In this document: positions 1 to 64,000 of the stretch, piece after piece
Layout: each line of letters starts with the position of its first letter
Numbering within the stretch: position 1 is the first letter of the stretch
Assembly: GCF_000025525.1 (NCBI RefSeq)
Contig: NC_013887.1
Coordinates: 1,188,729-1,252,728, forward strand
Source: Methanocaldococcus sp. FS406-22
GTDB lineage: Archaea > AGJL01 > Methanococci > Methanococcales > Methanocaldococcaceae
Direction of reading: 5' to 3'
Length of the DNA: 64,000 nt
Program-made: the position numbers and the translations under genes
Notes under the pieces: generated by a model
The model's database searches: none
What the model was told of the DNA's origin: nothing
The model's input: the letters and a program-made list of their open reading frames with translations, nothing else

Positions 1-2029
1 TCAAACATTCATATTTATCAACAAAAGCCATATAATCTGGTGGAATCACTATAGTTGAATCATACTCCTCAACAATTGCTGGCCCTTCAAATATAGCTCC
101 TGGTTTAAGCTTATCCCTATTATAAACTGCTGTCTCTTCCCATCCACTACTGAAATAAACCTTTCTATAGCTTTCTGGCTTTGGTGTGTATTCTTTAACT
201 TCACTGCATTTTATCTCTGGCTTTGTCAATAAACCAATAATTGTAACCCTTGCATTAACTAACTCAATCTCCTCCTCTAAAGAACTAAACTTATAAACTG
301 CCTCATGTTTTTTGTGGAAGTTATCTGCCAATTCTTTTAAATCTCCAGTCCATGGGATTGTTAATTCATAGGACTGCCCTTTATATCTAACATCAATCTG
401 CTTAACTATCTTTATCTCCTCAAAGCCCTCAACCTCTTTAATTCCCTCCTCTATTAACTCAATAAATATCTCCTCAATCTCTTCCTCATCAACTTCATTT
501 ATATCTTTTAATATACTTTTAACCTTATCAACTCTACAATCAGCCAATAAAAGCCCTAAAGCAGAGAAAACTCCACATGAAGGAGGAATTAAGATTGATT
601 TAATCTCCATCTCCTCTGCCAACTCAACTCCATGTAAAGGGCCGGCTCCACCAAATACATACATAACAAAGTCCCTTGGGTCATAGCCTCTCTCAACAGT
701 AACTATTCTTAATGCCTTTGCCATGGTTGTGTTTGCTAACCTTATTATTCCATAGGCAGTTTCTTCAACACTCTCTCCAATCTTCTCTGCCAATTTTGAT
801 ATCGCCTTCTCAGCTAAATCTTTTCTTAATGTTAATAATCCTCCACTAAGCTTTTCTCCCAATCTACCAAGGATTAAGTTTGCATCCGTTATTGTTGGCT
901 TATCATTTCCTTTTCCATAACAAACAGGCCCAGGGTCAGCTCCAGCACTTATTGGGCCGACTCTTAAGGCGTTACCTTCATCAACCCAAGCTATTGTCCC
1001 TCCCCCAGCACTAACCTCAGCCAAATCAATAAATGGAAATCTAACTGGATAACCAGAGCCTTTAATTAATCTTCCAGCATGAACCTCTCCTCCAACTTCA
1101 TACTCATTTGTTACTAAAGGAGAGTTATTAATTATAGTTGATGCCTTGGCAGTTGTTCCACCCATATCAAAGCCTATAACTTTGTTATCATTTAAAATCT
1201 TTGAGAAATAGGCAACTGCAATAGCCCCAGCCGCTGGACCGGATTCAATAAATGCCGCTGGTCTTTCAGTGGCATATTTTATGTTAGAGATGCCTCCACT
1301 ACTCTGCATAACATAAAATTTCCCATTAAAGCCGTTATTTTTTAAAGAGCTTATAAAGCTCTTTAGATACTTTGACATTAATGGCTTTAGATATGCATTA
1401 ACTACAGTTGTGCTTGTCCTCTCATACTCTTTATATTCAGGATTAATTTCATGAGAGGTTATAACATCCACATTAGGGCAGAGATTTTTTATTATTTCCT
1501 TTGCCTTCTTTTCATGAATTGGAGTCTTATAGCTATGTAAAAAAGAGATAACAACTACTTCATAACCTCTTTTTTTAATTATCTCAGCTATTTTTTGCAA
1601 TTCTTCTTCATTTAATGGGATGATTATATTTCCATTTGCATCTATTCTCTCTTCAACCTCATATCTATCTCTCCTCTTTATTAATGGCTTAGGTTTTTCA
1701 AAGAATAAATCATACAGCTTAGGTCTTCTCTGCCTACCAATTTCAATAACATCCCTAAATCCTTTTGTTGTAATTAGTGCAATTTTTGGAGGGTTTAGAT
1801 GCTCTTGCCCTAAGAACATGTTTGTTCCTAAGGTTGTTGCATGGATTAAAATATCTATCTTATCATAAGGTATTTTAGCTGTTTCTATTGCATTTATTGC
1901 TCCAATAGCCGGACTCTTTGGAGTTGTTGGAACTTTAACTACCTTAAACTCTCTGCTATCTTCATCAAAATAAACGAGGTCTGTAAATGTTCCTCCTATA
2001 TCAATCCCCACTCTATAGCTCATAGCCAT
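1..2029 (-). CDS. hyuA: HyuA-type N-methylhydantoinase/5-oxoprolinase subunit (3' end cut by window)
   Basis: About 676 codons are visible, reading leftward and still open at base 1, so only the last few residues should be missing. The N-terminus reads SYRVGIDIGGTFTDLV, the acetate/sugar-kinase-like phosphate-binding loop of the HyuA/5-oxoprolinase A family. Further motifs are GFDMGGTTAK, SAGGGTIAWVDEG, GPGPVCYG-like SAGADPGPVCYGKG and YVFGGAGPLHG. These enzymes use ATP to open cyclic amides such as hydantoins or 5-oxoproline, normally with a HyuB partner, whose gene would lie to the left outside the window. The start is ATG at 2029 or, two codons later, at 2023; GGGATGG just upstream of 2023 could serve as a weak ribosome binding site. 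The substrate cannot be deduced. Divergent from cobA. Confidence 0.85.
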   Translation of the reverse strand, partial: MAMSYRVGIDIGGTFTDLVYFDEDSREFKVVKVPTTPKSPAIGAINAIETAKIPYDKIDILIHATTLGTNMFLGQEHLNPPKIALITTKGFRDVIEIGRQRRPKLYDLFFEKPKPLIKRRDRYEVEERIDANGNIIIPLNEEELQKIAEIIKKRGYEVVVISFLHSYKTPIHEKKAKEIIKNLCPNVDVITSHEINPEYKEYERTSTTVVNAYLKPLMSKYLKSFISSLKNNGFNGKFYVMQSSGGISNIKYATERPAAFIESGPAAGAIAVAYFSKILNDNKVIGFDMGGTTAKASTIINNSPLVTNEYEVGGEVHAGRLIKGSGYPVRFPFIDLAEVSAGGGTIAWVDEGNALRVGPISAGADPGPVCYGKGNDKPTITDANLILGRLGEKLSGGLLTLRKDLAEKAISKLAEKIGESVEETAYGIIRLANTTMAKALRIVTVERGYDPRDFVMYVFGGAGPLHGVELAEEMEIKSILIPPSCGVFSALGLLLADCRVDKVKSILKDINEVDEEEIEEIFIELIEEGIKEVEGFEEIKIVKQIDVRYKGQSYELTIPWTGDLKELADNFHKKHEAVYKFSSLEEEIELVNARVTIIGLLTKPEIKCSEVKEYTPKPESYRKVYFSSGWEETAVYNRDKLKPGAIFEGPAIVEEYDSTIVIPPDYMAFVDKYECL

Positions 2030-2100
2030 CCCATAATAATTAGTATTAGAAGCTATAATTTATTTTAATGCCAAAAAATATAAAATTTTGTGGTGAAAGA

Positions 2101-2829
2101 ATGACTGGCAAAGTTATCTTAGTAGGAGCTGGGCCTGGAGATCCAGAGTTGATAACAATAAAGGGCTTAAAAGCTATAAAACAGGCGGATGTTATTGTTT
2201 ATGATGATTTAATATCAAAAGAGTTGTTAAATTATGCTAAAGAAGATGCTGAATTAATTTATGTCGGAAAAAGAAAGGGAAAACATTCATTTAAGCAGGA
2301 AGAGATTAATAAAATATTAGTAGATAAGGCAAAAGAAGGAAAGTTAGTTGTTAGATTAAAAGGTGGAGACCCGTTTGTTTTTGGTAGAGGTGGAGAGGAG
2401 ATATTAGAGCTGAAAAAGCATAATATACCTTATGAAGTAGTTCCGGGTATAACGTCAGCTATAGCAGTTCCAGAGGTTGCTGGAATTCCAGTAACCCATA
2501 GAAAGGTAGCCACTTCCTTTACAGTAGTTACTGGACATGAGGCAGAGGATAAAAAAGAGAAACAGGTTGATTTGAGTAAATTAAATGCAGATACTATTGT
2601 AATTTTAATGGGAATAACTAATTTGGAAAATTTGGTTAAAGAGTTGTTGCAAAACCCAAAGAGAAGCAAAGATACACCAGTAGCAATTATTATGGAAGGA
2701 ACTACAGAGAATCAGAGAGTTATAAAAGGAACTTTGGGAGATATTGTTGAAAAGGCAAAGAAAGAAGGAGCCAAACCACCGGGAGTTATAGTTGTTGGTG
2801 ATGTTGTTAATGTGTTGGATAGTCAATAA
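2101..2829 (+). CDS. cobA: Uroporphyrinogen-III C-methyltransferase
   Basis: A SAM-dependent tetrapyrrole methylase that converts uroporphyrinogen III to precorrin-2, the branch point to cobalamin, siroheme and coenzyme F430. Family motifs are clear: VGAGPGDPELITIKGLKAI at the N-terminus, GGDPFVFGRGGEE in the middle and IPVTHR after it. The frame is open from 2068, but ATG at 2101 is preceded by GGTGAAAGA, a standard ribosome binding site here, giving 242 residues, the usual length of stand-alone archaeal CobA with no HemD or Siroheme-synthase fusion. Ten or so bases after its stop begins a radical SAM gene on the same strand, so the two may form an operon. Confidence 0.93.
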   Translation: MTGKVILVGAGPGDPELITIKGLKAIKQADVIVYDDLISKELLNYAKEDAELIYVGKRKGKHSFKQEEINKILVDKAKEGKLVVRLKGGDPFVFGRGGEEILELKKHNIPYEVVPGITSAIAVPEVAGIPVTHRKVATSFTVVTGHEAEDKKEKQVDLSKLNADTIVILMGITNLENLVKELLQNPKRSKDTPVAIIMEGTTENQRVIKGTLGDIVEKAKKEGAKPPGVIVVGDVVNVLDSQ

Positions 2830-2848
2830 ATAATATTCTGTGATTAAA

Positions 2849-4174
2849 ATGATAAAAAATGTTGCTATAATCTATCCAAACAAATTTAAAGCAGGGATTT
2901 CTTGCTTAGCTGTGCATGTATTGGCTAATCATCTAAGCAAATATAGAGATTTAAATGTAGGAGTGTATTTCTTAGAGAATTATGAAAGGATAAGGAATTT
3001 TGATGCAATTTTTATCACTCTGCAGTATGAGAATGATTACTTTAATGCAATAAAGATAGTTAAAAATTTAAGAAAAACTAATCCTAATGCCGTCTTTGTT
3101 GCTGGAGGGCCATGTGTAATGGAAAATTTCTTTCCAATGGCTGAGTTTTTTGATGCATTTATAGTTGGAGAGATTGAAAATAGTGATGTAATGTTAAAAG
3201 TTATAAATAGAGAGTTTGATGTTGAAGGAGTTTATTCAAAGTTTTTAGATAAAAAGAAGGTTAAAAGAATCTATCCAAAAAAATTGGGAGTTGAGGATTA
3301 TCCAATATATCAGCCAACCTCTGAAGAAGGAGCTTATGGAAAATCCTTCTTATTGGAGATTGGGAGAGGTTGCCCAAGAAGATGTAGATTTTGCTTAGCA
3401 AGAGCTATTTACTACCCACCAAGGTTTAGAAAGCTTGATGATTTGATGTATTTGGCAGAAGAAGGAGTTAAGGTTAATAAAGTTAATAAAGTAGCATTAA
3501 TAGCTCCATCAGTTGGAGATTATAAGTATATAGTTGAACTCTGCAATTTTTTAGATGAGAAGGACATTCAAATATCTCCATCATCTTTAAGGGCAGATAC
3601 TTTAAACGATGATTTAATGAGAATCTTAAAACCAAAGACCTTAACCATAGCTCCAGAGGCTGGAAGTGAAAGGTTGAGAGAATTTATAAAAAAAGACATT
3701 AAAGAGGAAGATATAGCCAATGCTATTGATTTGGCTAAGAAATTTGGAGTTGAGAAGATTAAACTCTATTTTATGGTTGGAATTCCAACAGAGACAGATG
3801 AGGACATTGAAGAGCTTATAAATTTAACAAAGAAAATAAAAAAAGACATTAGGAGAGTTGAAATCTCTATCAATCCAATGATTCCAAAGCCACATACGGA
3901 TTTTGAGGCAGAGGAGTTTGATTTATCCTCTAAGAAAAAAATTAGGTATATTGAAAAATCTTTAAGAAGAGAAAACATCAAAGTGGAGTATGAGAACTTC
4001 AACTCCATGATTTGTCAGTGTGTGTTGGCAAGAGGAGATGAAAATCTTAGCAAATATTTAGATACTTCAAAAAATCCAACAAGCTTAGTTAGTGCTTTAA
4101 AGAAAGATAAATTATTGGATAGATACTTAGGAAGGTTTGAAGAGAAGGGAGTTTGGAGAAACATTATTATCTAA
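2849..4174 (+). CDS. Radical SAM protein with N-terminal B12-binding-like domain
   Basis: About 441 residues. The N-terminal ~140 residues (AIIYPNKFKAGISCLAVHVL, later VFVAGGPCVMENFFPMAEF and AFIVGEIE) resemble the Rossmann-like cobalamin-binding domain seen in B12-dependent radical SAM proteins. A classical Cx3Cx2C cluster motif, GRGCPRRCRFCLAR, follows near residue 180, then TIAPEAGSERLR and a TIM-barrel-like body. A 4Fe-4S cluster and SAM are expected; the substrate is unknown. Immediately downstream of cobA on the same strand, which suggests, but does not prove, a role in corrinoid or F430 metabolism. An in-frame GTG at 2840 is possible, but GTGAT at 2840-2844 reads better as the ribosome binding site for ATG 2849. 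Confidence 0.82.
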   Translation: MIKNVAIIYPNKFKAGISCLAVHVLANHLSKYRDLNVGVYFLENYERIRNFDAIFITLQYENDYFNAIKIVKNLRKTNPNAVFVAGGPCVMENFFPMAEFFDAFIVGEIENSDVMLKVINREFDVEGVYSKFLDKKKVKRIYPKKLGVEDYPIYQPTSEEGAYGKSFLLEIGRGCPRRCRFCLARAIYYPPRFRKLDDLMYLAEEGVKVNKVNKVALIAPSVGDYKYIVELCNFLDEKDIQISPSSLRADTLNDDLMRILKPKTLTIAPEAGSERLREFIKKDIKEEDIANAIDLAKKFGVEKIKLYFMVGIPTETDEDIEELINLTKKIKKDIRRVEISINPMIPKPHTDFEAEEFDLSSKKKIRYIEKSLRRENIKVEYENFNSMICQCVLARGDENLSKYLDTSKNPTSLVSALKKDKLLDRYLGRFEEKGVWRNIII

Positions 4175-4238
4175 ATTTTTGCTGTTAAAAAACTTAATAT
4201 TAATATTAAATTTGTCAAAATTATAAAAAAGTATTCAT

Positions 4239-4856
4239 TTATTGTTTATTTTTTTCTATTGCCTTTAAAACCTCTAAACCAAACAATCTTGCATACTCAG
4301 GGGATTTTGCAGTAACTACATTACCATCAACAACAACCCCTTTATCTTCATAAATAGCTCCAGCTTTTTTCAGCTCTTCTATCGCCTCTGGAGCTGGATA
4401 TACAGTAGCTTTTTTGTTCTTTAAGATTCCTGCTCTTGCTAAAACTACTGGAGATAAACAGATTGCCGAAACAACTTTATTTTGGTTGTAAAACTCTTTA
4501 ACTAATTCTATTAATCTTGTATTATTCCACAAATACTCTTTTGAACCAATTCCCCCCACTATAACTATTGCTACATAATCGTCAGGGCTTACGTCATAGA
4601 TAGTTTTTTCAACAGTTATCTTATTCCCCAACATCCCCACACATTCTCCTTTTGTTGTTGAGACAACATCAACCTTCAACCCATTAGATTCAAATACAGC
4701 CATTGGTTCAAACAACTCTTCATCTCTAAAATCCTTTGGAGCTATAACCATTAAAACTTTTGCATTTTTCATATTTTCCCTCTTTTCGTTGGGATTAGTT
4801 ATGCACATTGAAGACATTAAGGTCAGGGTTATCAATATTGCTGCCAACCTCTTCAT
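4239..4856 (-). CDS. DJ-1/PfpI family protein with lipoprotein-like signal
   Basis: 205 residues. The body (from about residue 33, KVLMVIAPKDFRDEELFEP) is a DJ-1/PfpI/ThiJ fold: acidic residue in the RDEELFEP segment, GGIGSKEYL, and the nucleophile elbow VVSAICLSPVVLARAG with Cys133. The elbow reads CLS rather than the more usual CHG. Family members act as proteases, glyoxalase/deglycase-like enzymes or chaperones; the activity here is not predictable. Unusually, the first ~20 residues are hydrophobic with one early Lys-Arg and end in LMSSMC (Cys18), like a lipobox, suggesting export and membrane anchoring. ATG 4856 follows TGTGGGAAC. Convergent with the radical SAM gene and divergent from the HAD gene. 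Confidence 0.85.
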   Translation of the reverse strand: MKRLAAILITLTLMSSMCITNPNEKRENMKNAKVLMVIAPKDFRDEELFEPMAVFESNGLKVDVVSTTKGECVGMLGNKITVEKTIYDVSPDDYVAIVIVGGIGSKEYLWNNTRLIELVKEFYNQNKVVSAICLSPVVLARAGILKNKKATVYPAPEAIEELKKAGAIYEDKGVVVDGNVVTAKSPEYARLFGLEVLKAIEKNKQ

Positions 4857-4912
4857 GTTCCCACAAATAATTCTTTATACTTGAACATATATATCTAATT
4901 AATGGGGTAAGT

Positions 4913-5722
4913 ATGAAAGTGGCTATAGTGTTTGATAGTGCTGGGACTCTTGTAAAGATAATGAGAGTCATTAAAGATTTAAAGAAAAATAAGTTTATTT
5001 GCAACAGACAGACTGTTGACATTGTAGATGAAAAAAAGGGTAGAGCTTTAGTTATAATTAAAGAAGACCCTTTAAAAGTTGTAGATAAAGAAGACCCAGA
5101 AAAATTAATATCTGATTTACTAAAAGAGGTTGAAATTGGCATATCTTATTGTAATCCACCGATAAATAGAGAAGGGATTTTCAAAGATAAAAAAGCCAAG
5201 GTTAAAGAGTTGCAGGAGCCGTTGAATATTTTAAAGAGGTATGAGGTAGAGACAGGATATGGAAGTGCTTTAATTGTAGATACTTATGCTGGAGAGATTG
5301 AATACACTATAACAACTGCTGGATGTTTATTTAAAGAGGTTAAAGAAACAATTAAACAACTGAAAGAGTTGGGAGTTAAGGTTTTCATAGCCTCTGGAGA
5401 TAGAAAAGGGTTTATAAAGAGATTGGCTGAGATTACGGGAGTTAATGAAAAATACATAATGGCAGAGGCCCATCAAGAGTTAAAGAGAGATTTAATAATA
5501 AACCTAAAAAAAGAGGGGTATTTTACAATAATGGTTGGAGATGGAGCTAACGATGTCCCAGCAATGATTGAAAGCGATTTGGCAGTTGTCACATTACAGA
5601 ATGGAAATGTATCAAAGAAAGCCCTTGAAACAGCAGATATAAAGATTTACAATATAAAGGAAATTGTTGATGTTTGTAAAAAAGTTATTAGTGGAAAGAT
5701 TAAAGGTAGAAAATCAAGTTAA
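4913..5722 (+). CDS. Soluble P-type ATPase-like HAD phosphohydrolase
   Basis: 269 residues with no membrane segments. It carries the catalytic motifs of P-type ATPases without the transmembrane domain: DSAGT with nucleophile Asp8 (DKTGT in pumps), FIASGDRKG (motif II) and MVGDGANDVPAM with the paired metal-binding aspartates. The middle region (CLFKEVKETIKQLKELGVKV) matches the P-domain hinge. A close M. jannaschii homologue (MJ0968) has been described as a soluble P-type-ATPase-like phosphatase. Expected to be a cytoplasmic, Mg-dependent phosphatase of unknown physiological substrate. ATG 4913 follows GGGGTAAGT. The stop lies directly before the CRISPR locus 1 leader. Confidence 0.87.
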   Translation: MKVAIVFDSAGTLVKIMRVIKDLKKNKFICNRQTVDIVDEKKGRALVIIKEDPLKVVDKEDPEKLISDLLKEVEIGISYCNPPINREGIFKDKKAKVKELQEPLNILKRYEVETGYGSALIVDTYAGEIEYTITTAGCLFKEVKETIKQLKELGVKVFIASGDRKGFIKRLAEITGVNEKYIMAEAHQELKRDLIINLKKEGYFTIMVGDGANDVPAMIESDLAVVTLQNGNVSKKALETADIKIYNIKEIVDVCKKVISGKIKGRKSS

Positions 5723-5742
5723 GGAGTATTTTGGTATGGAAA

Positions 5743-6174
5743 AATATTTATATGTGTTTCTTGATATTTTTATTTTAAGTTTTGATAATTTTTGGTTATA
5801 TTGTTGGAAGTTTATCTCGTTGGATGTGTTTAAAATTTGATAGAGGTAACAATTAGTTGGCATTTGCTTATTTAGAAGATTTAAATTTAATTTCTAAGGG
5901 TATAGCAATTTAATTGTTTGGAATATTTAGGTTTATTGAATTATTTAGATTTTTAAAATTTAAGATTAGATACTAAGTTAAATGAAATTTCTCCAACCAA
6001 TAAGTCAAATCTTCAAATTTAGAAAGATAAGAATACTTAATTTTGTTAAAAGGGAAAGATTTAAATATCAGTAGGTTTATAAATGAGGATAGTTATTTAC
6101 CCTTAGAAAAATATGGTGCCGAAAAGTATAAATATAAGAAAGATAATAAAAAATAAGTTGTGAATGATTGCCTT
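5743..6174 (+). promoter_or_regulatory. CRISPR locus 1 leader
   Basis: This 432-bp gene-free AT-rich stretch aligns along nearly its whole length with 18351-18783, the segment before CRISPR locus 2. Long conserved runs include GATTTAAATTTAATTTCTAA, AATCTTCAAATTTAGAAAGA and TTTAAATATCA-TAGGTTTATAA. A TATA-like AGTATAAATATA at 6125-6136 lies about 40-50 bases before the first repeat, a good position for a promoter that transcribes the array rightward. The conserved GATTGCC ends three bases before the first repeat. Published M. jannaschii work described similar ~400-bp 'long repeats' next to short-repeat arrays, which matches this layout. Confidence 0.88.
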
Positions 6175-7524
6175 GTTAAAATCAGACCGATTCGGTATGG
6201 AAACGACTTAAACTTATTGCAAGTAATATAATCTTTTAAAATGTTAAAATCAGACCGATTCGGTATGGAAACCTGTTGGAGAAGGAACATCCTCAGGATT
6301 TAAAGGTTAAAATCAGACCGATTCGGTATGGAAACCTTTATTCTGGAGGGCTACTTGAAACAGTAGATAGTGTTAAAATCAGACCGATTCGGTATGGAAA
6401 CATATTAAACCGAAATAAGCACAGTCCATATGTATTTTGTTAAAATCAGACCGATTCGGTATGGAAACTTGACTTTGAATCTAACGATTGTTATCGGTAC
6501 ACGTATTGTTAAAATCAGACCGATTCGGTATGGAAACTCAGTAGATTTAAATGCGTTCTTCGACATTTCAGGAGCTAAGTTAAAATCAGACCGATTCGGT
6601 ATGGAAACTTAATTTGGACTGTTATTGCAGTTGGCAAGGTTACATTATGTTAAAATCAGACCGATTCGGTATGGAAACCTAAATAAACAGGTTCAGAAGA
6701 TACGGGCGTATTGTTTGTTAAAATCAGACCGATTCGGTATGGAAACGTTGGAATCTAAAAAACTTATCAGAGTGTCCAAAACGTTTGGGTTAAAATCAGA
6801 CCGATTCGGTATGGAAACCTGTGCTACATTTCTGTCAATCCAATATGCTGGTGGCAAACAGATGGTTAAAATCAGACCGATTCGGTATGGAAACAAATCA
6901 GCAAGGATTATTGCCCAATGGTTTGCCTGGAAGTTAAAATCAGACCGATTCGGTATGGAAACTCCAACACTGTATTCTCACTGTAAGATATGTCGACATC
7001 GTTAAAATCAGACCGATTCGGTATGGAAACATTAATCAAGTTAATCTTGCTCTGATTCGTGAATTTATAGCGTTAAAATCAGACCGATTCGGTATGGAAA
7101 CTTCGTTTCAGACCACATTATCCACGACCCTGACAGCTAGTTAAAATAAGACCGATTCGGTATGGAAACTTGGATGTTGCACAATTAAACTTTAACGCTT
7201 ATTTGCAGTGTTAAAATAAGACCGATTCGGTATGGAAACATTACAAAGATTGATAATATAATTCGCTCAAAAGTTCCAGTTAAAATAAGACCGATTCGGT
7301 ATGGAAACGAGATGGAAATGTTAGAGAGGTTTTATGATAAGCCAGTGTTAAAATAAGACCGATTCGGTATGGAAACTTCTCTTCAACTATCCAACCGATT
7401 CTTCTCTGCCCATCCAGTTAAAATCAGACCTCTTTGAGGATGGAAACATTTCACAGTAATACCATCCAGACCACGTGCAGTCATCCCAGTATATGTATAT
7501 GGTTAAAATCAGACCTCTTAGAGG
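6175..7524 (+). CRISPR. CRISPR locus 1: 19 full repeats plus a degenerate terminal repeat
   Basis: The 30-nt repeat begins GTTAAAATCAGACC, has a palindromic core ACCGATTCGGT and ends ATGGAAAC, the usual 8-nt crRNA 5' tag. Full repeats start at 6175, 6243, 6306, 6372, 6439, 6508, 6579, 6649, 6717, 6789, 6865, 6933, 7001, 7072, 7140, 7210, 7279, 7347 and 7417. Spacers are 33-46 nt and all different by eye. The first 14 repeats read ...AATCAG; the next four (7140-7376) read ...AATAAG. The 19th (7417-7447, 31 nt) has the stem CCTC-TTT-GAGG instead of ACCG/CGGT. A last copy at 7502 stops after CCTCTTAGAGG and runs into T-rich sequence. The leader on the left and decay on the right give plus-strand orientation. 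There are no cas genes nearby. Confidence 0.98.
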
Positions 7525-7710
7525 TTTATTCTCTTTTTAAACCATTAAAATCAAAAGTAAAAAAGCTATTTTTATTCTTAAACTCAGTAATACTTATACA
7601 TCTAAATATATAACAAACTATTTAAATTAGTAATACTAAAAGAGAGAAAATCCCCAGAAAATTTTTCAACTAGTATTAAAAATTATTACAATTTAGAAAA
7701 AATAAAAGAT

Positions 7711-8736
7711 TTATGGATTCAACCCTATTTCAAATAACCCTTCTTTTTCATCAAATCCAAACATTATATTCATGTTCTGTATTGCCTGCCCACTTGCTCC
7801 CTTAACTAAATTATCTATTGCTGAGATAACCACCAATCTACCATGTTCATCAATCTCAAACCCACCAATATCACAGAAATTAGTTCCTCTAACCCAAGTT
7901 AATTTTGGCAAAACATCTGAAAACACTCTAACAAAAATCTCATTCTCATAAAACTTTTCATAGAGCTTAATTATCCCCTCTCTATCAACATCTTTAGCTA
8001 AGAATGTATGTGCAGTTGTTAAAATTCCTCTTGTTATTGGGGCTAAGTGAGGAGTGAATGAAACTTTAGCCTTTCCAAGTTTTTTTAATTCCTTTTCAAT
8101 CTCTGGGGTGTGTCTGTGGGTAGTTATCTTGTAAGGGTTTATATTTTCATTTACATTTGGGAAGTGGGTTGTTTCCGTTGGATTTACTCCTGCTCCACTA
8201 ACTCCAGTTTTTGAATCAAATATAATTCTCTCCTCTATAATTCCATCTTTAACTAATGGAGCAACAGCCAAAATAGCCCCTGTTGGGAAGCAGCCAGGAT
8301 TTGCTACAAGTTGAGCTTTTTTTATCTCCTCTCTATGCAATTCTGGCAATCCATAAGCAATTTTCACATCTGGCAATCCTTTATGTTTTATTTTATAATA
8401 TTTTTCATACAAGCTTAAATCCTCGAATCTGTAATCTCCACTTAAGTCAATAACTTTCATTCCCCTCTCAATAAAATCTGGAACTATATCCATTGAAGCT
8501 CCATGTGGTGTTGCAGTAAATACTAAATCAGCATCAACCTTATCAATATCTCCAGTAAAATAAAGCTCTTTATATTTTCCAATACCTTTTAAATGTGGGT
8601 GAATTTTGAAAACATGCTTTCCAGCTTCTTTTCTTGAGGTTATATATGCTACATTAACTTTTTCATGATTAGCCAATAATCTCAATAATTCAGCTCCTGT
8701 GTATCCAGTAGCCCCAATTATAGCCACTTCTTTCAT
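7711..8736 (-). CDS. argC: N-acetyl-gamma-glutamyl-phosphate reductase
   Basis: Third step of ornithine/arginine synthesis: NADPH-dependent reduction of N-acetylglutamyl phosphate to the semialdehyde. A LysW-linked or bifunctional role in lysine synthesis is also known in some archaea, but a lysA gene next door argues for the arginine role. Motifs: [14 protein letters not shown] (nucleotide binding, residues ~8-21), ATPHGASM, the catalytic cysteine in [11 protein letters not shown], and HRHTPEIE. Start: the frame opens at a GTG (8745), but GTGAT there is best read as the ribosome binding site for ATG 8736, giving 341 residues, normal for the family. The ~190 bp after the CRISPR end hold no gene. 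Confidence 0.93.
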
Positions 8737-8899
8737 AACTATCACACAATTTCATCAATTGTTTATATCGTTTTATTTATTTAGCATTAATTAATAGTTA
8801 GGTATTACCTACTTTAATCTTTTAAGCTATGGCTAAAAAATTAAAAAATACTCTTTGGAATGTTTTTTAGAAAAAATAAGATTAAAAATTAAAATGGAT

Positions 8900-10207
8900 T
8901 TATAGTAAATGAGGAGGAACTATATCCTTAGCAATTAAATCAGCATAAGTTTCTCTCTCCCTTATTAAAAATACTCCCTTCTTACTTGTTAAAACCATTC
9001 TTGGTCTTCCTCTTGCGTTATAGTTGTTAGCCATGCTAATTCCATAAGCACCAACATCAAATATAGCCAATATATCTCCAACCTCTACCTTGTCAAGCTC
9101 TCTATCTCTACCAAAGACATCACTACTCTCACAAAGCCCTCCAGCTACACTCACAACCTCTTTTTCATCCTTAACTTTACAGTTTATTATGTGATGATAT
9201 GCCTCATACATTGCAGGTCTCATCATATCGTTCATTCCAGCATCAATCATAACCCATTTTGTTACTGGTGTTTCTTTTATATGATGAACTTTTCCTAACA
9301 AATAGCCGGCAGTAGCTACCAAACTTCTACCTGGCTCTAATATGAGGTTTGGCATCTCTACCTTGTCTTGATATTGAAGCATTGTGTTTATTATTGCATC
9401 AGCTAAATCTTTTTGAGTTGGGATTTCTTTATCCTTATAGTAAGGAATTCCTAAACCTCCCCCTAAATTGACATCCTCAATCTCAATACCTTCTTTCTTT
9501 AATTCAACAACAAAATCCATAACCTTTCTTGTTTCTTCAACAAATGGACTTATATCTGTTAATTGAGAACCAATATGACAATGGACTCCAACAACCTTCA
9601 CATTCTCCATCTCTAAAGCCATTTTTATTGCTTTCATTGCAATTCCACTCTCAACATCCAAACCAAACTTATTTTTCTTTAAACCAGTTGAAATCTTTGG
9701 ATGTGTTTTTGGGTCAACGTTTGGATTTATTCTAAAAGCTACATTTGCTATCTCTCCAATCTCTTTTGCTGTTTCATTGATTAAGATTAGCTCACTTATG
9801 CTATCAACATTAAAAGCCCTTATCTTTGCTTCAATACCCATTATAATCTCTTCCTTTGTTTTACAGTTTCCATTAAAGACAATTTTATCTGAAGGAACTC
9901 CAGATAGCTTTGCTATATACAACTCTCCTCCACTAACAACATCTGCCCCACAACCTAATTTAGCTAACAATCTTGTAATAGCTAAGTTTGCATTTGCCTT
10001 ATATGCATAGGCAACAATAAACTCTTTTCCTGTCTCTTCCTCATATCTTTTAAATGCCTCAACATATCTGTTGTAATTTATCTTTATTTGCTCCTCTGAC
10101 ATCACATATAGAGGGGTTCCAAACTTCTCTGCTAATTCAATTGCATCATAACCATCTATAAACATTCTTCCATCTTTTATCTCTACCGTATCGTTGCCTA
10201 AAAACAT
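8900..10207 (-). CDS. lysA: Diaminopimelate decarboxylase
   Basis: PLP-dependent final step of lysine synthesis (meso-diaminopimelate to L-lysine). Fold-type III decarboxylase features are complete: PLP lysine in VAYAYKANANLA, VVSGGELY, HCHIGSQ, GGGLGIPY, the LEPGRS phosphate loop, and the interface active-site cysteine in GGLCESSDVFGRD. The sequence is nearly that known from M. jannaschii. The frame opens at 10222, but GGTGAAAAA directly precedes ATG 10207 (MFLGNDTVEI), giving 435 residues. The tRNA-Arg gene starts 37 bp upstream of this ATG on the same strand. Confidence 0.95.
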   Translation of the reverse strand: MFLGNDTVEIKDGRMFIDGYDAIELAEKFGTPLYVMSEEQIKINYNRYVEAFKRYEEETGKEFIVAYAYKANANLAITRLLAKLGCGADVVSGGELYIAKLSGVPSDKIVFNGNCKTKEEIIMGIEAKIRAFNVDSISELILINETAKEIGEIANVAFRINPNVDPKTHPKISTGLKKNKFGLDVESGIAMKAIKMALEMENVKVVGVHCHIGSQLTDISPFVEETRKVMDFVVELKKEGIEIEDVNLGGGLGIPYYKDKEIPTQKDLADAIINTMLQYQDKVEMPNLILEPGRSLVATAGYLLGKVHHIKETPVTKWVMIDAGMNDMMRPAMYEAYHHIINCKVKDEKEVVSVAGGLCESSDVFGRDRELDKVEVGDILAIFDVGAYGISMANNYNARGRPRMVLTSKKGVFLIRERETYADLIAKDIVPPHLL

Positions 10208-10243
10208 TTTTTCACCTAACAATCTCTTAATAAATAAAAATAA

Positions 10244-10317
10244 TGCCCCGGAGGGGATTTGAACCCCTGTCTGAGGGTCCGCAGCCCTCTATGCTATCCT
10301 GGCTACACCACCGGGGC
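10244..10317 (-). tRNA. tRNA-Arg (anticodon GCG)
   Basis: Minus strand, 74 nt without CCA. The acceptor GCCCCGG pairs with CCGGGGC, followed by discriminator A. The anticodon stem GAGGG/CCCTC encloses loop CTGCGGA, so the anticodon is GCG after U33, reading CGC/CGU arginine codons. The T stem AGGGG/CCCCT encloses TTCAAAT. The D arm is weaker, with G-U pairs. CCA is not encoded (TTA follows). It is the only tRNA seen in the window. It sits between mfnB (36 bp upstream) and lysA; the upstream gap is T/A-rich and could hold a short promoter. Confidence 0.96.
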
Positions 10318-10353
10318 TCTCTCATTCTAAAAATTAAAAATTAAAAAAATTTT

Positions 10354-11061
10354 TTATTTACAAAGCTCTTTCAACTCTCTAACTAACTCTCTATCTATTC
10401 TACCGTTATTTCTATCTCCTCCTTTACATGCAGCCCCCCTAACACCAACAATATCTGTTCCAATCTCCTTCAAGATTGGTATATGTTCCTTCTTTATTGA
10501 ACCAGCTAATGCACACTTCAACCCATAGCTATGGGCTTCATCAACGAACTCAGCTAAAATCTCTTTACTTTGGAAATCAAATAATGTCTTCCCATCTTTT
10601 ATTGCAGTATCTAACATAGCAACATCGCATCCAGCATCTCTCGCAATCTTTGGGATTATTAATGGTTCAACAGCTCCAACTCTATAAGCATCTGCATAAC
10701 CAGCAGCTACAACTATCTTATCTTCATCAATATCCTTAACAGCTTTAACAACATTTTTCATTAACTCAACTGCCTGATAATAATTTTTAACTCCATACAA
10801 TCCAACTTTTATATAATCAGCTCCACTTATAGCCGCTCCAACAGCAGCTAAAGAAATTGTTCCTGGTTTGTATGGAACATCTCCAACTGTAGCACTAACC
10901 AACAAATCTTTTGGAGTCACTTCTCTAATTGCCTTAATCATCCATGGAAAGTTAGCTCCTAAAGAACCTTCTTTTGGATTCTTTACATCTATAATGTCTG
11001 CTCCTCCAGCTATAGCCTCTTTTGCTTCTTCAACGTCTATAGGACTTACCAATAGTATCAT
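10354..11061 (-). CDS. mfnB: (5-formylfuran-3-yl)methyl phosphate synthase (methanofuran biosynthesis)
   Basis: Makes 4-(hydroxymethyl)-2-furancarboxaldehyde phosphate from two glyceraldehyde-3-phosphate molecules, the first dedicated step to the furan of methanofuran, the formyl carrier of methanogenesis. 235 residues in a TIM-barrel fold. With ATG 11061 as residue 1, Lys27 (IIDVKNP) and Lys85 ([10 protein letters not shown]) fall exactly on the two catalytic lysines reported for the M. jannaschii enzyme, which fixes the start. GGTG lies 6 bases upstream; a GTG three codons earlier is rejected. The C-terminal segment [18 protein letters not shown] is family-typical. Upstream begins the inverted-repeat element at 11095. 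Confidence 0.95.
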
Positions 11062-11094
11062 AACATACACCTATGATATTGATTTTAATGAAAA

Positions 11095-11194
11095 TTAATA
11101 GGACTTTCACAGTTTTATATATTACTTTGGAAATTGGATGCCCTTTGGGCATCTTTATTCAAATAATTATTTATTCCTGTGAAAGTCCTATTAA
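11095..11194. repeat. 100-bp element bounded by an 18-bp perfect inverted repeat
   Basis: The left end TTAATAGGACTTTCACAG (11095-11112) is the exact reverse complement of the right end CTGTGAAAGTCCTATTAA (11177-11194). The centre holds a second hairpin, GATGCCC-TTT-GGGCATC (11137-11153). No coding frame fits inside. It lies between divergent mfnB and glmM. The shape suggests a small non-autonomous mobile element or a repeated palindromic element. A weak partial match to the right end (CTATGAAAGTTCTGTTGG) occurs near 61080. Confidence 0.75.
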
Positions 11195-11303
11195 CAACAA
11201 TGTATATAAAAACTTAATGTTTCAATATGAACCTTATTTAATAATTTATTGTGTATTATGATGTAAGATTTATCCCTTTAGATTTTGTGGTAAAGGTGAT
11301 ATT

Positions 11304-12650
11304 ATGGGAAAATTATTTGGAACTTCTGGAATAAGAATGAAAAACTTATCCCCAAAAATTGCTTATAAAGTTGGCTTAGCAGTAGCTAAAAAGTATAAAA
11401 AAGTTGTAGTTGGAAGAGATACAAGGACTACTGGGAAGTTAATCGAAACAGCATTAACAGCTGGGATTTTAAATGGTGGTGGAGAGGTTACAACTATAAA
11501 TATAGTTCCAACACCTGTTTTAGGTTTTAACGCGAGGAATTATGATGCTGGAGTTATGATTACTGCCTCTCACAATCCTCCTGAGTATAATGGAATAAAG
11601 CTTTTTAATAAAAATGGTTTAGCTTTTAATAAAAAAGAAGAGGATGAGATAGAGGAAATTATATTCAAAGAGGATTTTATTGAAGTTGAGTGGCATAGTG
11701 TTGGCGAGATTTGGGAAGATAGTAGGGCAATAAGAAATTATATGGAGCATATTCTTAAAAATGTTGAAGTAAATGAGAAATTTAATGTGGTTGTTGATTG
11801 TGCAAACGCCTCTGCTTGCTTAGTATCACCATATCTATTTACAGATATTGGCTGTCATGTTATATCAGTCAATAGCCACATGGATGGAAGATTCATTGGT
11901 AGATTGCCAGAACCTGATGAAAAAAACTTAAGAAAGACAATGGACATGATTAAAGGCCTAAATATGAGTGGAGAGAGTTATATAGGCATAGCACACGATG
12001 GAGATGCAGATAGAATGGTAGCAATAGATGAAAAGGGAAGATTAGCTGATTTTGATAAGTTGTTAGCTGCTTTTTCAAGATATATGGTTGAAAAAACTGG
12101 CAATAAAACAATAGTTACAACAGTTGATGCCTCAATGATTATTGATGAATATTTAAAGGATTTAGATGTAAAAATTATAAGAACAAAGGTTGGAGATGTG
12201 GCTGTTGCTGAGGAGATGATTAAAAACTCTGCTGTTTTTGGTGGAGAGCCAAGTGGAACGTGGATTCATGCTGACATACATTTAACACCAGACGGTATTT
12301 TGAGTGGATTGAGAGTTTTAGAGATGTTAGAGTTCTACAATAAAAAATTATATGAAATATTGGATGAAATCCCATCTTATGTAAATTTAAGAGAGAAGAT
12401 TCCATGCGAAGATAGCAAAAAAGAAAAAGTAATGAATTATGTTATTGAGAATGGGGAGGGGATATTTAAAACAGTTCCTGAGACAGTTGATGGAGCAAGG
12501 TTTAACTTAGAGAATGGATGGGTTTTAATAAGACCTTCAGGGACCGAGCCATATATAAGGGTTAGAGTTGAGGCAAAAAATAATAAAGATGCTAAAGAGT
12601 TGTTAGAAAAAGGGATAAAGTTAGTTAAAGATGCTTTAACCTCTTCATAA
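11304..12650 (+). CDS. glmM: Phosphoglucosamine mutase
   Basis: Interconverts glucosamine-6-phosphate and glucosamine-1-phosphate on the way to UDP-GlcNAc, used for glycoconjugates and archaellin/S-layer glycans. 448 residues of the alpha-D-phosphohexomutase family: N-terminal GTSGIR, phosphoserine loop MITASHNPPEYNGIK, Mg-binding AHDGDADRM, sugar-binding GGEPSGTWI and C-terminal phosphate loop RPSGTEPYIRVR are all intact. The GEPSG element fits a phosphoglucosamine mutase. ATG 11304 follows AAAGGTGATATT. The glmU-like gene follows after 27 bp, so the two steps are probably co-transcribed. Confidence 0.93.
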   Translation: MGKLFGTSGIRMKNLSPKIAYKVGLAVAKKYKKVVVGRDTRTTGKLIETALTAGILNGGGEVTTINIVPTPVLGFNARNYDAGVMITASHNPPEYNGIKLFNKNGLAFNKKEEDEIEEIIFKEDFIEVEWHSVGEIWEDSRAIRNYMEHILKNVEVNEKFNVVVDCANASACLVSPYLFTDIGCHVISVNSHMDGRFIGRLPEPDEKNLRKTMDMIKGLNMSGESYIGIAHDGDADRMVAIDEKGRLADFDKLLAAFSRYMVEKTGNKTIVTTVDASMIIDEYLKDLDVKIIRTKVGDVAVAEEMIKNSAVFGGEPSGTWIHADIHLTPDGILSGLRVLEMLEFYNKKLYEILDEIPSYVNLREKIPCEDSKKEKVMNYVIENGEGIFKTVPETVDGARFNLENGWVLIRPSGTEPYIRVRVEAKNNKDAKELLEKGIKLVKDALTSS

Positions 12651-12677
12651 AATTATTTTTTATAATTGGTGATAGAA

Positions 12678-13910
12678 ATGGATGCTATAATACTATGTGC
12701 AGGGAAAGGAGAAAGGTTAAGACCGTTAACTGAAAATAGGCCAAAACCAATGATTCCTATAGCCGGAAAGCCAATTTTGCAACATATCATTGAGAAAGTT
12801 GAGGATTTGGTAAATAATATCTATCTAATTGTTAAGTATAAAAAAGAAAAGATTGTTGATTATTTTAAAAATCATCCAAAGGTTAAGTTTTTAGAGCAGG
12901 GAGAAATAGATGGAACTGGACAGGCAGTTTTAACTGCTAAGGATTACATAGATGATGAGTTTTTGGTTATAAATGGAGATATTATCTTTGAAGACAACTT
13001 AGATGAGTTTTTAAAATATAACTATGCTATTGCTATTAAAGAAGTAAAAAATCCAGAAAACTTTGGAGTTGTGGTTTTAGATGAAAATAATAACGTTATA
13101 GAACTCCAGGAAAAGCCAGAAAATCCAAAATCAAATCTAATAAATGCTGGAATATACAAATTTGATAGAAAGATTTTTGAATTAATTGAAAAAACAGAAA
13201 TTTCTGAAAGAGGGGAGAGAGAAATTACAGATGCAATAAAACTTTTAATTAAAGAAGAAAAGGTTAAAGCTATTAAGTTAAAAGGATATTGGAACGATGT
13301 TGGAAGACCATGGGATGTATTGGAAGCAAATAAATATCTACTGGATAAGATAAAAACAGACATTAAAGGAAAGGTTGAGGAGAACGTTGTTATTAAAGGA
13401 GAGGTTATAATAGAGGAGGGGGCTGTTGTTAAAGCAAATTCAGTTATTGAAGGGCCAGCAATTATTAAAAAAGGAGCTGTTATAGGGCCGTTAGCTTATA
13501 TAAGGCCATATACTGTTTTAATGGAAAATACCTTCGTTGGAAACTCATCTGAGGTTAAGGCAAGCATAATCATGAAGAATACAAAAATTCCTCACCTATC
13601 TTATGTTGGAGATAGTATAATTGGAGAAAACTGTAATTTTGGCTGTAATACAATCACTGCCAATCTAAGATTTGATAATAAACCAGTTAAGATTAATATA
13701 AAGGGTAAGAGAGTTGAGAGTGTTAGAAAATTGGGAGTTATAATGGGCGATAACGTTAAAACAGGTATTCAAGTTTCTTTTATGCCTGGGGTTAAAATTG
13801 GAAGTAACTGCTGGATTGGAGCAAGTTGTTTGATTGATAGGGATGTAGAGAGCAACACTTTTGTTTATAAGAGAGATGAATTAGTGTTTAAGAAGCTAAT
13901 CAACAAATAA
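12678..13910 (+). CDS. glmU: Bifunctional GlmU-like enzyme: GlcN-1-P acetyltransferase / UDP-GlcNAc pyrophosphorylase
   Basis: 410 residues. The N-terminal nucleotidyltransferase domain (to about residue 225) begins DAIILCAGKGERLRPLTENRPKPM, with LVINGDIIFE as metal-binding region and KGYWNDVGRPWDVLEA at its end. The C-terminal part is a left-handed beta-helix of hexapeptide repeats (VVIKGEVIIEEGAVVKANS onward), the acetyltransferase-type domain. Archaeal homologues join glucosamine-1-phosphate acetylation with UDP transfer; some also act on glucose-1-phosphate/dTTP, so nucleotide specificity is not certain. ATG 12678 has GGTGATAGAA directly upstream; an in-frame GTG/ATG earlier (12666) overlaps that site and is rejected. 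Confidence 0.9.
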   Translation: MDAIILCAGKGERLRPLTENRPKPMIPIAGKPILQHIIEKVEDLVNNIYLIVKYKKEKIVDYFKNHPKVKFLEQGEIDGTGQAVLTAKDYIDDEFLVINGDIIFEDNLDEFLKYNYAIAIKEVKNPENFGVVVLDENNNVIELQEKPENPKSNLINAGIYKFDRKIFELIEKTEISERGEREITDAIKLLIKEEKVKAIKLKGYWNDVGRPWDVLEANKYLLDKIKTDIKGKVEENVVIKGEVIIEEGAVVKANSVIEGPAIIKKGAVIGPLAYIRPYTVLMENTFVGNSSEVKASIIMKNTKIPHLSYVGDSIIGENCNFGCNTITANLRFDNKPVKINIKGKRVESVRKLGVIMGDNVKTGIQVSFMPGVKIGSNCWIGASCLIDRDVESNTFVYKRDELVFKKLINK

Positions 13911-13927
13911 ATAACCGGTGGGAATTA

Positions 13928-14398
13928 ATGATTATAGGAGCTAATACATCAAAAAACTTTTTTGAAAATTTGAAAGAGGAGCAGATTCAACAATGTGGAA
14001 TTGATTTGAGAGTTTGGAAGATATTTAAGATAGAAGGAGAGGGAGTTATTGATTTCTCAAATGAAAAAAGAAAGTTACCAAACTATATTGAGGTATTCAG
14101 TTCTGAAAAAGATGAATGTATAAAATTAGAGAGTGGAGTTTATATTGTAAAGGTAGCTGATTATATAAAAATCCCAGAAAACGTTGCTGGCTTTGCATAT
14201 CCAAGAAGTTCTCTATTGAGAATGGGAGCAACCTTATATTCTGCAGTTCATGACCCTGGCTATGAAGGAAGGCCAGAATATTTACTGCAGGTTTTTAATC
14301 CAATAACTATCTACAGATATGCAAGAATCGCCCAAATTGTTTTTGTTGAGTGTAAGGATGTTAGAGGAGTTTATGAAGGAATTTATAAAGGAAAATAA
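13928..14398 (+). CDS. dut: dUTP diphosphatase (dCTP deaminase-like family)
   Basis: 156 residues of the trimeric dUTPase/dCTP deaminase fold. Key parts: GIDLRVWKIF near the N-terminus, the uracil/phosphate motif YPRSSLLRMGATLYSAVHDPGYEGRPEYLLQ split over residues ~95-125 (with the catalytic-type Asp in HDPGYEG), and ARIAQIVFVE. M. jannaschii has two such genes; the shorter one has been annotated as dUTPase, which matches this length. Likely role: removing dUTP and supplying dUMP for dTMP synthesis. ATG 13928 follows CCGGTGGGAATTA. 17 bp behind the glmU-like gene on the same strand, probably in one transcript. Confidence 0.85.
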   Translation: MIIGANTSKNFFENLKEEQIQQCGIDLRVWKIFKIEGEGVIDFSNEKRKLPNYIEVFSSEKDECIKLESGVYIVKVADYIKIPENVAGFAYPRSSLLRMGATLYSAVHDPGYEGRPEYLLQVFNPITIYRYARIAQIVFVECKDVRGVYEGIYKGK

Positions 14399-14410
14399 GA
14401 TAAAATAAAA

Positions 14411-15313
<903 letters not shown>

Positions 15314-15329
15314 TTAAACTACTTTTAAT

Positions 15330-15986
15330 TTATTCTTCTAAAAACATCTTTCTTATAGCATCAGCGGCATCTTTCTTAACTAAAACTAAAACTCTATCTC
15401 CTGATTTTAATTCAGTGTCTCCACTTGGGATTTTTAGCTCATCCCCATCATAGATGGCAATTATTAAATAATCTTGTGGTCTTCCAAGCTCTTTAATCTT
15501 CTTATTAACTACCTTGGACTTTTCTGGGATTATAAACTCTAAAATCTCTGCTTCTCCTCTACCAACAATAGTTAAATCTAAAATTCCTGGTCTTTCTATT
15601 AATTTTTCTATATAGTTAGCAGCTATCAATTCTGGGGAGATAACTACATCAACTCCAAGCCTTTCAAAAACATCCTTATACTCAATCTCTGAAATCCTTG
15701 CAATGGTTTTCTTAACTCCACAACTCTTAGCTAATAGAGTGCTCATTAAATTAACCTCTTCCTTTCCAGTAACCGCTATATACATATCTGCATCCTCTAT
15801 TCCAGCCTCCTCCAATGTTTTTATCTTTGTGCAGTCCCCATTAATCACTAAAGCATCTATATCTGCAGACGCCTTTTTGCACTTCTCCTTATCTATGTCA
15901 ATTAAAACAATGTCATGCCCTTTTTCAGATAGAGATTTAGCTAAAGTATAACCAACTCTACCAATCCCAGCTATTATTATATACAT
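15330..15986 (-). CDS. trkA: TrkA-type potassium uptake regulatory protein (RCK N and C domains)
   Basis: 218 residues, cytoplasmic. The N-terminal RCK/TrkA-N Rossmann domain has IIAGIGRVGYTLAKSL as nucleotide-binding loop, an acidic VLIDIDKEKC turn and VINGDCTKIKTLEEAGIEDADMYIAVTG. The C-terminal ~80 residues (VGRGEAEILEFIIPEKSKVV to SGDRVLVLV) form a TrkA-C domain. Such proteins gate TrkH-type potassium transporters in response to NAD(H)/ATP. No transporter gene is adjacent. ATG 15986 follows GGTGTTAAACT. Confidence 0.92.
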   Translation of the reverse strand: MYIIIAGIGRVGYTLAKSLSEKGHDIVLIDIDKEKCKKASADIDALVINGDCTKIKTLEEAGIEDADMYIAVTGKEEVNLMSTLLAKSCGVKKTIARISEIEYKDVFERLGVDVVISPELIAANYIEKLIERPGILDLTIVGRGEAEILEFIIPEKSKVVNKKIKELGRPQDYLIIAIYDGDELKIPSGDTELKSGDRVLVLVKKDAADAIRKMFLEE

Positions 15987-16012
15987 AGTTTAACACCACA
16001 CGAAAAAATTAT

Positions 16013-16567
16013 TTATATGATTATCTTTTCATAATAATCCTCATATCCAAAATGCCAGTGTTTAATCTTTTCTTTCAACTCTTTCTCAAGCTCCAATATT
16101 TTATCAAACTCCTCCTTAGTTAGATATCCAATAAATCCTCTTTTTATTGCCTCTTCACATTTCAAACTGCAAGGAATGAAACCTGAAGGCAGAACAATGG
16201 CATAAACTCCCCTATTTTTTAACTCTTCTCTCATTTCTTCAACTTCTTTTAAATGCTCTCTATCTATTGCCACTCTAACATCTTCAACAAAAGATTTTAT
16301 ACAGCATTCTGGGTAATCTAAAAGCTTTCCTATTTCAAAATCATCCAATCTTCTATAAATTCCGAGTTCTGTTGATACAACTGGGTCTATAGCTGGTCTA
16401 ACCTTTGGTTTGTATTTTTCAACAATTTCAATTTGGAACTTTAATCTATTGACTATATTTTGATATTGAAACTCATCTAAGCTCTGTATATGTTCCTTTA
16501 GAGTTTCAAATCCCTCTAACTCTCCAGTCCTTAATTTTTCAATTTTATATAAGAGTTTTTTAAGCAT
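16013..16567 (-). CDS. DUF483 family protein, function unknown
   Basis: 184 residues, soluble, Lys/Glu-rich with mostly helical segments at both ends. Cysteine motifs LLDYPECCIKSF (near residue 95) and SGFIPCSLKCEEA (near residue 137) give four cysteines that could bind a metal or iron-sulfur cluster. From recall this matches the DUF483 family found mainly in archaea. AAGTGAAAAC lies before ATG 16567. It sits between pheT and trkA on the same strand. No function can be assigned from context. Confidence 0.7.
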   Translation of the reverse strand: MLKKLLYKIEKLRTGELEGFETLKEHIQSLDEFQYQNIVNRLKFQIEIVEKYKPKVRPAIDPVVSTELGIYRRLDDFEIGKLLDYPECCIKSFVEDVRVAIDREHLKEVEEMREELKNRGVYAIVLPSGFIPCSLKCEEAIKRGFIGYLTKEEFDKILELEKELKEKIKHWHFGYEDYYEKIII

Positions 16568-16621
16568 GTTTTCACTTAAAAAATTTTTATTGAGGCATTA
16601 CTAATATTATTAGTTGATAAT

Positions 16622-18274
16622 TTATTGTCCATCAATCTCTAACTCAAACCCAACAACTGGAAACTCTAACTCAAAGTTGGTAATAACCTCTGGATGAATC
16701 TCTCCAAAGTAGCCAATAATTTTGCCATCTTTTATTATTTTAGCACATCTTCCTTTAATGAATGATGGATGTTCAAAATTATCAAGCTCATACTCAATTT
16801 TAAGTTCTCTTAACAATCCCTCAACGTAGCTCTTTATCTCATTAAAGTTTGTTTCATTATCTACAATAACTCCAGCTATTTTTTTGATTGTCTTTGCTCT
16901 TGTCTCAGAATTTTCATCAATAACAACACAATCTCCAATCTCAAATATTTTTTGTGGCAACTCTTTATGTTTATTTATCCTCAAAGTTTCCATTAATAAT
17001 GGTAGAATGCTTTTTCTAACTATTCTATGCTCAATTGATGCTGGTTTCAAAACTTCTATATAGTTGTTGTCTTCAATTCTCATCTTTTTAAATAAAACCT
17101 CATCATTTGAGAGCATTAAGTTTATAACCTCGTAGAATCCAAATCCAACCATAATTTCTCTTATAAAATCACACTTCTTTTCTAATTGGTTGAGTTCCCC
17201 AATAGTTCCAATAATTGGGTATTCTCCAGAGAATTTATTATAACCGTAAGCGATAGCTACTTCTTCAGCAATGTCAATCTCTCCAAAGACATCTACCCTA
17301 TAGGCTGGGATATAAACCTTTATTTTGTTATCCATAAATTGGGCATCCAATCTACATCTTCTTAAGTAATTTATTATAGACCCAGGGGTTAAGTTTGTTC
17401 CTAAAACTTTGTTTATGTATTCAGGAGTAGTTTCTAAGACATCCTCCTTTAAATTTGGATAAACTACACTCTCTCCATTTTTAATTACTTCAACGGCATG
17501 TATTTTTCCATATTTTCTCTCTGCTAATGCGGTAACAATAATATTTAGAGTTTTTTCTACTGCATATTTATCAGTTCCAGTAACATCAATCAACAAATTC
17601 CTTGTTTCAGTTGTAACTCTTGTTAATTCTCCGTTAATTATTGGTGGCATTGATAAAACATTATTTTCACTATCTAAAATAATTGGAAACTTATCATCTT
17701 TAATTAAATGGGCATATTTTATTCCTTTTTCATGTTTTTCTAAAATCTCTCTTGGTGTCATTTCCTCATCTGAGTTTAATGGAACAAACTTAATCTCATC
17801 CCCACTAACTTCTTTGTAGTAGAATGGGGGCTTAACTTTATCTGCATCGTGAATTCCTATTGCCACTTTTTTCCTATCTCTCCCCATAACCCAGTGTAAT
17901 TTCTCTTGAAGGTTAATAATGCTCTCTAAAACATAATCATCAACAATAACACCCTTAACTAAAGCCATAGCTATATAAGGCCTTGTTTCAACATTTTCAA
18001 CATATAGTTTTATGTCTGAACTCTCAATGTCATATTTTTTTAATCCTGTTTCTATCCCAATAATTCCTCTAAAACCTCTTGCTAAACCTTCAGCACTTAA
18101 ATAATCTGGCCTATTTGGGTTTATTGAGAACTGAATAATTTTTTCTCCATCTTCTTCAAAGATTCCTTCAACCTCAACACCCATCATAGGGAATTTTTCT
18201 TCAATAAATTCGTCATCTAATGGCATATTAACTAATCTCTCTAAATCAGCTTTTTTTACATTTATTGTTGGCAT
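16622..18274 (-). CDS. pheT: Phenylalanyl-tRNA synthetase beta subunit
   Basis: 550 residues, the archaeal/eukaryotic-type beta chain. The B1-like N-terminus is [20 protein letters not shown], followed by [22 protein letters not shown], the B5 domain ([26 protein letters not shown]) and the catalytic-like core [20 protein letters not shown] near the C-terminal third. It pairs with PheS (not in this window) to charge tRNA-Phe and holds the editing domain. GGTGAGAAG precedes ATG 18274. Upstream, a 7-bp hairpin TAAGCTA-AC-TAGCTTA (18315-18330) lies in the promoter region next to the CRISPR leader. Confidence 0.95.
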
Positions 18275-18350
18275 CTTCTCACCAGCAGTATTCTTTATAA
18301 GTTTATTGTAATAATAAGCTAACTAGCTTAATAAAGCTTTATTACTGCAA

Positions 18351-18783
18351 AATATTTATATATGAGTTTGTCGATATTTTTTGATTAAGGTGTTTTTAGG
18401 TGTTTATTATATTGTTGTGTTTGTCTCGTTGAATAAACTCGGAATTTGATAAAAGTAATAATTAATTAGTATTTATCAATTTAGTGGATTTAAATTTAAT
18501 TTCTAAGGGTCTGTTGGTTTAATCGTTTGGAATATTTAGGTTTATTAAATTATTTGGATTTTTAAAAATTAAGATTGGATATTTAGCTAAATAAAATTTC
18601 CCTAACCAATAAGTTAAATCTTCAAATTTAGAAAGATAAGAATACTTAATTTCGTTAAAAGAGAAAGATTTAAATATCATTAGGTTTATAAATAAAGATA
18701 GTTATCTATACTTAGAAAAATACACCACCAAAAAGTATAAATATTAGAAGTGTAATAAAAAATAGGTTGTTGATGATTGCCCT
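18351..18783 (+). promoter_or_regulatory. CRISPR locus 2 leader
   Basis: 433 bp, gene-free and homologous to 5743-6174 over the whole length, with scattered substitutions and roughly one net indel. TATA-like AAGTATAAATATT at 18733-18745 lies at the same distance from the first repeat as in locus 1. Both leaders end in GATTGCC followed by two or three bases and the first repeat. The homology begins at AATATTTATA and does not extend into the upstream genes, so the repeated unit is leader plus array. Confidence 0.87.
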
Positions 18784-20366
18784 GTTAAAATAAGACCGAT
18801 TCGGTATGGAAACAATCTACATTAACAGGTAATGACTGTCCTGTATCTGAACGCTCGTTAAAATAAGACCGATTCGGTATGGAAACAATTGTTTAGCAAC
18901 ATTTAAAGCAGTTTCTAATGTTAAAATAAGACCGATTCGGTATGGAAACTTGGTCAATGGCATTGATTGAGAATTCAATATCAACTGTTAAAATCAGACC
19001 GATTCGGTATGGAAACACTATTTTCATAGCTGTGAATAAAAAAGAGCGAGTTAAAATCAGACCGATTCGGTATGGAAACATCTACAAACTCTAAGTCTAA
19101 TCCAAAAACTACGCAATAATTAAAATCAGACCGATTCGGTATGGAAACCAGGTTTTGGCAAAAATTACAAAGCATTCATCTTTAGACAATTAAAATCAGA
19201 CCGATTCGGTATGGAAACTGATATTTTCTAAAATGTTTGAGTTTTACTCTATGATACATTAAAATCAGACCGATTCGGTATGGAAACCAGTACTTTGCAG
19301 AAGTGCAAAAACTGGCTGAAGCGATAATTAAAATCAGACCGATTCGGTATGGAAACGCCTTTTGTCTTTGTGGCTCGGGGAGGGCATTTCGCCCTATTAA
19401 AATCAGACCGATTCGGTATGGAAACGTGGTAGTTGCTATTTTAAATCTTAAGTATCTTAACGATAATTAAAATCAGACCGATTCGGTATGGAAACAAGCT
19501 TCTTACTCAAAAATATGCTCTTCAAGTATTAATTAAAATCAGACCGATTCGGTATGGAAACTGGCAATATTTACCAGTAGGGCAACTAAGAATGCGATTA
19601 GATTAAAATCAGACCGATTCGGTATGGAAACATGTTTGAACGCTCGTTGGATATAGGTATATATTTGCTCCATTAAAATCAGACCGATTCGGTATGGAAA
19701 CATGTTTGAACGCTCGTTGGATATAGGTATATATTTGCTCCATTAAAATCAGACCGATTCGGTATGGAAACATGTTTGAACGCTCGTTGGATATAGGTAT
19801 ATATTTGCTCCATTAAAATCAGACCGATTCGGTATGGAAACAAGCTTCTTACTCAAAAATATGCTCTTCAAGTATTAATTAAAATCAGACCGATTCGGTA
19901 TGGAAACACTTCCAAACTTCTTTCCTACCTTCAACCTTGACAGTAATCTCAAAATCATTAAAATCAGACCGATTCGGTATGGAAACTCAGCCACTGCCCC
20001 ACCACCAAGATTAAACCACTTAAGTTAAAATAAGACCGATTCGGTATGGAAACATGACAACCTATAGGCCGACCGAAAGCTTTATATAGTGTTAAAATAA
20101 GACCGATTCGGTATGGAAACGAACCTCCAGAAACTAACTCCCTGTGAACTAAATCACCAAGATGTTAAAATCAGACCTCTTGGAGGATGGAAACTGATTT
20201 TCTTCCTTCAGTGGGTGCCTACTTATCCACACTATTTTAGTTAAAATCAGACCGATTCGGTTATATTAAAAGAGATTATGTGGGGCTGAAAGCCCCACCT
20301 TAATCTATTCTGGGTATACCAATAGGGCAAAGCCCTATGGAATTAGACCGATTCGGTATAAAAATT
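18784..20366 (+). CRISPR. CRISPR locus 2: 21 full repeats plus decayed distal copies
   Basis: Same 30-nt repeat family as locus 1. Starts: 18784, 18857, 18920 (GTT...AATAAG type); 18987, 19050 (GTT...AATCAG); 19119, 19189, 19258, 19327, 19396, 19466, 19532, 19602, 19672, 19742, 19812, 19878, 19957 (ATT...AATCAG); 20024, 20091 (GTT...AATAAG); 20164 (31 nt, stem CCTC-TTG-GAGG). A copy at 20240 breaks off after GATTCGGT and a last remnant (TAGACCGATTCGGTAT) lies at 20344-20359. Spacers are 33-49 nt. Spacers 19632-19671, 19702-19741 and 19772-19811 are identical, and 19496-19531 equals 19842-19877. No cas genes flank it. Confidence 0.98.
20263..20340. repeat. Two-hairpin segment inside the decayed end of CRISPR locus 2
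   Basis: Between two broken repeat copies lie about 78 bp with two perfect hairpins, GTGGGGCT-GAA-AGCCCCAC (20280-20298) and ATAGGGC-AAA-GCCCTAT (20322-20338). It is much longer than a normal spacer. It could be an insertion into the last spacer or a terminator-like structure ending the array transcript. No coding frame. Confidence 0.55.
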
Positions 20367-20478
20367 ATTAGGAGATTTGGATTATTATTTATTTTTACCA
20401 TTATAAATCCACACATCTAAAGATATAATAACAAAATTTAAAACTCCCAACTCACATATCTCTTTTTGGTGAGAACTG

Positions 20479-21072
20479 ATGATAATAGAAATTGAAGGGA
20501 TTAAACTAAAACTACACCCAGAAGTTTATGAACCAGCTGAAGACTCTATCTTATTGCTAAAAAATCTCGTCAATGTTAAAAATAAAGAGGTTTTAGAAAT
20601 AGGTATTGGAACTGGATTAATTTCAATTGCATGTGCAAAAAAAGGGGCTAAAAAAGTCGTTGGAGTTGATATAAATCCTTATGCTGTAAAATTGGCAAAA
20701 GAAAATGCTAAGCTAAATAATGTTGATGTTTTATTTTTTGAAAGTGATTTATTCGAAAATGTTAATGGAAAATTTGACATCATCTTATTCAACCCCCCAT
20801 ATCTGCCAACCTCTGAGGATGATAAAATAAACAGCTACTTAAATTATGCATTTGATGGAGGAAAAGATGGGAGAGAAATTTTAGATAGGTTTATTTACAA
20901 CTTACCAAACTATTTAAAAAAGGGAGGAGTGGCTCAAATTCTACAGAGTTCTTTAACTGGAGAAAAGGAAACAATAAATAAACTGAAATCTCTTGGTTTT
21001 AAAGTTGAAATATCTGCCCGTTTAAAAGTTCCATTTGAAGAACTTATAGTTATAAATGCATGGAGGTTATGA
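20479..21072 (+). CDS. HemK/PrmC-family protein-glutamine N5-methyltransferase
   Basis: 197 residues, class I SAM methyltransferase. EVLEIGIGTGLISIACAKKGA is the SAM-binding loop (around residue 38), VVGVDINPYAVKLA follows, and FNPPYLPT is the NPPY motif that marks methylation of glutamine side chains. Archaeal relatives of eukaryotic Mtq2 methylate the GGQ glutamine of release factor aRF1, the most likely role here. The N-terminal helper domain of bacterial PrmC is absent, as in archaeal Mtq2-like proteins. GGTGAGAACTG precedes ATG 20479. Its stop overlaps the region carrying the ribosome binding site of the next gene. Confidence 0.87.
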   Translation: MIIEIEGIKLKLHPEVYEPAEDSILLLKNLVNVKNKEVLEIGIGTGLISIACAKKGAKKVVGVDINPYAVKLAKENAKLNNVDVLFFESDLFENVNGKFDIILFNPPYLPTSEDDKINSYLNYAFDGGKDGREILDRFIYNLPNYLKKGGVAQILQSSLTGEKETINKLKSLGFKVEISARLKVPFEELIVINAWRL

Positions 21073-21074
21073 AT

Positions 21075-21809
21075 ATGAAAGCTAAAGAAATTATAGAGTT
21101 TATTGAAAGCTTTGCTCCTAAAGATTTAGCTATTGAGGGAGATAACATTGGTTTGCAAGTTGGAGATGATTTAAATAAAGAAGTAAAAAAATTAGGCATT
21201 GCTTTAGACCCTTCACTATCAGTGATTAAGAAAGCAAAAAAAGAGGGAGTAGATTTTCTATTCACTCATCATCCTATATTAAAAGACCCAATAAGAAATT
21301 TCACTGGAGTTATTTACAAAAAATTAAAGATATTGATGGAAAATGATATCATCCTTTACTCTGCCCATACAAACTTGGATATCTGCAAAAATGGGTTGAA
21401 TGATGCTTTAGCTGAACTTTACAATTTAGAAAATCCAAAACCATTGTATGATAATGGACTTGGGAGGGTTGGGATTTTTAAAGGAACATTTGAGGAATTT
21501 TTAGAGATAACTAAAAAACACATCCATGAAAATCCTATTGTTGTTAAAAGTAAAGAAGTAGGAGATAACTTTAGATTAGCCGTTTTATCTGGTTATGGTT
21601 TATCTCAATCATCTATAAAGTATGTTGCTGAGAAAGCAGATGTTTATCTTTCAGGAGATTTAACTCACCACTCAAAAATTTTAGCTGAGGAGCTTGGTTT
21701 AGTTGTTGTTGATGCTACGCACTACTCAACTGAAGTGTTTGGATTAAAAAAATTTAAGGAATTTTTATCTTCAAATTTGGATTTGGAGATAGTTAGCTTA
21801 GATTTTTAA
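21075..21809 (+). CDS. NIF3/YbgI family dinuclear metal protein (GTP cyclohydrolase I type 2 homologue)
   Basis: About 244 residues. Metal-binding signatures of the NIF3 family are present: FLFTHHPILK (two His), YSAHTNLD (His and Asp) and the C-terminal VVDATHYSTE. The family folds into a hexameric ring with two metals per subunit; GTP cyclohydrolase activity has been proposed for some members but its role here is unproven. ATG codons at 21060, 21069 and 21075 are in frame; GGAGGT at 21061-21066 fits ATG 21075 best. Translation is probably coupled to the upstream methyltransferase, whose stop is at 21072. Confidence 0.85.
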   Translation: MKAKEIIEFIESFAPKDLAIEGDNIGLQVGDDLNKEVKKLGIALDPSLSVIKKAKKEGVDFLFTHHPILKDPIRNFTGVIYKKLKILMENDIILYSAHTNLDICKNGLNDALAELYNLENPKPLYDNGLGRVGIFKGTFEEFLEITKKHIHENPIVVKSKEVGDNFRLAVLSGYGLSQSSIKYVAEKADVYLSGDLTHHSKILAEELGLVVVDATHYSTEVFGLKKFKEFLSSNLDLEIVSLDF

Positions 21810-21813
21810 ATTT

Positions 21814-22581
21814 TTAGTATAGTTTAATGTTAATTTCATATTCCATATTGTATGGCTTAGAGTTTAAAATTTCCATTATTCTATTTTTTATAGGCTCAGT
21901 TTTTATAGGTTTTTTAATAATTCCCAAAGATTTTTTCTGTATTATTATTATATCGCACTTGCAAATATATCTATTATTATATCGTCCAATTTTAATTTTT
22001 AAAGCGTAATCTTCAATTAAATCTTGGTCTTTTAAAATTGACAATACATTTTTATCCAATTCATTTTCAATTGAAAGCTCTATATCCTTTATTTCATCTT
22101 CTGTTAATAATGTATCTTCGCCATAGTCAAAAGTCTCTTTTATTAGATTTTCTATAAATTCCTCATCTGGTTCTTTAATTCCCAGTTGTTTTAAAAGTTC
22201 ATCCCTTGACAGTGTTCCACTCTCAATGGTGTTTAATTCCACAGTGTTTGTTTTTTTAATTTTCTTTTTTTGGACTCTTGGAATCGTATCCAATACATCA
22301 CAAACAATTATTTTTTCACATCCATTTTCTGATTTTAACACTTCAAGTAAATCTTGTATGGCATCATTTAATTTCTCTTCATCTACAATAGCTTCAATTT
22401 TTGTAAATTCTTCTAACACCTCTGTCTCATATATTTGCCCCCTATATTCAATGACAATTTTTTTATTACTTTTTTCTTTTATATCTGAAAGAACATACTC
22501 GTCTATAATGGCATATCTTTTCAAAATATTTAAACAGTACAAAATTTTGTTTTGGGGGAGAATTATCTCTATTTTTTTCAT
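21814..22581 (-). CDS. Hypothetical protein
   Basis: 255 residues, not recognised. The N-terminal part (KKIEIILPQNKILYCLNILK to EAIVDEEKLNDAIQDLLEVL) is alternating strand/helix. A charged middle linker (VQKKKIKKTNTVELNTIESG) follows, then an acidic helical stretch (EDTLLTEDEIKDIELSIENEL) and a C-terminal beta-rich half (ALKIKIGRYNNRYICKCDIIII). Seven cysteines are scattered without a clear CxxC pair. GGTGATGGA directly before ATG 22581 decides the start; 36 more codons are open upstream but have no binding site. Convergent with the NIF3 gene and divergent from the HTH gene, so it is its own transcription unit. Confidence 0.6.
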   Translation of the reverse strand: MKKIEIILPQNKILYCLNILKRYAIIDEYVLSDIKEKSNKKIVIEYRGQIYETEVLEEFTKIEAIVDEEKLNDAIQDLLEVLKSENGCEKIIVCDVLDTIPRVQKKKIKKTNTVELNTIESGTLSRDELLKQLGIKEPDEEFIENLIKETFDYGEDTLLTEDEIKDIELSIENELDKNVLSILKDQDLIEDYALKIKIGRYNNRYICKCDIIIIQKKSLGIIKKPIKTEPIKNRIMEILNSKPYNMEYEINIKLY

Positions 22582-22811
22582 TCCATCACCCTGCCAAGAT
22601 ATTACGGAAAGAAATTTCCTTCCGTCCATGGTGTTATACACCAAACCCCTATAAAAAGATAACCTAACCAACATTCTATTATTATGCACTTTAAAATAAC
22701 TGAAAAGTTTTATATATGATTTGAAATTTAACTAAAATTATTAATTATTAAATACCAAAAATTATCAAAGTTTAGTAAATTTTTTTATTAAAATAAATTT
22801 AGTGTGAGAGT

Positions 22812-23132
22812 ATGTCAATCTTCTATGTTCTTGGAAAGAAGGGAACGATAGAGATATTGTATAAAATTAAGGAAGGTGTAAATTCTTTCACAAGCATAAA
22901 AAATGCTTTAGATATGGAAGGATGTGGGGTAAGCACAAGAACATTAGCAGAGAGATTAAATGAATTAGAAGAAGAAAATCTAATACAAAAAGACGGAAGT
23001 AAATACTATCTAACAAAGAAAGGACAGGAGGCAATAGAGATTATTGAAGATATTATGAAATGGGAGGCAAAGTGGAAAGAAGCAAAGATTCCTAAGATTA
23101 TAATAGGAATGCTTGGTGATAAAGAGAGATAA
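22812..23132 (+). CDS. Small winged-helix transcription regulator (HxlR-like)
   Basis: 106 residues. FYVLGKKGTIEILYKIKEG, then GVSTRTLAERLNELEEENLIQK as recognition-helix region, and KYYLTKKGQEAIEIIEDIMKW as wing and dimer helix. This is the pattern of HxlR/PadR-type single-domain winged-helix regulators. GTGTGAGAGT precedes ATG 22812. The following MinD-like gene starts only 19 bp after its stop, suggesting an operon and perhaps control of that gene pair. No effector domain is visible. Confidence 0.78.
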   Translation: MSIFYVLGKKGTIEILYKIKEGVNSFTSIKNALDMEGCGVSTRTLAERLNELEEENLIQKDGSKYYLTKKGQEAIEIIEDIMKWEAKWKEAKIPKIIIGMLGDKER

Positions 23133-23151
23133 ACGTTACAGGTGGATACAA

Positions 23152-23922
23152 ATGAAGGTAATCACATTCTCAATTGCAAAAGGTGGAACTGGAAAAACAA
23201 TTATTACAGCAAATGTTGCAGCAGCTTTAGCAACCAGAGGTAAAAAAATCTTACTAATTGATGGAGATATAGGCTCAAAGTCTTTATCCCATCTTCTAAA
23301 TGTGAAATCAAATATATTTTTAGCGGACATTATCGAAGAAGAACGCCCAATAAAAGATGCCATTATCAAAACTCCAATTAATAACATCGAATTATTGGTA
23401 GTTGGAAAATCACTTGCTGATTATCTAAAATTCGACATAAATATTTTAAAGAGATTCAAAGAGTTGGGGGATTATGATTATGTGTTTATAGATGCTCCAT
23501 CGACATCAAGTGGTGTTGAAACGTACTTAGCTTTAGGTCTTTCTGACTACTTCATCCCAGTTTTAGATTACACTGCCTTTGGTCCAAGTTTGCAAGGGGC
23601 TATAAATACAATAGTCATTGGAAAGAACTATCTAGAAAGCATACCTGCAGGATTTATAATAAACAAAGCCGAGGATTTACCGGAGAGTGTAATTAACGAT
23701 ATCAAGAAAATATTAGGATTGGAGTGCATCTCCATAATCCATAAAAATTCTCTCGTAGAGCAATCTTATGCAAAAAAAGAAATAGTCTATCTAACCTCTT
23801 TAGACAGGAAATTTGCCGAAGAAATTAACAAAATCGTTGATGCTTTAGAAAAGCTAAAAGAGGTAAAAGAAAGGGACATTCCAAAGGTCATTGAGAAAAT
23901 AAAAGAAAGTACATTACTATAA
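23152..23922 (+). CDS. ParA/MinD-family ATPase
   Basis: 256 residues, deviant Walker A P-loop: ITFSIAKGGTGKTIITANVA with the signature lysine (KGGTGKT) of the MinD/ParA/Mrp group. ILLIDGDIGSKSLSHLL and YDYVFIDAPSTSSGVE are switch regions, and GFIINKAED is the guanine/adenine-side strand. The C-terminus (LEKLKEVKERDIPKVIEKIKES) is helical, but no clear amphipathic membrane-targeting sequence is visible. Start: GGTGGATACAA lies before ATG 23152. An open frame to 23113 overlaps the HTH gene and is rejected. Partner and cargo unknown. Confidence 0.85.
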   Translation: MKVITFSIAKGGTGKTIITANVAAALATRGKKILLIDGDIGSKSLSHLLNVKSNIFLADIIEEERPIKDAIIKTPINNIELLVVGKSLADYLKFDINILKRFKELGDYDYVFIDAPSTSSGVETYLALGLSDYFIPVLDYTAFGPSLQGAINTIVIGKNYLESIPAGFIINKAEDLPESVINDIKKILGLECISIIHKNSLVEQSYAKKEIVYLTSLDRKFAEEINKIVDALEKLKEVKERDIPKVIEKIKESTLL

Positions 23923-23959
23923 GGACTTTCTCAGGAGCAAACTCTTAATTCTAATTTAA

Positions 23960-24814
23960 TTAGTTTTTGTCTTTATCATTATTTAATATCATTACCTCTG
24001 CAAGTGTCTTCAAAATTTCTTTTTGTTCTTCTTCTGACGGTATTTTAACATTATATTTCTTTAATAGGTCTTCATCAATATTGAATGTATTTTTGTAGTT
24101 TATTTTTATCTCCTCATCAATATAGCTTTTTATCAATTTTTCCTTTAATTTTGTAGCATGTTTTAAGAAACATTTACTAATTTCCACTGCAAAAATTACA
24201 AAAAATGCTCCTATTAAAGTCATTATTAATCTTTCTTTAACAAAGATAGGTATTACTGAAATGTAATCCTCTGCCGATAAGTTTAAATACACAATTCCCA
24301 AAATTGAGCCATATAGGTGGTCTACCATTACTGATGTGAATGATAAGATTATTGCCCCAACTATCAATTTTTTATAATCTTTGTTAAACAATAATTTGCT
24401 TATCTTTTCTCTGAAAATGAGGACAAGTAATAAAGCAAGGATTGAAAGACAGGGATTGCAAAAAGCCACTCTACCGACATCTGTTAAATAGAATAGCAAT
24501 AAACCCATAATTAAAATTATAGCAGCATATTTCCATTTTCCTTCAGATAACGCTCCCGCAGATATAACAGCCAATGCTGGAGGGATTAAAGAGTAAATCC
24601 CAAAATAAAATGCCTTCGAATTAAAAAAGAAGTAAACTAATGTCACTAACACGACTGCAAAAAATCCGTAAATTGGACCCAATAAAAGACCACACACGGC
24701 TGATAAACTTGGATATGCACTTATTTTATGGGTTGAACCAATCATTTGAAATTTAAGAAATGGGATAAATATAAACATAAAAGTAACAGTCCAGACAAAT
24801 ATTAAAAATAGCAT
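23960..24814 (-). CDS. Polytopic membrane protein; probable real start at 24849 via a -1 shift
   Basis: 284 residues from ATG 24814, with about six or seven hydrophobic segments in the first ~210 residues (for example SAVCGLLLGPIYGFFAVVLV and VERLIMTLIGAFFVIFAVEI-like stretches) and a charged cytoplasmic tail of ~75 residues. The pattern resembles small-ligand ECF-transporter S components, but this is only an inference. ATG 24814 has no ribosome binding site. In the +1-offset frame, ATG 24849 with GGGGATTACT upstream starts MNIFKFLRKDKK and stops at 24802. A -1 slip on the A6 run (24814-24819) would join it to this frame and supply the basic N-terminus usual before a first membrane segment. 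Confidence 0.65.
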   Translation of the reverse strand: MLFLIFVWTVTFMFIFIPFLKFQMIGSTHKISAYPSLSAVCGLLLGPIYGFFAVVLVTLVYFFFNSKAFYFGIYSLIPPALAVISAGALSEGKWKYAAIILIMGLLLFYLTDVGRVAFCNPCLSILALLLVLIFREKISKLLFNKDYKKLIVGAIILSFTSVMVDHLYGSILGIVYLNLSAEDYISVIPIFVKERLIMTLIGAFFVIFAVEISKCFLKHATKLKEKLIKSYIDEEIKINYKNTFNIDEDLLKKYNVKIPSEEEQKEILKTLAEVMILNNDKDKN

Positions 24815-25028
24815 TTTTTATCTTTTCTGAGGAATTTGAATATGTTCATAGTAATCCCCTAAAATATTAATCAAAAATTAAACGTTTAGTTTTTTATTTT
24901 ATAAATATATTTCTATTTTACTTTCGACCATTCTAAGTTATATACATTAATACTATAAAAAATTTTAGTAAAAATATTACTTAAAAATTTTTGTTTCAAA
25001 ACTTTAAAACTTTTTTTAGGTGTTATAG

Positions 25029-25445
25029 ATGATTGATATCCTTAAAAATATAAAAGTAAAAGATATAATGACAAAAAATGTAATAACTGCAAAAAGAGAT
25101 GAGGGTGTAGTAGAAGCATTTGAAAAAATGTTAAAATATAAAATTAGCTCTTTACCTGTAGTAGATGATGAAAACAAGGTTATTGGTATAGTAACAACAA
25201 CTGATATTGGGTATAATTTAATAAGGGATAGATACACATTAGAGACAACAATAGGAGATGTGATGACAAAGAATGTAATTACAATACGTGAAGATGATAA
25301 TATATTAGAAGCCATTAAAAAGATGGATATCAACGGAAAGAAAGAGGAAATTATTAACCAACTACCAGTAGTCGATAAAAATAACAAATTAGTTGGAATA
25401 ATTTCAGATGGAGACATAATCAGGACTATCTCAAAAATTATATAA
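25029..25445 (+). CDS. Tandem CBS-domain protein
   Basis: 138 residues, essentially two CBS motifs: [27 protein letters not shown]...[21 protein letters not shown] in the first half, and [26 protein letters not shown]...[21 protein letters not shown] in the second. Such Bateman modules bind adenosine nucleotides or SAM and regulate partner proteins. No catalytic domain is fused, so it must act on another protein. GGTGTTATAG precedes ATG 25029. A TATA-like GTTATATAC lies about 90 bp upstream. Divergent from the membrane protein gene. Confidence 0.9.
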
Positions 25446-25516
25446 ATGTTATTAATAAATATCTAGCTATTTTCATTATATTATTACAATTTTCGTAATT
25501 TTTAAGTATGCTCTCC

Positions 25517-25534
25517 TCCGAGCTAAAGCTCGGA
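25517..25534. repeat. Short perfect hairpin upstream of the marker-11 gene
   Basis: TCCGAGC-TAAA-GCTCGGA, a 7-bp perfect stem with a 4-base loop, GC-rich in an AT-rich gap between two genes on the same strand. It resembles in size and loop the hairpins at 11137, 20280, 20322, 27615 and 27640. It could end the CBS-gene transcript, but no T run follows it. Confidence 0.6.
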
Positions 25535-25563
25535 ATTCCTTAGTAACAAATAATGGTGAAACT

Positions 25564-26466
25564 ATGTCAGTAAATTATAAAAGTGTCATTGCAATGGTAG
25601 ATGATGCCTTAAACCTTGTTGAAATAGTTGAAGAACACCCATGCCCAAACGGTAGTGAATGGGTTATCTACCAGTATAAAAGAACCTCTCCTTTAATATT
25701 ATCAGCATGGAGAGAAGGAAATAAACACCACTTTGTAACAAAAATTGGCAAAGAGAAATTAAACTTAGTTCCTTCATTATCAGCTGCAGGGATTGAAGAA
25801 GTGTATGTAGAAAATAATAGGGTTCATATAGTTTATGCGGGATTGGCTGGAGGAGGAGTAGGAACTGAGCTAAGGAAAGGGGCTAAAAACGTCCTTGAAG
25901 TAAATATTTTAGAGAAAGGAGGGGGTTCAAAACTTGGGAGAGCAGAAGTTGTAACCCCAAAAATGGAAAAGGTTATCATTGGTATTGATGACACTGACAC
26001 AAAAGAAGAAGGAGCTACTTGGGTTTTAGCACATGAAATTGGTTTAGAAGTTGAGAAAAATAACTTAGGTTATTATTTAGACCATACAATTGTTCAACTC
26101 TATCCCGGTAACCCAAACAAAACTCAAAACTGTGTCTCTATCGCTTTAAGTTTTGCTGTCTATCCAGAATATAAATATAAGTTAGATAAATTTATTAAAA
26201 AATTATTAAAAGAAAGAAGTTTATCAGATGAAACAGCAATGGCTGTTTATTATGGCCTCTTTCCTTCAAAGAGCATGAAATTGTTTGCATTAAAAGCTAA
26301 AAAAGAAATGGTCAAAATAGAGGAAGCAAAATCCATAGCTTTAAGAAATAATATAAAAATAATTCCAATTAATGGAGAAGGAGGGATTATAGGAGCGGTT
26401 GCTGCTTTGGGTTTGGCAGAGCATCACTCATTAGCTCCAAAGTTGTGCGAAGATATCAAATTATAA
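25564..26466 (+). CDS. Methanogenesis marker protein 11-like
   Basis: 300 residues. Recognised from recall as methanogenesis marker 11, a family nearly limited to methanogens. The C-terminal half starts VIIGIDDTDTKEEGATWVLAHE, the DDTDT motif also found in the tRNA-Ile2 agmatinylcytidine synthetase TiaS, suggesting an ATP-binding, kinase-like fold. INGEGGIIGAVAALGLAEHH near the C-terminus also fits TiaS-like proteins. The N-terminal part (MVDDALNLVEIVEEHPCPNGSEW) is family-specific. Biochemical role unknown; a role in methanogenic cofactor or enzyme maturation is presumed from its distribution. ATGGTGAAACT precedes ATG 25564. Confidence 0.75.
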   Translation: MSVNYKSVIAMVDDALNLVEIVEEHPCPNGSEWVIYQYKRTSPLILSAWREGNKHHFVTKIGKEKLNLVPSLSAAGIEEVYVENNRVHIVYAGLAGGGVGTELRKGAKNVLEVNILEKGGGSKLGRAEVVTPKMEKVIIGIDDTDTKEEGATWVLAHEIGLEVEKNNLGYYLDHTIVQLYPGNPNKTQNCVSIALSFAVYPEYKYKLDKFIKKLLKERSLSDETAMAVYYGLFPSKSMKLFALKAKKEMVKIEEAKSIALRNNIKIIPINGEGGIIGAVAALGLAEHHSLAPKLCEDIKL

Positions 26467-26503
26467 TAAATTTTGCAAAAACTATTAAATATTTTGTGGG
26501 ACT

Positions 26504-27061
26504 ATGGAAGACAAAGAGTTTAAAATAGCCATTATCGGCCCCGAAAATGCTGGTAAATCTTCAATAATGAATGCATTGTTTGGAAAGTATGTTTCATTGG
26601 TTTCTGAAGTTGGTGGAACTACAAAAATGCCAATAAAAAGATACTGGGGGAAATTAAAGATTGGAAGAATCAAGGAAGAGCCAGAATTTGTAAATTTGGT
26701 GTTTGTTGATTTGGGAGGTTTATATACAACGACAGACAAACAATCACCAATTATGACACCAAAAGTTTTAGAAAAGACATTTGAAGAAATTAACGATTCA
26801 GATATGATTATACATGTAATTGATGGTAGTGTTGGATTATTAAGAAGCTTTGAGAGACTCCACCACTTATTAAAGTTCAGATACCAAAAACCTATTATAG
26901 TAGTAATCAATAAATGTGATTTATTAAATGATAGTAATAAAGAAAATTTAAAGAACTACGTTGAAAGAAGAATAAAAAATAAGCCCATATTTGTATCAGC
27001 AAAAACTTTTGAAGGAATCCCGGAGTTATTGGACATCATTATTAAGTATTTAAAAAGGTGA
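26504..27061 (+). CDS. Small Era/TrmE-like GTPase
   Basis: 185 residues, a single G domain. G1 is IGPENAGKSSIMNAL, G2 a Thr in the VGGTTKMPIKRYWG loop, G3 VFVDLGGLYTT, G4 VINKCDL and G5 FVSAKTF. The G3 motif reads DLGG instead of DxxG with a following Gln/Tyr, which fits the HAS-GTPase-like or TrmE/Era side of the family. No C-terminal KH or membrane domain. It follows the marker-11 gene by 37 bp. Its stop codon lies within GGTGATGCA, the ribosome binding site of the sepF gene, so the two are translationally coupled. Function unknown; its place next to sepF makes a cell-division or membrane role worth testing. Confidence 0.83.
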   Translation: MEDKEFKIAIIGPENAGKSSIMNALFGKYVSLVSEVGGTTKMPIKRYWGKLKIGRIKEEPEFVNLVFVDLGGLYTTTDKQSPIMTPKVLEKTFEEINDSDMIIHVIDGSVGLLRSFERLHHLLKFRYQKPIIVVINKCDLLNDSNKENLKNYVERRIKNKPIFVSAKTFEGIPELLDIIIKYLKR

Positions 27062-27065
27062 TGCA

Positions 27066-27515
27066 ATGTTAGAAAAGTTAAAGAAGCTATTAGACAAAAA
27101 AAAAGGAAATCTTTCAGCACCAGCTCCAGTATCTATAGATGACTATTTAGGAGAAATTGAAGAAATTCCCATAACTCCAGCTGAAGAAGAAAAGGTAACA
27201 ATAAAGGTTTGCAGTATCGAAGATGAAAAAGACGCTGTAAATGCCATAGTAATGGCTGAAGCAGGATATATCGTTATAGCAAAAACTCCCAACTTAGAGA
27301 AAGAGATTGACGATGAGTTTATTGAAATTATCAGAAAGATGAGAAATGAGGTTGCAAAATTCGGAGGAATGTTATTGGCTTTAGGAGATGAACATTTATT
27401 GATAACTCCAAAAAATGTTATAATAGAAAAACTTATTAAAGAAAAGAAGGAAGAAAATAACGCTATGAAAGAAAATAAAAAAGTAAAAGGAGAAAAAGAA
27501 GAGAAAAATGGATAA
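27066..27515 (+). CDS. sepF: Archaeal SepF, FtsZ membrane anchor
   Basis: 149 residues. The N-terminus MLEKLKKLLDKKK is a short amphipathic helix of the kind that binds the membrane. A flexible linker follows, then the SepF domain (VTIKVCSIEDEKDAVNAIVM, AEAGYIVIAKTPNLEKE, FGGMLLALGDEHLLITP) between residues ~45 and 125, and a charged Lys/Glu tail. Archaeal SepF dimers tether FtsZ to the membrane during division in species that lack FtsA, shown in other euryarchaea. The run of nine A encoding DKKKG is in frame here, unlike the A9 tracts in flaC and chlI/chlD. Confidence 0.85.
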   Translation: MLEKLKKLLDKKKGNLSAPAPVSIDDYLGEIEEIPITPAEEEKVTIKVCSIEDEKDAVNAIVMAEAGYIVIAKTPNLEKEIDDEFIEIIRKMRNEVAKFGGMLLALGDEHLLITPKNVIIEKLIKEKKEENNAMKENKKVKGEKEEKNG

Positions 27516-27614
27516 ACTGTTATTTTTTAAATGTTTCTAAAATCTCAAATATGAACTCTTTTTTCATATAGTTTTTTACAAAATATCTTGGGAAGAAACT
27601 TTTAAAAAAGTTAG

Positions 27615-27682
27615 ATGAAAACCTAACGGTTTTCATTGCTCGAAGCTAACGCTTCGATTAGATAAAAACCTTTAATGGTTTT
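27615..27682. repeat. Three adjacent small hairpins between sepF and trpC
   Basis: ATGAAAACC-TAAC-GGTTTTCAT (27615-27636), TCGAAGC-TAAC-GCTTCGA (27640-27657) and AAAACC-TTTAAT-GGTTTT (27665-27682). The first two share the loop TAAC. The ~190-bp gap otherwise holds only the promoter region of trpC. This may terminate the sepF transcript or attenuate trpC, or be repeat elements. Confidence 0.6.
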
Positions 27683-27732
27683 CCCTTTCTTAATCTTAAT
27701 AAGTTTTGCAAAAAACTATAAAATGTGAGACT

Positions 27733-28533
27733 ATGAAAGTCTTAGATGAAATCGTCAAAAATAGAAAAAAATTGATTGAGATAGAAAAGAGGAAAGACAT
27801 AATCAAAAACTTAAGGAGTCTTATTGATGAATTAAATATAGATGTAGAAAAAAAGAAAAAATTAAAGTTATCAAAAGCGATAAAAAAAGCCAAAGAAATA
27901 AAAAATCCAATAATCACTGAAATTAAACCATCATCTCCATCAAAAGGAAACATTAGAGAAATGAATCTTGAAGATGTAAAAAATATTGCCAAAGAAATGG
28001 TAGAAGGTGGAGCAACTGCTTTATCTATCTTAACAGAACCGAAATATTTCAATGGGAGTTATCATAATTTAATTGTTGCGAGAGAAGTAAATATTCCCAT
28101 ATTAATGAAAGATTTTATTGTTGATTTTTATCAAATCGATATAGCCAGTGAGATTGGAGCTAATGCAGTTTTATTAATTGTTTCAGCATTAAAAGAAGAT
28201 GTTGGGGAGTTTTTAGATTACGCTAAAGAAAATAATTTGGAATGTTTAGTTGAGACACATGACAAGGATGAGATAGAGATAGCCTTAGATGCTGGAGCTA
28301 AGATTATTGGCATAAACAATAGAGATTTAAAAACATTAAAGATTGATTTATCAACAACTGAGAGATTAGCTCCATTAATCCCTAAATCTAAACTAAAAGT
28401 TGGAGAAAGTGGAATATATACAAAAGAGCAGTTAAATTATATTTTAAAATTTACTGACGCTGCTTTAATTGGTTCTTCAATAATGGAAAGTGAAAATATA
28501 AAAGAAAAAGTTATGGAATTGGTTGAAAGGTGA
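27733..28533 (+). CDS. trpC: Indole-3-glycerol-phosphate synthase
   Basis: 266 residues. TIM-barrel enzyme closing the indole ring in tryptophan synthesis. Motifs: PIITEIKPSSPSKGNI (catalytic Lys and phosphate region), ALSILTEPKYFNGS, PILMKDFIVDFYQI with the second catalytic Lys, VLLIVSAL, LECLVETHDKDE, IGINNRDLKT and VGESGI. No other trp gene is near, so it is separated from a trp operon. ATG 27733 is chosen because it aligns with the family start; nine more codons are open upstream. Convergent with the downstream HTH gene, with only 2 bp between the stops. Confidence 0.92.
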   Translation: MKVLDEIVKNRKKLIEIEKRKDIIKNLRSLIDELNIDVEKKKKLKLSKAIKKAKEIKNPIITEIKPSSPSKGNIREMNLEDVKNIAKEMVEGGATALSILTEPKYFNGSYHNLIVAREVNIPILMKDFIVDFYQIDIASEIGANAVLLIVSALKEDVGEFLDYAKENNLECLVETHDKDEIEIALDAGAKIIGINNRDLKTLKIDLSTTERLAPLIPKSKLKVGESGIYTKEQLNYILKFTDAALIGSSIMESENIKEKVMELVER

Positions 28534-28535
28534 AA

Positions 28536-29069
28536 CTATTTTTTCTTTTTTATTCTATATTTAATTTCGTTTAAAATCTTTTTTGCCTCATCAAACTCTT
28601 TATTGTTAATCTTTAACTCCAACTCTAAGAATTTCAACTCCATTTCAGCATTATAAAAGCCCTTATTTATAATCATCTCCTTATACTCCCAAAGCAACTG
28701 CTTTAATTTTTGCATTTTAAACTCTTCCCTCTCTTTATTAATTTTTTCCTTGTGTTTTTCAAAATGGTAGTAGAGAGTTGTTTCGGGAATAGCTAAAAGC
28801 TCTGCTACCTCAGTTAAACTTCTCTCCTTCAACAAATCAATGGCTTTATTTAAAACACTCTCTGGAATTTTTATTTTTCTCCCTCTTGGTTTTTCCTCTA
28901 TATTTATCACAACGGTGGGAATTTCTTTTAAAACTTCTATTTTATACTTCATTTTTTTGTTGTTATAGACACTTTTAGGTATTCTAACAATAACAATGTC
29001 ATCTTTAGCCATTTCTTTTATTTTTTCAATCTCTTTCCAGCTAACAATTTTATTTAATTCAACAATCAT
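28536..29069 (-). CDS. Helix-turn-helix protein with Lys/Glu-rich C-terminus
   Basis: 177 residues, unrecognised family. A central helix-turn-helix is visible in IPESVLNKAIDLLKERSLTEVAELLAIPETTLYYHF (resolvase/Hin-like third helix), preceded by an N-terminal alpha/beta part (ELNKIVSWKEIEKIKEM to VVINIEEKPRGRKI) and followed by ~70 residues of charged helix, probably coiled coil. Most likely a DNA-binding regulator; target unknown. GTGATTTTT precedes ATG 29069; an open frame to 29093 overlaps the NAD kinase gene. 5 bp downstream of that gene, so probably in the same operon. Confidence 0.68.
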   Translation of the reverse strand: MIVELNKIVSWKEIEKIKEMAKDDIVIVRIPKSVYNNKKMKYKIEVLKEIPTVVINIEEKPRGRKIKIPESVLNKAIDLLKERSLTEVAELLAIPETTLYYHFEKHKEKINKEREEFKMQKLKQLLWEYKEMIINKGFYNAEMELKFLELELKINNKEFDEAKKILNEIKYRIKKKK

Positions 29070-29074
29070 AAAAA

Positions 29075-30790
29075 TCACATTATACCAAAGCATCTATTCA
29101 ACTTATCATAAAAACTCTGCCCCTTTACAAAATAAGCGTAACTATCAGATTTTTCAAAGATTAGCTCATCATCTTTATTTATTTCATATTCAACACTTCC
29201 ATCAATCACTAATAAAGCTGGTTTTTCTAATTTAAGCTTTAGTTTAATCTTATTTGAACCAGAAACTACTAAAGGCCTTGAAGATAACTTAAATGGACAT
29301 ATTGGAGATATTATAAAGCAATCAACGTTTGGCTCAACTATAGGGCCTCCAGCACTTAAAGAATAGGCTGTTGAACCAGTTGGTGTTGAGATAATTATCC
29401 CATCCGCCCTAACATTTTCAACAAACGTATCATTAACATATACATCAAATTCTAAAATTTTTGCAGGGTTTTTTGTAATAACCACCATCTCATTTAAGGC
29501 AGAGGGCGTTTTTATAACTCTATTGTCTTTTATTATTTTACACGACAGTTTGCTTCTTTTTTCTATCTCGTACTCTCCTTTAATAACTTTATCAATTACT
29601 TCAAAAATCTCTTCTTTATAAAACTCAGCTAAAAACCCAACTTTTCCCATATTTACTGCTATTATTGGTATGGTCTCTCCATTAACCAATCTCGAAGCCC
29701 TAAGTATTGTTCCATCTCCACCAATGGCTATGATATGAGAAATTGTTGATATATCAAACCTATCTCCTCCAACTCTCTCCCTTAAAAAGTCCTCAACACA
29801 ATATGGGATATTTCTATCTTTTAGATATTTACAAATCTCTATAGCTAAGTTAATTGCCTCTTCTTTATCCTCCCTAACAACTATTCCAAATTTCGCTGGT
29901 TTTATAGCCCACTTATTACCAAATAGGGCTATAAGCTTTTTATGCAAATATTTGTTGCTAACGATTAAAGATGTTCTCTCCATTAAATGTAATTTCATAT
30001 TTAATGGCTTCCCATTTTTGTTTGTTATTATAACATTTCCCTCTCTGCAGATAACATAAGCCCCAGCTATATCGCAGAGTCGAGAATTTTCATTTACATT
30101 TATATAAGCATCCAACGCCCCACTAACAACATAACACATCTCCAAAGCCATAGAGCCAAATAGCCTAATCCTCCTAACCTTTCTCCCTTTTAAAAATTCC
30201 AATAAATCATTAGACAGTCCATAAACAAACAATCCAACAGATGCTTCTTTTAAATCTTTTGTATCTTTTGCCTCTATTCTAATTTTTTCTCCATCTTTTT
30301 CTAAGAAACTTCCCTCCCCTTTAATAGCATAATATAAATCTTCGGTGGCCAAGTTCTTCACAATTCCTACATATAAGTCATTTATTGTATAGTTATTGGA
30401 TATAAAACTTTTAATCCAATCAACATTGTTAATATTTTCTCTAATTAACTTTTTATCCTCTCCTTTAATTTTTGCTACTGCTATTGAAGTTGAATATATG
30501 GGGATAGATTTTAAAGCGTTGTATGTTCCATCTATTGGGTCTAAGACAAAGATGTAATCTAAATCATTACCCACAACTTTCAATCCAATTTCTTCACTTA
30601 TTAAAATTCCTCCATTAAACTTCTCTAAAATATTTATTGCCATATTTTCAGCAATTACATCTATTCTTTTTGTTGGTGTTCCATCTGCCCCTATCTTAAC
30701 CACTTCATCTGCCTTTTCCCAGCCAATTAAGGGTTTTATCTTTTTACCAATCTCCTCAACTACCTTCATCGCAATTTTAAAGCCTTCCAT
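29075..30790 (-). CDS. Bifunctional NADP phosphatase / NAD kinase
   Basis: 571 residues, two fused domains. Residues ~1-260 form an inositol-monophosphatase-like domain with ISEEIG, DPIDGTYNALK and LCDIAGAYVI metal motifs. Residues ~280-571 form an NAD kinase with IIAIGGDGTILRASR, LNEMVVITK and DGIIISTPTGSTAYSLSAGGPIVEP. The M. jannaschii homologue (MJ0917) is known to phosphorylate NAD and dephosphorylate NADP, and its phosphatase domain also acts on fructose-1,6-bisphosphate-type substrates. The fusion suggests direct balancing of the NAD/NADP pool. GTGGTAATT precedes ATG 30790. Confidence 0.93.
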   Translation of the reverse strand: MEGFKIAMKVVEEIGKKIKPLIGWEKADEVVKIGADGTPTKRIDVIAENMAINILEKFNGGILISEEIGLKVVGNDLDYIFVLDPIDGTYNALKSIPIYSTSIAVAKIKGEDKKLIRENINNVDWIKSFISNNYTINDLYVGIVKNLATEDLYYAIKGEGSFLEKDGEKIRIEAKDTKDLKEASVGLFVYGLSNDLLEFLKGRKVRRIRLFGSMALEMCYVVSGALDAYINVNENSRLCDIAGAYVICREGNVIITNKNGKPLNMKLHLMERTSLIVSNKYLHKKLIALFGNKWAIKPAKFGIVVREDKEEAINLAIEICKYLKDRNIPYCVEDFLRERVGGDRFDISTISHIIAIGGDGTILRASRLVNGETIPIIAVNMGKVGFLAEFYKEEIFEVIDKVIKGEYEIEKRSKLSCKIIKDNRVIKTPSALNEMVVITKNPAKILEFDVYVNDTFVENVRADGIIISTPTGSTAYSLSAGGPIVEPNVDCFIISPICPFKLSSRPLVVSGSNKIKLKLKLEKPALLVIDGSVEYEINKDDELIFEKSDSYAYFVKGQSFYDKLNRCFGIM

Positions 30791-30872
30791 AATTACCACA
30801 CAAAACATTTAAATAAACATAGCTAAATAGAATTTTTTAAGTTAAAGGATTATAAAAATTAGGGGGATAGTA

Positions 30873-31142
30873 ATGGCAATTAGAGTTAGTGACATTTTAG
30901 ATAAACCAATATACACAACGACAGCCATATACGTTGGGAAGGTCTATGATGTAATGCTCGATTTGAATAAAGGGGTTATCAGTGGAATAATTGTCTCAGA
31001 CATTCAAAATGGATGCCTAAAAGATTATGTTACCGACCCTTCTAAGAAAGTTGTTTTACCATTCAATTTAATCACAGCCATAGGGAATATAATATTGGTC
31101 AAACCACCTGCAGATTCTGGTTATGGATTTTTAAAGAAATAA
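30873..31142 (+). CDS. PRC-barrel domain protein
   Basis: 89 residues, a single PRC-barrel: [40 protein letters not shown] and [21 protein letters not shown]-barrels occur in RimM and photosynthetic reaction-centre H chains. Small archaeal stand-alone copies are common and of unknown role; some are linked to RNA processing or, in other archaea, cell division (CdpB). GGGGGATAGTA precedes ATG 30873. Divergent from the NAD kinase gene. The 126 bp after it hold nothing recognisable. Confidence 0.85.
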
Positions 31143-31268
31143 TTTTTGTTTTTAATAGTGGTTTTCAAAAGTAATAAAATTCACAAGATAATATTTGAAT
31201 AAATTAAATCAGGAATAGACATTATTTATCAAGAATTTTGTTTTATTGTTTTTTAGGAGGGATAGATA

Positions 31269-32072
31269 ATGCTTAAAATTGGTATTGTTGGCTGTGGAGC
31301 TATTGGCAGTTTTATTTCAAAAAAGGTTTTAGATGGCACTATAAAAAATGCTAAAATCTCTGCTGTCTATGATAGAAATTTAGATAAAGCTGGAAAACTA
31401 TCTGAGATGACTGGAGCTAAGATTTGTGGTAGTGTAGATGAGTTGGTTAAAGAGGATTTGGATTTAGTTGTTGAGGCAGCATCAATAAAGGCAGTTGAAG
31501 AAATTGCAGAAAAATCTTTAATAAACAATAAAGATGTTTTAATAATGAGTGTTGGAGCATTAGCAGATAAAGAGCTGTTTTTAAAATTAAAAAACTTAGC
31601 TAAGAGTGTTGGAAAGAAAATTTATATTCCATCTGGAGCTATTGGTGGCTTAGATGCCATAAAAGCTCTGAGATTGGGAGAGATAGGAGAGGTTGTTTTA
31701 AAAACTACAAAACCAGTTGCTGCCTTAGAGGATGCCTTAAAAAATCTTGGTTATAAGGTAGATGAGATAAAAGAGCCAGTTGTAGTTTTTGAAGGAGATG
31801 TTTTTGATGCAATAAAGAAATTTCCAGCAAATATAAACGTTGCAGTTACTTTATCATTGGCTACAGAGTTTCCAGCAAAGGTTGTTATTGTTGCAGACCC
31901 AAATGCAAAGCTAAACAGGCATGAGATATTAGTTAAAAGCTCTATAGGAACTTTAAAGGTTTGTGTGGAAAATGTTCCATTTGAAGAAAATCCAAGGACT
32001 TCTGCATTAGCTGCCTATTCTGCCGTTAGATTGATTAGAGATTTGGCTGATCCTATAAAGATAGGTGTCTAA
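31269..32072 (+). CDS. nadX: L-aspartate dehydrogenase
   Basis: 267 residues. N-terminal Rossmann loop [35 protein letters not shown], and the catalytic region [20 protein letters not shown]; the conserved His lies in LNRHEILV. It oxidises L-aspartate to iminoaspartate, the first step of NAD synthesis in many archaea (with quinolinate synthase NadA). AGGAGGGATAGATA is a strong ribosome binding site for ATG 31269. It starts a run of closely spaced genes (zinc-ribbon, coaBC, secG), so NAD and CoA synthesis genes may be co-transcribed. Confidence 0.92.
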
Positions 32073-32074
32073 CT

Positions 32075-32233
32075 ATGGAAGAGATAGAGAGCTTTACAGT
32101 TATTGATTTAGATAGCTTAGATGACTTTATAAAAGAGATTAAATGCCCAAACTGCTCTTATGAATTTAAATGTGTTGGAGAAAGAGTTATTTGCCCAAAA
32201 TGTCGGAAGGTTATAAATTTAAAAGAAAAATAG
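32075..32233 (+). CDS. Small zinc-ribbon protein
   Basis: 52 residues starting MEEIESFTVIDLDSLDDF, then IKCPNCSYEFKCVGERVICPKC. Two CxxC pairs 14 residues apart form a one-domain zinc ribbon, and the protein ends soon after (RKVINLKEK). The ATG lies 2 bp after the nadX stop, with GGTG inside the nadX end as binding site; coaBC follows after 7 bp. Spacing and the clean zinc motif argue for a real gene. Function unknown; perhaps a transcription- or RNA-associated factor. Confidence 0.8.
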   Translation: MEEIESFTVIDLDSLDDFIKEIKCPNCSYEFKCVGERVICPKCRKVINLKEK

Positions 32234-32240
32234 TGAGATC

Positions 32241-33437
32241 ATGCATCCAACTAAACTATTAAAAGGGACTAAATCAAAACTCTTAGAAGGTAAAAAAATC
32301 TTGGTTGCTGTAACTTCATCAATAGCCGCTATAGAAACACCAAAGTTGCTGAGAGAGTTAATAAGGCATGGAGCAGAGGTTTATTGCATCATTACAGAAG
32401 AAACTAAAAAAATTATTGGCAAAGATGCTTTAAAATTTGGTTGTGGAAATGAGGTTTATGAGGAGATAACTGGAGATATTGAACATATACTGCTTTATAA
32501 TGAGTGCGACTGCCTCTTAATATACCCAGCAACGGCCAATATAATCTCAAAAATAAACTTAGGAATTGCTGATAATATTGTAAATACAACAGCTTTAATG
32601 TTTTTTGGAAATAAACCAATAATTATTGTCCCAGCAATGCATGAAAACATGTTCAATGCCATTAAAAGGCATATAGATGAGCTTAAAGAGAAAGATAACA
32701 TTTATGTAATATCACCAAAGTTTGAGGAAGGGAAGGCAAAAGTTGCAAGTATAGAGGACGTTGTTAAAGCAGTAATTGACATCATTGGAAACAACTTAAA
32801 AAAAGAGGGAAACAGAGTTTTAATATTAAATGGAGGGACTGTTGAGTTTATAGATAAAGTTAGAGTTATAACAAATTTATCATCTGGAAAGATGGGTGTT
32901 GCATTAGCTGAGGCTTTCTGTAGAGAAGGATTTTATGTTGAGGTCATAACAGCTATGGGTTTAGAGCCTCCTTATTATATAAAGAGCCATAAGGTTTTAA
33001 CTGCCAAAGAGATGCTAAATAAAGCTATAGAGCTTGCTAAGGACTTTGATATTATCGTCTCATCAGCAGCAATATCTGATTTTACAGTTGAGGCATTTGA
33101 AGGAAAGTTGAGCTCTGAAGAAGAGCCAATATTAAAGCTAAAGAAAAATCCAAAGGTTTTAGAAGAGTTGAGGAAGATTTATAAGGATAAGATAATTATT
33201 GGATTTAAAGCAGAGTATAATTTAAATGAGGAGGAGCTTATAAATAGGGCTAAGGAGAGATTAAATAAATATAACTTAAATATGATTATTGCCAACGATT
33301 TAAGTAAGCACTACTTTGGAGATGACTATATCAAGGTTTATATTGTAACAAAAGAAGATGTTAAAAAAATCTCTGGCTCTAAAAAAGAGGTTGCTGAAAA
33401 GATTGTGGAAAAAGTTAAAAAATTGGTGAAATCATGA
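32241..33437 (+). CDS. coaBC: Phosphopantothenoylcysteine synthetase/decarboxylase
   Basis: 398 residues, fused CoaC and CoaB, making 4'-phosphopantetheine for coenzyme A. The N-terminal flavoprotein CoaC part: [20 protein letters not shown], catalytic His region [28 protein letters not shown] and PAMHENM (PAMNxxM in bacteria, here His instead of Asn). The C-terminal CoaB part: [37 protein letters not shown] and [12 protein letters not shown]. Archaeal CoaB uses CTP or ATP. TAGTGAGATC precedes ATG 32241. Its stop overlaps the secG start (ATGA). Confidence 0.92.
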
Positions 33438-33595
33438 GTAAAAGAGAAGAAACTGGATTGGCAACAAGTGCTGGATTGATAAGATACATGGATGAAACAT
33501 TCTCAAAGGTTAGAGTTAAACCAGAGCATGTTATTGGGCTTACTGTAGCATTTGTAATTATTGAGGCAATTTTAACCTATGGTAGATTTATTTAA
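33434..33595 (+). CDS. secG: Preprotein translocase subunit SecG (Sec61 beta)
   Basis: 53 residues, nearly the known M. jannaschii Sec61-beta: [20 protein letters not shown], then [20 protein letters not shown] as the single C-terminal membrane segment. Part of the SecYEG protein channel. It overlaps the coaBC stop by 4 bp, with GGTGAAATC as ribosome binding site. Convergent with the phosphoesterase gene, 2 bp after its stop. Confidence 0.95.
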
Positions 33596-33597
33596 AA

Positions 33598-34317
33598 TTA
33601 TCTTCCTAAAAATAATCTCTCTCCTAACCATTCTGGCAATCCATTTTTAACAATTTTCTCATAAGCCTCTTTGATGTCATATTCAACTCTAACAATCTCT
33701 ATTTTAAAATTTTCTTCATCAAAGATACAATAACTTGCCTTATTTATTCCATCCCTTGGCTGTCCTACACTTCCGGGGTTTATTAGATATTTTTTATCAT
33801 CATCTAAGTATATCTTCCCTTCATGAACCAATAAATTTCCTTCTTCAGAATTTACAAATGGTATATGAGAATGTCCAATAAATATCAAATCTCCGCAGTC
33901 AAAGGCATCATCAACGTAATCTGGAAATAAATATTCCCAAATCTCTGGATACTTAGGATTTGCATGTGAAAAGATAACTTTTTTACCTTTTATCTTTTCT
34001 TCAATAATCAGAGGCAGAGAATCTAAAAAGTTTAAATTTTCAGGCTTTATAACATTTTTAGTCCATAGTATTGCAATAATTCCATAGGTATTGAAGTAAT
34101 CTAAGCTCTCTTTTCCTAAAACTCCATAGTCATGATTTCCAACTACACACTTACATTTGAGTTCTTTTATTAATTCAATGCATTCATTTGGATTTGCTCC
34201 ATAACCAACAATATCTCCTAAGCACACAATTTCTTTAATGCCCTTACTCTTTATATCTTCTAAAACTGCCTTTAAAGCCTCTAAGTTAGAATGAATGTCA
34301 CTAATTACTGCAATCAT
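33598..34317 (-). CDS. Calcineurin-like metallophosphoesterase
   Basis: 239 residues. Dimetal motifs: MIAVISDIHSNLEALKAVL (D and H), IVCLGDIVGYGANP (GD), VVGNHDYGV (GNHD), IFSHANP and FIGHSHIPF (GHxH). YfcE/MJ0936-type phosphodiesterase subgroup, cytoplasmic; the natural substrate is unknown (such enzymes hydrolyse model phosphodiesters). GGTGTATAAAT precedes ATG 34317. Confidence 0.9.
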   Translation of the reverse strand: MIAVISDIHSNLEALKAVLEDIKSKGIKEIVCLGDIVGYGANPNECIELIKELKCKCVVGNHDYGVLGKESLDYFNTYGIIAILWTKNVIKPENLNFLDSLPLIIEEKIKGKKVIFSHANPKYPEIWEYLFPDYVDDAFDCGDLIFIGHSHIPFVNSEEGNLLVHEGKIYLDDDKKYLINPGSVGQPRDGINKASYCIFDEENFKIEIVRVEYDIKEAYEKIVKNGLPEWLGERLFLGR

Positions 34318-34461
34318 ATTTATACACCTTTAGGATTATCGCTAAAATTAACTTTATCTCAGTAACATTTAAATATAAGTTGAGCTAACATCCTAAGATA
34401 ATATAAAAAGTATTATTGTCATCATAAAAATTAAAAATTAGTATTAAAAAGTGTGATAATC

Positions 34462-35550
34462 ATGCAGTATATTTATCCATTCACTGCAATCGTTGGACAG
34501 GAAAAGATGAAGAAGGCTTTAATTCTAAATGCTATAAATCCAAAGATTGGTGGAGTTTTAATTAGGGGAGAGAAAGGAACAGCAAAATCCACTGCAGTTA
34601 GAGCTTTAGCTGATTTATTGCCAGAGATTGAAGTTGTTGAAGGATGCCCATTCAACTGCGACCCAAATGGAGAGTTGTGTGATATCTGCAAAGAAAAGAA
34701 AGAGAGAGGAGAGCTAAAAGTAACAAAAAAGAAGATGAAGGTTGTTAATCTTCCAATTGGAGCTACTGAAGATAGAGTTATTGGAACTCTTGACATAGAA
34801 AAAGCTATAAAAGAAGGAATTAAAGCATTAGAGCCGGGAATTTTGGCAGAGGCAAATAGAAACATCCTCTACATTGATGAAGTTAATTTATTGGATGACC
34901 ATATAATTGATGTTTTATTGGATGTTGCAGCAATGGGTTGGAACATCATTGAGAGAGAGGGAGTTAAGATAAAGCATCCTTCAAGATTTATATTAGTAGG
35001 AACTATGAATCCAGAGGAGGGGGAGTTAAGACCTCAAATTTTGGATAGATTTGGTTTAATGGTTGATGTTGAAGGATTAAATGATGTTAAAGATAGAGTA
35101 GAGGTTATAAAGAGGGTTGAGGAATTTAACAACAATCCAGAAGAGTTCTATAAAAAATTTGAAGAAGAACAGAAAAAATTAAGAGAAAAAATAATTAAAG
35201 CAAGAGAAATTTTAAATAAAGTTGAGATAAGCGATGAACTCTTAGAATTTATATCAAAAGTTTGTATTGAGTTAGGAATTCAAACAAATAGGGCCGATAT
35301 AACTGTTGTTAGAACAGCTAAAGCTTTAGCTGCCTATAACGGAAGGACTTATGTAACTATAGATGATGTCAAGGAGGCTATGGAGTTAGCTCTACCTCAC
35401 AGAATGAGAAGAAAACCATTTGAACCACCACAATTAAACAAAGAGAAGTTGGAGCAGATGATTAATGAGTTTAAACAGCAAAAAAATAATAATGAAGAAG
35501 AAAAGGAAGAGCAAAAAAATGATGACGTAAAAAAAAACATGATGAAATAA
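34462..35550 (+). CDS. chlI: AAA+ chelatase subunit (ChlI-like), zero-frame product
   Basis: 362 residues in the zero frame. Walker [20 protein letters not shown], a cysteine-rich [20 protein letters not shown] insert typical of the BchI/ChlI family, Walker B-type [20 protein letters not shown], and [21 protein letters not shown]. This is the ATPase of Mg/Co-chelatases; with cobN 200 bp downstream, cobalt insertion for B12 is the likely role. Start: GTGTGATAATC before ATG 34462. The frame ends soon after an A9 tract (35529-35537) in an acidic linker, where the ChlD-like frame is already open. It may be both a finished small subunit and the N-terminal part of a 679-residue ChlI-ChlD protein. 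Confidence 0.88.
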
Positions 35551-36500
35551 GAAATGAGTTTGAAGAAGAAAATGAGGATTCAAATAATCAAAATAATAAT
35601 AACAACTCTAATAACCAAAATGAAGATACACCCGGGGACTTTGAAAGAACGTTTGGCATAGATGAGAGCTTTAAAGTAAATCCCAAGCTTATACAATTTA
35701 AGCTTAAAGATAATATCCATAGATATGGCTCTGGAAGGCATATTAAAAGCTACAGCAAGAGAGGGAGGTATGTAAAATTCAAGCTCCCAAAGGATAAAAC
35801 TTCCGATATTGCCTTCGATGCTACATTTAGAAGAGCGGCAATACACCAAAAAAGAAGAAGAGAAAAATCCAATAAAAAATTAGCTATCTACTTAGAAAAA
35901 GAAGATATTGTAGAAAAGGTTAGACAGAGGAAGATATCATCCCATATATTGTTTGTTGTTGATGTGAGTGGTTCAATGGGAGCTATGAGAAGAATGGAAG
36001 CCGCAAAAGGGGCTATAATCTCTCTACTCTTAGATGCCTATCAAAAGAGGAACAAAATTGGAATGATTGCATTTAGAAAAGATAGAGCTGAGTTGATTTT
36101 ACCTTTTACATCCTCAGTAGAGCTTGGAGAGAAACTACTTAAAGATTTACCAACTGGAGGGAAAACTCCTTTGGCTGATGCATTTATTAAGAGCTATGAG
36201 GTCTTTGACAGAGAGCTTAGAAAAAATCCAAATATCATCCCAATAATGATTGTAATAAGTGATTTCAAGCCGAATGTAGCTGTTAAAGGAGATTATGTTA
36301 AAGAGGTTTTTGATGCGTGTGAGAAGATAGCTGAGAAGTGCATTAACGTTATATTGATAGATACTGAGCCGCAATCATTTATAAAAATAGGGATTGGAAG
36401 AGAGATAGCCAATAGATTTGGATTTAAGTATTATAAAATAGAGGAGTTAAGTGAAGAAAAAATCTTAGATATTTGTAAGAGCTTAGAAATCAACTTCTAA
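35526..36500 (+). CDS. chlD: ChlD-like chelatase VWA domain, read in the -1 frame after the A9 tract
   Basis: The frame is open from 35526 to 36500 (about 324 codons) and has no ATG before residue-level SGSMGAM, far inside the domain, so independent initiation is unlikely. It begins as an acidic Asn/Gln-rich linker ([14 protein letters not shown]), goes through an arginine-rich part ([18 protein letters not shown]) and ends in a von Willebrand A domain with an intact [26 protein letters not shown] and IVISDFKP. It overlaps chlI by 25 bp. A -1 slip at GTA-AAA-AAA-AAC makes a single 679-residue protein. Programmed frameshifting to make two cobalt-chelatase subunits from one chlD gene has been described in the literature; this layout fits it. 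Confidence 0.82.
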
Positions 36501-36670
36501 CTTATTTCAATAAAATCTATCTTCTCAATCAGCTTAGATAATAATTTAATAAACACCACAGATGAATCAACAAAATTTTTGATTGGCTCATAATAATCCT
36601 CTTTTGATTTTTTATAATCAATATCCTTACACTTTTTATTATCGTTATAATCTAAGATAATTTTTAAATC
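36497..36670 (-). pseudogene. Possible gene remnant downstream of cobN
   Basis: An open stretch of 57 codons on the minus strand with protein-like composition (KKSKEDYYEPIKNF, VFIKLLSKLIEKIDFIEI) but no ATG, GTG or TTG start and no ribosome binding site. It lies 33 bp after the cobN stop, on the same strand, and its stop overlaps the chlD stop on the other strand. It could be the C-terminus of a decayed gene or chance. No family recognised. Confidence 0.25.
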
Positions 36671-36702
36671 TTAATTTGAAAGGTTATTTAAAGATTAAAA
36701 GT

Positions 36703-39700
36703 TTATAATTTGTCTTCTATCATACCCTCTATCTCTAAATATTTCTTCCTCAACTTCTCTTTCATCTCCTCATCTGCCTTCCACATTCCCCTCTCTATTG
36801 CCTCCAACAACCTTTCAGTAATATTTAGCAAAGCATAAGGATTGTTTTCTTTAAAGAACTCCTCCATATCTTTATCAAACACATATTTTTCAGCTATCTT
36901 TTCATACATCCAGTCATCTATTATTCCAGAGGTTGCATCCCATGCGAACATATTATCAATATACTTTGAGAAATCTGCCGCCCCTTTATACCCATGCCTT
37001 TTCATCCCCTCAATCCACTTTGGATTCATTATTTTTGTTCTAAATATCTCCTTACCTTCCTCTTTTAAGTGCTTAGTTCTTATATTATTTGGATTGGAAG
37101 TATCTCCAACATAACTCACTGGCTTTTTACCAGAGAAATGAGTTACAGCAGCAATTAAACCACCGTGATAGCTGTTAAAGTCATCTCCCTCAAATATATC
37201 CCATTCTTGGCTATCTTCATTTTTAACCGTTAGTTCAATCTTAGAAAGCCTATTTATAAACTCCTCCTTTGCCTCTACTCCATAAATACCTTTTCCATAA
37301 GCATAGCCCCCCCACTCAACATAAACCTTGGCAAAATCCTCTATAGATTTCCAATTCTTCTCATCTATTAAATGGGAGACACCAGCCCCATAACAGCCCG
37401 GTTTATCACTGAATATTCTATATAAAGAGGTTTCTTTGGCTGTCTTTTCATCAATTCCCTTCTTTATCTTTTCTTCAACCTCTTCTTTATAATGTTTTTT
37501 TACAAAATTCATTTCATCTGGTTCATCTAAGTTAGCTACCATCCTTATTGCCTCATCTATAAGCTCAACAACGTTTGGGAAAGTATCCCTAAATAATCCA
37601 CTAACTCTTAAGGTTACATCAATTCTTGGCCTTCCTAACTCCTCTAATGGGATAACTTCTAAACCAATTACTCTCCCCATTTTATTCCAAACTGGCTTAA
37701 CTCCCAATAGATACAAAATCTCTCCAATATCATCTCCTTTCGTTCGCATAGTTGGAGAACCCCAGACAATAATGCCAATATACTCTGGATACTTCCCCTC
37801 CTCTTTCAGATATTTTTCAATCAACTGTTCTGCCAACTTTTTACCCATTTCATAAGCAGATTTCGTTGGAATCTCTTGAGGATTACATGAATAAAAGTTT
37901 CTTCCAGTAGGAAGGCAGTTTATATCTTTTGTAGGAGCACCAGCAACTTTTGGTGGAACATAAAAGCCTTCTAAGGCATTAACCGCATTTATAACTTCCT
38001 CATCAACCCTCATTAAGTTTCTATAGATTACTGAGACAGTTTTTAAAACCTCTCTTAATTTAGAGTTTATTTTTACTGTTTTTAGCTCATCGATTTTATT
38101 TTCATCAAAGTTGTATTGCATATACTCTTTTAACAAATTCAATCCAATTCCATTTATTTTATCAATAATTTTATGATGTTTTCCTTTGTTATTATTTAAT
38201 TCTTCCCAATTATACCCTAAAATCTCAGCCAAAATCTCTAAGTAATTGAATTGATACCTAATAATCATAAATAGCATGTTAATTAATTTCTCTCCTTCCA
38301 AAGGCACTCCCATTATATGTAATCCATCGTTTATCTGCCTATTCTTTAAAATCTCTAAGTAATCGTGGATTTTATTTAACAGTTTTTCAAAATTTTCATC
38401 ATTTATCTCTTCATCTATAACCTTTCCATCCAATAAATCTCCATCTAACTTTAACTCTTTAATTTTATTCAAAATCTCTTTCTTTAAAAATTCTTTTTTC
38501 TCTTTATTCTCTGTTTCATAATAATCATCAATACTCTTTTCTAACCCTACTAAATCACCATACAAATCAGATATTGTCATTGGTGGGATTAAATGGCTTA
38601 TAATTGTTGCATAACTCCTTCTCTTTGCCTGAGTCCCCTCTCCAGGATTATTTACAATAAATGGATAGATATTTGGCAATTCCATACAGATGTCTGGATA
38701 GCATTCGTTAGATAATCCAACACACTTTCCAGGAAGCCATTCTAAATTGCCATGCTTTCCTATATGCATTATTGCATCTGCTTTGAAAACCTCTTTAATC
38801 CATTTATAAAAAGCAATGTAATAATGAGTTGGTGGCAAATCTGGAGAGTGGTATATAGCAGAGGGATTCTCTCCAAATCCTCTTGGTGGCTGAACTGAGA
38901 TAAAGACGTTTCCATTAATTATTCCAGGAATAATTAGCTCTCCATTAAAGTTCATAACTTCTCCAGGAATGGCTCCCCAGTTTTTTATCAACTCTTCTTT
39001 AACTTTATCTGGTAGGGAGTTAAACCATTTCTCATAATCTTCTTTCTTTATTTTCCCTACGGCCTTTTTTATTATCTCTTCAGTTAAAAATCTCTTATCA
39101 TTTGTAGCATAGTTCAGCATTTTCTTTATTAGTTTAGTCCCATTTTCTGGGATTTCATCAACTATAAAACCCCTCTTCTTCATCTCCTTCAAAATATTAA
39201 CAACACTCTCTGGACTATCTAAACCAAATGCACTTGCTATCTTGTCATTCCTTGGCGGATAATTGTGGAAAATTATGGCTATTCTTTTGGCTTTATTTGA
39301 TTTTAATTTTAGATTTGCATACCTTAGGGCTAAATCAACTATCTTCTCAGCCCTATCCTTTATAGCCTTGTACTTAATAATTGGGACTCCAACTTCTCCA
39401 TCCTTTATCTTCTCCTTTCCTCCTATTGGGAAATGTATTATTGCTCCATCAAACTCTGGCATTGCCATGCCAATGATTAAATCAATTGGGTTTAAGCCAG
39501 AGACTGAATTTTTCCATTCTTCAATAAATCCTGTTGATATAATCCCCTGCAGTATTGGAGCATTAAGTTCTTTTAAAAATTCTGGCTCATCTTTTAACAA
39601 CTCTGCCTTAACTCCCATTGAAAGAGTGAACATTGTAGTATTGATTAATGCATGAATTATTGGCTTTCCATCTTTGTAGAAAAATCTTTTGAATGTTTCT

Positions 39701-40389
39701 AAAGTTCCTATAGAGCCGAGTTCGTTCTTTAAATGAGAGCTAAAAACAGCTATTGGTATTCCTCCTTTATTCTCAATAATATCAATTAAATCATTGACAT
39801 AGTCTATGTTGTTGGCTACAAACCAATTTCTATAAAACAAAATCCCTATAATTGGCTTATCCAAATCTCTACCCAACTCTTTTAAATAGTTGAGATAGTC
39901 ATCTAAAGCTTCAAAGTATTTTCCTCTATAATAGATACCTTGCCATGGCATTGGTTTTGGCTCCTCATAATCTACATCTAAATTCCCAAACTTATTTGCC
40001 AAATATAAGAGGAGATTTTTGTAGTTATAGATTCCTTCATAAGCTAAATATTTAACAACTTTATCCTTTACCTCATCATCTACTGTCCTATCTTTTTCTA
40101 AATCTGGATGAACTTCAGTGATTGTTGGTAATGGCAAAAATGGGATGTTATGCTTTTTACAAAACTCAGCTAACTCATCATAATACTTGAAGGCATTTTT
40201 CCCTCCCATAAGTTTTGTAAAAACAATATTTGCATCTTTAATAAACTCTAAAAATTCTTCAAACTCCTTTCTGCTACATTTATAATCCAATATTTTAAAT
40301 TCAATGCCATATTTTTTAATCTCTTTATATGCTTCTTCAAAAACTAAGTCATCACTATCTATTGTTGAAACAAAGCCAATCTTTACCAT
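36703..40389 (-). CDS. cobN: Cobaltochelatase, large subunit CobN
   Basis: 1228 residues. Large subunit that binds the corrin substrate and inserts cobalt, driven by the AAA+/VWA subunits encoded just downstream on the other strand. Motifs: VQPPRGFGENPSAIYHSPD, the metal/substrate region MHIGKHGNLEWLPGK, GTQAKRRSYATIISHLIPP and VIVWGSPTMRTKGDDIGEIL-type segments. The N-terminus (KIGFVSTIDSDDLVFEEAY) is the usual archaeal one. GGTGATATCT precedes ATG 40389; three further codons are open upstream. M. jannaschii CobN has nearly the same length. It could act on other tetrapyrroles as well, since ChlH/CobN paralogues are hard to separate. Confidence 0.93.
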   Translation of the reverse strand: MVKIGFVSTIDSDDLVFEEAYKEIKKYGIEFKILDYKCSRKEFEEFLEFIKDANIVFTKLMGGKNAFKYYDELAEFCKKHNIPFLPLPTITEVHPDLEKDRTVDDEVKDKVVKYLAYEGIYNYKNLLLYLANKFGNLDVDYEEPKPMPWQGIYYRGKYFEALDDYLNYLKELGRDLDKPIIGILFYRNWFVANNIDYVNDLIDIIENKGGIPIAVFSSHLKNELGSIGTLETFKRFFYKDGKPIIHALINTTMFTLSMGVKAELLKDEPEFLKELNAPILQGIISTGFIEEWKNSVSGLNPIDLIIGMAMPEFDGAIIHFPIGGKEKIKDGEVGVPIIKYKAIKDRAEKIVDLALRYANLKLKSNKAKRIAIIFHNYPPRNDKIASAFGLDSPESVVNILKEMKKRGFIVDEIPENGTKLIKKMLNYATNDKRFLTEEIIKKAVGKIKKEDYEKWFNSLPDKVKEELIKNWGAIPGEVMNFNGELIIPGIINGNVFISVQPPRGFGENPSAIYHSPDLPPTHYYIAFYKWIKEVFKADAIMHIGKHGNLEWLPGKCVGLSNECYPDICMELPNIYPFIVNNPGEGTQAKRRSYATIISHLIPPMTISDLYGDLVGLEKSIDDYYETENKEKKEFLKKEILNKIKELKLDGDLLDGKVIDEEINDENFEKLLNKIHDYLEILKNRQINDGLHIMGVPLEGEKLINMLFMIIRYQFNYLEILAEILGYNWEELNNNKGKHHKIIDKINGIGLNLLKEYMQYNFDENKIDELKTVKINSKLREVLKTVSVIYRNLMRVDEEVINAVNALEGFYVPPKVAGAPTKDINCLPTGRNFYSCNPQEIPTKSAYEMGKKLAEQLIEKYLKEEGKYPEYIGIIVWGSPTMRTKGDDIGEILYLLGVKPVWNKMGRVIGLEVIPLEELGRPRIDVTLRVSGLFRDTFPNVVELIDEAIRMVANLDEPDEMNFVKKHYKEEVEEKIKKGIDEKTAKETSLYRIFSDKPGCYGAGVSHLIDEKNWKSIEDFAKVYVEWGGYAYGKGIYGVEAKEEFINRLSKIELTVKNEDSQEWDIFEGDDFNSYHGGLIAAVTHFSGKKPVSYVGDTSNPNNIRTKHLKEEGKEIFRTKIMNPKWIEGMKRHGYKGAADFSKYIDNMFAWDATSGIIDDWMYEKIAEKYVFDKDMEEFFKENNPYALLNITERLLEAIERGMWKADEEMKEKLRKKYLEIEGMIEDKL

Positions 40390-40500
40390 AGATATCACCA
40401 GCTATCTTAAGTAAAATTTAATTAACTTAACAATATCTTTAGTTTATTATTTATTTATCATCTTTTTATCACTTTTTATAATAAAAATTTGGTGAATGGT

Positions 40501-41343
40501 ATGAAATATTTAATATTAAAGGTAACAAATAGATGTAATCTTAACTGTCTCTACTGCTATGCAAATAATGAAAATAATAAAGATATGGATTTTAAAACAG
40601 CTAAAAGTGCTATTGACTATTTACTAAGCTTAGATAATAATTTGAAGATACAATTTACAGGTGGTGAGCCACTATTAAACTTTAAATTAATTGAAAAAGT
40701 TGTTGATTACTGTAATAACAATTATGATAATAAAAATATAAAATATGCAATCCAAACCAATGCAACCCTTATAGATGAAAAAACAGCTGAAAGGATTAAA
40801 GAACTCAATATAAAAGTTGGAGTTAGTATAGATGGATTAGAGATAAATGATACTCTAAGACCCTACAAAAATGGAAAGCCATCAACCTTAGACACATTAA
40901 AAGGCATGTATCTCTTAAAAGCTTATAATATCCCTTATGGAGTAACAACCGTTGTTACAAACAAAAATCTTCCATACTTAGAGGAGTTTGTTAATTATTT
41001 AATTGCCTTTGGTGTAAAGAGCATAAGCTTTGACTTATTAAAGCCAAAGAAAAAAGAACATTTAAAGTTAATGCCAAATATTGAAGAATTTAATAAACTG
41101 TTAAATAAATTTGGAAGATATCCAATCTATATAAAGAACTTACAAAAAAGACCTAAGGGAAGATACTGCTATCTAAATTCTGGAGATTTGCTGTTTGTTA
41201 ATGAATTTGGGGATGTATACCCTTGTCCTACATTAGAAGGACTTTCCTGTTTAGGAAATATAAATGGTAATAAAATAGAACTACCAAAAATAGGAAGTAA
41301 TAAATGTTATGCAAGAGAGTTTTTGACAAAACATTTAAAATAA
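40501..41343 (+). CDS. Radical SAM protein with short SPASM-like C-terminus
   Basis: 280 residues. LKVTNRCNLNCLYCYAN is the Cx3Cx2C cluster motif, followed by IQFTGGEPLLNF and VSIDGLEINDTLR, a typical radical SAM peptide-modifying or maturase-type barrel. Near the C-terminus CYLNSGDLLFVNEFGDVYPCPTLEGLSCLGN and a final KCYAREF give about four more cysteines, as in SPASM/twitch domains that hold an auxiliary iron-sulfur cluster. Substrate unknown; no small peptide gene is seen beside it. GGTGAATGGT before ATG 40501 decides the start. Divergent from cobN. Confidence 0.82.
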   Translation: MKYLILKVTNRCNLNCLYCYANNENNKDMDFKTAKSAIDYLLSLDNNLKIQFTGGEPLLNFKLIEKVVDYCNNNYDNKNIKYAIQTNATLIDEKTAERIKELNIKVGVSIDGLEINDTLRPYKNGKPSTLDTLKGMYLLKAYNIPYGVTTVVTNKNLPYLEEFVNYLIAFGVKSISFDLLKPKKKEHLKLMPNIEEFNKLLNKFGRYPIYIKNLQKRPKGRYCYLNSGDLLFVNEFGDVYPCPTLEGLSCLGNINGNKIELPKIGSNKCYAREFLTKHLK

Positions 41344-41353
41344 ATAAAGTTAC

Positions 41354-42448
41354 TTAAATCTTTTCAATAACCAAAATTCCGTTTCCTAAGCTTTCAATTT
41401 TGAAATCATATCCTAACGATTCGAGAATATTAACTATATCCTTCTCTGAATAATATCCTCTGAATCTTCTATTTAACCTATTATAGAACTCAAATACTTC
41501 TTTACAAATATTCTCATTTTTATCCAGTATAAATTCTTCTGAAATGAATATTTTTCCCCCACTATGTATAGAAGACATCATCTTATTTAGAAACTGCTTT
41601 AATGACGGAGCATATTTCATTGTATGTGAGCATATAACATAATCATACTTTTCTTTAGGAATTATGTCAGCAAAATCTATATTTTTAAGTTCATAGGAAT
41701 CACAATACAATCTTTTAATCCTACATTCTGCAATCTGTAAAAGCCCCTTAGATATATCTACCCCCATGTAATGTCCTTCTGGATATACTATATCTATAAA
41801 GTATTTTGGAGACCGTGAACCACAGCCAACATCCAAGATGTAATCTCCCTTATCAATCTTTAGACAGTCGCTGGCAATCTCTCTGCATAATGAATAGTAT
41901 GGGCTACTCAATATCATATCCCAGATGTCAGGGTCTTTTTTAAAGCTTATAGCAATCTTTGGATGACTATAACTTATTAGAGCATATCTTGACACATGCG
42001 TTATAAAGTTATATTTCATCACATAATCACTAATAATCTTATCAAATTTTGGCATTTTTATATTTAGTTCAAAATCTTCGTTTATCTTAATTTTTTCATC
42101 TTCATATTTTAAAATTTCCAATTTCAAAGCTGTTTTTATATAGTCAAGAATAAACTGCTTATTTGGATATTTCACCAATAATGGAATATCATCGATTTTT
42201 GGAGAATATTTAGCAATAATTGGGAAGATTCCAAACTCTACACCCTGCTTTATAAATGTAACAAGCAATTCATAACTTAGATATTCTATAGTGTTATCAA
42301 TCATTTCTATTTTCTTTTTTAGTTTTATTTCAGATGGCATTATATCGTTTATAACCTCACTAATAATCTCATCCAATATTTTTGAGTCATCATCTCCTAT
42401 GTCAAATGACCCTCCCCCAACTACATTCTCAATTGAATCGAATTTCAT
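41354..42448 (-). CDS. SAM-dependent methyltransferase of the archaellum region
   Basis: 364 residues. The N-terminal ~190 residues are helical and unrecognised (EIISEVINDIMPSEIKLKKK...). The C-terminal half is a class I methyltransferase: DYILDVGCGSRSPKYFID, YMGVDISKGLLQIAECR and YDYVICSHTMKYAPSLKQFL. Substrate unknown. The neighbour 1 bp upstream on the same strand is an EarA-like regulator, so it belongs to the archaellum-linked cluster; archaellins or their glycans could be substrates, which is speculation. GGTGGTAAT precedes ATG 42448. Confidence 0.8.
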   Translation of the reverse strand: MKFDSIENVVGGGSFDIGDDDSKILDEIISEVINDIMPSEIKLKKKIEMIDNTIEYLSYELLVTFIKQGVEFGIFPIIAKYSPKIDDIPLLVKYPNKQFILDYIKTALKLEILKYEDEKIKINEDFELNIKMPKFDKIISDYVMKYNFITHVSRYALISYSHPKIAISFKKDPDIWDMILSSPYYSLCREIASDCLKIDKGDYILDVGCGSRSPKYFIDIVYPEGHYMGVDISKGLLQIAECRIKRLYCDSYELKNIDFADIIPKEKYDYVICSHTMKYAPSLKQFLNKMMSSIHSGGKIFISEEFILDKNENICKEVFEFYNRLNRRFRGYYSEKDIVNILESLGYDFKIESLGNGILVIEKI

Positions 42449-42449
42449 A

Positions 42450-42785
42450 TTACCACCTTAAAGATTCTATAAAGTCACTATCCTGGTCTTTTAACACTTC
42501 AACTATTTTCTTTCCATAATCGGTTAGCTTATATAGCTTTATCCCTCCCCTCTCTACACATTCAACTAATCCTAATTCTATAAGCGAGAAATGACCGTTA
42601 TACCTTCCATTCATACCTTTTAGACATCCAAGCACGTTACTTGGGTCTGACTTCACCCTTCTCGAGATTTCAGAAAGATAAATGCCATGAGGATACATCT
42701 TATACAGCAGATATAATATCTTCTTTCTTAATTTACTTTTATTTAGTGACCTAATAATCATCGGGTCAATAAATGCCAAGCTCAT
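42450..42785 (-). CDS. Winged-helix regulator, EarA-like (archaellum regulator)
   Basis: 111 residues. LNKSKLRKKILYLLYKMYPHGIYLSEISRRVKSDPSNVLGCLKGM contains the helix-turn-helix, with NGRYNGHFSLIELGLVECVERGGIKLYKLT as wing. From recall this is the EarA family, the euryarchaeal archaellum activator first described in Methanococcus maripaludis, often encoded near archaellum genes. The start ATG 42785 has GGGGGAGGGATTAGT upstream, which carries TGTGGGGGA, a motif also found upstream of flaB1 and the large secreted protein. The assignment rests on motif likeness and location. Confidence 0.66.
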   Translation of the reverse strand: MSLAFIDPMIIRSLNKSKLRKKILYLLYKMYPHGIYLSEISRRVKSDPSNVLGCLKGMNGRYNGHFSLIELGLVECVERGGIKLYKLTDYGKKIVEVLKDQDSDFIESLRW

Positions 42786-42864
42786 ACTAATCCCTCCCCC
42801 ACAAGGTATCCTAAGAACAGTTTTGAATTGATGAGTGTGATTTTAAAAACTAAAGAAAATAGTT

Positions 42865-45453
42865 TTATCTAAACAACCCAAGAATCGTCGAAATAACCCT
42901 CCCCACAATTTTTGATATTTTACCAAATATCGACTCATTTTCAACATTAGATCCAGTATAATTGGTGTTATTAAATTCCTTAATGTTTGATTCATTATTA
43001 TTCAGAATATATGTTTTATTATGGGTACTTTCTGTCATATTTTTGTAAGATTCGGAAGTTCCATTGATTTTTTCATTCTTTTCAGAAAACTCATGCCCCT
43101 CCACCCCTTTACTTCCATTTATTTCGATAGATATTGATTTTTTTAGGATTACTGGAACTTTTTGATAATTGAAGAGTGCAAAGTCATTAATTCTAACATA
43201 TAATGTTACATTATACGTTCCACTCTCTAAACCCTCCAATCTTAAAGGAATCATTAATTCCTTCTCAGATTTTGGATAAATCTCTGTTTGGAAAATGGAG
43301 CTCTTATAGTAGATATTTGAACCCTTGCTAACCTCAACCCAATACTGAACTGTTAAATTCACTGGAAACTTATCATTTCTAATTTTTGCTTTTAATATAT
43401 TATTGTTATAGTTTAAGTCTTCAATATTCACTGGAGAAATAACCTCCGTAACCACATGTGTCCCTGTAGGTATTTCATCCCCCAATATATCAATTGCTGA
43501 GTATCTTCCAACCCTGTAATAATTTGATATTTTAACTAAGTGGATTCCATAACCTTCAGTGTATATAATATCAACATTCTCTACAGATTTTGGAATTATA
43601 TGGGCTACAGTATATCCTTCAAACCCTTCATCGAAAAAGATTGGAAATTCTACTTCAACCTCTGAATAATTATTTAGATGAACCGTCTTAGCACTACTTT
43701 TTGCTCTAACATTTCCATCTTTGTCAATAACCTCAATCCAAATATCGCAATCAACTTTAGAGTTTAAATTATTTCTTAATACAACTACACATGTGTTGTT
43801 AAATCCTGCAATAGGTTTGGCTGAGTATATTCCCCCATTTCCTTTTATTACATTTATTCTTCCTAATAATAACGTGTTATTGTAATATATTCTAACAATG
43901 TCTATTGGTGATATTGCATAGAAATGAGCAAAGCATGTATAATCTTTAGCCCCTCCCTTAACCGAAACTGTAATTTTTAAGTCACCATTTACTTCCTTGT
44001 AAAAGACTATAGGAATACTTATCTCTTTAGTTTGATGAGGTGTTATAGCAAATGGAATTTCCTTAGAATAATTTACTACTCCATATTTAAAATTATCATC
44101 TACAATAATTTTTCCCGATAATGTTTTATTATAGATATTTTTTAGAATAATGGACATATTGTATTTCTTCCCAATTAATACATATCCTCCTGGACCCATT
44201 TCCTCATTTATTTCTTTATCTTTTGGTAAGATAATTTTTTCAATAATTACTGGCGGTATAGGTTTTGGCTCTATGTTAATACTGTAAGATTTACTAAAAA
44301 TTAAAGTATTTACATCTATAGGATGTATAGTTATTTCTATATTCTTACTACCTCTCTTTGTATATATTGGGACAAATATATCTTTTTTCTCCTTTTTACC
44401 AATATTAATTATTTTATTGACAGATCTATTCCCATATTTGACAGTCAATATAGCTGTGACATCTTTATTATATTTATTCTCTACAGTAATTTTTAAAATA
44501 GCCAGTGTTGGGTCATCTTTAACATAATATCTTGGTAATACATCATCTTTCTGTAAATATTTATCTGATAATACTTCTCTTATTTCGTTATCTAAAATGC
44601 CTGCCGAGTCATAGAAATTCTTTACAATCTTTGAAGTGTTTTCATCAATCTTCCTATAAAGTTCTACATTCTTTACAACAACTGGAAGATAATAATATTT
44701 TGTTATACTTTTATAGTCATAGTATATTCCAGAATCATCCCTCTTTTGGACAGTTTCTTCAATACCATCAATAGTATGTGTAACATTCATTATTTCTACG
44801 TTTGTTTCAACTGTAAATTTCTCTTTGTCGAGGACAATCTTAGGAACTTTAAACGATACCTTCACTTCCTCTCCAAAAGGAATATATACTGTCTTAAAAT
44901 CGTTTTTACCATTGTAAATTACATTATCTCCATCTTTTATATTTATCCAAACTTTAGCAATATAGTCACTCTTTGCTGTAGGATTACTTTTTAGAGTTAC
45001 ATCAAACCAGTTAGAATAGCAAATTTCAGTATTTCCAATTTTGTATGAGTCCTCACATGTTACATTTTTAACGTCTACTGGAAAATACTGTTTCACTTTA
45101 ACTGTTGTTGATGCTATAGTTTTTCCATTTTCAATCAACGATATCTTAGCATCATGTTCTTTATCGTCACTAATCGGAACTCTAACTTCCACAATTTTTT
45201 CTACATGACTATTTGGTGGCAAAGGTATTAAACCAGACTCCCAAGTTTTTCCTTCACATTCTACTTTAACTATGACATCATGCTCATATTCATCCTTATT
45301 TACAATCCCTAAATATAGAACTTGCTCACTAATATCTACATGTAATATTGGTGAATTTGGTGGGTCATACGGTGACCATACCTTATATACACTGACATCT
45401 CCACATACTACTGGCAATAATAACAGCAAAAGAACCAATGCTACTTTTTTCAT
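42865..45453 (-). CDS. Large secreted/anchored beta-rich protein of the archaellum region
   Basis: 862 residues. It starts with a clear signal peptide (KKVALVLLLLLLPVVCGDV) and is then a chain of Ig/CARDB-like beta domains: repeated segments with 'V.I...G....I.IP' strands (such as KKDIFVPIYTKRGSKNIEIT and KTVHLNNYSEVEVEFPIFFD). After ~790 comes a Ser/Asn/Thr-rich linker with many N-glycosylation sequons, then a hydrophobic-basic end (IVGRVISTILGLFR) that could anchor it. Most of the protein lies outside the cell. Between the EarA-like gene and flaK, so an archaellum- or cell-surface role is plausible but not shown. GGGGAGGGGC precedes ATG 45453. Confidence 0.7.
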   Translation of the reverse strand: MKKVALVLLLLLLPVVCGDVSVYKVWSPYDPPNSPILHVDISEQVLYLGIVNKDEYEHDVIVKVECEGKTWESGLIPLPPNSHVEKIVEVRVPISDDKEHDAKISLIENGKTIASTTVKVKQYFPVDVKNVTCEDSYKIGNTEICYSNWFDVTLKSNPTAKSDYIAKVWINIKDGDNVIYNGKNDFKTVYIPFGEEVKVSFKVPKIVLDKEKFTVETNVEIMNVTHTIDGIEETVQKRDDSGIYYDYKSITKYYYLPVVVKNVELYRKIDENTSKIVKNFYDSAGILDNEIREVLSDKYLQKDDVLPRYYVKDDPTLAILKITVENKYNKDVTAILTVKYGNRSVNKIINIGKKEKKDIFVPIYTKRGSKNIEITIHPIDVNTLIFSKSYSINIEPKPIPPVIIEKIILPKDKEINEEMGPGGYVLIGKKYNMSIILKNIYNKTLSGKIIVDDNFKYGVVNYSKEIPFAITPHQTKEISIPIVFYKEVNGDLKITVSVKGGAKDYTCFAHFYAISPIDIVRIYYNNTLLLGRINVIKGNGGIYSAKPIAGFNNTCVVVLRNNLNSKVDCDIWIEVIDKDGNVRAKSSAKTVHLNNYSEVEVEFPIFFDEGFEGYTVAHIIPKSVENVDIIYTEGYGIHLVKISNYYRVGRYSAIDILGDEIPTGTHVVTEVISPVNIEDLNYNNNILKAKIRNDKFPVNLTVQYWVEVSKGSNIYYKSSIFQTEIYPKSEKELMIPLRLEGLESGTYNVTLYVRINDFALFNYQKVPVILKKSISIEINGSKGVEGHEFSEKNEKINGTSESYKNMTESTHNKTYILNNNESNIKEFNNTNYTGSNVENESIFGKISKIVGRVISTILGLFR

Positions 45454-45675
45454 GCCCCTCCCCCCCTATAAAGACAATGAAAGATTATTTTTACTAATCT
45501 ATCTAAAATCCTTTCCCCCACACTACAGTTTGTATTTTTATTTTTTCATTATTTTAATGTATAACGAACATAGATAAATTTTTATTATATGTTATATAAA
45601 TTATTTAGCACAAATTAATTTCCACATTCATCGAAGTTACAATTAAATAATGACATATTCGTAGGGGAGGGGAAG

Positions 45676-46380
45676 ATGATAAATTTTATTGTTGGGGCAA
45701 TAGGGCTATTAATAGCTTCAATCTACGATTTAAAAAGTAGAGAAATTGAAGATTACATCTGGATATCAATGGTCATTTTTGGATTGATATATCATGGCTA
45801 CTTATCATTTATTTCACATGATATGTCATATATCATTCAATCGATTGTTGGATTTATAGTCTGTTTCTTTTTAGGGTTTTTTATGTTCCTATTGGGCGTT
45901 GGGGGAGGTGATGGAAAACTAATAATGGGACTCGGAGCTTTAATTCCAAAATATAATATGCCAATATACACACCGTTAGGTTTAATCTTAAATTATTATT
46001 ATATCCCATCCTTTCCAATAATGGTAGTAATTAATGCAGTGTTCTTTTCAATTATACTTCCAATAATTATATTTTTAAGAAATGTAATTAGAGGAGTCAA
46101 ACCAAAGACAAAAAAAGAGTTTCTATGTATGTTCCTTGGCGAAAAAATGAAAGTTTCTGAAGCCATGAAAAAGGAAAGGTTAATCCTTGGAAATCATGAA
46201 AATTTAAAACTACTCCCCAATGCTGAAAAAGATTATGATTTCTCAAAGTTTGATAAAAATGAAGAAATCTGGGTAACTCCAGCTATACCGTTCGTTGTTC
46301 CGATATTTTTGTCCTATCTGCTAACACCAATCATAGGCGACAAAATTATCGATATCTTTCTATCAATTCTTAGACTATAA
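45676..46380 (+). CDS. flaK: Prearchaellin peptidase FlaK (ArlK)
   Basis: 234 residues, integral membrane aspartic protease that cuts class III signal peptides from archaellins before assembly. The two catalytic aspartates fall at the known positions: Asp18 in IASIYDLKSREI and Asp79 in the GxGD motif LGVGGGDGKLIMG. About six hydrophobic segments, with a charged loop around residues 145-195. GGGGAGGGGAAG precedes ATG 45676. Transcribed opposite to the flaB-J operon and tail-to-tail with flaJ. Confidence 0.93.
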   Translation: MINFIVGAIGLLIASIYDLKSREIEDYIWISMVIFGLIYHGYLSFISHDMSYIIQSIVGFIVCFFLGFFMFLLGVGGGDGKLIMGLGALIPKYNMPIYTPLGLILNYYYIPSFPIMVVINAVFFSIILPIIIFLRNVIRGVKPKTKKEFLCMFLGEKMKVSEAMKKERLILGNHENLKLLPNAEKDYDFSKFDKNEEIWVTPAIPFVVPIFLSYLLTPIIGDKIIDIFLSILRL

Positions 46381-46429
46381 AATAATAAAAATAATAATCC
46401 ATATTTCTTAATATATATTTCTTAATTTT

Positions 46430-48109
46430 TTAATAGATAGGTACTGAAACCCCTAAAACCTGTGAAACTATTAGCTTCGTTATATAAGCCACTATAGCAC
46501 ATATCCAAAGTATCGCAACAAAGTGCAGTAGAGAAACAAACTTATGCCCTCCGTCCATAATTTTGATTAATATACCAGAAACTGCAGAGTAAATAATAAG
46601 AGATCCAAATATTATATACTCTATAACATCTGAATTGCTTATTGGTGCAATATTCAAGATATGAATAACAGTTTCAGGAATACTTAGTGATGAATACAAC
46701 TCATTAATCATCTTAGCTACTCCTAATGAGGCAAATAATGCTAAAGTTATACCACCCCCAAGACCATAAACTACCCCAACAAACTGCTGTATATTTTGGT
46801 ATTTGGATTTTCTTAACTGCACTATTTTACGGAAATTCTTACTTATTATTTCAGCTGCTGTTTTTGGGTCACCTCCAAAGTATATACATCGTGAAAATAT
46901 GTCAGAAAAAAGCTGTATCAAATAACTACATGAGTCAAAGCCAAACAACCTCCAAGATTTATTTGAATCAATACCCAAAGCCAATCTTTTGTATAACTTC
47001 TTAATATCATGAGTTAGTGGTCCAAAATCATGGTTTGAGAGATATTCTAAAGAACTAACCATTCCCCCTCCTTTAGCACTTACTGAATCTCCCAAAGACC
47101 TTAAAAAATCAGGAAATACGAATTCCTTTCTTTTTACTTTTTCTTCCTCTTTTAATGCAACAAACCCTCCAATAGCTAATGGTGTAGCTCCCAAAGCCAC
47201 TAATATCATATACGGTATTTGAGAAAAAGGAGACAATCCAATCACATATTTAGCCCATAAAAGAAATGGTAAAAGTATTATAGTCAATATAACAGATATT
47301 ATTAGCCATTTTCTAAGTTTTTTATCAGTTTCTGTAGGTTTTTCTCCCGTATGCCACAGTCTATCAAATGGGAGTCTATTTTTTATCACAATAACAATAA
47401 GTAGCTCAACGGCAAAAAATGAAAATAACGCTATAGTAGCCATAAACACAAAATTATATGGCAATAAGAATGGAACTAAAATTGAAAAAGCCATGAAAAA
47501 TGCTACAGATGTCATTGCACTAACATATAATTCTTTATATAAGTCAAGGGAATACAACATTCTTTTATAGAATGCAGCATAATCATCCATAACAATATCT
47601 TGCTCTTTTATTAAAAACTCTTTAAGTTCCTCCCCACTATCTAATGCATAAGCCAACCTATCTAAAAAATCTGCAAATTCACTGCTTGGTGTTCTCTGAG
47701 CTAAAAATCTGCAGGCTTCAGCCAATGAACGCCCCCACTTATCTGTCAAGACATATAATTTTTCAGATTCTTTTGCCAGTTCTCCAAGTTCTTCTTTCTC
47801 TTCTGAGAGTATCTTTAATAAATCTTTTCTATTTAAATCAGTTATAGACAAAGTCCCAAATTTTGTAATAAAAATATGCAATCGCTCATTTATCTTGTTT
47901 TTTTGAGAATCTAAAACAATATATGGATACCCGATTGCACTAGCAAGTATTATAATTGGTAGAAATAAATATATATATAAAATAATACCACTAAACAGCA
48001 TAAAACCTAATATGGTTAAAACAATAGAGGCAATAACCGCAGGCAATACAATTTTTAATAAATAATCTCTGGGCTTAAGCCCAATTCTTGGTAGTAAATC
48101 AAATACCAC
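46430..48109 (-). CDS. flaJ: Archaellum membrane platform protein FlaJ (ArlJ)
   Basis: 559 residues. Type II secretion/type IV pilus-like platform (GspF fold) with hydrophobic segments near residues 20-60, 205-245, 275-325 and 445-555, and two cytoplasmic parts rich in charge. It works with ATPase FlaI. The start is GTG 48109 (VFDLLPRIGLKPRDYLL) with GGTGGTTATT upstream; an earlier GTG overlaps the binding site. Directly after flaI. Last gene of the operon. Confidence 0.92.
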   Translation of the reverse strand: MVFDLLPRIGLKPRDYLLKIVLPAVIASIVLTILGFMLFSGIILYIYLFLPIIILASAIGYPYIVLDSQKNKINERLHIFITKFGTLSITDLNRKDLLKILSEEKEELGELAKESEKLYVLTDKWGRSLAEACRFLAQRTPSSEFADFLDRLAYALDSGEELKEFLIKEQDIVMDDYAAFYKRMLYSLDLYKELYVSAMTSVAFFMAFSILVPFLLPYNFVFMATIALFSFFAVELLIVIVIKNRLPFDRLWHTGEKPTETDKKLRKWLIISVILTIILLPFLLWAKYVIGLSPFSQIPYMILVALGATPLAIGGFVALKEEEKVKRKEFVFPDFLRSLGDSVSAKGGGMVSSLEYLSNHDFGPLTHDIKKLYKRLALGIDSNKSWRLFGFDSCSYLIQLFSDIFSRCIYFGGDPKTAAEIISKNFRKIVQLRKSKYQNIQQFVGVVYGLGGGITLALFASLGVAKMINELYSSLSIPETVIHILNIAPISNSDVIEYIIFGSLIIYSAVSGILIKIMDGGHKFVSLLHFVAILWICAIVAYITKLIVSQVLGVSVPIY

Positions 48110-48119
48110 AATAACCACC

Positions 48120-49763
48120 TCAAATTGGGAATGGAAGTCCCTCTAAACCTTTTTCGTAAAATGCCCATATTATATCTCTAACCTGATAGTAATCGAAAAT
48201 TTCTCTTGCAATCATTTCCTCTAATATTCTTGCTCTCAATTCTAACTCGTTATAAATATCTCTCGGGTCTTCATATCCTGCTGCCTTAGCTATCTTCTCT
48301 TCCAAGATATAACTGTTATTTCTTCCCGTAAATACATGCCTATCCTTATCTGGCTCCCATTGGAACACCGCCCTTGTAATAACCCCATCTACCTCTTTGT
48401 AATATCCTTCAATTTCTTCAATGGTAACTACTCTTCTCAAAACCTTACCTCTCTGATAAACAGCGAGTTGGAAGAGTGCAACATTTAGGTTGTCCATAAA
48501 TGTTAATGGAACGTTGATTGGGTCTCCGTTCAACCTCTGTATCATTTTTCTAACATTGGCTGCGTGGAATGTTGAAAGGACAGGGTGCCCTGTCTGCATA
48601 GCTTGGAAGGCAACTGCTGCCTCGACACTCCTAATTTCTCCAACAATAATGTAGTTAGGTCTTGACCTCAACGCAGCTCTTAACAAGTCAAAGAGCGTAA
48701 CCCTACTCTCTTCTGGTCCTCTTTCTCTTGTAACTAACTGCTGCCATACTGGATGAGGTGGTTTGACTTCTGGAGTATCTTCACAGGAGAATATCTTCGA
48801 ATTTGGTTTTATAAATGGTAAGATTGCGTTTAATGTTGTTGTCTTACCTGATGCTGTTTCCCCACAAATAAAGATACTCATACCATACTCCAAACACAGC
48901 CACAAATATGCTGCAACTTCAGCTGAGAATGTTCCCCAGCTAATAAGTTGTGTAACACTGATAGGAACATCTGTAAATTTCCTAATTGTAAATGATGGAC
49001 CCTTTGGAGAAACATCAGTAGAGTAAATAATGTTAATTCTTGAACCATCTGGTAGTGTTCCATCAACTATTGGGTTAGCATCTGAAACTGGCCTACCCAT
49101 TCGTTCTCCTATATTTTTTAAATAGTCGGCAAGCTCAATCTCATCCTCCCATGTAATATTTGTAGGCAACATTCCAAAAATTTTATGAACAACATGACAA
49201 TTTTTTGGACCAATAACGTGAATATCCTCTAAGTATGGATCTCTACCAATAGGTTCAAGATTACCCAAACCTATTAAATCCCTCTTTAATATGTAAAGGA
49301 ACTTATCCCTCTCCTCTGGTGTGATTTTAATTTTACTATCTGCAAATCTAAATATCCTTTGAAAAAACCCCTCCTCCCCAACTGTCTCAGTAACCTTTGT
49401 GCATGCATTAAATAATCTCGTTAAAACTTCTTCAAATTCTTCCACACTCTTAGGAGTTTCTTCATAAGGGGCAAGCTCCAAAATTTTGTGCAATATCATC
49501 TTATACTTTAATTTTTCTTCGGCAGTTTCTAATTTTGGCTCAATAACTATATATTTTGTCTTTGTCTCTGGAGTTCCAAATATATGGATAAAGATTGGAT
49601 CTCCAACAGGATAGATAATATTTGGATATTTTAGCTCCTTTAATTCTCTTGAGAGTGAGACCATAAAGTCTGGAATTCGCATATAGGTTCTTTTAAAGTT
49701 CTCAATGTATCTTCGTAAATGCGGATTTCTTTTCATTGCCTCTTTTAATTCCGCTTCGCTCAT
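48120..49763 (-). CDS. flaI: Archaellum motor ATPase FlaI (ArlI)
   Basis: 547 residues, hexameric secretion-type ATPase driving assembly and rotation. Walker A FICGETASGKTTTLNAILP, Asp box ILEDTPEVK-like FSCEDTPEVKPPHP, Walker B NYIIVGEIRSVEAAVAFQAMQTGHPVLSTFHA (His box included) in the C-terminal half. The N-terminal ~200 residues form the FlaI-type domain (HLRRYIENFKRTYMRIPDF). GGTGATAATA precedes ATG 49763; four extra codons upstream are discarded. Confidence 0.94.
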   Translation of the reverse strand: MSEAELKEAMKRNPHLRRYIENFKRTYMRIPDFMVSLSRELKELKYPNIIYPVGDPIFIHIFGTPETKTKYIVIEPKLETAEEKLKYKMILHKILELAPYEETPKSVEEFEEVLTRLFNACTKVTETVGEEGFFQRIFRFADSKIKITPEERDKFLYILKRDLIGLGNLEPIGRDPYLEDIHVIGPKNCHVVHKIFGMLPTNITWEDEIELADYLKNIGERMGRPVSDANPIVDGTLPDGSRINIIYSTDVSPKGPSFTIRKFTDVPISVTQLISWGTFSAEVAAYLWLCLEYGMSIFICGETASGKTTTLNAILPFIKPNSKIFSCEDTPEVKPPHPVWQQLVTRERGPEESRVTLFDLLRAALRSRPNYIIVGEIRSVEAAVAFQAMQTGHPVLSTFHAANVRKMIQRLNGDPINVPLTFMDNLNVALFQLAVYQRGKVLRRVVTIEEIEGYYKEVDGVITRAVFQWEPDKDRHVFTGRNNSYILEEKIAKAAGYEDPRDIYNELELRARILEEMIAREIFDYYQVRDIIWAFYEKGLEGLPFPI

Positions 49764-49784
49764 TATTATCACCAAAATCTAAAA

Positions 49785-50477
49785 TTATGCAACAGATGCA
49801 ATCTCAATAGCAATACCAATCTTAGGTTCAACCCTAAACACAATATTTTTCTGATATGGTCCAGGAGCCATATTGTATTTTAGTATCTTGGCTAAGTTCT
49901 TCAAATCCCCTCCAAATGTGAATAATTCTGTTTTTATTAACATTGTTGCCGATGTTCTTATAATAGTTAAAATCGATTCTGGTAGTTCTTTTGGATTTAC
50001 TGTGCAAATTATTATTTTCTTTAAAGCTGTGATTCTCTTAAAAAAAGCCATTAAATCATTAACATTAACTTCACTGGCATCATTTGCTATTAATGCGGAT
50101 ATTGAATCAAATATAATAACATCTTTTTCATAAAATGCTCTAGTTTCCATAACTTTTTTTAAAAATCCATCCTTTTTTTTATTATCTGCAATTAAGGGAT
50201 AGACTGGAATGTACAACAAAGCTCCTGATAACAACTTTTTATTGATTGAGTAATTCAAAGAATTCATCTGTTTTATAAATTCTAAGGTTGTGAGTTGAGT
50301 AGAGACATAAGTTACTGAATATCTATTCTGTAAAAATCCATATGCCAATCTCTGGCATAAGACAGATTTACCTGTACTCTCCTCTCCCTCAATTATTATC
50401 AGGCTACCATGTGGAATACCACCCCCAATTCTTTTATCCAAATCATCTCTACTCAAATCAATTCTTGCTAATTCCAT
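49785..50477 (-). CDS. flaH: Archaellum RecA-like ATP-binding protein FlaH (ArlH)
   Basis: 230 residues. Walker A IIEGEESTGKSVLCQRLAYG; Walker B EKDVIIFDSISALIAND. It binds ATP and FlaI to make the motor's cytoplasmic ring. GGTGGGGATT precedes ATG 50477. Between flaG and flaI, with gaps of about 20 bp. Confidence 0.93.
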   Translation of the reverse strand: MELARIDLSRDDLDKRIGGGIPHGSLIIIEGEESTGKSVLCQRLAYGFLQNRYSVTYVSTQLTTLEFIKQMNSLNYSINKKLLSGALLYIPVYPLIADNKKKDGFLKKVMETRAFYEKDVIIFDSISALIANDASEVNVNDLMAFFKRITALKKIIICTVNPKELPESILTIIRTSATMLIKTELFTFGGDLKNLAKILKYNMAPGPYQKNIVFRVEPKIGIAIEIASVA

Positions 50478-50495
50478 AATCCCCACCTAAAAAAT

Positions 50496-50951
50496 TTAGG
50501 AAATATAACCCTTAATTATCCTTGAAACCCCACATTCAGAAATAACCTTTATCCTGTGATATCCAGTTTCATTATAATTTACAACAATCTCCCCCACGTC
50601 TCCAGGAGACAACACATTACTTCCAGGAGATGTTAGCTGATTAGTGGTATTGATATCTACGATACTCCCATCAATGATTATCGTAAATGAATCATTCGTA
50701 AATATAATTGGGTCTTTACCAGTATTTTTAATGTAAAGAGCAATAGTACCTGCTGAAGAATTTCTAACGATATCTCCTGGGTCATTTATAATCTCAAAAT
50801 CTTGAGATAACTTTGTGGCTAACGCATCACTTTTTTTCCCAATATTTAAAGAAATCTTATAGGTAGAGGTCGTTAAAATCCCTGCCACAAATGCAGCGAT
50901 TAACAATACAGCAACGAACATGACTATTTCAGACATTGCACTTGATGCCAA
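50496..50951 (-). CDS. flaG: Archaellum stator-type protein FlaG (ArlG)
   Basis: 151 residues. One N-terminal membrane segment (SEIVMFVAVLLIAAFVAGIL) and an extracellular beta-sandwich (IALYIKNTGKDPIIFTND, VLSPGDVGEIVVNYNETGYH). FlaF-FlaG form the stator in the pseudo-periplasm of archaea. The start codon is TTG 50951 with a strong GGTGATTTAA before it, a weak codon paired with a strong binding site. An 81-bp gap separates it from flaF, the longest between C-J, with no gene visible. Confidence 0.88.
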   Translation of the reverse strand: MASSAMSEIVMFVAVLLIAAFVAGILTTSTYKISLNIGKKSDALATKLSQDFEIINDPGDIVRNSSAGTIALYIKNTGKDPIIFTNDSFTIIIDGSIVDINTTNQLTSPGSNVLSPGDVGEIVVNYNETGYHRIKVISECGVSRIIKGYIS

Positions 50952-51032
50952 TTAAATCACCCTAAACCCACACAAGTCAAATTTTATTTTATAGAAGATT
51001 ATAGAAGAATAAATCATGCAGGGGTCGCCAAG

Positions 51033-51452
51033 TTATGTTAATGAATAGAAATACTTGTTCCCATTATCTGAGACAACACATATCCTACTTGGCTGTGTCC
51101 AATTTACTACAATCGTTATACTATCCAATGGAACGAGATATTTTTTCAATTGAGGGTAATAAGAAATATTCTCTTCTGGCACCACTGTGCCATCAAACAG
51201 TATGGTAAATTTGCCAGGTTCAACTACAACCGAGCCATTATTATAGATGGTTATATTTGTTTGTGATGGACTGGTCTTAACATCAGTAATTACCAACTTT
51301 TCATTTAATTTGGCATATATATGACTATAATAAGTTGTATAAGCCTCATCGACATTTTCGTAATAACTGTCCATTGTCACATAAAGGTAAGCTCCACATA
51401 CAAGCAATGCAATAATCATTACTGTTGCCCCTACTACTGAGCTAAATCCCAT
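51033..51452 (-). CDS. flaF: Archaellum stator-type protein FlaF (ArlF)
   Basis: 139 residues. One N-terminal membrane segment (SSVVGATVMIIALLVCGAYLYV) and an external beta-sandwich (LVITDVKTSPSQTNITIYNN, KFTILFDGTVVPEENISYYP, PLDSITIVVNWTQPSRICVV). Binds the S-layer/FlaG in the stator. Its ATG overlaps the end of flaE by 11 bp. Confidence 0.88.
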   Translation of the reverse strand: MGFSSVVGATVMIIALLVCGAYLYVTMDSYYENVDEAYTTYYSHIYAKLNEKLVITDVKTSPSQTNITIYNNGSVVVEPGKFTILFDGTVVPEENISYYPQLKKYLVPLDSITIVVNWTQPSRICVVSDNGNKYFYSLT

Positions 51453-51846
51453 AGAACTGTTCAGCCCCCTTCTTTATTTTTCTTAATTCCCATTCAATTT
51501 TATCCAATAGTTCAGCAGATATCTTTTTTCCATTTAACCTTTCAATAAATAAGAGTGAGATTATATGGTCGGTAATATTTAACTTTCCAGAACCTTCAAC
51601 TACATTTTCTTCATCAACTTTTATTCCCTTTAAGAATTTTAATAGTTTTGCTAATGCTTTATCACCTAACCATCCTAACATGTAATAGAAGTCTAACACA
51701 TCAGACACATTTTCAACACCTATCCTCTCACATAAATATTCCAGCCATTTTAATGCCAATATAATTGCAATTGGGTCCTCATCAGGAATGTCCTCTAATT
51801 TAGCAGGTTTATGGACTTCTAATATTGTTGAAGTTAATGCATCCAT
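51442..51846 (-). CDS. flaE: Archaellum accessory protein FlaE (ArlE)
   Basis: 134 residues, essentially one FlaD/E domain: AIILALKWLEYLCERIGVENVSDVLDFYYMLGWLGDKALAKLLKFLKG, then LNITDHIISLLFIERLNGKKI. It matches the C-terminal domain of FlaD in the same operon. Cytosolic; with FlaC and FlaD forms the ring of the euryarchaeal motor and links to chemotaxis. The start ATG 51846 is set by GGGAGGTGTTTAAA; 28 codons further upstream are open but lack a site. Confidence 0.87.
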   Translation of the reverse strand: MDALTSTILEVHKPAKLEDIPDEDPIAIILALKWLEYLCERIGVENVSDVLDFYYMLGWLGDKALAKLLKFLKGIKVDEENVVEGSGKLNITDHIISLLFIERLNGKKISAELLDKIEWELRKIKKGAEQFYGI

Positions 51847-51902
51847 TTTAAACACCTCCCCCAAATATTTTTTAGATAAGTTAATAATCTTAAGTAGTAT
51901 TT

Positions 51903-52928
51903 TTAGATTGATTGTAATTCCATAGCCCATTTTTTTATTCTTCTAATTTCTATCTCTAACATTTCAAGAACCTCGGGATCTATTGGTCTTCCTGCAAGCT
52001 TTTCTATATACAATAATGAAACTATATGGTCACTTGGTGATAGCTTATCTCTTGGTCTTAATTCTTCCTCATCATATGTTATTTTCATATTCTTAGCAAA
52101 TCTCAATAACTTTAATATAACTTTATTAGATATCCACCCAATCTTATTGTAATAGTCTAGAATGTCTGGTAAATATGTCACACCTGATTTGCTAATTAAA
52201 AATTCCAGCCATTTAAATACTAAGGTCATGGAAACAGCATCTTCAGGGATATCGTTCAGTCTATACTCTTTTTCTCCTTCAATAGGTGTCATAAAGCCTC
52301 CCCCCATAGATAATTCTTTAGGTAGTTCATACTTTTCTAATTTAGCTTCTTTCTTAATCTCTTTCTTAGTTTCTTCAACTTTAACTTTTTCATGGGTTTC
52401 TTCTACAGGTTTTTCTACAGGTTTAGGGACTTCAATCTCTTTAACTTCCTCTTCAGTTTTTTTACCAGCGTCTATTGGCTCTTTTTTCTTACTTACTTCA
52501 ATTTCTTCAATTTCTACTGGCTTTTTAGGTTTTTCTTCACTTTTAATTTTAATAGGAACGTTTTCTATTTCCTCAGTAGCTTTAACTTTTTCAATTTCTT
52601 CTGAAGTTTTTGTTGAAACAGCCATTGTAGTGAGCTTCATTATAGCATCAAGCTTCTGTTCGAGAGTTTGAAGCTTTTTATTAAGCTCCTCTGTTTTATC
52701 TTCTCTTCTCCCTTTTGATAAAACCTCTGTGATTCTCTCAACAATCTTATCAAGTTGTTTTTTTGTAACCCTCTTGCCTCTTAAATTGTTTTTTAATAGA
52801 ATGATAACGAAAGATGGCAATTTTGATTTTAAATTATCTAAATATTCCTCAATTTCATCCTCTGTAAGAATCTCCTCATCAGAGAACATAGGAGAGGGTG
52901 ATGTTTCACTTATTGTCTTTTGTATCAT
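51903..52928 (-). CDS. flaD: Archaellum accessory protein FlaD (ArlD)
   Basis: 341 residues. N-terminal helical region with a coiled-coil-type stretch (KTEELNKKLQTLEQKLDAIMKL, ~95-115). A charged linker of ~110 residues rich in Glu, Lys, Pro and Val (VEEIKIKEEKPKKPVE-type repeats) follows, then the FlaD/E domain (SMTLVFKWLEFLISKSGVTYL...SDHIVSLLYIEKLAGRPI) similar to FlaE. GGGGAGGATACTC precedes ATG 52928, which overlaps flaC by 23 bp. In M. maripaludis a shorter FlaD from an internal start is known; none is evident here. Confidence 0.88.
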   Translation of the reverse strand: MIQKTISETSPSPMFSDEEILTEDEIEEYLDNLKSKLPSFVIILLKNNLRGKRVTKKQLDKIVERITEVLSKGRREDKTEELNKKLQTLEQKLDAIMKLTTMAVSTKTSEEIEKVKATEEIENVPIKIKSEEKPKKPVEIEEIEVSKKKEPIDAGKKTEEEVKEIEVPKPVEKPVEETHEKVKVEETKKEIKKEAKLEKYELPKELSMGGGFMTPIEGEKEYRLNDIPEDAVSMTLVFKWLEFLISKSGVTYLPDILDYYNKIGWISNKVILKLLRFAKNMKITYDEEELRPRDKLSPSDHIVSLLYIEKLAGRPIDPEVLEMLEIEIRRIKKWAMELQSI

Positions 52929-53495
52929 GAGTATCCTCCCCAGACATTGACTTTATAATCTCCTCCTCCAATACCTCTTCAATAATTTCATCAAGGTTAA
53001 TATCAAGTTGATGCAAATATAGGGAACCAAGGATTATCAAATCATTTGTAAGTTCTTCAACAGTTTTTTTAAGCCTTTTATATTCTGTTTCTAATCTTTC
53101 AAGCTTTTCTAAACTCGTTGCAGTAATTTTTGAAACTCCAATAAACGGATTTATTTGATTTGATACAACTTCATAGAGAGCCATTATATCCTGCAAATTT
53201 TCGTTAATTTTGCTAAGTTCAACCCTTAGCATTTCATTTTCTTTCCTTAAGTTGTTTATTGAAGATTCTAACTTTGGTAGTTTGGATTCAATATCATTAA
53301 CTTTTGCTAACAAACCTTCTGTAGTTTCCATTAGGTCTTTAACTGTTCGCTCAAGTTCATCGTATTTTTCAGTCTCCAATGGGTCTTCGAGTAAATTTTC
53401 CTCCTCTTCAGGAGGAGTATCATCTTCTAATTTTTGTTTTTTTTTAATTTTGGTAATTTACTTTTTATTGAGGCAATTATATCTTTTATCCCCAT
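52906..53495 (-). CDS. flaC: Archaellum accessory protein FlaC (ArlC), split by a -1 frame break at an A9 tract
   Basis: The body (157 residues from a TTG at 53379) is coiled-coil rich: LERTVKDLMETTEGLLAKVN, SSINNLRKENEMLRVELSKI, KRLKKTVEELTNDLIILGSL, as in FlaC. That TTG has no ribosome binding site. ATG 53495, with GGTGAATCCT upstream, starts MGIKDIIASIKSKLPKLKKN but meets TAG at 53427-53429. The two frames meet at an A9 tract (53437-53445, codons TTA-AAA-AAA-AAC). A -1 slip there would give one 196-residue FlaC. Without a slip only a 22-residue peptide is made from the good start. Either real slippage or a short A run in the sequence explains this. Confidence 0.85.
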
Positions 53496-53535
53496 AAGGA
53501 TTCACCTTAAAAAGTTAATATGGAAACTTCCAAAA

Positions 53536-54195
53536 TTACTGAAGCGTAACTACATGCTCGCTGAATGTTGATGGTGCCCTAAATTCGATGATTCCTGAAG
53601 CTCCAAATTCTGGAATAACTTCTCCATATATTCTCTCTCTTGGCGTAATACCTCCAAATACATCTCCAACATCTACAGCAATAATGGCTTTATCTCCAAA
53701 ATTCATTGTTGGATGCTCTGTATTGTTCATTGATCCATCTTCATCTTGTAAGACAATAACACCAAATTCTGTGGATGGATTAGATATACTTGGCCATGAT
53801 TTACTAAATATATCTTGGGTTCCATTAGTGTTTACATATACAATTGAATTCTGTCCTCCATATACTAATGAAGCTTTATAATCACCGTTGGAAATAGTAA
53901 CTATTACTGATGATAAATCAATCTCATCTCCAACATTAGGAGACACAAGTATTGCAAGCTTTGTTATATTTTTTGTATCATTTGCATAGCCAATAACTTT
54001 TAATACCTGAATTCCACTTGCTACCTGTCTTGTACTTTCTTCGCCAACCCTAGCAGCTTTGTGCTGAAGGTTGGCTGCCGTGTTTATTATAACCGCCGCT
54101 GCTACTGCAGCGACTAACACTAAAGCGATGAAGATGATGAGCGTCCCTATACCAATTGCCCCTCGGCGACTTTTAAGGTAATTTAACAACAACAT
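53536..54195 (-). CDS. flaB3: Archaellin FlaB3
   Basis: About 219 residues. Class III signal peptide LNYLKSRRG cut before [20 protein letters not shown], the conserved hydrophobic assembly helix. The C-terminal part diverges from FlaB1/2 and carries several N-x-S/T sequons (NDT, NIT, NGT, NNT) for N-glycosylation. GGTGGCCGAAT precedes ATG 54195. The 104-bp gap to flaB2 holds TATATAAAT (near 54234) close to the start, a possible internal promoter or processing region, so flaB3 may be made at its own level. It probably builds the hook-like or minor segment, as in related methanococci. Confidence 0.9.
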   Translation of the reverse strand: MLLLNYLKSRRGAIGIGTLIIFIALVLVAAVAAAVIINTAANLQHKAARVGEESTRQVASGIQVLKVIGYANDTKNITKLAILVSPNVGDEIDLSSVIVTISNGDYKASLVYGGQNSIVYVNTNGTQDIFSKSWPSISNPSTEFGVIVLQDEDGSMNNTEHPTMNFGDKAIIAVDVGDVFGGITPRERIYGEVIPEFGASGIIEFRAPSTFSEHVVTLQ

Positions 54196-54299
54196 ATTCG
54201 GCCACCTCAATTTCAAAAAATATTTATATTATTTATATACATTATTATAATGGAATCTCATAATTTAAATATCGAATAAAAAAAAATTAAATTAGGGGC

Positions 54300-54953
54300 T
54301 TATTGAAGTTGTATTACCTCTTGTGTACCTAAGTATGCAGCTGGTGTTGTGAATTCAATAACTGCTGGAGCACCAAATTCTGGAATTACTGAACCAGTTA
54401 CTGTTGTTCTTGGAGCTAAGTTAAGTCCATCTGCTGAAGCATTTATTGTTAAAGCAACAATATCTCCTTTATTAATTACAGGAGTAGTACCCTTACATGA
54501 ACCATCTGCATCTTGCAATACAATGATTCCAAATTGCCCAGCACTTAAATTCCATGCAGCAAGAGATAAGTTAGTAACTTCTCCTCCAGTTGTTAAATCC
54601 ACATATGCATTTGGATTGTATTTTAATACTGCTTTCTTATTACCGTCAGTAATTAATATCTTAGTTTGATTTAAGTCGATTGCAGCACTTCCAGCATTTG
54701 GTGAAACATAAATTGCCAAATAGTTAATTGTCTTATTGTCGTGCATTCCGATTACTTGAAGTGTTGAAAGTCCACTTGCGACTTGTTCGGTGCTTTCTTT
54801 ACCTGTAGCCATTGCTTTTTGTTGGAGGAATCCACTTGTGTTGATTAAGACGGCTGCTGCTACTGCAGCAACTAAGACCATGGCTATGAAGATTATCAAG
54901 GTTCCTATACCCATAGCCCCTCTCTTACCCTTTAGAAATTCAAGAACTTTCAT
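54300..54953 (-). CDS. flaB2: Archaellin FlaB2
   Basis: 217 residues. Signal peptide [12 protein letters not shown] then [20 protein letters not shown]. The first ~62 residues and the DNA encoding them (54769-54965 including the ribosome binding region) are identical to flaB1, whereas the outer domain differs ([20 protein letters not shown]). N-glycosylation sequons: NKT, NQT, two NLS and NAS. A structural filament subunit, exported and processed by FlaK. Confidence 0.93.
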
Positions 54954-55011
54954 CTTGTATCACCTTTGTTAGTTATCTAAATTGTGAAAGTAATTATAAT
55001 TTCCAGGCAAT

Positions 55012-55662
55012 TTACTGTAGTTCAACTATAGTTTGTGTGTATGCAGCTGGTGTTGTGAATTGGATAACTGCTGGAGCACCAAATTCTGGCTGGAACTGTC
55101 CTGAAACTTCTGCTCTGGTTGGTATTGGTTTGCCAAATACTGCACTTGCATTAACTAATAAGACAGCAATATCTCCTTTGTTAATAACTCCATTTGATAA
55201 TGAACCGTCAGCATCTTGGATAACCCCCACAACATATGAAGAACCATCTGCTGAACTCCATGCAGATATTGCTGTTGAGTTGAATAAGTCAGTAGCTCCT
55301 AATGTGTCAGTTGTAACTGTGCTGTAGTTTAAAACATGTGACTCTCCGTCATAAATTAAGAACAACTTAGCATTCTTTAAATCAATTGGAGCACTTCCTG
55401 CATTTGGAGTTACATAAATTGCAAGTTTATCAATTCCGTTAGCTCCATCATAGTGTCCTGTAACTCCCAAACACATTAGTCCACTTGCGACTTGTTCGGT
55501 GCTTTCTTTACCTGTAGCCATTGCTTTTTGTTGGAGGAATCCACTTGTGTTGATTAAGACGGCTGCTGCTACTGCAGCAACTAAGACCATGGCTATGAAG
55601 ATTATCAAGGTTCCTATACCCATAGCCCCTCTCTTACCCTTTAGAAATTCAAGAACTTTCAT
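55012..55662 (-). CDS. flaB1: Archaellin FlaB1
   Basis: 216 residues, first gene of the operon. Same signal peptide and assembly helix as FlaB2. The outer domain differs ([40 protein letters not shown]), with sequons NYS, NST and NAS. All three archaellins end in a conserved pattern of '[18 protein letters not shown]'-type sequence. Ribosome binding site GGTGATACAAG before ATG 55662. A ~180-bp promoter region with repeated motifs lies upstream. Confidence 0.93.
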
Positions 55663-55708
55663 CTTGTATCACCTAATGTATTAATCTCTCAATTGCTTGT
55701 AGTATTTT

Positions 55709-55842
55709 CCTCCCCCACACAAATTCCCCCACACTTTCCTCAATCCACCTCACTATAAACTGTAATTTTCCTAAAATATATTCTTTTTGCGTAATTTATT
55801 GCGTAGCCAATTTTATCGGTGTTTATGTAGCGGTTTATGTAG
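55709..55842 (-). promoter_or_regulatory. Archaellum operon promoter region
   Basis: On the minus strand the TATA-like GAATATATTTTAG (55771-55783) would start transcription near 55750, leaving a ~90-nt leader. Upstream of the TATA lie two pairs of direct repeats with 12-bp periods: TTGCGTA (55787-55793 and 55799-55805, plus-strand letters) and GTTTATGTAG (55821-55830 and 55833-55842). In the leader, TCCCCCACAC occurs twice (55711-55720, 55725-55734). The repeats sit where an archaeal activator such as EarA would bind. This is inference from position. Confidence 0.5.
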
Positions 55843-56026
55843 GTAAAACGATAGTCGAATCTTAAATAGCAAATTAACGTAACGATTATATTAAATCCAA
55901 GATTCAGAAGTAAATCTAAAGAAAGGTAAATTTATATAGACTAATAAATAAACATAACAAAAAAGATGTATTGATAGATTATAGTTTTTTGCAAAAAACC
56001 ATATAGATGATTTGAATGGTGAAAAT

Positions 56027-56386
56027 ATGAAAAATGATGAAATAATAAAAACCCTATCCAGTGAATTGCTAAAAGGGGCAAAAATGTTATCAACTCATTG
56101 CTCAAAGTGTGGATGCCCATTATTTGAAAAGGATGGAAAGATATATTGCCCTGTCTGTGAAAAACTTAAAAATAAAGAGGTAACTGAAAAAATTGAAAAA
56201 GGGATTGAAAGTAAGGCAGATATAAAAAAGGCTGAGGCTAATGAAATGTTAAATTTAGATGAAGTATTGGCGGATAAAATAAACTATTTAGTAATGAAAC
56301 TAAAAGAAGAAACTGAAATTAGCAGAATCAAAGAAATAGCAGAAGCTATTTATATATTAATCAAAATCAGAAAGAAAATTGGATAA
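56027..56386 (+). CDS. UPF0148 family zinc protein (ZNRD2/autoantigen p27-like)
   Basis: 119 residues. One zinc ribbon THCSKCGCPLFEKDGKIYCPVC between residues ~25 and 50, then a Lys/Glu-rich linker and a helical C-terminus (VLADKINYLVMKLKEETEIS). Matches the archaeal UPF0148 family, related to Sjogren syndrome/scleroderma autoantigen 1; function unknown. GGTGAAAAT precedes ATG 56027; five codons upstream are open. TATA-like AATTTATATAG around 55930 could drive it. Divergent from the archaellum operon. Confidence 0.82.
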   Translation: MKNDEIIKTLSSELLKGAKMLSTHCSKCGCPLFEKDGKIYCPVCEKLKNKEVTEKIEKGIESKADIKKAEANEMLNLDEVLADKINYLVMKLKEETEISRIKEIAEAIYILIKIRKKIG

Positions 56387-56390
56387 TAAC

Positions 56391-57797
56391 TTATTTTATT
56401 ATTTTTATTTTAGATATTGAAACGCCTATTCCTTCTTCTGGAAGGATTTCAGAACCGTTATATCCAACTATTAAGTTGTAAGTTTTTTCTTTTTTCTTAA
56501 TTTCTTCAAAGAGTTCAATTAAGGTGGTATTTTTATATATAACATTTCCATTTTCTACATCAATCAGTCTTAAGTCCTTATTTTCTGATTTTATTGAGAT
56601 GTAGTAGTATCCCTGCTCTGGGAACATTATAGATATAGGTATTATTTTTGTGTCTTTTGAGATTTTATCTATCTGAAACTTTACTAAAATCTTTAAATTG
56701 TCTTTATCATCAGATTTAATGCTTATATTATTTATATTATCTAAAGAAGATTTTGATTCGATAATCGGAGATGAGTTATTGAAAATATTTACTGATTCAT
56801 TTTCACTATCTACGGTTATTATTGGAATTTTTGAAATATTTGGTTGATGTGATAAGTTGTTAGTACTGTTATTACTAATATTCCCGCTACTATTAAAATT
56901 ATTTGAGTTGTTAGAGTTTAACATTACAAACAATCCAAACATAAGAATTAAAATTAAAACGCATCCCAATACAACATTTTTAATTACTTTTAATTTAATA
57001 TGTGACGATATTTTTTCTTTTTCTTTTAATAATGTAGGTTTATATTTCCCCATGTTTAATTTCGGCTTTCCTACTTTAACTAATTCGTCATCTATTGGTT
57101 TTTCATCAAAAGATGCTACAAAAAGAGGAATATTATCTCTTAAATTTAGAGTATTTTTTAGCTCTTCCTTTATCTCATCAATATTTTCTCTATTAGACAC
57201 TATGCTATTTATCAAGTGTAAAATTCTATATTTAAATGGTTCAGCAATTAGTTTGTTATTCTCATTTTTAAATTTAAACACTTTTCCATCGAGTTTATTG
57301 CTACACGCAATAACACTTTTTGGATTTTCTATCAATTCACTGAATTTTATGAAATTTTTCCAATATTTTAAATTGCAGTTATTATTTAAATCAAGGGGAC
57401 AATATAGATAATAATCTTTGTCAATAACAAATACTGGAGAGCTTCCTAAAGAAAATAGCATTAATTTGCCATTCCTATATACTCCCCCAGCAACAGATAG
57501 CTCCAAAGTTTCATAATTAAGCCCTTTTTGTTTTAAAAATTTATCTATTTTTTTAAAACCTTCATAAACTCCAACTTCTATGAGATTTTTTAAGTTAGTT
57601 ATGTATCTGTTGTTATAAACCTCATTGCAAAATGTTCTTGAAAAAATTTCAGATATTTTAAATCCATATCTCAATGTAGTTGGCTCATCACATATAACAA
57701 AAACGAGAAAGTTCTCGTCCTCATCTAATATATAGTAGGAACACTCACTATAATTACTATCAAGCAGATATCCACTTGAAACAGAGAGGGCAATCAT
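56391..57797 (-). CDS. Single-pass membrane protein with possible degenerate PP2C-like N-domain
   Basis: 468 residues. N-terminal ~240 residues are cytoplasmic; SVAGGVYRNGKLMLFSLGSSPVFVIDKDY and LVFVICDEPTTLRYGFKISE resemble the strands of PP2C phosphatases, but the metal aspartates are not clear, so activity is doubtful. Then a basic stretch (HIKLKVIKNVV) and one membrane helix (VLGCVLILILMFGLFVML, ~275-295), an Asn/Ser linker with many glycosylation sequons, and an external beta-rich domain (ILVKFQIDKISKDTK, PEQGYYYISIKSENK). GGTGGGGTTT precedes ATG 57797. Between UPF0148 and the hydrolase gene. Family not recognised; a signalling receptor is one idea. Confidence 0.6.
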   Translation of the reverse strand: MIALSVSSGYLLDSNYSECSYYILDEDENFLVFVICDEPTTLRYGFKISEIFSRTFCNEVYNNRYITNLKNLIEVGVYEGFKKIDKFLKQKGLNYETLELSVAGGVYRNGKLMLFSLGSSPVFVIDKDYYLYCPLDLNNNCNLKYWKNFIKFSELIENPKSVIACSNKLDGKVFKFKNENNKLIAEPFKYRILHLINSIVSNRENIDEIKEELKNTLNLRDNIPLFVASFDEKPIDDELVKVGKPKLNMGKYKPTLLKEKEKISSHIKLKVIKNVVLGCVLILILMFGLFVMLNSNNSNNFNSSGNISNNSTNNLSHQPNISKIPIITVDSENESVNIFNNSSPIIESKSSLDNINNISIKSDDKDNLKILVKFQIDKISKDTKIIPISIMFPEQGYYYISIKSENKDLRLIDVENGNVIYKNTTLIELFEEIKKKEKTYNLIVGYNGSEILPEEGIGVSISKIKIIK

Positions 57798-57883
57798 AAA
57801 CCCCACCATAATAAATTTGAAAATTTAATTAACTTAAGTTTTTGATGATATTTATATCTTTACCCAAATTTGTTGGTGAGAGA

Positions 57884-58504
57884 ATGATTCTAAAACTTAA
57901 TGGATATGGTTATAGCTCAAACTCCTATCTGATAATTGGAAAAAAGAACATACTTATAGACCCTGGAACTCCTGGAACTTTTAATATGCTAATGGAAGAA
58001 ATAGAAAGAAGTGGGATAAAAAATATTGATTTAATAATAAATACTCACTGCCATTACGACCACACATCTGCAGATTACTTGATTGAGGAGCATTTCAACT
58101 GCCCAACAGTAATTGAGGATAAGGAGGTTAAACATTTAAAAGAAGGAGATAAAGTAACTGTATCCTCCCTATTTGGAGCTAAGCTAAATCCTCCAAAGGA
58201 GATAATCCCACTATCAGAAATTGAGGAAGAGCTAAAAAGCTATGGTTTGGAAGTTATAAGAACTCCAGGACATACCTACGGCTCTATATCAATAATCTAT
58301 GAAAATGGCTTAATAACTGGAGATACAATCTTTGCGTATGGAGTGGGGAGATGGGATTTACCTACTGGAAATGTTGTTGAGCTAAGAAATTCTATAAATA
58401 TGTTGGAGAGAATAGCTAATGAAAGAGGCATAGATGTTATATATCCTGGACATGGGGAGATTGGAGATAGAATGGCATTTAGCTATGCAAAATTATTTTT
58501 GTAG
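57884..58504 (+). CDS. Metallo-beta-lactamase-fold hydrolase (glyoxalase II-like)
   Basis: 206 residues. Metal motifs: INTHCHYDHTSAD (HxHxDH), RTPGHTYGSISI, GDTIFAYGVGRWDL and YPGHGEIG. Length and order fit a compact glyoxalase II/MBL hydrolase of unknown substrate, perhaps thioesters. GGTGAGAGA before ATG 57884 decides the start; 14 more codons are open upstream. Nine bp upstream of cofC. Confidence 0.88.
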   Translation: MILKLNGYGYSSNSYLIIGKKNILIDPGTPGTFNMLMEEIERSGIKNIDLIINTHCHYDHTSADYLIEEHFNCPTVIEDKEVKHLKEGDKVTVSSLFGAKLNPPKEIIPLSEIEEELKSYGLEVIRTPGHTYGSISIIYENGLITGDTIFAYGVGRWDLPTGNVVELRNSINMLERIANERGIDVIYPGHGEIGDRMAFSYAKLFL

Positions 58505-58512
58505 GGATAATA

Positions 58513-59196
58513 ATGAAAGTGCTAATCCCAGTATCACCAATAAACTCACTAAAAACCAGATTATCAGAGTTTTTAAGTAGTGAGGAGAGGAAGAATTTGT
58601 TATTGAACATGCTTAGGGATATTAATAAAGCTTTAGAGGGCTTAGATGTTGTTATAATTAGCAGAGATGAGGAGATACTAGAGTTTGGTAAAAATGAATT
58701 AAAGGCAGAGACTATTAAAGAAAAATATAAAGGATTAAACAAGGCAATAAAGCAAGCATTTGAGGAGATTGAAGATGATGAAGTTATAATAATCCCAGCA
58801 GACATCCCTTTAATTAAAAAGAGGCATATTGAAGATATTTTAAAGCTCTCTAAGGATTATGATGTGATTATAGCCCCTTCAAGAGGAGGAGGGACTAACT
58901 TATTATATTTAAAATCAAAAAACTTAATTGAGATAAAATATGAGGGTTTTAGCTTTTTAAAGCACTTGGAGGAGGCAAAGAAGAAGAATTTGAGATATTA
59001 TATTTATGATTCTTTTTTAATTTCTGTTGATATTAATACACCAGAGGATTTGGGAGAGATATTTATCCATGGAGACAGCACTTACACAAAAAATTATCTA
59101 AAAGGTCTTGGCATTGAGGTTGAGTCAAAGCACTCATCAGCTGGAAGATTTGTAGTTAAAAGAGGGGGAGATAATGAGGTATCTAACCCTATGTAG
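58513..59196 (+). CDS. cofC: 2-phospho-L-lactate guanylyltransferase
   Basis: 227 residues. Activates 2-phospholactate with GTP to form lactyl-2-diphospho-5'-guanosine for coenzyme F420, the hydride carrier of methanogenesis. Nucleotidyltransferase fold: [21 protein letters not shown], the [21 protein letters not shown] metal-binding strand and [16 protein letters not shown], all typical of CofC. ATG 58513 follows GGGATAATA. It overlaps moeA by 23 bp. Confidence 0.92.
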
Positions 59197-61033
59197 CATA
59201 GAGGAGGCAAAATCTATAGTTGATGAACATATAGAAAAACTAAAAAACAAAATTGAAGATGTTGATTTATTCAATGCCATTGGAAGGATTTTAGCTGAAG
59301 ATGTTTTTTCAGAGATAGATGTCCCTCCCTACGATAGGGCAAAGATGGATGGTTATGCAGTTAAAGCAGAAGACACTTACGATGCAGAGGAAGATAATCC
59401 TATAGAGCTAAAGGTTATTGGTTCTCTAAAGGCAGGGGAGATTAAAGATTTAAAAATAAATAATGGGGAGTGTATAGAGATAGCCACTGGAGCAATAATA
59501 CCAAAAGGGGCTAATGCTGTTGTTATGGTTGAATACACTGAAAGAGACAATGGCAAAGTTAAGATATACAAACCAGTTCCACCAATGGAAAATATCCAAT
59601 TTACTGGCTCTGATATAATGGCTGGAGAGCTTGTTTTAAGAAAAGATACCAGATTAACACCAAGGGACATAGGGGTTTTAGCTGCTATTGGAAGATATAA
59701 AGTTAAAGTTTATAAAAAACTAAAATTTGGGATAATATCCACTGGAAATGAAATTATAAGCCCAGAAAAGCCATTAGAGTTTGGAAAAATCTATGATATA
59801 AATACCTATACCTTAGCATCATATATAAAAAATCTTGGCTATGATTTTGAATTCTTTGGAATTGCTAAGGACGATAAAGATGATTTAAAAGAAAAGATTA
59901 AAAAAGCTTTAAAATGCGATGTAATCCTATTGAGTGGTGGAACTTCTGCCGGTGTTGGGGACTTAACTGAAACAGCAATAAAAGAGCTTGGTGGAGAGAT
60001 TTTAGTCCATGGAATAAAGATAAAGCCAGGAAAACCAACAATAATTGGAAAAATTGGAGATAAGTTAATTGTTGGACTACCGGGATATCCAACTTCATGT
60101 TTAACGATATTTGATGTCCTATTTGGTGATGAGAAGAACGTTGTAAAGGCAAAATTCCCAGTGAGATATATATCAGCAAAGGGGAGAGTTGAATATCTAC
60201 CAGTTATATTAGTTAAATATAAAAATGGCTATTCTGCCTATCCAATAACTAAGGGAAGTGGAGCTATAACATCTTTATCAGAGGCAGATGGATACATCAT
60301 TATAGAGGAAAATAAGGAGATTTTGGAGAATGAAGAAGTTGAAGTTCATCTATTTGGAGATATTAAAGTTGGATTAAATATTATTGGCAGTCATTGTATT
60401 GGGGTGGATATAATCTTAAAAGAGGCAAAATTATTGGCAAAGACAATAAACGTTGGTTCTTTGGGTGGTTTGTTAGCAATAAAAAGAGGAGAGGCAGATA
60501 TAGCTGGAGTTCATCTATTGGATGAAAAAACTGGTATCTACAATATCCCATTCTTAGAGAGGTATAAAGTTAAAGATGCAGTATTAATTAGAGGCTACAT
60601 TAGAGAGCAAGGATTTATGTTTAGAAAAGAGCATGGCTTTAAATCTATAGAGGAGATTATAGAGAATATTTATAATTTAGAGCTTATAAATAGAAATAAA
60701 GGTTCTGGGACAAGGATACTGTTTGATAAGTTTTTAAAGGATAACAACCTTAATCCAAATAAAATTAAAGGTTACAACATAGAGGCAAAAACACATTCAG
60801 CAGTAGCAACAGCCATAGCTATGAAGAAGGCAGATATTGGCTTAGGGATAAAGACAGTTGCAGAGCAATATGGTTTAGAGTTTATTCCATTAGCTAATGA
60901 GCATTATGACTTCTTAATTAGGAAGGAAAGATTTAACGATGAGGATGTTCAAAAATTCATTAAAGGTTTAAAAACTGCCAAACTACCATTCAAAAAACCA
61001 GATAATTGTGGAGAGATTATTTGGGAAGGGTAA
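59174..61033 (+). CDS. moeA: Molybdopterin biosynthesis protein MoeA fused to a PBP-like domain
   Basis: 619 residues, two parts. Residues ~1-395 are Moe[76 protein letters not shown] and [10 protein letters not shown]; this part inserts molybdate or tungstate into adenylated molybdopterin for formylmethanofuran and formate dehydrogenases. Residues ~400-619 are a periplasmic-binding/LysR-substrate-like domain ([54 protein letters not shown]), a known archaeal fusion that may sense molybdate or tungstate. GGGGGAGATA precedes ATG 59174. Confidence 0.93.
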
Positions 61034-61151
61034 AAAGAACTACTGATTAATTTTACTCTTTTTTATTAATTCTATTCCCTATGAAAGTTCTGTTGGATTT
61101 CCATTAAATTATTTAAATTATTACTCTCAAAATTAATTATCGGGGATAAGT

Positions 61152-64000
61152 ATGGGAAAAATAAAAATCGATGCCTTAATAGACAACACATATAAAACTA
61201 TTGATGATAAGGCAATTATCTACCTCTATCTAATTAACTCTATTTTAAAAGATAGGGATTTTAAACCATATTTTTATGTAGAATTAAACAAAGACAAGGT
61301 TGAAGATGAAGATATTGAGATAATAAAAGACTTCCTTTTAAAAAATGATTTATTAAAGTTTGTTGAAAATATTGAGGTTGTTAAAAGAATAATTCTTAGG
61401 CATGAAAAAGAAATTATTAAAATCATTGCCACACATCCACAAAAAGTCCCAAAGCTTAGAGAAATCAAAAAATGCCCAATTGTCAAAGAGATTTATGAGC
61501 ATGACATTCCATTTGCCAAAAGATATTTGATAGACAATGAAATAGTCCCAATGACATACTGGGACTTTGAAAATAAAAAACCAGTTAGTATAGAAATTCC
61601 AAAATTAAAGGCAGTTGCTTTTGATATGGAAGTTTATAATAGAGATACAGAGCCAAATCCAGAGAGAGACCCTATTTTAATGGCAAGCTTCTGGGATGAA
61701 AATGGGGGAAAGGTTATAACCTACAAACAATTCAATCATCCAAATATAGAGGTTGTTGAAAATGAAAAGATGTTAATTAAAAGAATCATTGAAACTTTAA
61801 AGCAGTATGATATCATCTACACGTACAACGGAGATAACTTTGATTTCCCATATTTAAAGGCAAGGGCTAAGCTTTATGGAATAGATATCAATTTGGGAAA
61901 AGATGGAGAGGAGTTAAAGATAAAAAGAGGAGGAATGGAGTATAGGAGCTACATTCCGGGGAGGGTGCATATAGATTTATACCCAATATCAAGAAGATTG
62001 CTAAAACTAACAAAATACACCTTAGAGGACGTTGTTTATAACTTATTTAGCATTGAGAAGCTAAAAATTCCTCATACAAAGATTGTAGAGTATTGGGCAA
62101 ATAACGATGAAATATTAATTGAATATTCATTGCAAGATGCAAAATACACATACAAAATAGGGACTTACTTCTTTCCATTGGAGGTTATGTTCTCAAGGAT
62201 TGTTAATCAAACCCTATTTGAGATTACAAGGATGACATCTGGACAGATGGTTGAATATCTCTTAATGAAAAATGCATTCAAAGAAAATATGATTGTTCCA
62301 AACAAACCAGATGAAAAAGAGTATAAAATGAGAGTATCAACCACTTATGAAGGAGGATATGTTAAAGAACCAGAAAAGGGGATGTTTGAGGACATAATTA
62401 GCATGGACTTCAGATGCCATCCAAAAGGAACAAAGGTTGTTGTTAAAGGAAGAGGCATAGTTAATATTGAGGAGGTTAAGGAAGGAGATTGTATATTGGG
62501 CATTGATGGTTGGCAGAGAGTAAAGAAGGTTTGGGAGTATGATTATGAGGGAGAGCTAATTAATGTGAATGGGTTAAAATGCACTCCAAACCATAAAATC
62601 CCATTGAAATATGACTATTTAATAAGAGACATATACGCAAAATCTCTATTAAATAAATTCAAAGGAGAGGGGAAACTAATCAGATGTAAGGACTTTGAAC
62701 TCATTGGAAACTATGAAAAATATATTAATGACATAGATGAGGACTTTATCTTAAAAAGTGAGCTTATTGGCATTTTATTGGCAGAAGGACATTTATTAAG
62801 GAAAGATATTGAATACTTCGATTCTTCAAGAGGAAAAAAAAGAATCTCCCACCAATATAGAGTTGAAATTACTGTTAATGAAGATGAAAAAGACTTTATT
62901 GAGAGAATAAAATACATATTTAAAAAACTGTTCAATTATGAATTGTATGAAAAGAGAAGAAAGAACTCAAAGGCAATAACACTTGGTTGTGCTAAAAAAG
63001 ATATTTACTTGGAGATTGAAGAAATTATGAAAAACAAGGAAAAATATCTCCCAAATGCAATATTAAGAGGATTTTTTGAAGGAGACGGTTATGTAAATAC
63101 AGTAAGAAAAACAATAGTTGTAAATCAAGGAACAAATAACTACGAGAAGATTAAATTTATTGCCTCACTTCTTGACAAATTGGGAATAAGATACAGTTTC
63201 TACGAATATAATTATGAAGAAAGAGGAAAAAAACTAAAAAGATACATTATTGAGATTTTCTCAAGAGGGGATTTAATAAAGTATTCAGTTTTGGTTGGCT
63301 TTATTAGTAAAAGAAAAACCGACTTGCTGAATGAAATTATAAGACAAAAAACCTTGTATAAACTTGGAGATTATGGATTTTATGATTTAGATGATGTTTG
63401 TGTATCAGTTGAGCATTATAAAGGAAAAGTTTATGATTTAACCCTCGAAGGAAGACCATATTACTTTGCAAATGGCATTTTAACCCACAATTCTTTGTAT
63501 CCTTCAATAATCATATCCTACAATATAAGTCCAGACACCTTAGATTGCGAATGCTGTAAAGATATTAGTGAAAAAATCTTAGGACATTGGTTCTGTAAGA
63601 AGAAAGAGGGATTAATTCCCAAAACTTTAAGGAATCTAATAGAAAGAAGAATCAACATTAAAAGGAGGATGAAAGAAATGGTTAAAATTGGAGAAATTAA
63701 TGAAGAATACAACCTATTAGATTATGAGCAAAAGTCATTAAAGATTTTAGCTAACAGCATTTTGCCAGATGAATATTTAACAGTAATAGAGGAGGATGGT
63801 GTAAAGATAATAAAAATTGGTGATTACATAGACGATTTAATGAGAAAGCACAAAGACAAGATTAAATATGATGGGCTAAGTGAAATCCTAGAGGTTGATA
63901 ATCTAAAAACCTACTCATTCAACAGAAAAACCAAAAAATGCTCAATAAATAGAGTTAAAGCTTTAATTAGGCATCCATATTCTGGAAAAGCTTACAAAAT
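61152..64000 (+). CDS. polB: Family B DNA polymerase with inteins (3' part outside the window)
   Basis: Replicative/repair polymerase with 3'-5' exonuclease. 949 codons are visible in one frame. Exo I is AFDMEVYNRD, Exo II YTYNGDNFDFPYL and Exo III YSLQDAKYTYKI. Motif A is split: SMDFR before the first intein, SLYPSIIISYNI after it. Motif B begins KILAN and is then interrupted by the second intein. GGGGATAAGT precedes ATG 61152. Gene and both insertion sites match M. jannaschii PolB. The motif C (DTD) part lies beyond the window. Confidence 0.96.
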   Translation, partial: MGKIKIDALIDNTYKTIDDKAIIYLYLINSILKDRDFKPYFYVELNKDKVEDEDIEIIKDFLLKNDLLKFVENIEVVKRIILRHEKEIIKIIATHPQKVPKLREIKKCPIVKEIYEHDIPFAKRYLIDNEIVPMTYWDFENKKPVSIEIPKLKAVAFDMEVYNRDTEPNPERDPILMASFWDENGGKVITYKQFNHPNIEVVENEKMLIKRIIETLKQYDIIYTYNGDNFDFPYLKARAKLYGIDINLGKDGEELKIKRGGMEYRSYIPGRVHIDLYPISRRLLKLTKYTLEDVVYNLFSIEKLKIPHTKIVEYWANNDEILIEYSLQDAKYTYKIGTYFFPLEVMFSRIVNQTLFEITRMTSGQMVEYLLMKNAFKENMIVPNKPDEKEYKMRVSTTYEGGYVKEPEKGMFEDIISMDFRCHPKGTKVVVKGRGIVNIEEVKEGDCILGIDGWQRVKKVWEYDYEGELINVNGLKCTPNHKIPLKYDYLIRDIYAKSLLNKFKGEGKLIRCKDFELIGNYEKYINDIDEDFILKSELIGILLAEGHLLRKDIEYFDSSRGKKRISHQYRVEITVNEDEKDFIERIKYIFKKLFNYELYEKRRKNSKAITLGCAKKDIYLEIEEIMKNKEKYLPNAILRGFFEGDGYVNTVRKTIVVNQGTNNYEKIKFIASLLDKLGIRYSFYEYNYEERGKKLKRYIIEIFSRGDLIKYSVLVGFISKRKTDLLNEIIRQKTLYKLGDYGFYDLDDVCVSVEHYKGKVYDLTLEGRPYYFANGILTHNSLYPSIIISYNISPDTLDCECCKDISEKILGHWFCKKKEGLIPKTLRNLIERRINIKRRMKEMVKIGEINEEYNLLDYEQKSLKILANSILPDEYLTVIEEDGVKIIKIGDYIDDLMRKHKDKIKYDGLSEILEVDNLKTYSFNRKTKKCSINRVKALIRHPYSGKAYK
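62415..63491 (+). other. Intein 1 in PolB motif A (359 residues)
   Basis: It starts at Cys (CHPKGTKVVVKGRG) right after DFR and ends ...ANGILTHN before the extein Ser of SLYPSI. The splicing parts are intact: N-terminal Cys, block B LKCTPNHKI (TxxH), penultimate His and final Asn, and a +1 Ser nucleophile. Two LAGLIDADG-type helices, ELIGILLAEGHLL and RGFFEGDGYV, indicate a homing endonuclease, possibly active. M. jannaschii Pol-1 intein is at the same place. Confidence 0.95.
63756..64000 (+). other. Intein 2 in PolB motif B, N-terminal part only
   Basis: After KILAN the polymerase motif B is replaced by SILPDEYLTVIEEDGVKI, an intein N-terminus with Ser as first nucleophile, followed by the hedgehog/intein strands YSFNRKTKKCSINRVKALIRH. 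It runs off the window; the end and any endonuclease are not visible. Position corresponds to M. jannaschii Pol-2. Confidence 0.92.

Follow-up and report, generated by a model that had tools for sequence, protein, structure and literature searches.

Which history is recorded when the last repeats of a CRISPR array carry a stem that differs from all the others on both sides and is still paired? The question is raised by two arrays in a window of 64,000 nucleotides from Methanocaldococcus sp. FS406-22 (NC_013887.1, positions 1,188,729 to 1,252,728), the whole stretch of DNA analysed here. A sequence-only reading of these loci proposed that both sides of the stem had changed together under selection on the hairpin recognized by Cas6, or that an older repeat class survived at the array ends. 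Here we report that the deviating repeats belong to a second full repeat class, and we propose, with a probability of roughly 0.8, that the dispersed arrays of this genome exchange heads and tails by recombination and conversion, while growth at the leader end copies the first repeat. The array features in the window are listed below, with the two repeat types termed class A and class B.

5795-6174, plus strand: leader of array 1, A-type, ending in ATAAAAAATAAGTTGTGAATGATTGCCTT; boundary of the conserved leader approximate
6175-7376, plus strand: array 1, 18 class-A repeats GTTAAAATMAGACCGATTCGGTATGGAAAC of 30 nt with spacers; Rfam RF01326, CRISPR-DR13
7417-7447, plus strand: complete class-B repeat in array 1, 31 nt, CCTC-TTT-GAGG; Rfam RF01358, CRISPR-DR39, match on the other strand
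7502-7524, plus strand: terminal class-B half-repeat of array 1, CCTC-TTA-GAGG stem present, 3′ tag gone
7525-7705, plus strand: AT-rich trailer of locus 1, also at nine other places in the genome; none longer than 45 nt in 13 congeners
7720-18450, no strand: 10.7-kb block separating the two same-orientation arrays; collinear in the relative G001, at another place
18404-18783, plus strand: leader of array 2, A-type; boundary approximate
18784-20120, plus strand: array 2, 20 class-A repeats with spacers, several beginning with A, not G
20164-20194, plus strand: complete class-B repeat in array 2, 31 nt, CCTC-TTG-GAGG, penultimate; Rfam RF01358
20240-20261, plus strand: terminal class-A repeat of array 2, broken off after the stem
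20262-20359, plus strand: inserted palindromic element GGGGCTGAAAGCCCC, CCAATAGGGCAAAGCCCTATGG, then a second AGACCGATTCGGTAT at 20345-20359; resembles a target-site duplication

Several other features lie in or beside these loci. The palindromic element in the terminal A repeat of array 2 is about 84 nt long, with a target-like duplication of 13-15 nt that includes the second AGACCGATTCGGTAT, and its 32-nt core also occurs close to an array in G001 (L110, L181). Spacers are duplicated internally in array 2 (L102, window 19466-19877), one being present three times and another twice; elsewhere, a two-spacer unit is present three times in L099 (639-1061), and one spacer occurs seven times consecutively in L133 (1222-1660), an A-class array of the relative G004. 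The inter-array block contains a minus-strand tRNA gene (window 10244-10317), and two dispersed repeats, each about 100 nt long and multicopy in both relatives, lie at about 11085-11195 and 27565-27725 of the window.

Two repeat classes in single arrays

The CCTC..GAGG repeats stand where the sequence-only reading had placed them and with the letters it had given: GTTAAAATCAGA-CCTC-TTT-GAGG-ATGGAAAC at 7417-7447, GTTAAAATCAGA-CCTC-TTA-GAGG at 7502-7524, and GTTAAAATCAGA-CCTC-TTG-GAGG-ATGGAAAC at 20164-20194. Upstream of them lie 18 (locus 1) and 20 (locus 2) repeats of the ACCGATTCGGT kind, and the 13-nt start of the repeats has 46 matches against 3.8 expected, which is not attributable to chance. 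Array 1 extends over 6175-7524, its 18 A repeats being followed by two B repeats, the last without the 3′ tag, and array 2 over 18784-20261, with 20 A repeats, then one of class B (20164) and finally another of class A (20240). The CCTC repeats are hence the last ones in locus 1, as had been thought, but not in locus 2, where an A-type repeat comes after. Similarly, the flanks of the CCTC stem are unchanged, as described, at 7417 and 20164, whereas the ATGGAAAC tag is missing from the copy at 7502.

The two classes differ in length (30 nt in class A, 31 nt in class B) and fold almost alike. RNAfold gives class A a 4-bp stem with a 3-nt loop, ACCG-ATT-CGGT, at -4.2 kcal/mol, and class B a stem and loop of the same dimensions, CCTC-TTR-GAGG, at -4.1 kcal/mol; both hairpins sit directly 5′ of the same 8-nt ATGGAAAC tag. 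The normal stem is paired, as had been noted, but the 1-nt loop of the form ACCGA-T-TCGGT cannot form.

Class B is by no means confined to array ends: its start, AAAATNAGACCTC, has 75 copies in the genome and fills whole arrays. Leaders precede 21 arrays in the genome, eight of them all-B and 13 A-headed. The eight all-B arrays have leaders, regular repeats at a spacing of 63-81 nt and unique spacers, as expected of genuine arrays. B repeats occur near the tail in 8 of the 13 A-headed arrays (seven by class call and the decayed L094 by eye), and none of the eight B-headed arrays of this genome ends in A, with the true last repeat of L093 too decayed to be classed. The repeats at 7417 and 20164 match RF01358, and the A repeats RF01326, above the cut-offs of these curated families. 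Both window classes were thus already catalogued in Rfam, which lists CRISPR-DR13 and CRISPR-DR39 as separate families, whereas in the window both share single arrays.

The class B start was found in 9 of the 14 genomes of the genus, G007, G011, and G013 among them, and arrays were analysed in this genome, G001, and G004. Mixed arrays make up 19 of the 52 in these three genomes. Their repeats are strongly stratified: the class changes 23 times, as opposed to 46.3 times on average and 34 times at the lowest in 20,000 shuffles (four of the strings were hand-edited). Mixed arrays of G004 run in both directions, with an A head and B tail in L122, L124, L135, and L139, and a B head and A tail in L126, L128, L129, and L132.

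An origin of the terminal stems by change on both sides, under selection on the Cas6 hairpin, would agree with the perfect pairing and similar energy of the two stems. It is extremely improbable nonetheless, and the all-B arrays largely refute it: eight arrays consist of B alone, B has a Rfam family of its own, no intermediate stem exists among the 525 internal repeats of the three genomes, each of which is A-like or B-like within two mismatches, and the class difference includes a 1-nt change of length. In its narrow form, co-mutation of terminal stems only, it was rejected on the same all-B arrays. The CCTC..GAGG repeats are a second full repeat class, not a stem co-mutated at array ends. 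The other option, an older repeat class whose end survives, came near the truth in positing a separate class, with the qualification that tails would hold the former class after a switch of the head.

Terminal repeats and trailers

Terminal repeats were located by their 5′ motif alone, since calling the class by the stem would favour kept stems. Over 53 terminal repeats, changes affect 31 of the 368 sites in stems and 129 of the 424 in tags. When shared tails are collapsed the counts are 29/270 and 83/320 (Fisher p 2.8e-6), in a test that treats sites as independent and scores the stem against the better of the two classes, which favours the stem. A looser scan, with up to five mismatches in the 5′ part, gave 102/296 for the stem and 129/344 for the tag after deduplication and was rejected because it had mistaken unrelated AT-rich sequence for repeats. 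Paired double changes occur in two terminal stems, CATC-TTA-GATG in L092 and TCTC-TTA-GAGA in L135. Together with the lesser change of stems than of tags, which an origin by co-mutation might also claim in its favour, these lend selection on the hairpin modest support, separate from the origin of class B. Non-paired changes in terminal repeats of other loci, which had been named as evidence against such selection, do occur in a minority, the stem being lost in L093, L134, and L136, for example.

Comparable patterns are known from the CRISPR loci of Escherichia and Salmonella, for which the accessible part of PMC2886076 describes decay at the 3′ end of the terminal repeat, as well as runs of one repeat variant that imply copying of adjacent repeats. 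The arrays studied here share the 3′ decay, with divergence concentrated in the tag, and the stretches of variants. They differ, as far as that part of the source goes, in that the stretches are whole classes distinct in stem and length, most likely derived from exchange between loci. The class difference itself is not decay: the tail repeats of mixed arrays belong to the class that fills other arrays, instead of being worn copies of the repeat that heads their own.

The tail of locus 1, 204 nt counted from the half-repeat, recurs at nine more places in the genome (at one of them without the first 68 nt) and has no match beyond 45 nt in 13 congeners. Nine arrays and a decayed tenth have the locus 1 type of end, and the trailer is missing from 11 of the 21 arrays. 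A common ancestor of the distal ends of loci 1 and 2, as first suggested, is not borne out, since the locus 1 tail and trailer stand at nine other places, whereas locus 2 closes with an A repeat and a trailer of another kind; a tail common to the two loci is ruled out by the lack of the shared trailer at locus 2. Both relatives have a different trailer in common at sites 1693281, 926377, and 979353 (aligned over 122, 141, and 77 nt), from which it appears most likely that this genome replaced its trailer there.

Such a recurrent end could be functional in itself, with the terminal B half-repeat and the T-rich trailer serving 3′ processing of the last crRNA or termination of transcription, and the module having spread since it was useful. 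The CCTC-TTA-GAGG stem is followed by TTTATTCTCTTTTT and the end folds at -6.8 kcal/mol, the same end recurs at nine arrays and the decayed tenth, and the stem is retained where the tag is lost. We nevertheless consider this decidedly unlikely: more than half of the arrays (11/21) and all congeners do without the trailer, several terminal repeats (L093, L134, L136) have lost the stem, and 3′ decay as described for Escherichia in the accessible part of PMC2886076 needs no special function.

Flanks, leaders and chromosome order in three genomes

Flanks of 5 kb beyond leader and trailer were compared between this genome, G004, and G001. Both flanks fall on array flanks of this genome in 11 of the 18 arrays of G004; three of these keep the same partner, and eight are re-paired, the upstream flank matching that of one array in this genome and the downstream flank that of another. 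The downstream flank of locus 1 is joined in G004 to the upstream flank of our array 150764, and that of locus 2 to the upstream flank of our array 1152005. In G001 the partner is kept at three loci and differs at five (161019, 321364, 974312, 1236547, and the tandem pair 1464714/1466619); G001_784070 is complex, its array lying about 2 kb off the junction, and at the remaining loci at most one flank is matched. Among best matches, side and orientation are retained at 26 of the 27 matched flanks of G004 and at 23 of the 24 of G001, and 9 of 36 and 4 of 28 flanks, respectively, have no partner match.

One reciprocal pair is found in G001, where arrays 161019 and 321364 swap the flanks of our 321361 (plus strand) and 476335 (minus strand). 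As the latter two are oppositely oriented, this is the swap that an inversion would give; a second candidate pair is complicated by the displaced array. The single array G001_974312 combines the upstream flank of locus 1 with the downstream flank of locus 2, and the 10.7-kb block that separates the two loci here remains collinear at another place in G001; in G004 it is bounded by two arrays. An array-free control, window 21000-40900 (19.9 kb), is one collinear run in both relatives; the collinearity control extends over these 20 kb and the 10.7-kb block only.

Three sites have the same flanks here and in G004, and at each the tail is B in both genomes while the class of the head differs (here and in G004, respectively: A13 B and B11, with the last copy of B11 decayed; B6 and A12 B; B14 and A15 b). 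As both flanks are kept and the heads differ, crossover alone is insufficient. Class agrees between genomes at 5 of 14 shared downstream flanks for tails, and at 5 of 13 shared upstream flanks for heads. Tails are therefore not conserved by site, and the older class at a given site is mostly not readable from them.

Leaders are mosaic in a corresponding manner. The outer part of leader L096 is 98.6% identical to that of the all-B L087 and its inner part 98.3% to that of the all-A L100; L104 is A-like outside and 100% identical to L087 inside; and L097 is 100% identical to L088 in its outer part and A-like in its inner part. A tree of leaders shows no clean split by class, blurred as it is by these mosaics.

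The mosaic leaders and the three sites with conserved flanks, B tails, and different heads could also come from switching of heads in place, through short conversion of the leader-side repeat, with the distal repeats as fossils of the former class of the site and the shuffling of flanks a separate matter. As the only process this is unlikely, though worth keeping in view, given that 8 of the 11 traceable G004 arrays are re-paired, that tail class agrees at just 5 of the 14 shared downstream flanks, and that this genome appears to have replaced a trailer common to both relatives at 1693281, 926377, and 979353.

Exchange of heads and tails as the proposed mechanism

The preferred reading, exchange of both heads and tails between arrays, starts from what is seen in these genomes: two classes, strata of heads and tails, leaders of mosaic composition, flanks that are re-paired, and, at ten places, a tail specific to this lineage. 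The two classes, with hairpins alike and an identical 8-nt tag, would be interchangeable, and roughly twenty dispersed arrays would recombine with one another through their leaders and repeats. A crossover would join the head of one array (leader and leader-side repeats) to the tail of another (old repeats and trailer), and crossovers between arrays would rearrange the chromosome; shorter conversion tracts would swap a head alone or a tail alone. Since a new repeat would be copied from the leader-side repeat, an array with an exchanged head would grow in the new class only, leaving the former class as its last one to three repeats. The agent is presumably ordinary homologous recombination, and copying of the first repeat into new ones probably holds for this organism too. 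No spacer is common to different arrays (0/525); with spacers turned over in this way, no crossover was caught in the act.

The cas genes are consistent with equivalence of the classes. The genome has one Cas1 (PF01867) and one Cas6 (TIGR01877; PF10040 gave none), and two Cas6 matches were found in each of G001, G004, and G011. A separate Cas6 for class B was rejected for this genome on account of the single TIGR01877 match, and one Cas6 probably cuts both stems. In the cas locus (L193, 4833-15160), I-B-like and I-A effector sets adjoin, with the one Cas6 and one Cas1: Cas6 and Cas7, Cas5, Cas3, Cas4, and Cas1 of the I-B kind are accompanied by Csa5, Cas7, and Cas5a of the I-A kind. This adjacency, together with the near-equal stems, would also fit an arrangement in which each class is tied to one effector module beside the single Cas6 and Cas1, hybrid arrays feeding both. 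We hold it to be very unlikely, for the crRNA tag is identical in both classes and the head class switches freely between species at the same site.

Returning to exchange of heads and tails, its widest form is a genome-wide network in which heads and tails spread as separate modules and reshuffle chromosome order, with two functionally equivalent classes, one Cas1, one Cas6, and strata that record the exchanges. We regard this wider proposition as evenly balanced.

Large inversions at CRISPR loci have been reported in Thermotogales (De Boy et al. 2006, J Bacteriol, as described in the accessible part of PMC5052741), where, as here, CRISPR loci lie at sites of inversions and rearrangements. Compared with that description, the present case involves some twenty arrays dispersed through the genome, heads and tails marked by two repeat classes, re-pairing of flanks traced on both sides, and mosaic leaders. 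A passage on inversions in Thermococcales (PMC5495485) makes no link to CRISPR loci, and the accessible parts of PMC3396285, PMC2946923, and PMC8616872 contain nothing on exchange of heads and tails. A literature search, mostly without subscription papers, returned no report of repeat classes that mark exchanged heads and tails or are mixed within arrays. The location of CRISPR loci at inversions and the copying of adjacent repeats are already known; the use of repeat classes as markers of exchanged heads and tails is apparently new, in that we found no paper describing it.

The order of an array is usually read as the history of one locus, in which spacers grow older towards the tail. Should heads and tails be exchanged between loci, the spacers of a tail may derive from elsewhere in the genome, and conserved tails would be no proof of descent at the site. 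The two classes also offer a natural test of how far a single Cas6 tolerates a different stem sequence. From the standpoint of genome evolution, exchange between arrays, if true, would be a concrete driver of chromosome reshuffling in an array-rich archaeal genus.
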